From an uncultured Caldisericota bacterium (GTDB lineage Bacteria > Caldisericota > Caldisericia > Caldisericales > Caldisericaceae), in assembly GCA_913055585.1 (NCBI GenBank), contig CAJXKN010000004.1, positions 1-37,310 of the forward strand: a stretch of DNA of 37,310 nucleotides, in the 5' to 3' direction. Shown here piece by piece: positions 1-37,310 of this stretch. The notes under the pieces are model-generated. The model ran no database searches, was not told the DNA's origin, and saw nothing but the letters and a program-made list of their open reading frames with translations. Position 1 is the stretch's first letter. Each line of letters opens with the position of its first letter. A program made the translations under genes and the position numbers.

Positions 1-277
1 CCTGAACTCGTTTCAGGGTCGACAATTTGAGGGGGTTAAAAAGCACCCCCTCAATACTCCCCCGAAAAAGACAAAAAATGAGATGCTGAAACAAGTTCAG
101 CATGACACTGCAGAGATGCTGAAACAAGACCTGGCAAAAACAGCCAGGGAAAAGATTGCAGCATGACATTACTTAATCCTATATCCCGAATCCTATATTC
201 ATCATTCAACATCCATCATCTAACATTCAACATCCTATATCCTAAATCCTATATCCTAAATACGGGATGCTAAAACA
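1..277. repeat. Intergenic cluster of dispersed hairpin repeats (cluster 1)
   Basis: No gene is visible in the first 323 bases. In order there are: a type-A hairpin cut by the window edge (1-20, stem CCTGAA/TTCAGG); a type-B hairpin at 29-52 (stem GAGGGGGT/ACCCCCTC); a type-C hairpin at 80-106 (stem ATGCTGAA/TTCAGCAT); a larger type-D element at 113-167, whose outer stem ATGCTG/CAGCAT encloses an inner stem CCTGGC/GCCAGG; and an AT-rich stretch at about 177-270 built from repeats of CCTATATCC, ATCCTAAATCC and CATTCAACATC. The same types recur at 7278-7791 and 20142-20452, so this is a dispersed family, not a local accident. Confidence 0.9.
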
Positions 278-323
278 AATTAAAAACCCTCCTGTTGTTT
301 TTCTGTAAGCGTTTCTCTATAAA

Positions 324-3300
324 TTAGGGAATGAGAGATTTAGCCCATTTTGGGAGTTCTGGTGCATTCCCATTCTCAATCATTGACTGCCATTTTTCAT
401 CTGTGAGCCTGTTGGACATTTTCTCTGTGAATTCATAATAAGAGAAAACTGGCCCTTTGAAAAGATACAAATCATTATTGTACCGTGCTGCAACGTATAT
501 TTCAAATACATTACCTACGCCTTCTTCAAGAACAGTCCCACCATTTGGGTCTGTATGAATATCAGCGACAAGCGCTGTTTTACCATCACCTGCTCCCATT
601 ATGTCACTACTAAAATCTTCTGGAAACGTCATCAGAGCTTTAAACGCATCCTTAAACTCTGAGAAATACATACTATCCTCTTTATCAAGCGGTGTGTTTT
701 CCAATTCCTTTTTAGAAATTACTATAGCTTCATTTGTGAGACTCTTTAGTGACTCTATTTTTGTCTTTAAAACATCAGGAAGCAAGCCTCTCTCGGATAG
801 TCCTTTTTCTGTCATATCAAGCAACGTAAGTAAACGTTCGTATCCTTCGATATTTGGCTCTACGTATCCTGGCTGAGGCAATGGTGGAGCAGTCTTTAAA
901 GTATAGCTCTGTTTTGCATAAAGGATTGTATCATGCTTTAGCTCCGTGTAAGATGCAAGAGCGGTAAATAATTCTTTTCTTGACCAATTTTCATTTTGCA
1001 TAAAAAATGGATAGCCGCTACCTCTTTTACCTTTTGCATAAGTTTTTAAAAGTGAAAGCCATCCCCAGTATAAGTTTTGCAGCCAATCCTTTATTGTAAA
1101 ACTATCTATTTCTTTTCTCAATGTTTTTACCTGGTTTACGTATGCTTCGTTTTTATTCTCGTTATAAACGTTTAACATAATGTTTTCTGCTTCCTTATTT
1201 CCAAAAACATTAAATAGATCCATTGCTTTAGGTAACATTCTATACCCTGCCTTTGGGTAGACGAGGTTTTGCAAAATATATGCATCCAGCGTAAACCGCT
1301 GCCCCATAAACCTGAAGCCTTTCTCTTTATTTATTTCTGCACCTATCGTACTAATTTTAGGATTGGGCAGTGCAAGTGCTTTTCCAATAAAAGCATCCAG
1401 CTTCTCTGTATCTGTTAAATCATTTAATGAAACCGTTTCACCATAAATTGCTTTAACAATTGGAATGTAATTATAAAAATTGATATCGTCAGACCTTCCA
1501 ACAAAGAATACGGTAGGCTCATATATTTTATCGTACAGCGCTAAAAGCTTCGGATTATCGGAAAGTACAAGCGTGATAAGGATAGCAGACTCTGTTTGTG
1601 AACGTCCCATCTGTATTGCTTCTTTTGATGTGCCTGGCTTCAACAGGAAACGCATCCTTCCGTACCACATCATTGATTTAAAGTAACGTTTGAACGTTTC
1701 GTTTCTTGTATAATGCCCTCGCGGGACGTACTGCGAATAATCCTCTTTATAACCAAATAGCGGTGAAACTGCAATGCCTTTGTGTGCATTAATCAGTGCA
1801 AATTCCTTATTTGCCGTATCCTCAACCTCCTTTTTTATATCAGGATTCAATTCAACCGGAAGTAGATAATCAGGATTGAGGAGTTTCTCTCCAATGTAAA
1901 AGAAAGTGATATTTCTTTTGGCTGCTTCTGCTACTAATTGGTCAGGAGCAGTATAATACTGAGCAATAGAATTCATAATCATTTCTCTGTTTAGCTTATC
2001 AAGGGTATCTACAAAATAGTGTATTTCATCATACCTCAAGGACATATCAATCAGGATATGATATGCCTGAAGGAACGTATCAAAGGAAATAAAAAGAGGC
2101 TTCCCTCCATTTTTTTCGTAGAAATCACTAAACGTATCGTAATTTGATTTCTTTATGAAAAAGCCGTTATCCTTTAGAGCATTCTGCTCTTTATCTGTGA
2201 GATTGTATTGAGAAAGATTTTTAATATCCTTTATCTTATATGTCGGAACTTTAGCTGTATATGAAATGGATGCTTCCTGCTCTGTTTCAAAAGGCTTTTC
2301 TTCTATAGACTGAATTGAATATTTTAGGCTCTTCGGATTTATTGACATCGTTCTTTCCATAAAGTTTGCTGCTTCGCCTCGTGTCAAAGAACTGTAAGGC
2401 TTAAAATAAAGCTTACCTGAACTCTTTACACCAAATGCTATCCCATGATAATAAGCTGTAATAATTTCTTTATACCCAAAATAAGAAGGTTTCAAGTCAA
2501 CAAATGGATTTTTCCTATCTACAAGAGGAATTTTCTGAGCTCTTATGAGCATCGTAACAAACTCTCCACGTGTGATCTCTGCATTAGGAGAGAATTTACC
2601 ATTGCCCGTGCCTTTTATAATTCCTCTCTTATACGCTTCTTCAATCCATGTAAAACCCCAGAAGTTTCGTTTCACATCAGAGAAATCTTGTTTATAATTT
2701 CCCGTTGGTTTAATACCCATTAATCTTAAAATAAGTACAGCACCTTCCGTTCTGGTAAGATGCCTGTTAGGTTTGAACGTACCATCAGGATAGCCCTTTA
2801 TTAATCCTTTTTGATATAACTTTCTCACACTGTACTGCACAGTAGGGTCAGTAATATCTTTGAAAGGCAGGTTAACGGTATCTGAAATGGTAAATAAAGT
2901 AGATGCAAGATATGCAGATTCTGTTTTACTGAGAGGAGTTTTTGGAACAAGCCAAAAGCTTACTCTGTATTCCCCAACCGTCACTGAATTGCCTGTATTG
3001 CTTTTTTGATCCCACTCCACAGTAAAGCTTTTACTGCTATGTGCAGGAATCTCAAGATGCGTTATGACCTGCGCAAACTTTTTATGCAAGGACCATTTGT
3101 AAACAAGTTTATTTAAGCCAACATTTACAATTGAAAAATCATAAATCTGTGCTGTATTAAAGGTAAATCTTACAGGGGTATCGCTAACATTAGTAACTGT
3201 ATAAGTAATCTTTACGGGTTCTCCTACCAAATAATAATCCTTGTCCGTTGTTACTTTTACCTTTATATTCTCCCCTTGTGCATTCTTGGCATAAAGCGGC

Positions 3301-3377
3301 CAAGGAAAAGATTGTGCAGAAATTGCAAATGAAAATAGCATACAAAAAACAATAAAAGCAATTAATATTTTTTTCAT
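324..3377 (-). CDS. Secreted S-layer-homology protein with BsuPI-like and DUF3160 domains
   Basis: A 1017-residue exported protein, probably bound to the cell wall. Residues 1-21 form a signal peptide (basic start, hydrophobic core, cleavage near AISA). Residues about 38-165 resemble the BsuPI intracellular proteinase inhibitor fold. Three SLH repeats follow at about 170-220, 232-283 and 291-345, with the usual GYPDGTFKPN and TRGEF/TRGEA signatures. SLH repeats bind secondary cell-wall polymer and anchor surface proteins. The remaining 640 or so residues match DUF3160, a family of unknown function. A ribosome binding site (AAGGAGG) lies 5 nt before the ATG. It lies 49 nt downstream of the hydrolase gene on the same strand, so read-through is possible, though no promoter or terminator is clear in the gap. 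The role of the DUF3160 part is unknown to me. Confidence 0.85.
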   Translation of the reverse strand: MKKILIAFIVFCMLFSFAISAQSFPWPLYAKNAQGENIKVKVTTDKDYYLVGEPVKITYTVTNVSDTPVRFTFNTAQIYDFSIVNVGLNKLVYKWSLHKKFAQVITHLEIPAHSSKSFTVEWDQKSNTGNSVTVGEYRVSFWLVPKTPLSKTESAYLASTLFTISDTVNLPFKDITDPTVQYSVRKLYQKGLIKGYPDGTFKPNRHLTRTEGAVLILRLMGIKPTGNYKQDFSDVKRNFWGFTWIEEAYKRGIIKGTGNGKFSPNAEITRGEFVTMLIRAQKIPLVDRKNPFVDLKPSYFGYKEIITAYYHGIAFGVKSSGKLYFKPYSSLTRGEAANFMERTMSINPKSLKYSIQSIEEKPFETEQEASISYTAKVPTYKIKDIKNLSQYNLTDKEQNALKDNGFFIKKSNYDTFSDFYEKNGGKPLFISFDTFLQAYHILIDMSLRYDEIHYFVDTLDKLNREMIMNSIAQYYTAPDQLVAEAAKRNITFFYIGEKLLNPDYLLPVELNPDIKKEVEDTANKEFALINAHKGIAVSPLFGYKEDYSQYVPRGHYTRNETFKRYFKSMMWYGRMRFLLKPGTSKEAIQMGRSQTESAILITLVLSDNPKLLALYDKIYEPTVFFVGRSDDINFYNYIPIVKAIYGETVSLNDLTDTEKLDAFIGKALALPNPKISTIGAEINKEKGFRFMGQRFTLDAYILQNLVYPKAGYRMLPKAMDLFNVFGNKEAENIMLNVYNENKNEAYVNQVKTLRKEIDSFTIKDWLQNLYWGWLSLLKTYAKGKRGSGYPFFMQNENWSRKELFTALASYTELKHDTILYAKQSYTLKTAPPLPQPGYVEPNIEGYERLLTLLDMTEKGLSERGLLPDVLKTKIESLKSLTNEAIVISKKELENTPLDKEDSMYFSEFKDAFKALMTFPEDFSSDIMGAGDGKTALVADIHTDPNGGTVLEEGVGNVFEIYVAARYNNDLYLFKGPVFSYYEFTEKMSNRLTDEKWQSMIENGNAPELPKWAKSLIP

Positions 3378-3426
3378 CGCTGCCTCCTTTTTATCTTTAG
3401 ACAGGCGAGCTTAAAAAAAGTTCGGT

Positions 3427-4119
3427 TTAGTATCCCTCACCTGGTTTTAATATGACACATTTTGCATTTGTTTCGCTTTCTATCTGTTTTTTGAACTCCT
3501 CAGGGTTCACTTTTATTACATCCCAGGTATTGTAATGCATCGGTATAACAACCCTTGGATGGAGTAATTTCGTTGCCATTACTGCATCGTGAATATCCAT
3601 TGTAAATGTGCCTCCGATTGGAAGAAGTGCAATATCAATCCAGGTTTGTCCCCCAATTACTTCCATATCGAGGAATAGTCCTGTATCGCCTGCATGATAG
3701 ACTTTTAAGTCCTTAAGCTCTATAACATATCCACAGGGATTACCTGCATACAGGGTTTTGTCCCCTTCAATAATGGATGAACTGTGCGTAGCATACACCA
3801 TCTTTACTTTTCCAAAACTGAATTCAGCACTTCCTCCTATGTTCATAGGATATAATCTTTTCACACCGTGCATAGAAAGATACTCCGTAATTTCAAACGG
3901 CGCAATAACCAGTGCATCATTTTTCTTTGCAATTTCTATTGTATCACCTAAATGATCATGATGTCCATGCGTTACAAGGATATATTCAGCTCTGCTACGT
4001 TCTGCTTTAATAGGAGAAAGAGGATTATCATTAAGGAATGGGTCAATGATAATATGCTCGTCATCCTTTGTTACGATGGCAAATGCAGAATGTCCAAAAT
4101 AAACAACTTTACTTCTCAT
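3427..4119 (-). CDS. Metal-dependent hydrolase, metallo-beta-lactamase fold (UPF0173 type)
   Basis: A 230-residue cytoplasmic protein of the metallo-beta-lactamase superfamily. The metal-binding signature HxHxDH is seen as THGHHDH at residues 50-56 (H51, H53, D55, H56). Further ligands fit AGDTG near residue 143 and the late IPMHYNTW motif. Length and motif order match the UPF0173 family, whose substrate is not established. The ATG overlaps the sirtuin stop codon by 4 nt (ATGA), and its binding site GGAGGTG lies inside the last sirtuin codons, so translation is probably coupled. It is the last gene of the aldolase-TPR-sirtuin set. Substrate cannot be read from the sequence. Confidence 0.85.
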   Translation of the reverse strand: MRSKVVYFGHSAFAIVTKDDEHIIIDPFLNDNPLSPIKAERSRAEYILVTHGHHDHLGDTIEIAKKNDALVIAPFEITEYLSMHGVKRLYPMNIGGSAEFSFGKVKMVYATHSSSIIEGDKTLYAGNPCGYVIELKDLKVYHAGDTGLFLDMEVIGGQTWIDIALLPIGGTFTMDIHDAVMATKLLHPRVVIPMHYNTWDVIKVNPEEFKKQIESETNAKCVILKPGEGY

Positions 4120-4862
4120 TTTTCACCTCCATAATAGTATTTTGAAACTTCTTTAAAAAAATTATCAATATCTTCATTTACCATAAGAGTTGTAGAAACA
4201 GGGTCAATGTTTACTTTCCCCTTTGAAACAACAACAATCTTTTGAGATGCAAATTCAGGAAGCATAGCAGCAGGATATACAGCAAGTGCAGAACCTATTA
4301 TAAAGAATAAATCAGATTGATAGACAAGTTCTTCAGCTTCCTCAAAATGCATTACCTGTTCACCAAAAAATACAATGTCAGGTTTTATTATCCCTCCACA
4401 CTGTTCACAATGAGGTACATCTTCTTCCATTATTTTCTTTTCCATCTCTTCTAAAGAATACTCTTTTCCGCATTTTATGCAATGGCTTTTATAAAAACTT
4501 CCGTGCAGTTCAATTACATTTTTGCTTCCTGCAAGCGTATGCAATGCATCAATGTTCTGTGTAATGATACCTTTTACTTTTCCTTCTTTCTCTAATTTTG
4601 CAAGAAACCTATGTGTAAAAGTAGGTGATGCCTTCCTGTAGAGAAGAAGAAAGTCCCTTGCAAAATCGTAGAAAGGCTTTGGGTCTCTTAAAAAATAATG
4701 AAAATCAAAGACTCTGTCAGGGTCATACTTGTGCGTTGTATAAATTCCCTGAGGCCCTCTGAAGTCAGGGATACCTGCATTGGTGGATATCCCTGCTCCT
4801 GTAAGTGCTACGATAAAATGTGCCTCTTTTATAAACTTTGCACATTCCTCTGCACTATTCAT
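4116..4862 (-). CDS. cobB: NAD-dependent protein deacylase, Sir2 family
   Basis: A 248-residue sirtuin, which removes acyl groups from lysine using NAD+ and releases nicotinamide and O-acyl-ADP-ribose. Visible motifs are GAGISTNAGIPDFRG (residues 22-36, NAD binding), TQNID (101-105), the catalytic His in IELHG (H120), and a zinc ribbon with cysteines 128, 131, 152 and 155. Length is normal for bacterial CobB-type enzymes. The start is supported by AAGGAG 4 nt before the ATG. It lies 8 nt downstream of the TPR gene and overlaps the hydrolase gene by 4 nt. The gene symbol is by family resemblance; acyl preference and substrates are not visible. Confidence 0.9.
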   Translation of the reverse strand: MNSAEECAKFIKEAHFIVALTGAGISTNAGIPDFRGPQGIYTTHKYDPDRVFDFHYFLRDPKPFYDFARDFLLLYRKASPTFTHRFLAKLEKEGKVKGIITQNIDALHTLAGSKNVIELHGSFYKSHCIKCGKEYSLEEMEKKIMEEDVPHCEQCGGIIKPDIVFFGEQVMHFEEAEELVYQSDLFFIIGSALAVYPAAMLPEFASQKIVVVSKGKVNIDPVSTTLMVNEDIDNFFKEVSKYYYGGEK

Positions 4863-4870
4863 CTTTCTCC

Positions 4871-6118
4871 TTATAGCTTTTCTATTTCCTTTATAATCCT
4901 GTGAATGTTATTTGCAATTTCTTTATTAAGAGGTGCTACAATTTTTTCAGCTTCTTTATAATGTATAACTGCATTTTCCTTGTCTTTCATAGAGTAGAAT
5001 GCCTGGCCAATATAGAACTCAGAAGTAGCAGAGGCAAAAAGATTCTTCTTCTCTTTAAAGATTTTCAATGCATCTTTCAAACAATCTATCTCTTTTAGAA
5101 GTAGATCTTTATCTTTCTCTACTGCATAAGCATCACGATAAACAATGCCAAGGTTGTATTTGCTCCTTGCAAAAGCTTCTGGATACTTATCAGGGGGAAA
5201 TGCTTCAATAGAATATTTTAAATGCTCTTCTGCATTATGCAGCATCTCTTTTTTCTCTATATAGGCGAGTACGTTACCCAGATTATGATAGGAAAGGCCA
5301 AGGTTGTACTGTAATGTCCCATAATCCAATGGAGATTCATCAATAGTGTATATTTTTAAGGCATTCTTATAATGCTCAATTGAAGCTCTTAGATTCTTTT
5401 CTTTTTCAATTCCTAACTCTGCGAGTGCCGAAAAGCAAACACCTAAATTGCTTTGAGTTAAAGCATAATCTTCTGGTTCTGATTGAGGTGTAAATATTTG
5501 AGAAGCTTCTGAAAAATAATAAATAGATTTCTTCAAAAAATTTGCTTTCTCCTCTTTATCCTGAGAAATTTCTGCTAATGTAAGGTATGAAAGCCCCAGG
5601 CCATTATTGATGCCACCAAGCTCAAGGGAATCTTTACTCTCTTTCTCTATGGAGAGGGAATCTTCAAAATGCTTTATTGCTTTGAGTGTATTTTCCTTCT
5701 CTCTTCCGTCCCTCAAAGAAAGGTATGCATTACCCAGATTAAACTTTGTGGTTGCGTATTTGTAAGGGAACTTTTCCTTTGGCCTGAATTTTAAGGCTTT
5801 TTCATAATGCCGAATGCTCTCTTTGATATTTTCATTTTTGTTTTCTAAAAAAGACATTTTGAAAAATATAAAGCCTTTAGCATTTTCAATCGTACCACGC
5901 ATATCATCACTATTCTTTCTCTCTTTTTCTGCTTCGTTAAATGCGGAAAGTGCATTGATGAGATTTTCTTTTGTATTCTTTCTCTCTGATAGCAGTAAGT
6001 AGACGTTGCCAAGAGCGACCAGAAGGTCGCTCTTATCCTGCTTGTCTTTATTATTTATTTCATTTTTTAACTCTTTAACTTTCTTTTCAAGATCTAATGT
6101 ATCTACATTTAACTTCAT
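4871..6118 (-). CDS. Tetratricopeptide-repeat protein
   Basis: A 415-residue protein made almost wholly of helical repeats of the TPR type, about nine to ten units of 34 to 50 residues. Recurring features are LGxxYxxL and HYxxALKIY/F patterns, for example near residues 120-155, 215-255 and 265-290. There is no signal peptide or membrane segment, so it is expected in the cytoplasm. Longer loops between repeats recall the tandem TPR proteins that record which client is charged or listed, but no catalytic motif is present. TPR arrays bind partner proteins. It sits between the LacD-like aldolase (9 nt upstream) and the sirtuin (8 nt downstream), so all are likely co-transcribed. Its binding site is AGGAAG before the ATG. 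Function unknown. Confidence 0.8.
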   Translation of the reverse strand: MKLNVDTLDLEKKVKELKNEINNKDKQDKSDLLVALGNVYLLLSERKNTKENLINALSAFNEAEKERKNSDDMRGTIENAKGFIFFKMSFLENKNENIKESIRHYEKALKFRPKEKFPYKYATTKFNLGNAYLSLRDGREKENTLKAIKHFEDSLSIEKESKDSLELGGINNGLGLSYLTLAEISQDKEEKANFLKKSIYYFSEASQIFTPQSEPEDYALTQSNLGVCFSALAELGIEKEKNLRASIEHYKNALKIYTIDESPLDYGTLQYNLGLSYHNLGNVLAYIEKKEMLHNAEEHLKYSIEAFPPDKYPEAFARSKYNLGIVYRDAYAVEKDKDLLLKEIDCLKDALKIFKEKKNLFASATSEFYIGQAFYSMKDKENAVIHYKEAEKIVAPLNKEIANNIHRIIKEIEKL

Positions 6119-6127
6119 AGAATCTTC

Positions 6128-7213
6128 CTAAAATTCCTTATACCAGTTTTCGCCTTTATTTTTTACTATAATATTAGCAAAGCTCTTAAACTGTTTATTT
6201 TCATAGAATGGTGTTGCTTCCTTGCTTGCTTCATATAATCTATAATAATTTGTTACTCCTGATGTTTTAAGCCATGCAATCATATCTTCCTCGTTTGGGT
6301 AATATTTCGTAAATTCCTTCCATACGGCACGGCCTGCAAGGAACCCTGAGGCACCTTCTTTTGAAGCAATCTCTACATTGTAAACAAATTCTTTAATGTC
6401 AACACCTGCACTGAGAATAACCCAGGGCACACGTGATGCCTTTGTAATTTCAAAACAGGCATCTTCTGCATCCTTTAATGTATAAACTGCTTTTCTTTCC
6501 TTTCCATCAAAATACCCCTTATGAAACTCCTCCACGAATTTCAAATTTACAGGGAACTCAAGCTTTAAAATATCTACACCGTATTCTTCTTTTGAAAATT
6601 CTTTAGTAATGTCCAATACAATCTCAGGCTTTTTTCTTGCAAACTCTGGCGAATCCGTTCCTGGCTCATCGTCCTTAAAGGCATATCCTACAGGCTCAAG
6701 CACAAATGGTAGGTCGTACTTCTTGCATTCTTCTCCTACCTGCCTTACAATATTCTCCTGATATTCTTTAATCTCCGGAGAGCTGTCCGGTCTATAGTAC
6801 AATAAAAGTTTTGCAGCATCTGCACCTGCCCTTTTAATCTTTTCTACGCTCCATCCATCAAGCAACACTGTTTTCTTCTCTCTATTATTATATCCTGCCG
6901 CCTCTGTGCCGCTTTTTTCCCTTGCAATAAGCAGTCCTGATTGTTTATCAAGGTATTTCAATGATTCTGGCACGCCAAACTGTGGGTCCATAAGCGTGGC
7001 ACTGAAATAAGGAGAAAGATATTCAGTAACGAGCCTTTTGGCAAGAGCAAGGTCCCTGTATCCAATCTCTTCAGAGCTCTTTCCTGTAGCTCTGGCAAGC
7101 ATCCTTTTTAGAGAGCCTCTCTGGTCAATAGCAAGCATTCTAAATTTTCCTTCCTTATCGGCAAGTCTCATAAGCCCTTTTAACTTTCCTGGTGTCATAT
7201 TTACCTTTTCCAT
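6128..7213 (-). CDS. Class I aldolase, tagatose-1,6-bisphosphate aldolase (LacD) family
   Basis: A 361-residue TIM-barrel aldolase related to LacD. The N-terminal signature LAIDQRGSLKRML (about residues 28-40) corresponds to the LAFDQRGALKRMM region of LacD, and DILKLEFPVN carries the lysine expected to form the Schiff base. LacD enzymes cleave tagatose 1,6-bisphosphate to dihydroxyacetone phosphate and glyceraldehyde 3-phosphate, and some accept fructose 1,6-bisphosphate. No other tagatose or lactose genes are nearby, so a general role in sugar-phosphate metabolism is as likely. At 361 residues it is somewhat longer than typical LacD (about 325). AGGAGG precedes the ATG, and a promoter at 7237-7264 makes this the first gene of the operon. 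Confidence 0.8.
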   Translation of the reverse strand: MEKVNMTPGKLKGLMRLADKEGKFRMLAIDQRGSLKRMLARATGKSSEEIGYRDLALAKRLVTEYLSPYFSATLMDPQFGVPESLKYLDKQSGLLIAREKSGTEAAGYNNREKKTVLLDGWSVEKIKRAGADAAKLLLYYRPDSSPEIKEYQENIVRQVGEECKKYDLPFVLEPVGYAFKDDEPGTDSPEFARKKPEIVLDITKEFSKEEYGVDILKLEFPVNLKFVEEFHKGYFDGKERKAVYTLKDAEDACFEITKASRVPWVILSAGVDIKEFVYNVEIASKEGASGFLAGRAVWKEFTKYYPNEEDMIAWLKTSGVTNYYRLYEASKEATPFYENKQFKSFANIIVKNKGENWYKEF

Positions 7214-7236
7214 ATTGACCTCCTATTTTTTCTTAT

Positions 7237-7264
7237 ATTTTATCATTAAAGCATTTATTATCAA
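7237..7264 (-). promoter_or_regulatory. Promoter of the aldolase-TPR-sirtuin-hydrolase operon
   Basis: On the minus strand TTGATA (7259-7264) and TAAAAT (7237-7242) are separated by 16 bp, giving a likely start about 17 nt before the ATG at 7213. AGGAGGT lies in this short leader. Recognised by eye only. Confidence 0.65.
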
Positions 7265-7277
7265 GATGCGAATTTTT

Positions 7278-7791
7278 GTCACCCTGCTCCTTTCCTTGGT
7301 AAGCATTACGCCAAGTCTTGTTTCACTCCCCCCATTGTCACCCTGAATTTATTTCAGGGTCTTCAACTTAGAGGGAACAAATTTCCCTCTAACTCCTATT
7401 AAAAGAGTAAAAAGATAAAAACAAAGAAAAGTAAAAGAGGAGATGCTGAAACAAGTTCGGAATGACAGGATAGAGACAAAAGATGAGATTGCTTCGCTTC
7501 GCTCGCAATGGCGAATGAGATGCTGAAAACAAGACTTGGCCTAACGGCCAAGGAAAAGAGCAGAATGACAAGGAAAAAACAAAATGATCATTCTGTCTTG
7601 TCACCCTGAATTTATTTCAGGGTCTTTTTTTTAAAAACAAAAAAATGAGATTCCGGACCAAGCCCGGAATGACATTACTAAACCCTATATCCTAAATCCC
7701 AAATCCTATATGCGAGATTCTGAAACAAGACTTAGCACAAAACAGCCAGGGAAAAAGCGAAATGCTGAAACAGTTCATAAATGAATTTATG
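7278..7791. repeat. Intergenic cluster of dispersed hairpin repeats (cluster 2)
   Basis: About 500 bases without a credible gene; a 71-codon open frame on the minus strand is made of repeats. Elements in order: reversed type D (7278-7325); type A at 7337-7362 (stem ACCCTGAA/TTCAGGGT); type B at 7371-7389 (stem GAGGGAA/TTCCCTC); type C at 7440-7466 with mismatched arms; type G at 7485-7512 (ATTGC/GCAAT around a CTTCG-rich loop); type D at 7517-7569 (inner stem CTTGGCC/GGCCAAG); type A at 7600-7625; type E at 7647-7673 (stem ATTCCGG/CCGGAAT); an AT-rich CCTATATCC stretch at 7680-7711; a decayed type D from 7713; and a short palindrome CATAAATGAATTTATG at 7776-7791 just past the ispE stop. Confidence 0.9.
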
Positions 7792-7798
7792 TAGAAGA

Positions 7799-8632
7799 TT
7801 AAATGAACTGACATTGAACTACTGTAAACTCTTTATCCAATTTTTCTTGTGTTTTTTGTGCTGATGTTTTGTCGTCAAACATAGCAAACAGAGCTGAGCC
7901 AGAGCCAGTAAGGTGAAAATTCTTTTTTGTCCTGTCAAATAATTCTTTGAAAAGATGTAAAAATCTTTCATCTTCTCTCTTGTACATCTCTTCAAAATCA
8001 TTGTGAAGATAATCCTCCAGATCTTTCAGGCTATAATTTTTTTTCAGAACCATAAGGATGTTTTCAGTATAATTCGTCCTGCCATATTGGAAACTATCAA
8101 TTTTTTCATAAGCATCTCTTGTAGAAATAGAAAACTTCGGGATTACAATTAAAACATAAAACTTTTTTATAGGAGTTAGTGAATAAACTTCCTCACCTTT
8201 TCCCTCTACAAGTGCTGTGCTTCCATTAAAAAAGAATGGAACGTCAGCGCCAATCTGCCCGCCAATTTTTATTAGTCTGTTATCATTTAATGGCTTACCA
8301 AAAAGTTCATTCATTAAAATGAGGGAAGCTGCTGCATCTGAGCTTCCCCCTCCTAATCCTGCACAGCAGGGAATATATTTTTTGATTTTTATTCTTACCC
8401 TGTCCTTTACAGAGCTTTCTTGAGAGAACAATTCGTATGCTTTGTAAACTGTGTTATTATTAGAGCAAACATCAGGTATACATTTAATGTCAAGAGAATC
8501 GCTTTTCTCAATTTCTATTTCATCATGCAACGAAACTCTTTGAAAGAGCGATTTAATATTATGGAATCCATCCTTCCGTTTTCCGACGACCTCCAGTGTA
8601 AGGTTCAACTTTGCATAGGCATTTATTTTCAT
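7799..8632 (-). CDS. ispE: 4-diphosphocytidyl-2-C-methyl-D-erythritol kinase
   Basis: A 277-residue GHMP-family kinase. It phosphorylates CDP-methylerythritol with ATP in the non-mevalonate (MEP) route to isoprenoid precursors, in the cytoplasm. The ATP-binding motif PCCAGLGGGSSDAAA (residues 89-103), the N-terminal AKLNLTLEV and the C-terminal LTGSGSALFAMF are all present, and length is normal. It begins 9 nt after the deaminase stop codon with only a weak binding site (AAGAAG), so it appears to be the last gene of the purine operon. This is an unusual place for it; ispE often sits near ksgA, purR or prs. Start ATG at 8632. Confidence 0.93.
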   Translation of the reverse strand: MKINAYAKLNLTLEVVGKRKDGFHNIKSLFQRVSLHDEIEIEKSDSLDIKCIPDVCSNNNTVYKAYELFSQESSVKDRVRIKIKKYIPCCAGLGGGSSDAAASLILMNELFGKPLNDNRLIKIGGQIGADVPFFFNGSTALVEGKGEEVYSLTPIKKFYVLIVIPKFSISTRDAYEKIDSFQYGRTNYTENILMVLKKNYSLKDLEDYLHNDFEEMYKREDERFLHLFKELFDRTKKNFHLTGSGSALFAMFDDKTSAQKTQEKLDKEFTVVQCQFI

Positions 8633-8641
8633 TAATGCTTC

Positions 8642-10003
8642 TTAATAGCCAAGAAGTTTTTTTGAAATAGCATTGTGCTTATCAATAAATTCCTTTTCAT
8701 TCAGTTTTGTGAAGTGCCCATCCTCTATCAATACTTCGCCATTAATCATAGAGAAATCAACGGATTTTGCATCGCAGAGCACAAGGGATGCAACAGGGTC
8801 GGAAAGTCCACCAGCAAATTCAATTTTGTCCAGCTTAAAGCCAATAATGTCTGCTGCTTTTCCTCTTTCTATGGAGCCAATTTCTTTTTCCATTCTCAGC
8901 ACTTTTGCGCCGCCCATTGTAGCAAAGTACAATGCCTCACGCGGCGTCAGTGCATTTGCTCCGTACTTTACACGCTGGAGAAGCAGTGCATTCCTTATCT
9001 CAAGCAAAAAATTCCCCGTATCGTTAGAGGAGCTCCCATCAACACCAAGGCTAATCCTTATATCTGTATTTTTCATCTTATAAACTGGGGCAATGCCAGA
9101 ACCCAAACGCATATTGGAGGAGGGACAGTGCGACATCCCTACATTGTTTCGGGATAATTTTCTGATATCCGTGTCAGATACGTGCACAAGATGAGCAAAC
9201 CAAACCCTGGGAGAAAGCCACCCAAGCTTTTCCATATAATCAACAGGTTTTAAACCAAATTTTTCCATACAGAATTTTTCTTCATCCTCTGTTTCTGCAA
9301 GGTGCGTGTGCAACAAAAGATCATACTTTTCTGCAAGTTTTGCCGTGTCCTTCATCAAATCTTCAGTGACAGAGAATGGCGAGCAGGGTGCCAGTGCAAC
9401 TCTGTGCATAGAAAAACGTGAAGTATCATTGTACTTTTGGACAACTCGCTCCGAATCTTTAAGGATTTCTTCTTCCGTTTGCACGACAGAATCAGGAGGC
9501 AAGCCACCATCTTTTTTTGAAAGCGACATACTGCCCCTTGTCCCGTAGAAACGCACACCAGTAATATCTGCACCTTCCATCTCTGCATCAAACAGATTTG
9601 GATGACCTTTTGGGAATAGATACAAATGGTCTGTCGTTGTCGTTACACCACTTTTCATCATTTCAAGGATTGCAGTAACAGTAGAAACCATCACTGCCTC
9701 TTCGTCTATATTCTTCCATTTTTCATACAGAAATGTAAGCCAGTCAAAGAGCTTTGCATTCTGTACTTCTGGTACTGCCCTGAAGAGGGATTGATAAAAA
9801 TGATGGTGTGTATTTACAAAACCTGGAAGGATAAGCATTCCTTTACCAGAAATTACTCTGTCTTTCCTTATAAGTGGAGGAGGTGAGCCGCCTCCGACAT
9901 CTTTTATCACATTGTCAACAATGTAAATCCAGCCATTTTTGATCTCTTCCAAATTGTTATTGAACGTAGCTATAAGGTCAATATCCTTAATGAGAATCCG
10001 CAT
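8642..10003 (-). CDS. Amidohydrolase of the SsnA/AtzB type, probable 8-oxoguanine deaminase
   Basis: A 453-residue metal-dependent deaminase of the cytosine-deaminase/TrzA subfamily. Motifs: the metal-binding HHH of VNTHHHFYQSLFRAVP (residues 64-79), SGVTTTTDHLYLFP, LLHTHLAET, WFAHLVHVS and SLGVDGSSSND, which carry the remaining His and Asp ligands. The combination NTHHHFYQ, LFDWL and DHLYLFP is what I associate with 8-oxoguanine deaminases, which turn 8-oxoguanine into urate and ammonia; guanine deaminase or another SsnA-type activity remains possible. AAGGAG lies before the ATG, and the start overlaps the molybdenum subunit by 17 nt. Placement with a xanthine-dehydrogenase-type enzyme supports a purine substrate. 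Confidence 0.82.
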   Translation of the reverse strand: MRILIKDIDLIATFNNNLEEIKNGWIYIVDNVIKDVGGGSPPPLIRKDRVISGKGMLILPGFVNTHHHFYQSLFRAVPEVQNAKLFDWLTFLYEKWKNIDEEAVMVSTVTAILEMMKSGVTTTTDHLYLFPKGHPNLFDAEMEGADITGVRFYGTRGSMSLSKKDGGLPPDSVVQTEEEILKDSERVVQKYNDTSRFSMHRVALAPCSPFSVTEDLMKDTAKLAEKYDLLLHTHLAETEDEEKFCMEKFGLKPVDYMEKLGWLSPRVWFAHLVHVSDTDIRKLSRNNVGMSHCPSSNMRLGSGIAPVYKMKNTDIRISLGVDGSSSNDTGNFLLEIRNALLLQRVKYGANALTPREALYFATMGGAKVLRMEKEIGSIERGKAADIIGFKLDKIEFAGGLSDPVASLVLCDAKSVDFSMINGEVLIEDGHFTKLNEKEFIDKHNAISKKLLGY

Positions 10004-12293
10004 ATTCTTTTTTCTCCTTTTCCTTAAGCAGTGTATAAATATATTCGCTTGTTGCAGGTATCTTAAAAATCCTTATTCCTGCTGCATCATAAATTGCATT
10101 TGTAATGGCAGGTGCAGTGGCACACATCACCGTTTCTGCAATCCCTTTTGCTTTATAGGGGCCTGTTTCTTCCGGGTCAATTACAGGGACTGTTTGAATT
10201 TTACTCGGTACATCCTTTGAGGTTGGAATGATATACGTTGAAAAATTAAGAGTTTTGAATAGTCCTTTGTCTATCAAAACATCTTCAGTGAGAGCGTATC
10301 CAAGCCCCATTACATATCCACCTTCAACCTGTCCCTCAAACCCTTGTCTATTTATAACAGTTCCACCGTCAACAACTTCTGCGCCTTCCAGTACTTTTAC
10401 TTTTCCCGTAAGTTCATTCACTTCAACGACTGCAAGGTGAGCAGAAAAAGAAAAGATGTTATGCGGCAATCCAAAAGCATCTTTAATCTTTATATCTGCG
10501 ATAGGCGCTAAGAAATAGCCTTCTGTTTTCGGAAGACTTTTTCCTTCTTTCAAAAATTCAAGTGCAATCTGTTCATAAGTAACGTATATATCTGGATGTT
10601 CTTTTACATAGAAAGTAGCGTTATCTACTTCCAATTGATCTTCACTCACGTTGAGCATATCTGAAGCTTTGTTTTTTAATATCCTCATCATCCTTTTTGA
10701 TGCTATGACAGAGGCACGACCGCCAGTATATACTCCCCTTGATGCACTTGTTGGTCCAGAATCCGCCGTAAGATCCGTATCTCCAAGAATTACGTCCACT
10801 TTAGAAATAGGGCATTTCATAGTCTCTGCTACAATCTGTGCAAATGAAGTGCCAATACCTTGTCCATAATCTACCAGACCTACTCCAACGGTAAAGCCAC
10901 CGTCTGCACGGAACCTTAGAATAGCTCCACCGTAATCAGGAAGCCCAATGCCAAGTCCTGCCCCTTGCGATGTTAGAGCAATTCCTACACCTCTTTTTAT
11001 CCAGGGACGATTGTGGTCCACCCTCTCAATATTATCCTTATTTTTCCAGATATCAGTTTGTTTAACTCCATCAAGCACTGCAATGGTGCCTACACTTGTC
11101 GTAAGCTTATTGCCTATTGGTGTAGTATCACCTCTACGCAAAGCATTTTTTCTTCTTAAATCAAGCTTATCAATCCCGAGCTTCTCAGCAATAATATCCA
11201 TCTGTGTCTCCATTGCAAACGTCACCTGTGGCACGCCAAAGCCTCTGAATGCTCCTGCTACACCATTGTTCGTATATATACAGTATCCATCTATACGTAC
11301 ATTATCAAGCCTGTAAGGCCCACAGGAATGTTCAACTGCAAGGTTTAAAACAGGACCTCCAAGCGATGCATAAGCTCCTGTATCTGCATATATCTTTACT
11401 TCATTTGCAATAAGCGTTCCGTCTTTTTTAACAGCTGTCCTGTATTTCATAATCATAGGATGTCTCTTCCAGTAGGATATCATTGATTCTTCTCTTGACA
11501 TAACAATTTTAACAGGCCTTTTCGTTTTCAATGCAAGCAGACCTAAAATGGGCTGAATGGTAAGTTCATCCTTCCCTCCAAATGCACCTCCCACGGGATA
11601 AGAAACAACATGAATCTTTCGTGGATTCAGTCCGAGACAACGGGAGAGTTGCAGCTGGTCTCTCTGCGGATATTGGGAGCCTGCATAGACGGAAAGCGTA
11701 CCATCCTCTTCAAGCTTTGCAACACCAGATTCAGTTTCCAAAAACATATGTTCCTGCCTTCCTGTGCGATACGTATGCTCCACAATGAGGTCAGCTTCCT
11801 TAAAAGCTTTATCTACGTCTCCTCTCTTAATCTGCGTATGAAGATGAATGTTGCCATCATCATGCACTTTAGGAGCATCTGGTTCCATTGCTTTTATCGG
11901 ATCATCCACCACAGGGAGTGGCTCATACTCCACGTCTATGAGTTTTACTGCTTCCTCTGCTATTTCTTTTGTTTCAGCAGCAACTGCTGCTACGGCATCA
12001 CCTATGTATCTCACCTTATCTTCACAGAGCACAGGTTGATCAGGCACGACAATCCCAAAACCATTTAATCCAGGCACATCTTTCCAGGTCACTACTGCTA
12101 CAACACCTTTCAATGCCTTTGCTTTTGATGTATCAATCTTTTTAATCAATGCATGGGGATATCGTGAACGAAGCACTTTGCCCCAGAGCATATCAGGGAA
12201 AGAAAGGTCGGACATATATTTTATTCTCCCTGTAGCTTTTTCTTCTGCATCAACCCTCTTCTCAACTTTTCCAATGTGTTTAAATTTTTCCAT
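9987..12293 (-). CDS. Xanthine dehydrogenase-type molybdenum-binding subunit
   Basis: A 768-residue large subunit of the xanthine oxidase family, which hydroxylates purines or related heterocycles at a molybdenum-cytosine-dinucleotide (or plain molybdopterin) centre. Visible motifs are GGAFGGKDE, GAFRGFGVPQ (cofactor binding), DYGQGIGTSFAQI, and the catalytic glutamate in YKAKGIAET near the C terminus. An in-frame TTG lies 18 nt further upstream, but AAAGGGTGAT sits just before the ATG at 12293, so I choose the ATG. That start leaves a 5-nt gap after the FAD subunit gene. The small FAD and 2Fe-2S subunits are separate genes, as in bacterial XdhABC. Purine is inferred from the neighbouring deaminase; selenium dependence cannot be judged. 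Confidence 0.87.
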   Translation of the reverse strand: MEKFKHIGKVEKRVDAEEKATGRIKYMSDLSFPDMLWGKVLRSRYPHALIKKIDTSKAKALKGVVAVVTWKDVPGLNGFGIVVPDQPVLCEDKVRYIGDAVAAVAAETKEIAEEAVKLIDVEYEPLPVVDDPIKAMEPDAPKVHDDGNIHLHTQIKRGDVDKAFKEADLIVEHTYRTGRQEHMFLETESGVAKLEEDGTLSVYAGSQYPQRDQLQLSRCLGLNPRKIHVVSYPVGGAFGGKDELTIQPILGLLALKTKRPVKIVMSREESMISYWKRHPMIMKYRTAVKKDGTLIANEVKIYADTGAYASLGGPVLNLAVEHSCGPYRLDNVRIDGYCIYTNNGVAGAFRGFGVPQVTFAMETQMDIIAEKLGIDKLDLRRKNALRRGDTTPIGNKLTTSVGTIAVLDGVKQTDIWKNKDNIERVDHNRPWIKRGVGIALTSQGAGLGIGLPDYGGAILRFRADGGFTVGVGLVDYGQGIGTSFAQIVAETMKCPISKVDVILGDTDLTADSGPTSASRGVYTGGRASVIASKRMMRILKNKASDMLNVSEDQLEVDNATFYVKEHPDIYVTYEQIALEFLKEGKSLPKTEGYFLAPIADIKIKDAFGLPHNIFSFSAHLAVVEVNELTGKVKVLEGAEVVDGGTVINRQGFEGQVEGGYVMGLGYALTEDVLIDKGLFKTLNFSTYIIPTSKDVPSKIQTVPVIDPEETGPYKAKGIAETVMCATAPAITNAIYDAAGIRIFKIPATSEYIYTLLKEKEKKEYADSH

Positions 12294-12298
12294 AGCTA

Positions 12299-13174
12299 TC
12301 ACCCTTTCCAATTATTTTTATAAAGTTCAAGCAAACCTTCATAGAGAAGATTTATGCTCATATCCTGCCTATACTTAAGTGATGCTCTGACATCTGAAAT
12401 AGGCGAAACTTCCCTCCAGGCAAGCTGCGCAATGTAGCGGAGCTTTTCAGGAGAATCAAGAGATTCACTGATTAACGCTTTCTCTACTCTTTCTCCTCTT
12501 ACTACGGTAGGCGCTACTGCTCCGAATGCAACAACTGCTTTATCCATTTTGTTTTTTTCTTCTCCCCTGCCAAGCTTTACCGAAACATTCACTACAGCAA
12601 TGGCAAGAGCGTTCCTCTGCCCTAATTTTTTAAAGAAACCAATTTCCTTCTCTGTCATTTCAGGCATAAAAATATCAACTAACATTTCATTTGTTTTTAA
12701 AACTGTTTTTCCAGGGCCCGTAAAAAAATCTTCTATAGAAATAACCCTTTCTCCCTCACTGCTCAGAAGTTTTAGCTTTGCTTCCTCTGCAAACAGTGCA
12801 GAAATTGAGTCTCCTGCAGGCGAGGCATTCGCTACATTCCCTCCTAATGTTCCTCTGTTTCTTATCTGTGGTGAACCAATCGTGCTGCATGCTTCTCTTA
12901 AAACTGTTGCATATTTCTTTACCTCTTCCGATTCAAGAATCTCGCTGTGCGTTGTAAGGGGAAGAATATGTATTTTTCCATCTTCTCTGTAAATTCCTTT
13001 CAGTTCTCTAATTCTGCTAATGTCAAGAATGTGCTTCTCTTTTACCATATTTTGCTTCAATCTAACAACAAGGTCTGTACCTGCTGCAATAATCTTTATA
13101 TCTTTATCAAACTCATCAAGGTATTGGATTGCTTCTTCAATCGTATTCGCCCTGTAATAATCAAATTTGTTCAC
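12299..13174 (-). CDS. Xanthine dehydrogenase-type FAD-binding subunit
   Basis: About 291 residues of the CoxM/XdhB flavoprotein family, which passes electrons from the 2Fe-2S centres to NAD or another acceptor. The FAD-binding motifs AAGTDLV and TLGGNVANASPAGD (with IRNRGTLGG just before) are clear, followed by the CoxM C-terminal region. A longer frame opens at a TTG at 13207, but GAGAAGGAGG ends 6 nt before a GTG at 13174, and the family start (KFDYYRANTIEEA) follows that GTG, so the GTG is chosen. It overlaps the xdhC-like gene by 14 nt. No obvious residue is missing. Confidence 0.87.
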   Translation of the reverse strand: MNKFDYYRANTIEEAIQYLDEFDKDIKIIAAGTDLVVRLKQNMVKEKHILDISRIRELKGIYREDGKIHILPLTTHSEILESEEVKKYATVLREACSTIGSPQIRNRGTLGGNVANASPAGDSISALFAEEAKLKLLSSEGERVISIEDFFTGPGKTVLKTNEMLVDIFMPEMTEKEIGFFKKLGQRNALAIAVVNVSVKLGRGEEKNKMDKAVVAFGAVAPTVVRGERVEKALISESLDSPEKLRYIAQLAWREVSPISDVRASLKYRQDMSINLLYEGLLELYKNNWKG

Positions 13175-13988
13175 TGTGTGCCTCCTTCTCAGTTTTGATT
13201 TTATCAATCATATCTTTTTGCACTGCAATAATCTCAGCAAGGATTGCAATGCTAATTTCAAAAGGTGTATCTCCTCCTATGGCAATACCAATAGGAGCAT
13301 AAATGCTGTTTAAAAATTCATCACTTACATTTAACTCTCTTGCTTTGTCAAAGCATTTGTTTCTTCTATTTGTGCTACCTATCATTCCGATGTACTGATA
13401 CGTTATCTTCTTTTCATATAAGGCTTTCAGTATGTAGGGGTCATCTTTACCCCCTGTTGTTACAATGACAACGATTGCTCCGTTTCGGAGCGGGAGTGCC
13501 TTAGTTGCATCATAGAGATTATCTTCTACATAGATTGAAGCCTTTGGAAATCTATCTTTATTTGCAAATTCTTTTCTTGTATCTACAACAATAATATCAT
13601 ACGTATTGTCAATGAGAAGTATATCATAGAGCGTTTTGCCGATATGTCCTGCGCCAAAGATAACAAACTGCTGAGTAGTGCCTACATATTCCATATATAT
13701 GGATATGGTACCGCCACATACCATACCTAATGAACTCTTATCGCCTTCTTTTAAAACGTATGTCTTGAAGAGAGGCTTTCTTGTTTTGAACAGATTCATC
13801 GCATTGTCTATTACATCTTTTTCAAGTGTACCACCGCCTACAGTACCAAACGTTGTACGATCAGGCAGAATAATCATTTTAAAGCCTGATTTTCCTGAAG
13901 TAGAAGATTCAGCATTTACAACTGCCGCAAGGACAAACTCCTTTTTATTATGAATGAGCTCTACAATCTTCTCATAAATTTTTTGCAT
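13161..13988 (-). CDS. xdhC: XdhC/CoxI-family molybdenum hydroxylase maturation factor
   Basis: A 275-residue member of the XdhC/CoxI family. These proteins bind molybdenum cofactor, protect it and help its sulfuration and insertion into xanthine dehydrogenase-like enzymes; they are not subunits of the final enzyme. The N-terminal XdhC domain includes FGTVGGGTLE (47-56) and GMVCGGTISIYME (88-100, Cys91). The C-terminal Rossmann domain begins with VIFGAGHIG (109-117) and includes YIGMIGS and APIGIAIGGDTPFEI. GGAGG precedes the ATG and lies in the end of the upstream gene, with a 17-nt overlap. Its place between the cofactor genes and the subunits fits the assigned role. Confidence 0.88.
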   Translation of the reverse strand: MQKIYEKIVELIHNKKEFVLAAVVNAESSTSGKSGFKMIILPDRTTFGTVGGGTLEKDVIDNAMNLFKTRKPLFKTYVLKEGDKSSLGMVCGGTISIYMEYVGTTQQFVIFGAGHIGKTLYDILLIDNTYDIIVVDTRKEFANKDRFPKASIYVEDNLYDATKALPLRNGAIVVIVTTGGKDDPYILKALYEKKITYQYIGMIGSTNRRNKCFDKARELNVSDEFLNSIYAPIGIAIGGDTPFEISIAILAEIIAVQKDMIDKIKTEKEAHSEQI

Positions 13989-14964
13989 TGATAAATCCTC
14001 CCTCTCCCATTGTTACAATTTCTTCTTTTGAGAGGGTATAATCTGCAAGGATGATAGGCATAATTCGGTGAAAGCTCGTACCACTCTTAGCAAGCCCTGC
14101 AGCACCAGGAATACCAAGAACAACTTTCCCATTTTTATAACTAATAAGGAATGTTATGCCAGGCCACATTGGGACTCCGTATGTAACAATATCTACACCC
14201 ATTTCTTTTATACCTTCCGTTGTTCTGTCATCAGGGTCAACAGCCATCCCCCCCATATATATTACAATATCTGCACCATTATCTATTGCAGAGAGAGCAT
14301 TCTGCTTAACTACTGAAGCATCATCAGGGAGAACTTTCCTCAAAAATACATTCTGTCCCATTCCTTCAAGATAATGGATTACATTAAAACTCATTGTTTC
14401 TTTTCTCCGCCCCTCTATGAATTCATTGCCCACAGGGAAAATAGCAATCTTATGCTTTTTAAGGGGAAGGAGATTAATAATAGGATAATGTTCTTCTGCA
14501 ATACGTTTAATCTCTGCCATTTCAGAAATAGGTATCTCTAAAGGCATTACTTTACCCAAAGCAACAGGAGCATTTTTTTCTACAAAACTGAAATTGTATA
14601 CTACTGCAATGCGTGGGTCCTTCAGTTTATTTATCTCTCTTAAGCCCTCAGTATCTATAGTGACTACACCTCTCTTTTCAGCAAAGAGCTTTACTATAGA
14701 TTCACTCGGACTATTAGCATAGAGATTTTTACCTTTTATAGCCTGCATCATTTCATTTGCAGCATCGTCTTCATTAACAAATCCTTCGTCTTTACCTAAT
14801 ATCCATACGTAATGCTTGCCAATAGAGAGAAGCTTTTCAACATCCTCTTCCTTTATAATATGTCCTCTTTTGAAGAGCGGTCCTTTTCTTACACCTGGAA
14901 TAATTTCTGTTACATCACTTCCCAAAACTTTACCTACCGCTTGTTCTGCTTTTACTTTTTCCAT
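13972..14964 (-). CDS. Molybdopterin-binding protein (MoeA/MoaB-like domain)
   Basis: A 330-residue protein with a C-terminal molybdopterin-binding (MoCF) domain. Motifs are KHKIAIFPVGNEF (start of the domain), IVIYMGGMAVDPDDRT (equivalent of the GGxSxGxxD loop) and VPMWPGI/VVLGIPGAAG. The N-terminal 170 residues resemble the first part of MoeA-like proteins found beside molybdenum hydroxylase genes in clostridia. MoeA inserts molybdate into adenylylated molybdopterin; whether this shorter relative does the same or only binds cofactor is not visible. The ATG is preceded by AAAGGC and overlaps the nucleotidyltransferase gene by 13 nt. Confidence 0.8.
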   Translation of the reverse strand: MEKVKAEQAVGKVLGSDVTEIIPGVRKGPLFKRGHIIKEEDVEKLLSIGKHYVWILGKDEGFVNEDDAANEMMQAIKGKNLYANSPSESIVKLFAEKRGVVTIDTEGLREINKLKDPRIAVVYNFSFVEKNAPVALGKVMPLEIPISEMAEIKRIAEEHYPIINLLPLKKHKIAIFPVGNEFIEGRRKETMSFNVIHYLEGMGQNVFLRKVLPDDASVVKQNALSAIDNGADIVIYMGGMAVDPDDRTTEGIKEMGVDIVTYGVPMWPGITFLISYKNGKVVLGIPGAAGLAKSGTSFHRIMPIILADYTLSKEEIVTMGEGGFINAKNL

Positions 14965-15539
14965 AATGCCTTTGCCCTCTCGTAATCCTCTTTTGTATCC
15001 ATATCAAAAAGAATTTTATTATCATTCATCTCAACGAATTGATACATATCAGTATGCCTCCTCAGTATATCCCTCAACGTTGTTTCTTCAGGAGAAGCTG
15101 CAAGAATCTCATCTTTTAAAGAAAAAGGGATAATGATAGGGTGTCCTTTTCTTCCCTTAAACGTCGGGATGAGTATATGCCCATTCTGATAATTTCTTAT
15201 CATTTTGTTAATGATATTTCTATCAATAAGCAAACAGTCAGCAAGCCCTATAAGTACCGCTTCTGCATCTTTTATATTTTTCAACCCCGTTTGAATAGAA
15301 GAGAACATTTCTTTTTTATAATCTTTGTTCACCACAAGCCTGAGTTTATCATTTTTTTTAATAACTTTTTTAATATCGTTTGCCCTGTATCCTAAAACAA
15401 GTACTACTTCTGATAATGACGATGAAAGATATTCTTCAAGTAGTGTTTCTATAACAGTTCTATCCCCTATTGTTAAAAGAGGTTTTAACTTCCCCATTCT
15501 TGTGGATTCGCCTGCTGAAAGTAAAATACCCTTAATCAT
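14952..15539 (-). CDS. mocA: MobA-like nucleotidyltransferase, probable molybdenum cofactor cytidylyltransferase
   Basis: A 195-residue NTP transferase. It has the nucleotide-binding start GILLSAGESTRMGKLKPLL (residues 4-22), the VVLVLGYRA strand, GLADCLLID in place of the usual ADxP metal-binding segment, and KGRKGHPIII. The last motif is typical of MocA, which joins CMP from CTP to molybdopterin to give the dinucleotide cofactor used by xanthine dehydrogenase-family enzymes. The neighbours (2Fe-2S subunit, 8-nt overlap; molybdopterin-binding protein, 13-nt overlap) support MocA over MobA. A second, MobA-type transferase at 22239-22850 serves the formate dehydrogenase operon. Confidence 0.82.
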   Translation of the reverse strand: MIKGILLSAGESTRMGKLKPLLTIGDRTVIETLLEEYLSSSLSEVVLVLGYRANDIKKVIKKNDKLRLVVNKDYKKEMFSSIQTGLKNIKDAEAVLIGLADCLLIDRNIINKMIRNYQNGHILIPTFKGRKGHPIIIPFSLKDEILAASPEETTLRDILRRHTDMYQFVEMNDNKILFDMDTKEDYERAKALWKK

Positions 15540-16002
15540 TTTCCTTGCTTGCTTTCTCCACTGCTTTTATGATTTTTGCATAACCTGTGCAGCGGCAGAG
15601 GTTACCAGAAAGTCCTTCCCTTATTTCCTCTTCCGTTGGATGCGGATTTTCCTTTAAGAGGTAGAGAGAGGACATAATCATACCTGGCGTACAGAAGCCG
15701 CACTGTATTGCACCTTCTTCAACGAACGCTTTTTGTAGAGGATGCAAATGCTCCACTGAGCCTATCCCTTCAATGGTAGTAATCTCAGCCCCATCTGCTT
15801 GAGGCGCAAGAATCAGGCAAGAATTTGCACTTCTTCCGTTGAATAGAATTGTACAGGCTCCACATTCTCCTTTTCCACAGCCTTCCTTTGTGCCTGTAAG
15901 ATGTAGCCTTTCTCTTATTACATCAAGCAAAGTTATATTCACAGGTACTTTTAATGTATATTTCTTTTTATTTACCGTAAGGTTAATTTCCATCTCCTGC
16001 AT
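15532..16002 (-). CDS. Xanthine dehydrogenase-type 2Fe-2S subunit
   Basis: A 156-residue CoxS/XdhC-type iron-sulfur subunit carrying two 2Fe-2S clusters between the molybdenum site and FAD. The plant-ferredoxin-like cluster is bound by C42, C47, C50 and C62 (CGKGECGAC then SC). The second, in the helical domain, uses C101, C104, C136 and C138 (QCGFCTPG and LCRCTGY). Length is standard. AAGGAG lies 6 nt before the ATG at 16002; a second in-frame ATG at 15993 also has AGGAG but would clip the first strand. It is separated from the other enzyme subunits by three maturation genes, an order unlike most coxMLS or xdhABC sets. Confidence 0.92.
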   Translation of the reverse strand: MQEMEINLTVNKKKYTLKVPVNITLLDVIRERLHLTGTKEGCGKGECGACTILFNGRSANSCLILAPQADGAEITTIEGIGSVEHLHPLQKAFVEEGAIQCGFCTPGMIMSSLYLLKENPHPTEEEIREGLSGNLCRCTGYAKIIKAVEKASKEND

Positions 16003-16005
16003 TTT

Positions 16006-17238
16006 TTACTCCTTTTTTGCAAAATAATGCATATCGCTATTTAGCTTTTCTTTCATTCTGATTGCATTTACAGGACAAACCTGCATACACATTGCACAGC
16101 CAACACACTTGTCCTCGTTAACATTGGGCAATCTTTTTTCGCTATCCCAGTCTATTGCTTGATGCCCTCCATCGTTGCATGCTGCATAGCAGAGACCGCA
16201 TCCGATACATTTATCCTCATTAATCTCAGCTTTTGTTTCAGGTGAAGGTAGCTCTTCCTGCGTTTTGATATTTGGTAGTGCCTTTCCTACAATATCCATA
16301 GGTGAGTGAAAGCCCATATCCATCAAATAGTGAGCAAGTCCACTCTTTAAATCTCTTATTGTTCTAAAGCCGTAATGCATAGGCAGAGTGCAGAATTGGA
16401 CATTTGAAGCACCTACACTCATAAATTCTACCGCATCTCTCCAGTTGAATGCGCCACCGTTACCCGAGATTGTAATGTCCACATTCTTTGCAATTTCTGC
16501 AATGGTTCTCAGTGTGATAGGCTTAATTGCAGGACCTGAAAGGCCAGAATACGTACCTTTACCAAAAAGTGTGGGGTACGGCTCAAATGTTTTTATATCA
16601 ACACCTAAAAGCGATGGAATGGTATTGCTTGCAGTGATACCATCCGCGCCGCCGCTTTTTACTGCTTTCGCTACTTCAACAATATCCGTTACCTGTGGAG
16701 TTATTTTGATAAGCACTGGCGTGTCTCCTGCTGCTTCTTTCACCCATCCTGTAACTTTTTCTGTTGCTTCTATGCTCTGTGCAAGCATTCTGCCAGGTGC
16801 TTCTCCCATGCTTCCCTGAGGGCAACTGAAACTGCACTCAATAAGATCAACTCCTGCTTTTTTGAGTCTCCAGACGAGCGTTTGCCAATCTTCTTTCTTT
16901 GAGCCCATAATGGATGCTGCAATCATTTTATCCGGAAATGCTTCTTTCAATGCTTTTACACGTTTTACAATTTCATTGATATGGTACTGTGATATGAGAT
17001 CAATATTACCCAATCCTGTAATTCTGTGGTCTGTTGCAAATGAAGACATCATCGGATACTTTAGGGGCACAGGATTTCCTTCAATAGAGGTTGTCTTTAA
17101 TATCACACCTGCCCATCCTGCTTTTAATCCATTGTATGCAATTTCCAGCTCATCCGTACTGGGAGAAGCGGAAAGTATAAATGGACTATCCAGGTGAATC
17201 CCTAAAAAATCTATAGAAAGATCTTTTTCTTTATACAT
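16006..17238 (-). CDS. preA: Dihydropyrimidine dehydrogenase-type FMN/4Fe-4S subunit (PreA-like)
   Basis: A 410-residue flavoprotein: an FMN TIM barrel of the dihydroorotate/dihydropyrimidine dehydrogenase type followed by two 4Fe-4S clusters near the C terminus (CIGCGLCYAAC and CVGCAMCMQVCP). With PreT it would reduce uracil or thymine with NAD(P)H, or run in reverse. The active-site loop reads SCPQGSMGEAPGRMLAQ and shows no cysteine matching the catalytic one of mammalian enzyme (in ACGQ), so the substrate is left open. A TTG at 17265 would extend the frame, but GGAGGGAG lies 6 nt before the ATG at 17238, which overlaps the preT stop by 8 nt; the ATG is chosen. Confidence 0.85.
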   Translation of the reverse strand: MYKEKDLSIDFLGIHLDSPFILSASPSTDELEIAYNGLKAGWAGVILKTTSIEGNPVPLKYPMMSSFATDHRITGLGNIDLISQYHINEIVKRVKALKEAFPDKMIAASIMGSKKEDWQTLVWRLKKAGVDLIECSFSCPQGSMGEAPGRMLAQSIEATEKVTGWVKEAAGDTPVLIKITPQVTDIVEVAKAVKSGGADGITASNTIPSLLGVDIKTFEPYPTLFGKGTYSGLSGPAIKPITLRTIAEIAKNVDITISGNGGAFNWRDAVEFMSVGASNVQFCTLPMHYGFRTIRDLKSGLAHYLMDMGFHSPMDIVGKALPNIKTQEELPSPETKAEINEDKCIGCGLCYAACNDGGHQAIDWDSEKRLPNVNEDKCVGCAMCMQVCPVNAIRMKEKLNSDMHYFAKKE

Positions 17239-18499
17239 TTTTTTCTCCCTCCATATATTTAACAATACTCTCAGCAGCTTTCTTACCCTGAGCTACACTT
17301 TCAACAATCGTGCTCGGCCCTTTTACAATATCACCTCCAGCAAAAACACCTTTTACATTTGTTGACATATCATCATTAACCTTTATCAATCCTCTTTCAT
17401 CTTTTTCTATTTCAGGGAAGAAGTTACTGGCTTTCTGCCCTATAGCAATAACAATGAGATCAAGAGGAATGAAAAAGTCAGAATGAGGGATAGGCTCAGG
17501 ATGCCTTCTTCCTGAAGCATCTTTTTCTCCGAGATGTGCCCTTGTTACAACAACTCCTTCTACTCTCTCTTTCCCTTTAATTTCTTTTGGAATGGCAAGG
17601 AACTGGAATGTTACACCAGAATCTATCGCCTCTTCAATTTCTTTCTTAAACGCTTTTAGCTCTTTTTCACTTCTCCTATATATAACCTCTACATCTGAGT
17701 TAGGATACTCCCTCTTCAATACAGATGCTACCTCTAAAGCAACGTTTCCACCTCCTATGACACCTGCCCTTTTGAAGATTTGTGGTTTAATGCCAACTTT
17801 TGCCTTTTTTAATATTTCCCTTGCTTGATACACACCTTTTAATGTTGTATTAGGTATGTTCAGGTTAAGCTCATCGGGAAGGCCTGTTGCAATAAAAACT
17901 GCTTTAAAATCTTCATTCAATTCTTTTAATGATGTTATTTTTATATCTTTTGTTTGGTAGATAAAATTGTGGTGAATGAATTTCACTTCTTTTTGGCTTA
18001 TATTCTCAGGAAGGCGTATTTTGGATATTTCATTTACAGGGATGCCTCCAAGCTGCTTTTTCTCAAAAATAACAGGTTTATAACCCTGTCGCCTCAACTC
18101 TACTGCACAGGCAAGGCCAGCAGGTCCTCCACCTATAATAGCAACTTTTTCTTTTGTGGCAGGCTTAAGCTCCAAGTTCTCCGAAGGATTCGTATTGTCC
18201 GTTATATATCTGTGAAGTTCTCTAATCCTAATAGGTGTATCAACCTTTGCCCTTGTACAAGCACTCTGGCAGAAGCTCTCCTCAGGGCATACCCTGCCGC
18301 AGATTTCAATAAGAGGATTTGCTTCTCGAATAATTTCCTGTGCACCTTTTAAATTGTCCGTACGAATAGATTGGATAAACTCCGGAATAGGAACATTTGC
18401 AGGGCAGGCTGCCTGACACGGTGCATCATAACAATAGAGGCACCTTTTAGCTTCCACTATTGCCTGTTCCTTTGAAAATGTCTTCTCAATTTCCTCCAT
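17231..18499 (-). CDS. preT: NAD(P)H-oxidising flavoprotein, GltD/PreT-like
   Basis: A 422-residue homologue of the glutamate synthase small subunit and PreT. Eight cysteines in the N-terminal helical domain (C20, C23, C28, C32, C67, C71, C77, C81) bind two 4Fe-4S clusters. The FAD motif AIIGGGPAGLACA is near residue 120 and the NAD(P) motif GVIGGGNVALEVAS near 245, ending with GVFAGGDIVKGPSTIVE. It shuttles electrons between NAD(P)(H) and a partner, here PreA next door (8-nt overlap) and perhaps the molybdenum hydroxylase. AAAGGAG is 6 nt before the ATG, and a near-consensus promoter lies at 18532-18559, making it the first gene of the operon. Confidence 0.87.
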   Translation of the reverse strand: MEEIEKTFSKEQAIVEAKRCLYCYDAPCQAACPANVPIPEFIQSIRTDNLKGAQEIIREANPLIEICGRVCPEESFCQSACTRAKVDTPIRIRELHRYITDNTNPSENLELKPATKEKVAIIGGGPAGLACAVELRRQGYKPVIFEKKQLGGIPVNEISKIRLPENISQKEVKFIHHNFIYQTKDIKITSLKELNEDFKAVFIATGLPDELNLNIPNTTLKGVYQAREILKKAKVGIKPQIFKRAGVIGGGNVALEVASVLKREYPNSDVEVIYRRSEKELKAFKKEIEEAIDSGVTFQFLAIPKEIKGKERVEGVVVTRAHLGEKDASGRRHPEPIPHSDFFIPLDLIVIAIGQKASNFFPEIEKDERGLIKVNDDMSTNVKGVFAGGDIVKGPSTIVESVAQGKKAAESIVKYMEGEKNV

Positions 18500-18531
18500 A
18501 CTCTACTCCTTTCTATCTTTATTTATAAACG

Positions 18532-18559
18532 ATTATACATTTATTCATCAAGCTGTCAA
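18532..18559 (-). promoter_or_regulatory. Promoter of the molybdenum hydroxylase/purine operon
   Basis: On the minus strand TTGACA (18554-18559) and TATAAT (18532-18537), both perfect consensus hexamers, are 16 bp apart. The predicted start near 18525 gives a 26-nt leader with AAAGGAG. I see no clear operator palindrome around it, so strong expression of the whole operon is inferred. Confidence 0.85.
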
Positions 18560-18678
18560 GGAACGTTTAGCTCCGCAGGGTTTAAGTTGTTATATCCTTT
18601 ATTTCTTTATAGCTTTGTTACTGCATTTTTCGTAGAGCCTTGATAAATACTAAAAATAAATCGTATTAAAAGGGAAGT

Positions 18679-18974
18679 TATGAAAAAAGTATTGCAGTAT
18701 GGATTGTTTTAGCGCTTTTGTAATGCCGAGAAAAACAGGATAGCAATGCCAATTGAACAATTTAATGCAGGAGTAAAACCTATAACAATCCTTATGAAGG
18801 AACGTAATATTCCATTAAAAAACATTTTACACCGTAAAGATGTCGCCTCTGATATTATCCATCATTCAAATACTACTTATTTTATTATATGACAAATAAA
18901 AATATAATCAAAAAATAGACTTTGATAAGGCAATTCGGGCTATTGACAAATCTGAAAAAGATATTAAACTGTAA
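18679..18974 (+). pseudogene. Decayed ORF(s), possible lipoprotein remnant
   Basis: The 534-base gap 18500-19033 holds no intact gene but shows coding debris on the plus strand. After GGGAAGTT an ATG (18679) starts MKKVLQYGLF then a stop. In another frame the same bases read WIVLALL, stop, CREKQDSN, which looks like a lipoprotein signal and lipobox broken by a stop and a frameshift. A 48-codon open frame follows at 18746-18892, then a tail reading IDFDKAIRAIDKSEKDIKL before TAA at 18972-18974. I cannot name the parent protein. The tail is homologous to the segment just upstream of the DUF3800 gene (19994-20023). Confidence 0.35.
18921..18950 (+). repeat. Copy 1 of an inverted, homologous coding fragment flanking the DUF3800 gene
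   Basis: Thirty bases that translate to FDKAIRAIDK and match, in opposite orientation, 19994-20023 (FDEAIRQFDK). About 24 of 30 bases agree, and similarity continues downstream at protein level (SEKDIKL against SEPDKLL). Confidence 0.6.
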
Positions 18975-18996
18975 ATAATATGAGGGCGTAAAGCCG

Positions 18997-19019
18997 ATGG
19001 GGGGAATATTTCCCCCCAT
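18997..19019. repeat. Type-B-like hairpin between the DUF3800 gene and decayed ORF
   Basis: Perfect 8-bp stem ATGGGGGG/CCCCCCAT around a 7-base loop, 15 nt past the DUF3800 stop. It resembles the GAGGGGGT/ACCCCCTC repeats elsewhere in the window. It could stop transcription, but no run of U follows on either strand. Confidence 0.6.
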
Positions 19020-19033
19020 AGCATTTTGTAGAG

Positions 19034-19963
19034 TTATGGTAGGAACTTTTGATATATCAACTTACCCGAGTGGTTAATAAATTCCAATATTGGCTCAACC
19101 TCAAAATGTTTGTATTTATTATAAATCGTATTTTCTATAGATTTTCTTGAAGCAGAAACTATAATATCTGACAGATGAATCCCATTAATCAAGTCTTTAC
19201 CAATCTCATATGAATATTTGTCAACATAATAACGAATTTGTTTAAGTTTGGAAGGGTATTTAGGCAAGGAATGAATATGCCATTTGATGTTATTAATATT
19301 ATTGCTACTCTTTTTATATCTTGGAAAGTGGTTTCGCTGAATAACTTTTCCCTTTTTGGGAAAAACAATGCCCAATTCCCTAATCATAAATCTTTTAAGC
19401 TCTTTGTCTTTTCCTTTAGTTCTTGACTCAAACCAGACTCTTATAACCTTATCTGTATTTTTCTTAGATTGCCAAATATAACCAGCGCTTCTTTCCATAA
19501 TTATAGTGGGGGCAAGTTCGTATGGATTCGAAGCATTCTCTTCATACTTATTTAACATTTTCACTTTGTCTATATGCACAATATTAAATACAAAATCTAC
19601 ATTAATAATTGCATTAATAATTGCATTGAGATGTTTTTTGAGCAATTCTGGTTTGTTTTTATACATAGTAAAATTTCCTTTACCTGCTAACATATCCGAA
19701 AGATGAGTTACTGTATCTTCGTTTCCATAGAGCTCTTGCTTAACTTTTTTCATTGCAGGAATAAACGATTCTACTAAATCTTTACCACTTACTAATAGAC
19801 CAGCAAGTGAAAAAAAGGTAACATTGCTGGGATCTGGTCTGAATTCTATCCAATTATTTTGTCGCTTAAATCTACGAAGCCTTTTGTAATTTGCATCTCC
19901 AGATTCATCAAGAAACAAATGCCAGCTATTCGTATCAATTTCTTTTATTTTATCCATTTTCAT
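19034..19963 (-). CDS. DUF3800 domain protein
   Basis: A 309-residue protein of the DUF3800 family, function unknown. The N-terminal signature WHLFLDESGD (about residues 14-23) with its acidic residues and the C-terminal GIHLSDIIVSA with another aspartate are the conserved points. DUF3800 genes tend to lie in accessory regions and near mobile elements. This one is a lone gene in a decayed, repeat-rich stretch, which suggests acquisition by transfer. Two candidate starts, M1 (19963) and M3 (19957), have no good ribosome binding site. The frame stays open about 30 codons upstream (reading FDEAIRQFDKISEPDKLLSY) without a standard start codon, so the present N terminus may be a truncation or a fusion scar. 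Confidence 0.75.
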   Translation of the reverse strand: MKMDKIKEIDTNSWHLFLDESGDANYKRLRRFKRQNNWIEFRPDPSNVTFFSLAGLLVSGKDLVESFIPAMKKVKQELYGNEDTVTHLSDMLAGKGNFTMYKNKPELLKKHLNAIINAIINVDFVFNIVHIDKVKMLNKYEENASNPYELAPTIIMERSAGYIWQSKKNTDKVIRVWFESRTKGKDKELKRFMIRELGIVFPKKGKVIQRNHFPRYKKSSNNINNIKWHIHSLPKYPSKLKQIRYYVDKYSYEIGKDLINGIHLSDIIVSASRKSIENTIYNKYKHFEVEPILEFINHSGKLIYQKFLP

Positions 19964-19993
19964 ATATGATAATAATTTATCTGGTTCTGATAT

Positions 19994-20023
19994 TTTGTCA
20001 AATTGCCGAATTGCCTCATCAAA
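19994..20023 (-). repeat. Copy 2 of the inverted coding fragment, in frame upstream of the DUF3800 gene
   Basis: On the minus strand this reads FDEAIRQFDK in the same frame as the DUF3800 gene and continues without a stop into its ATG. It pairs in inverted orientation with 18921-18950, bracketing about 1.1 kb that contains the gene. Confidence 0.6.
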
Positions 20024-20141
20024 AACAATTTTTGTTGAAAAACAAAAGAGAAGATTAACACATTAATTAAAGGAGAGCAAATTTTAATTTAAGGGATGCA
20101 TTTTCCCTCAGGACTTCTCTTAAAAAAGAAAAGGGGAAAGA

Positions 20142-20452
20142 GAGATGCTAAAACAAGACTTGGCTTAACAACCAAAGAAAAAGCAGCACAGCATGACATT
20201 CTTTTTTGTCACCATAGACTCGTTTCAGGGTCTATTAATTTGAGGGGGTTAAAAAGCACCCCCTCAATGCTCCTATTTTTTTCGTCACCCTGAACTCGTT
20301 TCAGGGTCTATTTTTTAAAGACAAAGGAGGAGATGCTGAAACAAGTTCAGCATGACGAAGTAAAAACAAAAGAGAGATTCCGGACCAAACCCGGAATGAC
20401 AGGATAGAGAAGAGAGAGATACTGAAACAAGACCTGGCTTAATGGCCAATGA
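20142..20452. repeat. Intergenic cluster of dispersed hairpin repeats (cluster 3)
   Basis: No gene is seen in this stretch between the DUF3800 gene and bioY. Elements in order: type D at 20142-20197 with outer ATGCT/AGCAT arms and a decayed inner stem; a damaged type A at 20208-20233 (left arm ACCATAGA no longer matches TTCAGGGT); type B at 20242-20265, identical to 29-52; type A at 20284-20309; type C at 20330-20356, identical to 80-106; type E at 20374-20400; and a truncated type D at about 20416-20452. The order A-B then C-E mirrors clusters 1 and 2. Confidence 0.9.
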
Positions 20453-20560
20453 AAAATTAAAGAGTAAACTATTCTTTAATTGTTTTAGCACCTGAAGATA
20501 ATAAAAGATTTAAATAATAGATAGCTCAGTTTACCTCGGTAATTAAAAGTTAATGTGGAG

Positions 20561-21070
20561 TTAAGCTCTTACCTTTTTTATCTTATTTGCTGTAAGGACT
20601 GCAATCAAAGCTTTTATTATATCTATAGCTATGAAGGGGATAACTCCAACAGCAAATGCCTTTTTAAAATCTCCCATAAATATTCCTAACCTAAGCCAGC
20701 CAAAAAGATATATTATAATGACTCCAGCAAGTGAGGCAATTAAGTAATTCATAAAACTATTTTTCTTTTTGCTTATCCAGCCAACTATCATTGCAGCTAC
20801 AGGGAAAGCAAGCAAATATCCTCCTGTTGGTCCATAGAGATAAACGATTCCTCCTGCAAAATGAGCAAACACGGGTAGTCCTAAAGCACCCATAAATAGG
20901 TATATAGCCTGGCTTAGAAATCCGAGACGCGCTCCCAGTAGTAACCCAGAGAGTAAAACAAAAAATAGCTGTAACGTAACAGGCACAGGTCCTATTGGAA
21001 TTGATATCTCTGCTCCGACTATAGTTAAAGCAGTAAATAAAGCAGTATACGTTATGTCTCTCGGTTTTAT
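20561..21070 (-). CDS. bioY: Biotin transporter substrate-binding protein BioY, with ATA at the expected start
   Basis: An integral membrane protein of the BioY family, the substrate-specific (S) component of energy-coupling-factor transporters for biotin. About six hydrophobic segments, the PLGPVPVTLQ-like region (PIGPVPVTLQLFF), LGARLGFLSQAIYLFMGALG and GGIVYLYGPTGGYLLAFP are clear. A conventional start is only available as GTG at 20986, giving 141 residues and cutting off the first helix. Upstream in frame the family N terminus continues (KPRDITYTALFTALTIVGA) to an ATA codon at 21068-21070, which is preceded by AAGGAG with 8-nt spacing. I extend to that ATA, giving 169 residues, the normal family length. 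It is either a non-standard start or a mutated or misread ATG. No EcfA or EcfT genes are nearby. Confidence 0.8.
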   Translation of the reverse strand: MKPRDITYTALFTALTIVGAEISIPIGPVPVTLQLFFVLLSGLLLGARLGFLSQAIYLFMGALGLPVFAHFAGGIVYLYGPTGGYLLAFPVAAMIVGWISKKKNSFMNYLIASLAGVIIIYLFGWLRLGIFMGDFKKAFAVGVIPFIAIDIIKALIAVLTANKIKKVRA

Positions 21071-21146
21071 TTCAGCATCTCCTTCTCTATGTTTTTCATT
21101 GGATATTTTAGTCTTCTCTTAAACATTTGCAAACCTTCGAATTGAA

Positions 21147-21201
21147 TCATTAAAAATCTATATGAAATAGCAACGCTACTTCATTAAAATCTATATGAAA
21201 A
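21147..21201. repeat. Pair of direct repeats flanking an 11-bp palindrome, upstream of bioY
   Basis: Two near-identical copies of about 20 bp (TCATTAAAAATCTATATGAA at 21147-21166 and TCATTAAAATCTATATGAAA at 21181-21200) are 14-15 bp apart. Between them is TAGCAACGCTA (21168-21178), an inverted repeat TAGC/GCTA. This sits 80 to 130 bp before the bioY start. It could be an operator or a recombination footprint. Confidence 0.6.
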
Positions 21202-21227
21202 TTTTTAAAAGGAGGTGATACAATATT

Positions 21228-21277
21228 GTCATCCTGTATTCCTTTCCTTGGATGTTTTTGTACCAAGTCTTGTTTCA
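21228..21277 (-). repeat. Single type-D hairpin element, reversed
   Basis: A reversed copy of the type-D repeat with inner arms CTTGG/CCAAG. Its left end carries the usual GTCA, and its right end (TTGTTTCAG) runs directly into the coding remnant at 21278. Confidence 0.7.
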
Positions 21278-21470
21278 GTAAACTTAAATCCTGTAGAACT
21301 AAAGAGAGAATTGGATAAACTACAGAGGAAACTATCAAGAGCATATGAGAAAAAACTTCCAATATACCAAATATATCCCCTCTGAAAAATGATAATTTCG
21401 TATATAACTTTAATTAGGCAACCAAATGAGTTTCTTATAGAAAATTAAATGAGGCAACACGATTTTGTGG
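21278..21470 (+). pseudogene. Possible insertion-sequence remnant (transposase tail)
   Basis: On the plus strand 21278-21385 reads VNLNPVELKRELDKLQRKLS and on to a stop, a charged helix like the C-terminal tails of integrase-core transposases. Beyond the stop, two copies of AGGCAAC (21416-21422 and 21452-21458) fit the repeated terminal motifs of such elements. No catalytic domain remains and the left side is replaced by a hairpin repeat. The rest of 21471-21574 shows nothing I can name. Family assignment is by general resemblance only. Confidence 0.35.
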
Positions 21471-21574
21471 TAAACAGAAAATAAAAACAAACCTCAAGGT
21501 TTGAAGTTACTGATAAATATATCCTTTATCATCAGACAAAAGAGATGCCTAATATTTCGGCGTATATAAAATAA

Positions 21575-22267
21575 CTAAATTTTTATCCGCTCAGGGTGAG
21601 TGTAAATATTAAATCTGTTGCCTCTAAGAAAACCTATCAGTGTAATATTATTATCTTTTGAAAGATTAATCGCTCTATCCGTTACTGCTGAGCGAGAAAC
21701 AATAATTTTTATTCCCAGGCGTTTCCCATATTCTACTGTTTTCCTATTTATTCTGCCGCTTGTAAAAAGTATTTTTGCATTTCTAAAATCTTCCTGCATT
21801 ATGATTTTTCCAATCGCTTTCTGTACGCTACTTCGCCTTGAAATATCTTCGAATGCATTAATAAGCTTTTCACCGTTTGATATACCTGAGATGTGTGTAC
21901 CACCTGTTAGCTTGAATATCTCACTTCTGGATAAAAGCTCATCCATCAGTCCGAAGAGTTCTTTGGGATGTATTTCTATTTTCCCTGTATTGCTATGGAA
22001 GTTCTTTGATTTTTTTGTAACAACCGAAACTACGTAAAAAGAACCTTCTTGTGCTAATTTTATATCTGTTATATCAGATGCTCTATTTATGAAACGTTCC
22101 GTATAGAGATAGCCGTGTATTAGCTCAGTAAGTGCTTCGTCGGAGCATACAATAATACTCTCAAATGTATTATTCACAAATAAACGGAGTTCTTTTTCCT
22201 CTGTTACAAGATCCTTTTTAATAATGAATGCTCCTCTATTAAACTGAGTAATCTTTTCTTTTTTCAT
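21575..22267 (-). CDS. fdhD: Formate dehydrogenase accessory sulfurtransferase FdhD, divergent
   Basis: A 230-residue FdhD-family protein, the factor that passes sulfur from a cysteine desulfurase to the molybdenum cofactor so that formate dehydrogenase becomes active. Family features seen are LTELIHGYLYTERFI, LTGGTHISGIS (120-130), AFEDISRRSSVQKAIGK (equivalent of EDVGRHNAxDKxIG), LFTSGRINRKTVEY, IIVSRSAVTDRAI and GFLRGNRFNIYTH. The Cys-x-x-Cys loop expected near residue 90 reads NFHSNTGKI instead, and the only cysteine is C41. The ATG at 22267 has no clear ribosome binding site and overlaps mobA by 29 nt. Last gene of the formate operon. Family confidence is high; sulfur transfer is doubtful. 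Confidence 0.85.
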   Translation of the reverse strand: MKKEKITQFNRGAFIIKKDLVTEEKELRLFVNNTFESIIVCSDEALTELIHGYLYTERFINRASDITDIKLAQEGSFYVVSVVTKKSKNFHSNTGKIEIHPKELFGLMDELLSRSEIFKLTGGTHISGISNGEKLINAFEDISRRSSVQKAIGKIIMQEDFRNAKILFTSGRINRKTVEYGKRLGIKIIVSRSAVTDRAINLSKDNNITLIGFLRGNRFNIYTHPERIKI

Positions 22268-22850
22268 TTGTATATAATGTTACTCTGTCCAGATCATTCT
22301 TAGTATTGATATTGAAAAAAGATAGAAACTCAGGATCTATTTTCTCAATCTCCTTCTCCTCAATGTACTGCACATTGGAGAGCGGGAGGAGAGAGCGAAG
22401 AGGATATTTTTTCTCTTGCAGAAGTTTTTGTACCGTTTTAAAAAGCCTTCTGCTGTAAAATGCAAATAAGGGTTCAACCATGCCATTTTTAAAACGTGGA
22501 ATGTATATATCAGTTTCTGCTTTTAATGTATCTCTCATATAAACAACTAAATCCATTTTTATGAATGGCATATCGCAAGCAGTAAGAAAAATAGTTTCTG
22601 TATTTGAATAACAGAAAGCAGTGTAAAGTCCGCCTAAAGGTCCTGCATTCTTTATTTTATCAGGAACAGAATGTAAAGAAGGGAAAGCCACTTCTCTTCC
22701 TACAAGAAGTGGCTCTACCCCAAAGCTGTTTTTTAAAATGACAAAAGTTCTACAAAGTATAGAATTACCTTTTATACGAAGATGTACTTTATCCTTGCCT
22801 AGTCTTCTGCTTTTTCCACCAATAAGTATTACAGGTTTAATTTTTGTCAA
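22239..22850 (-). CDS. mobA: Molybdenum cofactor guanylyltransferase
   Basis: A 203-residue MobA-type enzyme that adds GMP to molybdopterin, making the guanine dinucleotide cofactor used by formate dehydrogenase and other DMSO-reductase-family enzymes. Motifs: VILIGGKSRRLGKDK (residues 7-21; here IGG for the usual LAGG), NAGPLGGLYTAF, the metal-binding LTACDMPFI and FFNINTKNDL near the end. It overlaps the formate channel gene by 14 nt and fdhD by 29 nt, so all three are probably translated together. Context separates it from the MocA-like enzyme at 14952-15539. Confidence 0.88.
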   Translation of the reverse strand: MTKIKPVILIGGKSRRLGKDKVHLRIKGNSILCRTFVILKNSFGVEPLLVGREVAFPSLHSVPDKIKNAGPLGGLYTAFCYSNTETIFLTACDMPFIKMDLVVYMRDTLKAETDIYIPRFKNGMVEPLFAFYSRRLFKTVQKLLQEKKYPLRSLLPLSNVQYIEEKEIEKIDPEFLSFFNINTKNDLDRVTLYTNEKRKDYSV

Positions 22851-23694
22851 AAACTGGTTTCTCCTTTTTAAGATAAATATACCAGTAAATCATGCCAACA
22901 AAAAATGCACCACCTATGATGTTGCCAATTGTTACAGCAATAAGATTATGTGTGATGAAAGTACCCCAATTAAGCCCGTTAAAGAAAGATGCGGATTTTC
23001 CTGTCGCATTTATAACTGAAGGGACACCTTTCAAGAAAATACCGTATGGAATGAAGAACATATTTGCAACACTGTGTTCAAATCCTGAAGCAACAAATGC
23101 CATTATTGGAAAATAAATCGCAAAGATTTTTCCTACGACATCCTTTGCAGATGTTGCCATCCATACGGCAAGGCAAACAAGCCAGTTGCAGCCAATGCCA
23201 CGCATTAGTGCTTGCATAAACGTAAGATGAACTTTCGCATTGGCGATATTTATTGCCGTTGCACCAACAGCACTTCCATTTGTAGCCCAGAGCCCTGAGT
23301 AAAACATCATCACTACGATAATGATAGAACCAACAAAGTTACCCAAGTAAACAATACCCCATGCTTTAAATAACTCACTCCACCTAATTTTTTTCTCCAG
23401 AGCAGCAATTACAATAAGATTATCCCCAGTGAAGAGTTCACTTCCTGCGATAACGACAAGCATAAGTCCTACGCTAAAGACACTGCCGCCAAGGAATTTT
23501 GCAAAGCCAACACTCATCCTTGCTCCCACATCATGGCTTACCATAATGGATAGTTCAGCGCCAAATGCAATGAATGCACCCGCAAGAATAGCGAGAACAA
23601 AAAACTTTTTTGTAGGGATGCGGCACTTTCCATAACATGCTTCTTTAATTTTTTCAGCAATTTGCTTTGGTAAAAAAAGATTTAGATCACTCAT
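22837..23694 (-). CDS. Formate/nitrite transporter family channel
   Basis: A 285-residue membrane protein of the FocA/FdhC/NirC family, pentameric channels for formate, nitrite or related small anions. Six hydrophobic helices are visible, with the family signatures GAFIAFGAELS, AGSELFTGDN, GNFVGSIIIV, GIGCNWLVCLAVWMA and the SGFEHSVANMFFIP segment containing the central histidine (H of FEHSVANM). Placed 15 nt after the formate dehydrogenase gene and before mobA and fdhD, it is most likely a formate channel. AGGAGG precedes the ATG. Whether it imports or exports depends on the direction of the pathway, which the sequence does not tell. Confidence 0.9.
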   Translation of the reverse strand: MSDLNLFLPKQIAEKIKEACYGKCRIPTKKFFVLAILAGAFIAFGAELSIMVSHDVGARMSVGFAKFLGGSVFSVGLMLVVIAGSELFTGDNLIVIAALEKKIRWSELFKAWGIVYLGNFVGSIIIVVMMFYSGLWATNGSAVGATAINIANAKVHLTFMQALMRGIGCNWLVCLAVWMATSAKDVVGKIFAIYFPIMAFVASGFEHSVANMFFIPYGIFLKGVPSVINATGKSASFFNGLNWGTFITHNLIAVTIGNIIGGAFFVGMIYWYIYLKKEKPVFDKN

Positions 23695-23709
23695 TTCTTA
23701 ATACCTCCT

Positions 23710-26430
23710 TTATATTTTTTGAATTTTACAAGCAGCTACTTTATATTCAGGAATCTTTGCAACAGGGTCAAGCACAGGATTAGTCAAAACATTTGCTGCA
23801 GCCTCTTTAAAGTGGAAAGATACAAATACAACACCTGGTTTAGGTCTATCAGATATGCGTGCATTTAGTTTAATACTCCCTCTCCGTGTAGAAACTTTTA
23901 CCATTTCATTATCTTTAATATTTAGTTTTTCTGCATCAATAGGATTTATTTCTATGTAATTGTGCGGAACAAACGTATCAAGCACTTTAACCCTTCTTGT
24001 TTCATTACCTGAGTGGTAATGGTAAAGTATCCTTCCAGTTGTAAGTACAAATGGATATTCACTATCAGGCAGTTCTTTTGGAGCTTTGTACTCAACAGGC
24101 GAGATAAGTCCTTTTCCATTTGGGCGCTTAAAATGTCCGTCTCTGTGGAGAATCTTTGTGCCAGGATGATTATCATCTATGCAAGGCCACTGCAATCCCT
24201 GCTTTTCAAGCCTGTAGTGGTGAATACCTGCATAGGATGGAGTAAGAGATGCTATCTCATCTGCAATTTCCGAACTGTTTTTATAATTCATAGGGTACCC
24301 CATTGCAGTTGCAACCTCGCAAACAATTTCCCAATCAAATTTTGTCCCCTCTGGTTTTTCCCTTGCAATTCTTAAGAGCTGTACTCTTCTCTCACTATTT
24401 GTAAAAGTACCATCCTTTTCGTATGCGGCAGCTGCAGGGAATACAACATCTGCAAGTTCTGCCGTTTCTGAAAGGAAAATATCCTGCACAGCAAGAAATT
24501 CTAAACTTTCAATACCTTTACGTACAGATTTTATGTCAGGTTCGCTCATCATAGGATTTTCTCCCATAATATAAATAGCTTTAAGTTCCCCTGCTATTGC
24601 CTTTTCTCCGAATTCTGAAACAGGAATGCCAATCTTTGAAGGTAGCTTTACACCCCATGCTTTCTCAAATTTTTCCCTTACTTTATCATCAGTTACCTTC
24701 TGATACCCAGGGTATACATTTGGCAAAGCACCCATATCACAGGCACCCTGAACGTTTGCTTGTCCTCTTAAAGGATTAATACCTGTGCCTTCCCTTCCTA
24801 AATTTCCAGTAATAAGAGCAAGATTTGCGATGCTTAATACATTATCTGTGCCTGTTGTATGCTGTGTAATACCCATCGTATAGAAAATTACTGCATTTTT
24901 TGCCTTACCGTAAATTTCGGCAGCTTGCTTGATAAGATTCTTGTCTACTCCTGTAATTTTGGAAACAGTATTAAGGTCATATTTTTCTACAACTTCCTTA
25001 AATTTTTCAAATCCTTCCGTGTGTGCTTCTATGAATTCCTTATCAATGAGTCCTTCATCAATAATCACTTTCATTATGCCATTTAGTAATGCAACATCAC
25101 TTCCCGGGTTGTGCTGAATGAAAAGGTCACTAGCTTTTGCGATATCTGTCTTTCTCGGGTCACACACGATGAGTTTTGCACCATCATCTCTCTGATGCTT
25201 CTTTACAATCTGAGAAAGTACAGGATGTGTTTCAGTCATATTAGAGCCTATAACAAACATTACATCAGCATCTTTTATATCGTCAAAAGAATTTGTTGCA
25301 GCCCCTGCACCGAGTGCTCTACCAAGTCCTGCAACTGTAGAAGAATGACAGAGCCGTGCACAGTTATCCACATTATTTGTACCAATTACTGCTCTTGCAA
25401 ATTTCTGCACAACATAATTATCCTCATTAGTGCACCGTGAAGAGCCTAAAACGCCAATTGAATCAGGGCCGTACTTCTCTTTAATCTCTCTCAATCGTTT
25501 TGCAGTGTACTTAATTGCTTCATCCCAGGTGGCTTTTCTGAATTTACCATTCTCTTTAATTAATGGACTGGTAAGCCTATCTTTGCTGTTTACATACTCA
25601 TAGCCAAACCTTCCTTTTACGCACGTCCTGCCGTCGTTTACCAGTGGGTTTTTAATCCCTTTTGCCATCACAAGGTTGTTATTCTTGTCTTTGTACAGTC
25701 TCAAATTACATCCTACTCCACAGTATGCACAAATTGTATCAGTTGGCTCAAGCTGAAAGATTTTTCCTTTGCCAACTCTTGGTTTTTCAATTAATGCTGC
25801 AGTAGGGCATGCTTGAACACACTCACCACAGAACTGACAATCTGTTTGTTCCAAAGGTAATGTGAAAGGAGTAGAAACAACTGACTTGTATCCTCTCATT
25901 GCTATACCAATTGCCTCAACAATTGCTTGATTTTCACAGGCATTTACACACCGTCCGCACAAAATACATTTTTGAGGATCAAGCTGAATAAATGGGTTTG
26001 TATCCCAGGACGTTTCTTTCGGAACCTCAAAAGCTTCTTTATCATCAAGGAATTCGCTTTTCTTTATACCGAACTCGTATGCAAGGTTTTGTAATTCACA
26101 ATCTCCATCCTCATCGCACGTCATACAGTCAAGCGGATGGTGTGCCAGAGCAAGTTCAAGATTCATCTTTCTTGCTTCCCTAACAAGAGGAGTGTTTGTA
26201 AAAATTTCCATTCCTTCTTTTACTCTGGTAATACAGGAACGCTTTAACGTTCTTTCTCCTTTTACCTCTACCACACAAACACCGCAGGAGCCTTCTTCTG
26301 AAATACCTTCAAGATAACAAAGCGTAGGAATGTTTATCCCTGCTTTTCTGCAAGCATCCAAAATTCTTGTTCCTTCTTCTACCTGATAGTCTTTTCCATC
26401 AATTTTTACATTAATAAGTTTATCACTCAT
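23710..26430 (-). CDS. NAD-linked formate dehydrogenase, catalytic (molybdenum/tungsten) subunit
   Basis: A 906-residue enzyme interconverting formate and CO2. Domains in order: NuoG-like 2Fe-2S (C38, C49, C52, C66); His-Cys 4Fe-4S (H98, C102, C105, C111); two ferredoxin-type 4Fe-4S clusters (C155-C165 and C198-C208); the molybdopterin-domain cluster (C234, C237, C241, C270); the bis-MGD catalytic domain; and the C-terminal dinucleotide-binding domain. The active site reads NCARLCHSST, with Cys361 and His362, so this is a cysteine enzyme, not a selenocysteine one, and no in-frame TGA is needed. AGGAGG lies in the end of the upstream gene, with an 8-nt overlap (ATGAGTGA). No signal peptide, so cytoplasmic. 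Molybdenum versus tungsten is not decidable here. Confidence 0.93.
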   Translation of the reverse strand: MSDKLINVKIDGKDYQVEEGTRILDACRKAGINIPTLCYLEGISEEGSCGVCVVEVKGERTLKRSCITRVKEGMEIFTNTPLVREARKMNLELALAHHPLDCMTCDEDGDCELQNLAYEFGIKKSEFLDDKEAFEVPKETSWDTNPFIQLDPQKCILCGRCVNACENQAIVEAIGIAMRGYKSVVSTPFTLPLEQTDCQFCGECVQACPTAALIEKPRVGKGKIFQLEPTDTICAYCGVGCNLRLYKDKNNNLVMAKGIKNPLVNDGRTCVKGRFGYEYVNSKDRLTSPLIKENGKFRKATWDEAIKYTAKRLREIKEKYGPDSIGVLGSSRCTNEDNYVVQKFARAVIGTNNVDNCARLCHSSTVAGLGRALGAGAATNSFDDIKDADVMFVIGSNMTETHPVLSQIVKKHQRDDGAKLIVCDPRKTDIAKASDLFIQHNPGSDVALLNGIMKVIIDEGLIDKEFIEAHTEGFEKFKEVVEKYDLNTVSKITGVDKNLIKQAAEIYGKAKNAVIFYTMGITQHTTGTDNVLSIANLALITGNLGREGTGINPLRGQANVQGACDMGALPNVYPGYQKVTDDKVREKFEKAWGVKLPSKIGIPVSEFGEKAIAGELKAIYIMGENPMMSEPDIKSVRKGIESLEFLAVQDIFLSETAELADVVFPAAAAYEKDGTFTNSERRVQLLRIAREKPEGTKFDWEIVCEVATAMGYPMNYKNSSEIADEIASLTPSYAGIHHYRLEKQGLQWPCIDDNHPGTKILHRDGHFKRPNGKGLISPVEYKAPKELPDSEYPFVLTTGRILYHYHSGNETRRVKVLDTFVPHNYIEINPIDAEKLNIKDNEMVKVSTRRGSIKLNARISDRPKPGVVFVSFHFKEAAANVLTNPVLDPVAKIPEYKVAACKIQKI

Positions 26431-28153
26431 TGCTACCTCCTTCAGCTTTCTTATCTTCTATGTATCCCATCCATTCATCCCTAAACTTTTTTATAGAGTC
26501 CACAATAACATTAGAAGCGGTCTGACCCAAAGGGCAGAGAGCCGTTAATCGCATATCCTTTCCAAGGCGTTCAAGGGTATCAAGATCTCTCTCTTTTCCT
26601 CTTCCTTTTGAAATCCTATCTATTATTTTATACATTTGCTCGGTACCAACTCTACCGGGTGTGCATTTTCCACAGCATTCCCGTCTGAAGAAATAAGCAA
26701 TATTCTTTGCAATATCTACAATATCTCTTGTTTCATCCATAACCATTATGGCACCAGAGCCAGGCCCAGCACCTATGGTTGCAAGTGAGTTAAAATCAAC
26801 AGGAGTGTCAAATTGATCAGGAGTAAGAAGGAATCCAGATACTCCTCCAAGAATTATAGCCTTGAGTTTTTTGCCATTCTTTACTCCACCACCAAACTTA
26901 TTTACAATCTCTGAAAGTGGCGTACCGAAAGGGGCTTCAACGGCACCTTTCCAGTTAATATCTCCTGACAAGCTAAAAAGCTTTGTTCCATAAGAGCCAG
27001 GAACTCCAATTTTCCTGTACCAATCCGCGCCATTTGCAATAATTAATGGTACATTAACAAATGTTTCGACATTATTAATAACTGTAGGCTTTCTAAATAA
27101 TCCATAAGCAGGAGGATAGGGTGGTTTTTTTCTTGGCTCTCCCCTATGCCCTTCAATTGATTCCATAAGAGCTGTCTCTTCTCCAACAACATAGGAGCCT
27201 GCTCCCCTATGAACCTCAATATCAAATGAAAAACCACTTCCTAAAATATTCTTACCAAGAAAACCACGGCTTCTTGCATCTTTTATTGCTTTTTCCATCC
27301 TTTTTATTGAAAGACTGTATTCACCTCTTATATAGATGTAACCATATTTACAACCTGCTGCAAATGCTGCAATAATCATTCCTTCAATAACAGAGTGAGG
27401 ATTCCCTTCCATTATTACCCTGTCCTTAAAGGTACCTGGCTCACCTTCATCTGCATTGCAAATTAAGTACTTGTCGGAACCCAGAGCTTTTGCCGTAAAT
27501 TCCCATTTCTTTCCAGTTGGAAATCCTGCCCCGCCTCTTCCTCTGAGTTCTGACTTTTTAATTTCATCAATTACCCATTGAGGTCCGTTGCTAATTGCCT
27601 TTTTAAGAGCACCATAACCACCTGAAGCAATATATTCATCAATACTTTCAGGATTAATCACTCCGACATTCTTTAGTAACACTCTTCCATGTGCTGGAAG
27701 GATCTGCACTGCAGGATATCCTTTTTTAGCCTTTCCGTTTCTTACTTCCTTTATAATTTCAGGAATCTGATCCGGGGTAAGGTTGCCAAAAGGAATTTCA
27801 TCAATCATCATCGCAGGAGCAATAGAACACATTCCAAGGCAGCTACTTCCTTCAAGGGTAAATTCACCATCATTTGTTGTCTCTCCGATTCCAATACCAA
27901 GTACTTCTTCAAGTTTTTTAATTACATCTTTCCCCTTTCCCATATGGCAGGAAAGGCCTCTGCATACCCTTATGATATGCTTACCTCGAGGTTTTATGGA
28001 AAACATTGAATAAAAAGTTGCAAATCCATAAACCTTTGACAGGGGTAGCTTATTCCTAACAGCCACGGAAAGTGCATCCTCAAGCGAAATGAAGTTTTTA
28101 TTGTTTTCACCTTGAGCTTCATACAAAGCATCCGTTAATGACTTTTCTTTCAT
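26423..28153 (-). CDS. NuoE-NuoF fusion, NADH-binding diaphorase subunit of formate dehydrogenase
   Basis: A 576-residue flavoprotein. Residues 1-115 are a NuoE-type domain with a short helical part and a 2Fe-2S thioredoxin fold (C64, C69, C105, C109). From about residue 155 it is NuoF-like: GRGGAGFPTGKKW (205-217) for FMN and NADH, CNADEGEPGTFKDR, and the C-terminal 4Fe-4S motif CCGKCTPGR with a later Cys in LCPLGQTA. It lacks the extra ferredoxin domain found at the C terminus of HydB/HymB proteins. The layout recalls HoxF. With the catalytic subunit it would pass formate electrons to NAD+. AAGGAGG precedes the ATG. A decayed NuoE N-terminal domain lies 25 nt upstream. Confidence 0.92.
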   Translation of the reverse strand: MKEKSLTDALYEAQGENNKNFISLEDALSVAVRNKLPLSKVYGFATFYSMFSIKPRGKHIIRVCRGLSCHMGKGKDVIKKLEEVLGIGIGETTNDGEFTLEGSSCLGMCSIAPAMMIDEIPFGNLTPDQIPEIIKEVRNGKAKKGYPAVQILPAHGRVLLKNVGVINPESIDEYIASGGYGALKKAISNGPQWVIDEIKKSELRGRGGAGFPTGKKWEFTAKALGSDKYLICNADEGEPGTFKDRVIMEGNPHSVIEGMIIAAFAAGCKYGYIYIRGEYSLSIKRMEKAIKDARSRGFLGKNILGSGFSFDIEVHRGAGSYVVGEETALMESIEGHRGEPRKKPPYPPAYGLFRKPTVINNVETFVNVPLIIANGADWYRKIGVPGSYGTKLFSLSGDINWKGAVEAPFGTPLSEIVNKFGGGVKNGKKLKAIILGGVSGFLLTPDQFDTPVDFNSLATIGAGPGSGAIMVMDETRDIVDIAKNIAYFFRRECCGKCTPGRVGTEQMYKIIDRISKGRGKERDLDTLERLGKDMRLTALCPLGQTASNVIVDSIKKFRDEWMGYIEDKKAEGGSNE

Positions 28154-28178
28154 TTTTTACACCTCCTTATATAGTATT

Positions 28179-28379
28179 TTAAAATAAATTACGAGAAATC
28201 ATAATACTGTAAACTTTCAATAGGATAGCTTTAACCTTGTCAGAAACGTACCGCAAGGATTCTTTTGGTAAATAACCGATACCTTGCTGCATTCCATAAA
28301 ATATCTGAATAAGGGATGCAGGATTTGCTTCCAACCCCCTTATTCCAAGTTCCATTTGAGGACATTTTACTTCTTTCAT
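28179..28379 (-). pseudogene. Truncated NuoE-like N-terminal domain
   Basis: A 66-codon frame (ATG at 28379 with AGGAG 5 nt before it; a GTG at 28406 is less likely). From about the middle it matches the NuoE helical domain: LIQIFYGMQQGIGYLPKESL corresponds to the family pattern of LxxIL..Q...GYLPEEAL. The end KVYSIMISRNLF lines up without gaps with KVYGFATFYSMF of the next gene and then hits a stop, just before the 2Fe-2S domain should begin. It is therefore probably a broken nuoE, although its promoter and binding site are intact and a small helical protein may still be made. Confidence 0.6.
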
Positions 28380-28420
28380 ACCATCTCCTATCGTGATTAT
28401 CTTCACTTATATTATAGTGT

Positions 28421-28448
28421 ATTATAACACTTAAAAAAAATAAATCAA
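28421..28448 (-). promoter_or_regulatory. Promoter of the formate dehydrogenase operon
   Basis: On the minus strand TTGATT (28443-28448) and TATAAT (28421-28426) with a 16-bp, T-rich spacer. A second TATAAT follows 4 bp downstream (28411-28416). Transcription would start near 28414, about 35 nt before the NuoE-remnant ATG. The rest of the gap to 28663 is AT-rich and contains no gene; an 11-bp direct repeat CAAAATAGTGT occurs at about 28488 and 28643. Confidence 0.7.
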
Positions 28449-28663
28449 GTCCATCTGCTACATCTGAATTAGGTTGATATGGTACGCAAAATAGTGTATT
28501 TTTTCATTATTGCTCCTAACATAATTCCAAAAAAACCTTTTAAAACTTCGGATTAAGTTTTATAATAAAAAAGATGTATATAAAAAAATGCTGCAGTCAT
28601 AGAAGAAACAGTTTAAAAAGTAGCTTCATTTACAATTGCAGTCAAAATAGTGTGAACAGTATT

Positions 28664-28691
28664 TTGTTATAAATAATTTTTTCTCTATAAT
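28664..28691 (+). promoter_or_regulatory. Promoter of the first MscS gene
   Basis: TTGTTA (28664-28669), 16 bp, TATAAT (28686-28691). The predicted start is near 28698, leaving a leader of about 15 nt that is almost all ribosome binding site (GAGGGAGGTG). Confidence 0.65.
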
Positions 28692-28712
28692 AAAGTTGAG
28701 GGAGGTGCTTGG

Positions 28713-29762
28713 ATGGAACAGATAAAATCATTTTTACAGGTAAGTTTTTATAATAATACGATGAAAGAATATTTTTTAGCTATCATTACTTTTTTGATAT
28801 GTATCGTTATTATAAAGTTGTTTGATAAATTTATATTAAGGAAGCTCGATAAGATAGTGAAAAAAACTAAAAGCAGCCTGGATGATTTGGTTGTCTTTAC
28901 CTTCAAGAAATCCATACCTGCATTTTATATTATAGCGTTCTACATAAGTATCTTCACTCTCAATTTGACTGAGAAAGTTAAAAGTGCTTTCATAATTTCA
29001 GCAAAAATTATCGTTATCATTTACATTGTATACATTCTTTCCATTTCCATCGATTGGTTCGTTAACCAACACTTAAACAAGGAGAATATCACTGCAAGGG
29101 AGCGTGCTCTCAAGAACAGCGCAAAGTTTGTTAAGTTTATCGTATATATATTTGCCCTTCTACTTCTACTGAACAATCTAAATATTAAAATAACTTCCAT
29201 TCTTACAGGACTTGGCATTGCAGGTATTGCTGTAGCACTTGCCGTGCAAACGATACTGAGCGACCTGTTTAGCTATTTTACAATTATCTTTGATAAGCCC
29301 TTTGAAGAGGGTGATTTTATCGTATTTGGTGATTTCTCTGGCACTGTAGAGCATATTGGGTTGAAATCTACACGTGTGAGAAGTTTGAGTGGCGAGGAAA
29401 TTGTTGTTTCAAATGCAGAGCTTACCAGTACGAAAATAAGAAATTATAAAAGGATGAAGAAGCGAAGAGTAGTCTTTAGCTTAGGCGTAACCTATGATAC
29501 TCCTATTGAAAAACTCAAAGAAATACCGATTATTATTGAAAATATTATTAAGAATATTAAAGATGCTACGTTTGATAGAGCACACTTTATTTCTTTCGGG
29601 GATTTCAGCTTAAATTTTGAAATTGTTTATTATGTATCTGATAGCGACTATCTTAAATATATGAATATACAGCAGGATATTAATCTCAAAATTGCTGAAG
29701 AATTTAAAAAAAGAAATATTGAGTTTGCATTTCCTACACAAGTTATTTACATAAATAAGTGA
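28713..29762 (+). CDS. Small-conductance mechanosensitive channel, MscS family
   Basis: A 349-residue membrane protein. Four hydrophobic segments lie at about 20-40, 70-90, 95-115 and 140-190. The last is the pore helix with the glycine/alanine pattern GLGIAGIAVALAVQTILSD, followed by the beta domain (FDKPFEEGDFIVFGD, STRVRSLSGEEIVVSNAEL) and the C-terminal alpha/beta domain. MscS channels open under membrane tension and release solutes after osmotic downshift. A strong binding site (GGGAGGTG) precedes the ATG. It is divergent from the formate operon and has its own promoter. Confidence 0.9.
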   Translation: MEQIKSFLQVSFYNNTMKEYFLAIITFLICIVIIKLFDKFILRKLDKIVKKTKSSLDDLVVFTFKKSIPAFYIIAFYISIFTLNLTEKVKSAFIISAKIIVIIYIVYILSISIDWFVNQHLNKENITARERALKNSAKFVKFIVYIFALLLLLNNLNIKITSILTGLGIAGIAVALAVQTILSDLFSYFTIIFDKPFEEGDFIVFGDFSGTVEHIGLKSTRVRSLSGEEIVVSNAELTSTKIRNYKRMKKRRVVFSLGVTYDTPIEKLKEIPIIIENIIKNIKDATFDRAHFISFGDFSLNFEIVYYVSDSDYLKYMNIQQDINLKIAEEFKKRNIEFAFPTQVIYINK

Positions 29763-29776
29763 AGACTATTATCAAA

Positions 29777-29804
29777 TTGAGTTTTTTATAAATTTAGATA
29801 TAAT
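29777..29804 (+). promoter_or_regulatory. Promoter of dnaX, placed for a leaderless transcript
   Basis: TTGAGT (29777-29782), 16 bp, TATAAT (29799-29804). The usual start point, 7 nt past the -10 box, is 29811, which is the A of the dnaX ATG. No ribosome binding site precedes that ATG, consistent with a leaderless mRNA. Confidence 0.65.
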
Positions 29805-29810
29805 AGAACT

Positions 29811-31349
29811 ATGGGATATTTAGCACTTTACAGGAAATATAGGCCACAAATTTTTGAAGAAGTCGTTGAGCAAGAAACTGTCGTAAAGATTTTGCAAGAA
29901 GCGTTAAGGCAAAAAAAGATTGCTCACGCATACCTATTTTCAGGTCCAAAAGGGACTGGTAAAACGTCTGTTGCAAGGATTTTTGCAAAAGGGTTGAACT
30001 GTGAAAAAGGGCCTACACCAACACCCTGTATGAAATGTAAAAACTGTATCACTATTAGTAATGGTACCAATTTAGATGTAATTGAAATTGATGCTGCTTC
30101 AAATAGAGGTATTGATGAAATAAGAGATTTAAAGGAAAAAGTAAGATATGCACCCATTTCATCGCGGTACAAAGTATATATTATTGATGAAGTACATATG
30201 CTTACTCCTCAGGCATTCAATGCACTGTTAAAAACTCTTGAGGAGCCTCCGCAAAATGTGGTATTTATTCTTGCAACAACTGCTCCAGAAAAGCTACCTC
30301 CAACAATTCTATCACGGTGTGAGCGTTTCTATTTCAAACCTATCTCTATAAACGGTTTAACAAAAAAGATAAAAGAAGTTGCAACAAAAGAAGGCACAAA
30401 AATTACTGATGGGGCAGCGATGCTTATTGCTCGCTTTTCATCAGGCTCTCTACGCAATGCTTTAAGCCTTCTGGATCAGGCAATCACAATGTACGAAGAA
30501 ATTGACGAAGAAAGTATAAGGATGCTTGTTGGCATACCAGAGGAAGAAATACTGAAGGATTTTCTGGATAGCATTATTGAAAATAATGCTAAAAATGCAC
30601 TACAGATTATTATTTCCATAGCTGATAGCGGAAAGGATAGTAAAGTATTCATCAATGAATTTCTTATGTATATGCAGGACCTTATCACGGGTAAATTACT
30701 TGGTTTTGACTATCTTGCAGGAAAAAGAGATAAAGATTTTTTGAATACAATGCGGAAACAGGCAAGGTATATTACTAATAAACGATGCGTAGAAATCTCC
30801 TCTATATTTGCTGAAACCTTGAATAATATTCGACTGTTTCCTGATCCATTCTTTCCAATAGAGCTCGCCACTCTTTCCTGTATAAAAGAAGAAGTTTCTG
30901 AAGAAAAAATCTTTACTGTAGAAGAACAAACGAAAGAAACCAAAAAACAAGAAATACCAATAAAGGAAACGGATGCTTTAGCCACTGTTCGTACACACTG
31001 GAATGATATAATAACAGAGGTAAAAAGGAAGAATACACCTCTTGGTGCAATTCTTATGAGAGTGAACCCGGTTGAATTAAAGGATAATGTTCTTACGCTG
31101 CTCCCTGAGAGGAAGTTTTACCTTGAGATGCTGAATAATCCGGATAACATTAAAATATTAGAAGAGGCTCTGAAAAAAATCTTATTAAAAGATATAAGAA
31201 TTACCTGTATTGCTCCAGAAGAGAAAAAAGCATTTAACAAAGAAGAAGAAATTGAGAAAATGAAAGAGAAAAAAGAAGTTAAAGAAACTTTAAGTTTATT
31301 TGATGGTGTTATTACTGATATAAAAAATACTGAGGAGGAAAACAAATGA
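29811..31349 (+). CDS. dnaX: DNA polymerase III subunit tau/gamma (clamp loader)
   Basis: A 512-residue AAA+ protein that drives loading of the sliding clamp and ties together replicative polymerases. Motifs: Walker A GPKGTGKT (45-52), zinc site C64, C73, C76 and C79, Walker B IIDEVHM (124-130), the sensor region ILATTAPEKLPPTILSRC, and the gamma domain III (about 240-360). A lysine- and glutamate-rich linker and a short C-terminal domain follow. The gene is followed by ybaB with a 4-nt overlap and then recR, the classic dnaX-ybaB-recR order. Confidence 0.95.
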   Translation: MGYLALYRKYRPQIFEEVVEQETVVKILQEALRQKKIAHAYLFSGPKGTGKTSVARIFAKGLNCEKGPTPTPCMKCKNCITISNGTNLDVIEIDAASNRGIDEIRDLKEKVRYAPISSRYKVYIIDEVHMLTPQAFNALLKTLEEPPQNVVFILATTAPEKLPPTILSRCERFYFKPISINGLTKKIKEVATKEGTKITDGAAMLIARFSSGSLRNALSLLDQAITMYEEIDEESIRMLVGIPEEEILKDFLDSIIENNAKNALQIIISIADSGKDSKVFINEFLMYMQDLITGKLLGFDYLAGKRDKDFLNTMRKQARYITNKRCVEISSIFAETLNNIRLFPDPFFPIELATLSCIKEEVSEEKIFTVEEQTKETKKQEIPIKETDALATVRTHWNDIITEVKRKNTPLGAILMRVNPVELKDNVLTLLPERKFYLEMLNNPDNIKILEEALKKILLKDIRITCIAPEEKKAFNKEEEIEKMKEKKEVKETLSLFDGVITDIKNTEEENK

Positions 31350-31663
31350 GAAATATGAAAGATTTAATGAAAAAAGCACAAGAATTACAGCAAAAAATGG
31401 AAGAAATAGATAAAGAATTAGAAGAAACAAGAGTGGAAGGCATTGCAGGAGGAGGCGTTGTAAAAGCCATTGTTACAGGCAAATTAGAAATTGTTTCAAT
31501 AGATATTTCAGAAGAAGTCATTGATAAAGAAGATAAAGAAATGCTTGAAGATATGATTGTTGCAGCTATAAAGGAAGCCCAAGAAAAAGCAAGGAAAATT
31601 TCTCAGGAAAAGGTCGCAGCTCTCGGCCTGGGGCAGGTACCTGGTTTAGGGTTTCCAAACTGA
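31346..31663 (+). CDS. ybaB: Nucleoid-associated protein, YbaB/EbfC family
   Basis: A 105-residue dimeric DNA-binding protein. The family pattern is seen as MKKAQELQQKMEEIDKELEE, a helix that pairs in the dimer, then GGGVVKAIVTGKLEIVSIDI and the C-terminal helix. YbaB proteins coat the nucleoid and are almost always encoded beside dnaX and recR. GAGGAGG precedes the ATG inside the end of dnaX, with an ATGA overlap. Confidence 0.93.
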   Translation: MRNMKDLMKKAQELQQKMEEIDKELEETRVEGIAGGGVVKAIVTGKLEIVSIDISEEVIDKEDKEMLEDMIVAAIKEAQEKARKISQEKVAALGLGQVPGLGFPN

Positions 31664-31667
31664 TTAG

Positions 31668-32267
31668 ATGAATAATCTTCCTAATAAAATTGAAGAGCTT
31701 ATTAAAGTAATTTCTTCTCTTCCGGGAATAGGGCCAAAAAGTGCCGAAAGGATAGCTCTGTATATATTAAGTATGAGCGACAGTAAAGTACAGAAGCTTG
31801 TTGAAACGATACAAAATACAAAAAAAGATGTGCATCTCTGCCCTATCTGTTTTAACCTTACTGATAAAGAAATATGCGATATCTGTGCAAATCCTGCAAG
31901 AGACCATTCGGTTATCTGTGTAGTAGAAGAGGTAAGAGATTTATTTGCCATAGAAAAGAGTGGGTATTATAATGGTGTATATCATGTGCTTCATGGAAGT
32001 ATTGACCCTATGAATCATATCTCACCTGAGGATCTAAAAATAAAAGAGCTCGTAGAACGTGTTGCAAAAGGAAACATAAAAGAAGTAATTATTGCAACAA
32101 ATCCTAACTTTAATGGAGATATTACAGCACTTTACATTAAAAAACTTTTGAAGCCTTACCGTATAAAAATTACACGTATTGCAACGGGTCTTCCGAAAGG
32201 TACAGAGATTGATTTTGCTGACTCTGTGACTCTTTCAATGGCAATAAAAGAACGCAAAGAGATTTAA
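31668..32267 (+). CDS. recR: Recombination mediator protein RecR
   Basis: A 199-residue RecR, which with RecO or RecF loads RecA at gaps. Features in order: helix-hairpin-helix LPGIGPKSAERIALYIL (residues 18-34), four-Cys zinc site (CPICFNLTDKEICDIC), the Toprim domain opening ICVVEE, and the C-terminal ATGLPKGTEIDFADSVTL Walker-like stretch. Length is normal. The ATG is 4 nt after the ybaB stop and has only a weak binding site, suggesting coupled translation. Confidence 0.95.
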   Translation: MNNLPNKIEELIKVISSLPGIGPKSAERIALYILSMSDSKVQKLVETIQNTKKDVHLCPICFNLTDKEICDICANPARDHSVICVVEEVRDLFAIEKSGYYNGVYHVLHGSIDPMNHISPEDLKIKELVERVAKGNIKEVIIATNPNFNGDITALYIKKLLKPYRIKITRIATGLPKGTEIDFADSVTLSMAIKERKEI

Positions 32268-32279
32268 TCTCACAAGATT

Positions 32280-33176
32280 ATGCATAGCCTGGATATAAAC
32301 AAAGTAGTACTTACAAAAATTTTAATTTCACTAATCATCATTATCATTTTCTGGGTTATAAAACGTTCTCTTTTAAAAATTGTAAATAAAAAAGTCAAAG
32401 AAACACACTCAAGATATTTATGGAGAAAAGCTTTAAATTATATAGTCATTGCAGCTGACCTGATTTTCATCGGGGCTATCTGGATGAAAAGTTTTCAATC
32501 ACTTGCTACATACCTCGGTTTACTCTCCGCTGGTATATCAATTGCATTAAAAGATCCTATTCTCGATATGGCAGGCTGGCTTTTCATTGTTACGCATAGA
32601 ATCTTGAAAGTGGGAGACAGGATTGAAATTGATGGGAAAATAGGAGACGTTATTGATACTGGCATTTTTCAGTTTCTCATAATAGAAGTGGGTGAATGGG
32701 TAGATGCAGACCAGAGTACCGGTCGGATCATTCACATTCCAAACAGCCTGCTATTTACAAAACCTCTCATTAATTATACAAAAGGTTTTCCATATATCTG
32801 GAATGAAATTCCAGTACTTGTTACATTTGAAAGCAACTGGAAGAAAGCAAAAACGCTTTTGCAGAAAATTGTGCAGAAACACACAGAGTCATCAAATGAA
32901 ATTGCAAAGATGAGTATTAAAAAAGCAGCAAGAAAATTTGATATTCTTTACCAGCATACAGAGCCAAGAGTTTATACAAGTGTAGAAAATAGCGGTATCC
33001 TTCTCACAATCCGCTACCTCTGCAGAGTGCGAAAAAGAAGGGGAACGGCTGAAGCAATATGGGAAGATATTCTTGATGAATTTGCAAAACATAATGACAT
33101 TGATTTTGCTTACCCTACTCAGCGTTTTTTCAACAATGCTGTGGAAGGGAAATCAGGCACCAGGCCAAAACAGTAA
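32280..33176 (+). CDS. Second MscS-family channel, divergent
   Basis: A 298-residue membrane protein with MscS architecture but fewer helices: hydrophobic segments at about 12-30, 52-70 and 78-105. The pore region reads YLGLLSAGISIALKDPILDMAG, a pattern found in YbdG/YnaI-like relatives and not in MscS itself. It is followed by the beta domain (VGDRIEIDGKIGDVIDTG, IIHIPNSLLF) and a cytoplasmic alpha/beta domain with an extended basic segment. It starts 12 nt after recR, so it is probably in the same transcript. It ends one base away from the convergent radical SAM gene at 33178, with no room for a separate terminator. Gating properties unknown. Confidence 0.85.
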   Translation: MHSLDINKVVLTKILISLIIIIIFWVIKRSLLKIVNKKVKETHSRYLWRKALNYIVIAADLIFIGAIWMKSFQSLATYLGLLSAGISIALKDPILDMAGWLFIVTHRILKVGDRIEIDGKIGDVIDTGIFQFLIIEVGEWVDADQSTGRIIHIPNSLLFTKPLINYTKGFPYIWNEIPVLVTFESNWKKAKTLLQKIVQKHTESSNEIAKMSIKKAARKFDILYQHTEPRVYTSVENSGILLTIRYLCRVRKRRGTAEAIWEDILDEFAKHNDIDFAYPTQRFFNNAVEGKSGTRPKQ

Positions 33177-33177
33177 A

Positions 33178-34053
33178 TTATTTATACTGAATCCAACCGT
33201 TTCTGATACCTGCATCCCTTACGATTCTGGAGGCTAAAAAGAATTCTCTTTTTGTAATTTTCCTGTTGATTTCAGGGTACATCTTCGCCTGATATACAGG
33301 TACATATTGGCTCATTAAACTGAAATAAACATCTTTAGATAAATTATTTACAATAAAATTAACAATATTTTTCAGTTCATTAATCCCGTTAGGAAAGAGG
33401 AGATGCCTTATAATGATACCTCTTTTTGCAATACCTCTCTCCATTAAAAGATTTCCTACTTGATTATACATTTCCTTTATAGCAGCTTTTGTAATCTCCG
33501 TATAGTATGGCACTTTGGAATATTTCTTGCCAGCTGTGTCTGTGCCGTATCTAAAATCTACAAGATAAATATCAACAATGCCTTTCAAGAGTTTTATAAT
33601 CTTTACAGACTCATATCCACTTGTATTATACACAATTGGGAGCATCAAACCGTTCTTTCTTGCAATAAAGATTGCAGAAGCAATATCGGGAATAAAATGA
33701 GTAGGGGTTACAAGGTTTATATTGAGAGCACCTTTATTTTGCAGCTTCAGCATAATGTTAGCAAGGTCTTCAATGGAAATCTCTTTTCCTCTACCCAACT
33801 GGCTAAAATTGTAGTTCTGACAGTACACGCATCGCAAATTGCAGTAACTAAAAAAGATAGCACCCGAGCCGCTATTTCCCACAAGTGGCGGCTCCTCCCC
33901 CTTATAGAGCGTATAGGAAGCAATCTTTATACTTTTACCTGCTCTGCATAAGCCTATTTCACCTTTATTGCGTTTTGCTCCGCAGTTCAGGGGGCAGAGA
34001 TAACAAGGAGAAAAAAGATGGTGAAGCTCTGCTATCTGGTCTTCAATTTTCAT
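33178..34053 (-). CDS. Radical SAM protein, PflA-related (PflX/COG1313 type)
   Basis: A 291-residue radical S-adenosylmethionine enzyme related to pyruvate formate-lyase activases. An N-terminal cysteine pair CYLCPLNCGAKR (about 18-29) and LCRAG are typical of the PflX subgroup. The 4Fe-4S cluster that cleaves SAM is bound by CNLRCVYC (about residues 72-79). TIM-barrel motifs follow (NINLVTPTHFIP, LPIVYNTSGYE, VDIYLVDFRYG). The substrate of this subgroup is not known to me, and no pyruvate formate-lyase or other glycyl radical enzyme is in the window. The ATG overlaps the trmFO stop by 4 nt. Confidence 0.85.
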   Translation of the reverse strand: MKIEDQIAELHHLFSPCYLCPLNCGAKRNKGEIGLCRAGKSIKIASYTLYKGEEPPLVGNSGSGAIFFSYCNLRCVYCQNYNFSQLGRGKEISIEDLANIMLKLQNKGALNINLVTPTHFIPDIASAIFIARKNGLMLPIVYNTSGYESVKIIKLLKGIVDIYLVDFRYGTDTAGKKYSKVPYYTEITKAAIKEMYNQVGNLLMERGIAKRGIIIRHLLFPNGINELKNIVNFIVNNLSKDVYFSLMSQYVPVYQAKMYPEINRKITKREFFLASRIVRDAGIRNGWIQYK

Positions 34054-35324
34054 ATCATTTGCTTGATATTATGGATACTATTCCTGCTTGCCTGGATAAA
34101 CTTTTCTTTCCTTATACTTTTTTGCATCTTGAGAAACGCTTCTGGTACCAATCCAAAATTTGCTCGCATTGGCTGTGGCAGAGTTAAAGGATTATCCGTT
34201 ATAAAATTGATGAGAGCACCAAGCATTGTATCGCAGGGCAAAGAAATGGGTGTTTTACCATTTGCAAGCAATGCTGCATTGATACCTGCAAGTAAACCTG
34301 TTGAAATAGACTCTACGTATCCTTCTACACCGGACAGCTGGCCTGCTATAAAGATGCAGGGGTTTTCTCTTAATTGCAATGTTCTTTTAAGCAGTGAAGA
34401 AGCTTTAACATAAGCGTTCTTGTGTATTGACCCGAAACGCACAAAACTTGCTTTCTCTAAGCCCGGGATTAGTCTGAATACACGTTTCTGTTCGCCATAG
34501 CGAAGCGCAGTTTGGAATCCTACAAGCTCATATAGGCTACCTTCATTATTCTCTTTTCTTAATTGTACTACTGCGTAATATTTTTTATCAAAACCCACCG
34601 GTCGGAGCGGACCAAAACGCAATGCATCTTTACCTCTCTTTGCGATCTCTTCAATGGGCATACAGGCTTCAAAGAAATGTTTTCTGTCAAAACTATGAGG
34701 CACGTGCTGTTCTGCTGTAATGAGCGCATTATAAAAACGGATATATTCTGCTTCGTTCATAGGAGCATTGAGGTAATCATTGCCCTTGCCGTAGCGACCA
34801 GCGAAAAACAATTTATCCATATCAAGTGATTCAGCCATTACAATAGGAGAAATAGCATCATAAAAATAGAGGTTATCTGCATTTAACATTTCCTTGAGTG
34901 CCTCAAGCAAAGATGGTGACGTGAGCGGACCTGTTGCGATGATTGTAATACCTTCTGGAATTTTCTTTACTTCTTTCCTTATTACATTGATGTACGGATT
35001 TTTTGTGATTAATGCTGTTACTTCTTCTGAAAATTTTTCCCTGTCCACTGCAAGTGCTTTTCCTGCTGGCACTGCATTTTTTAAAGCAATCCGTAGAATT
35101 ATCGAACCAAGAGAAAGCGCTTCTTCTTTTAACAAGCCCCTTGCATTCTTTGGTTCCATTGAACCCAGGGAGTTACTGCAAACAAGCTCTGCAAACAGAT
35201 CTGTCTTATGTGCCTCGGTAAATTTTACAGGCCTCATTTCATATAGATTAACCCGCATTTTTCTTTTTGCAATCTGCAGAGCAGCTTCGCTTCCTGCAAG
35301 CCCTCCACCTATTACATTTATCAT
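34050..35324 (-). CDS. trmFO: Folate-dependent tRNA (uracil-54) methyltransferase TrmFO
   Basis: A 424-residue flavoenzyme that makes ribothymidine-54 in tRNA using methylenetetrahydrofolate and FADH2. The FAD fingerprint VIGGGLAGSEAALQIA begins at residue 4, and LYEMRP, ELVCSNSLGS, GPLTSP, and the C-terminal GQLSGVEGYVES and GLLAGINAA are all family motifs. Length is normal. The gene overlaps dprA by 4 nt and the radical SAM gene by 4 nt. In many Firmicutes topA lies between dprA and trmFO; here the two genes are directly joined. Confidence 0.95.
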   Translation of the reverse strand: MINVIGGGLAGSEAALQIAKRKMRVNLYEMRPVKFTEAHKTDLFAELVCSNSLGSMEPKNARGLLKEEALSLGSIILRIALKNAVPAGKALAVDREKFSEEVTALITKNPYINVIRKEVKKIPEGITIIATGPLTSPSLLEALKEMLNADNLYFYDAISPIVMAESLDMDKLFFAGRYGKGNDYLNAPMNEAEYIRFYNALITAEQHVPHSFDRKHFFEACMPIEEIAKRGKDALRFGPLRPVGFDKKYYAVVQLRKENNEGSLYELVGFQTALRYGEQKRVFRLIPGLEKASFVRFGSIHKNAYVKASSLLKRTLQLRENPCIFIAGQLSGVEGYVESISTGLLAGINAALLANGKTPISLPCDTMLGALINFITDNPLTLPQPMRANFGLVPEAFLKMQKSIRKEKFIQASRNSIHNIKQMI

Positions 35325-36340
35325 AATATTTTTGTAAACCTGCCTGCCACTCTTTTGATAAATCCTTTTACTTCCATATATGTAAGCAAAGAAACAAGTT
35401 TAGAAGGAGCAATTCCCGTTTCTTTTGCAATTGTTTCGGCAGTTTTTGCACCATTATCCATTACTTCAAGTACAGCCTTTTCTTCATCAGATAGAGGTAG
35501 CTCTTTCTTGTTTTCTTCCGTATCCATACCAAGGTATTCTAAAATATCATTTACATCCGTTACAGGAATGGCCCCATCCTTTATAAGCTGGTTTGTTCCT
35601 TTGCTTGTGTTACTTGTAATGTTTCCCGGTATTGCAAATACTTCTCTACCTTGCTCTGCTGCAAGACGTGCAGTAATGAGAGAACCACTGTGTTCTGCAG
35701 CTTCAACAACAAGAGTTGCAATAGACAAGCCACTAATAATCCTATTCCTGAAAGGAAAATTATATGAAAAAGGTGGTGTGCCTAAAGGAAATTCAGAAAT
35801 CACTGCTCCGCTCTTTGCAATTTCTCTATATAAATCTTTATTACAGGACGGATAAATACGGTCCAAGCCTGAACCCAGCACAGCAATCGTCCTTCCTTTA
35901 GCAGCAAGGGCACCCTTGTGAGAGGCCGTATCTATTCCCATTGCAAGGCCACTTACAATAGTAATATTCTTTGATGCAAGTTCCTTAGCAAACGTTTCTG
36001 CAGTGGATCTTCCATAAACCGTACATTTTCTTGAGCCTACAATGCTTATGGCTTTTTCATCACTCTTGAGGATCTTACCATTTATATAGAGAACAATAGG
36101 GGGGTCTTTTATGTTCCTTAGCTGCTTTGGATATTCTTCTGAATCAATTGTTATAACCTTAAAACCTTTCTTTTGTGATAACTCAACTTCCCTTTTTGCT
36201 TTTTCATAATCATCTTTTGAAATAGGAACGGCTACTTCCTTGCTGCTATTAAATTGTTCAAGTGCAGTAGAAATTAACTGCTCACCATATTTTTTTCCTC
36301 TTAAAAAGTTTAGTGCCACCCAAATTAAATTATCCATCAT
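35321..36340 (-). CDS. dprA: DNA-processing protein DprA (Smf)
   Basis: A Rossmann-fold protein that protects incoming single-stranded DNA and loads RecA during natural transformation. Motifs: SIVGSRKCTVYGR, VSGLAMGIDTASHKGAL, IAVLGSGLDRIYP, ISEFPLGTPPFSYNFPFRNRI (the family signature), VVEAAEHSGSLITARLA and GREVFAIPGN, then a C-terminal winged helix of about 60 residues. A GTG at 36364 opens the frame earlier, but it lies inside the promoter region. I choose the ATG at 36340 (339 residues; the adjacent ATG at 36337 is equally possible). The -10 box TATACT at 36348-36353 would start transcription at or next to this ATG, so the mRNA looks leaderless. Confidence 0.92.
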   Translation of the reverse strand: MMDNLIWVALNFLRGKKYGEQLISTALEQFNSSKEVAVPISKDDYEKAKREVELSQKKGFKVITIDSEEYPKQLRNIKDPPIVLYINGKILKSDEKAISIVGSRKCTVYGRSTAETFAKELASKNITIVSGLAMGIDTASHKGALAAKGRTIAVLGSGLDRIYPSCNKDLYREIAKSGAVISEFPLGTPPFSYNFPFRNRIISGLSIATLVVEAAEHSGSLITARLAAEQGREVFAIPGNITSNTSKGTNQLIKDGAIPVTDVNDILEYLGMDTEENKKELPLSDEEKAVLEVMDNGAKTAETIAKETGIAPSKLVSLLTYMEVKGFIKRVAGRFTKIL

Positions 36341-36347
36341 TATTAAG

Positions 36348-36374
36348 AGTATATAAGAATTCACATATTTTCAA
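36348..36374 (-). promoter_or_regulatory. Promoter of dprA-trmFO-radical SAM operon
   Basis: On the minus strand TTGAAA (36369-36374) and TATACT (36348-36353) are 15 bp apart; shifting the -35 box by one base (TTTGAA) gives 16. The predicted start falls at 36340-36341, the first base of the dprA ATG or one base before it. Confidence 0.55.
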
Positions 36375-36395
36375 AAACTTCTGAAAGTGTTAAAG

Positions 36396-36417
36396 ATAAA
36401 CAAATGATATTGTTTAT
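36396..36417. promoter_or_regulatory. Perfect 8-6-8 inverted repeat upstream of the dprA promoter
   Basis: ATAAACAA, six bases, TTGTTTAT. It lies about 22 bp upstream of the dprA -35 box and about 70 bp before the decayed plus-strand ORF. The size suits binding of a dimeric regulator, but no regulator gene is in the window. Confidence 0.45.
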
Positions 36418-36483
36418 GGTGATGAGAGAATATATACACTATGACCCATAGAAGTTAAACATAGTAAAATTACAGGTGCAAAT

Positions 36484-36728
36484 ATGAGAGGGATAAAGTT
36501 AAATTATGATGGTGATGTATCAAGGAATATTCTCGCTGTATTCAGAAAAACAATATTTACAGGTGGAATCAACAAGGAAGATAAGTGTGATGTTTACAGA
36601 AAAACAGAAAATGGAGAATACAGAAAAATCATTTAGAGGATGGAAAACTCAAATGCTTTTGCTTTGTACTCATAGGTAAAATTGAGAATTCAGAAGTTTA
36701 CCTCTATGGTAAATATACTTCTCCATAG
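36484..36728 (+). pseudogene. Frameshifted small ORF of unknown origin
   Basis: The 496-base gap 36365-36860 has no intact gene. On the plus strand an ATG at 36484 (AGGTG 5 nt before it) opens 50 codons ending at 36636, with text such as DVYRKTENGEYRK. Near the stop a second frame takes over: LEDGKLKCFCFVLIGKIENS continues to a stop at 36726-36728. Together the two frames would make a protein of about 80 residues with plausible strand-rich composition, so a single indel may have broken it. I recognise no family. Confidence 0.3.
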
Positions 36729-36807
36729 GGCTATCACCTATGTAGACTTGCACACGTAAGGGAGAAAAGTAACTCTATAAAATTCGTTAGTTTATGATTA
36801 AAATGAA

Positions 36808-36837
36808 AAATCCCCGATTTTTAAAAATCGGGGATTT
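36808..36837 (-). terminator. Intrinsic terminator of the cold-shock gene
   Basis: A perfect 30-bp palindrome (arms AAATCCCCGATTTTT and its complement) 23 nt past the csp stop. On the minus strand it is followed by TTTTTCATTTT, so it is a good rho-independent terminator for csp. It is symmetrical and could also stop plus-strand transcripts. Confidence 0.85.
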
Positions 36838-36860
36838 CTTCGCTTTTACCTAATCAATTA

Positions 36861-37073
36861 CTAACCAATTACTACAACGTCGCGCGCTTGAAGCCCTTTG
36901 TCGCCTTTAGTAATTTCAAACTCTACTTTGTCTCCCTCTTTGAGAGTTTTGTAGCCATCGCCTGAAATTGCGGAATAGTGTACAAAAACTTCTTTTCCAT
37001 CATTGTCACATACAAGAAAGCCATAACCCTTCTGAGCGTTAAACCACTTTACTTTACCAGTAATTCTTTCCAA
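36861..37073 (-). CDS. csp: Cold-shock domain protein (CspA family)
   Basis: A 70-residue single cold-shock domain, an RNA chaperone that binds single-stranded nucleic acid. Both RNA-binding motifs are present: KGYGFL (RNP1-like, residues 15-20) and VFVHYSAI (RNP2-like, 29-36), after GKVKWFNAQ. The start codon is TTG at 37073, supported by AGGAGG with an 8-nt gap; no ATG is in frame near it. The gene stands alone between its promoter (37121-37148) and terminator (36808-36837). A short hairpin in its leader may matter for regulation. Confidence 0.93.
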
Positions 37074-37096
37074 AACAAAAACCTCCTAAAAAAACT

Positions 37097-37112
37097 CTGC
37101 ATATCTATGCAG
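37097..37112 (-). promoter_or_regulatory. Leader hairpin of the cold-shock gene
   Basis: In the predicted 5' leader, CTGCAT-AGAT-ATGCAG forms a 6-bp stem, followed by AG and seven U residues and then the AGGAGG binding site. It could act as a weak pause or attenuation signal, or as a temperature-sensitive leader structure. Confidence 0.5.
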
Positions 37113-37120
37113 GCAACAAT

Positions 37121-37148
37121 ATTATAGTACAATTAAAAAAAAATACAA
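37121..37148 (-). promoter_or_regulatory. Promoter of the cold-shock gene
   Basis: On the minus strand TTGTAT (37143-37148), a 16-bp T-rich spacer, and TATAAT (37121-37126). The predicted start near 37114 gives a leader of about 40 nt that begins just before the hairpin. Confidence 0.65.
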
Positions 37149-37245
37149 TAGCAAACTTTAAAAATAGTTGATAAACATTAGAATCATTCTAAGTATTATC
37201 TGGGTTCTGAGAATTGCAACGAGCTTTACAAACGAATATTACAGA

Positions 37246-37310
37246 TTACTTCAGATTTATCACTTTCTCGGGATGCATTATATTATCTTTGATTTTTCCA
37301 ATACCTATAA
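37246..37310 (-). CDS. Possible 3' end of a gene cut by the window edge
   Basis: On the minus strand the last 65 bases stay open in one frame (IGIGKIKDNIMHPEKVINLK) up to TAA at 37246-37248. Composition is protein-like, but the piece is too short to identify, and it may be chance. The bases between it and the csp promoter (37149-37245) show nothing I can name. Confidence 0.25.
   Translation of the reverse strand, partial: IGIGKIKDNIMHPEKVINLK

Follow-up and report, generated by a model that had tools for sequence, protein, structure and literature searches.

Initiation at AUA is rare in bacteria but known, and it involves no new mechanism. The non-AUG start of infC serves autoregulation by IF3. 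In Staphylococcus aureus, infC, ccpN and citZ start at AUA with approximately 10-30% of the strength of AUG, as proven by Ribo-Ret and reporters; in poor medium the AUA reporters yielded about 10% of the AUG level, and ccpN reached up to 30% in rich medium (PMC13009471). The AUA of ccpN is also conserved in B. subtilis (PMC13009471). High levels of IF3 repress non-canonical starts, and re-initiation is strengthened by a Shine-Dalgarno (SD) sequence (PMC2268962).

Near-cognate starts are also found in the family of the uncultured Caldisericota bacterium analyzed here. Within this family, infC starts with ATT after GGAGGT at all 15 loci outside genome G003 that cover the start, the home genome included (locus L051 on contig C88, where the next standard start lies 26 codons downstream; the others fall within L041-L054 and L057), and G003 carries ATA in place of ATT (L055). 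Standard gene callers would truncate IF3 in most of these genomes, and the ATT and ATA starts indicate that near-cognate start codons occur in this uncultured lineage.

We analyzed a 37,310-nucleotide stretch of contig CAJXKN010000004.1 (hereafter, the window), in which a bioY gene lacks any standard start able to give the full-length protein. The features concerned are as follows.

20561-21070, minus strand: bioY, encoding the S component of a biotin ECF transporter; counted from the ATA, 169 codons and a stop
20984-20986, minus strand: GTG, the first standard in-frame start; a protein begun here would be 28 residues shorter and lack the first membrane helix
21067-21126, minus strand: short out-of-frame ORF, MFKRRLKYPMKNIEKEMLK, whose TAA stop overlaps the ATA as ATAA
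21068-21070, minus strand: candidate ATA start codon, aligned with the ATG of four same-family orthologues, 8 nt after AAGGAG
21079-21084, minus strand: Shine-Dalgarno sequence AAGGAG, spaced 8 nt from the ATA
21105-21133, minus strand: promoter-like site, TTTGCA/TTGCAA - TAAAAT, which would imply a leader about 28 nt long
21119-21121, minus strand: in-frame TAA closing the BioY frame upstream

The open BioY frame extends from 21118 to 20564, ends with a stop at 20563-20561 and covers the whole PF02632 (BioY) profile (positions 1-140; E = 1.4e-44; 151.8 bits against a curated cut-off of 25). The solved BioY structure, the S component of an ECF biotin transporter (PDB 4dve), gives a full-length match that includes helix 1 (E = 1.3e-15) and begins at residue 17 of the 185-aa frame, which is the ATA codon; the start codon is the only difference from this system. 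Because the alignment starts there, the stretch between the ATA and the GTG encodes the first membrane helix. The protein retains all 20 columns in which conservation across 34 homologues reaches 90% or more, no internal stop was found in the frame, and the differences from the orthologue in G013 fall mostly at third codon positions (30, 16 and 62 at positions 1, 2 and 3). Relative-rate counts revealed no consistent acceleration of the home copy. By family membership, the product is predicted to be a biotin transporter, and the gene looks alive and otherwise intact.

BioY was present in 43 of 61 related genomes searched. The four nearest orthologues (G013, G012, G010 and G016), all of the same family, are 70-76% identical, and in each of them an ATG aligns with the ATA column; they read ATG AAA ACA AGA GAT ATA ACA or similar, against ATA AAA CCG AGA GAC ATA ACG in the home gene. 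In G012, G010 and G016, a stop lies 5-10 codons upstream, which leaves the aligned ATG as the only standard start there. More distant BioY homologues start at varied nearby positions, none clearly at ATA. The home genus is represented by one genome, the ATG-bearing relatives belong to other genera, and a protein search of genome contigs returned only two distant homologues and thus no further genome of this species. The simplest history suggested by these alignments would be a single G-to-A transition at the third base of the start codon. In a separate observation, the BioY of G013 (L002) is 76% identical to the home protein, while those of three congeners of G013 (L034-L036) are only about 35% identical, possibly reflecting horizontal transfer or a paralogue swap.

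These results bear out a preliminary description of the locus made from its sequence. That description had placed the N-terminal BioY helix upstream of GTG 20986, in agreement with the 4dve and orthologue alignments, and had reported no ATG, GTG or TTG before an in-frame stop; the minus-strand sequence indeed contains none between the TAA at 21121-21119 and the GTG at 20986-20984. Its placement of an ATA at 21070-21068 exactly where family members begin, one base away from ATG, is supported by the ATG of the four orthologues in that column, and the comparison of close relatives that it had proposed has thereby been made. The AAGGAG that it located 8 nt before the ATA was checked at 21084-21079. 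It read the ATA as either a rare AUA start, a mutation from ATG that could cripple the gene, or an error of sequencing.

The same AAGGAG precedes the bioY ATG of G012 and G016 by 4 nt. Across 331 kb sampled from the home genome, 117 of 235 real starts were preceded by a six-base SD at a distance of 4-11 nt, compared with 2.2% of internal codons and 2.8% of internal ATA codons. The start region of bioY is also unusually unstructured (z = +2.3). The short upstream ORF is opened by two out-of-frame AUGs, at 21126 and 21099, and shows no conservation in relatives. Similar short ORFs lie upstream of 34 of 235 sampled genes (14.5%), so we regard it as background whose overlap with the ATA is probably due to chance. 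Promoter-like sites in the region were not enriched over shuffles (6 found, 4.7 expected), and no riboswitch or other leader RNA was matched by Rfam in the window.

Several other elements surround the gene. Upstream, TTTCATATAGATTTT(A/T)AATGA recurs at an interval of about 35 nt within 21150-21205, and a terminator-like hairpin lies at 21184-21162; three terminator-like sites were found in the region, with 0.7 expected. Downstream, at 20200-20430, phrases such as gaacttgtttcagcatctc and ccctgaaacgagttcagggtga recur in both orientations and look like a dispersed intergenic repeat. The minus-strand run at 8642-28153 encodes xanthine-dehydrogenase-like subunits, an amidohydrolase, MobA-like proteins and a PreA/PreT-like pair, together with FdhD, a formate/nitrite transporter and an NAD-linked formate dehydrogenase. 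From these gene identities, assigned partly by Pfam and otherwise by reading, the run resembles a set of genes for the degradation of purines or pyrimidines next to formate metabolism.

The use of ATA in the rest of the genome was surveyed in the window plus 15 further stretches, a total of 331 kb or about a quarter of the assembly, in which a codon-usage scan kept 237 genes. Among these, bioY showed the strongest coding signal in the interval from its inferred coding start to its first standard start, and the other genes listed by the scan look like ordinary arrangements of an SD plus a start. No second clear case of a non-standard start was found among the 237 genes, which rules out a genome-wide habit of starting at AUA. 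Likewise, in about 60 crudely paired orthologues whose relative has an SD-preceded start, bioY alone lacks a standard start at or near the aligned codon. Home ATA codons align in relatives with Ile (363), Val (78) and Met (35); because Ile predominates, the genetic code is standard, and recoding of AUA as Met is ruled out.

Biotin uptake is probably needed by this bacterium. Neither bioB, which exceeded the curated cut-off in none of 18 family genomes, nor bioD, which was not found in the home genome, accompanies the biotin ligase domain and the biotin carrier domain with AMKM that the genome encodes. In the home genome, whose assembly is 75.5% complete, one BioY was seen and no other recognised gene for biotin uptake, and EcfT was likewise not found in this incomplete assembly.

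Taken together, the comparison suggests that bioY is probably an intact gene whose ATG became ATA through a single G-to-A transition and which is translated weakly from AUA with the help of its SD. The initiator tRNA would still initiate at this codon, weakly, with the start site kept in place by the six-base SD at 8 nt and the unstructured leader. A C34-A mismatch at the third codon base would lower the efficiency of the site and probably make it IF3-sensitive. The first residue would be fMet, giving a predicted N-terminus of (f)MKPRDITYTALF..., and a low yield may be tolerable because little BioY is needed. We favor weak AUA initiation because of the infC precedent in the family, the AUA genes of S. 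aureus and the reported effect of IF3. It was also among the options of the preliminary description, and it gains from the conservation of the gene, its position as the sole recognised biotin-uptake gene and its strong SD. Against a working start stand published reporters, which put AUA yields well below those of AUG, and the finding that none of the bioY homologues inspected starts at ATA. There is a slight chance that the ATA has been fixed and selected in the species, with an IF3-sensitive start, to which the overlapping upstream ORF may contribute, setting the level of BioY synthesis; vitamin uptake would then be linked to the state of the translation machinery.

The remaining explanations differ in what they make of the ATA itself. 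The species may carry ATG and the ATA may be a consensus error or minor-strain variant in the assembled metagenome, a reading to which we give a modest chance. The single base that separates ATA from the relatives' ATG is compatible with it, as is the nature of the source, a draft genome of 140 contigs, 75.5% complete and the sole representative of its genus in the comparison. However, when 118 ORFs that have a relative at 45% identity or more were screened, none proved to be frame-broken, and it is unlikely a priori that a lone substitution error would fall precisely on a start codon. Seven pairs that looked like split genes turned out to be a tandem pair or shadow ORFs lying antisense to conserved genes. 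It is somewhat less likely still that a recent loss of the start codon has effectively silenced bioY and left an early pseudogene. AUA is a weak start, and the intactness of the gene is compatible with such a loss because a recent event would leave the remainder unchanged. Yet the SD has been kept, the gene shows no decay, and no second recognised route to biotin was seen (no bioB, no bioD and one BioY), although a second transporter could be missing from an incomplete genome. A biotin ligase and a biotin carrier domain are present, and the loss would be costly in a lineage without bioB.

Other explanations would move initiation away from the ATA or supply it from upstream. The protein might once have begun at AUG 21126 or 21099, with an A in front of TAAAA now missing through mutation or error; the out-of-frame ORF adjoins the BioY frame, from which it differs by one base. 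We consider such a deletion improbable, because a stop 5-10 codons upstream obliges three of the four close orthologues to begin at the aligned ATG, the SD is correctly spaced for the ATA, and short ORFs of this kind precede 14.5% of genes. Programmed frameshifting from the upstream ORF was rejected, as no slippery motif was present and the ORF occurs at background frequency. Re-initiation at the AUA after termination of the overlapping ORF would suit the ATAA geometry and the SD, which is known to strengthen re-initiation (PMC2268962); nevertheless, the ORF is not conserved in relatives and is no more frequent than background, and the promoter-like site, itself unsupported, would put the mRNA start after AUG 21126, so that we hold this route to be very improbable. 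Equally improbable is a start at GTG 20986, the first standard in-frame codon and the choice expected of automatic annotation. It lies close to the beginning of the Pfam BioY model, and its product would begin MPVTLQ, but that product would lose the first membrane helix shared by the solved BioY and every full-length homologue, and the coding signal upstream of the GTG is the strongest in the sample. S components contact EcfT through an AxxxA motif of the first membrane helix; we take ALFTA in the first helix of the home BioY to be this motif, which initiation at the GTG would remove.

AUA starts are seldom annotated, and gene callers consequently trim or drop such genes; here, the called BioY would lack its first helix. 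Should the start prove real, a transporter gene would join the short list of AUA-initiated bacterial genes.

Among known systems, the infC genes of the same family resemble bioY in their near-cognate starts, ATT at 15 loci and ATA in G003. The non-AUG start of infC is conserved, whereas the relatives of bioY retain ATG. The infC, ccpN and citZ genes of S. aureus share with bioY the AUA start proposed for it, a strong SD and a standard genetic code, and they too are ordinary genes. They differ in possessing an extended SD, in contrast to the six-base SD of bioY, a vitamin transporter gene known from the sequence of one genome. Compared with these systems, the home bioY would represent a further example of an AUA start, in a new gene and a new lineage.
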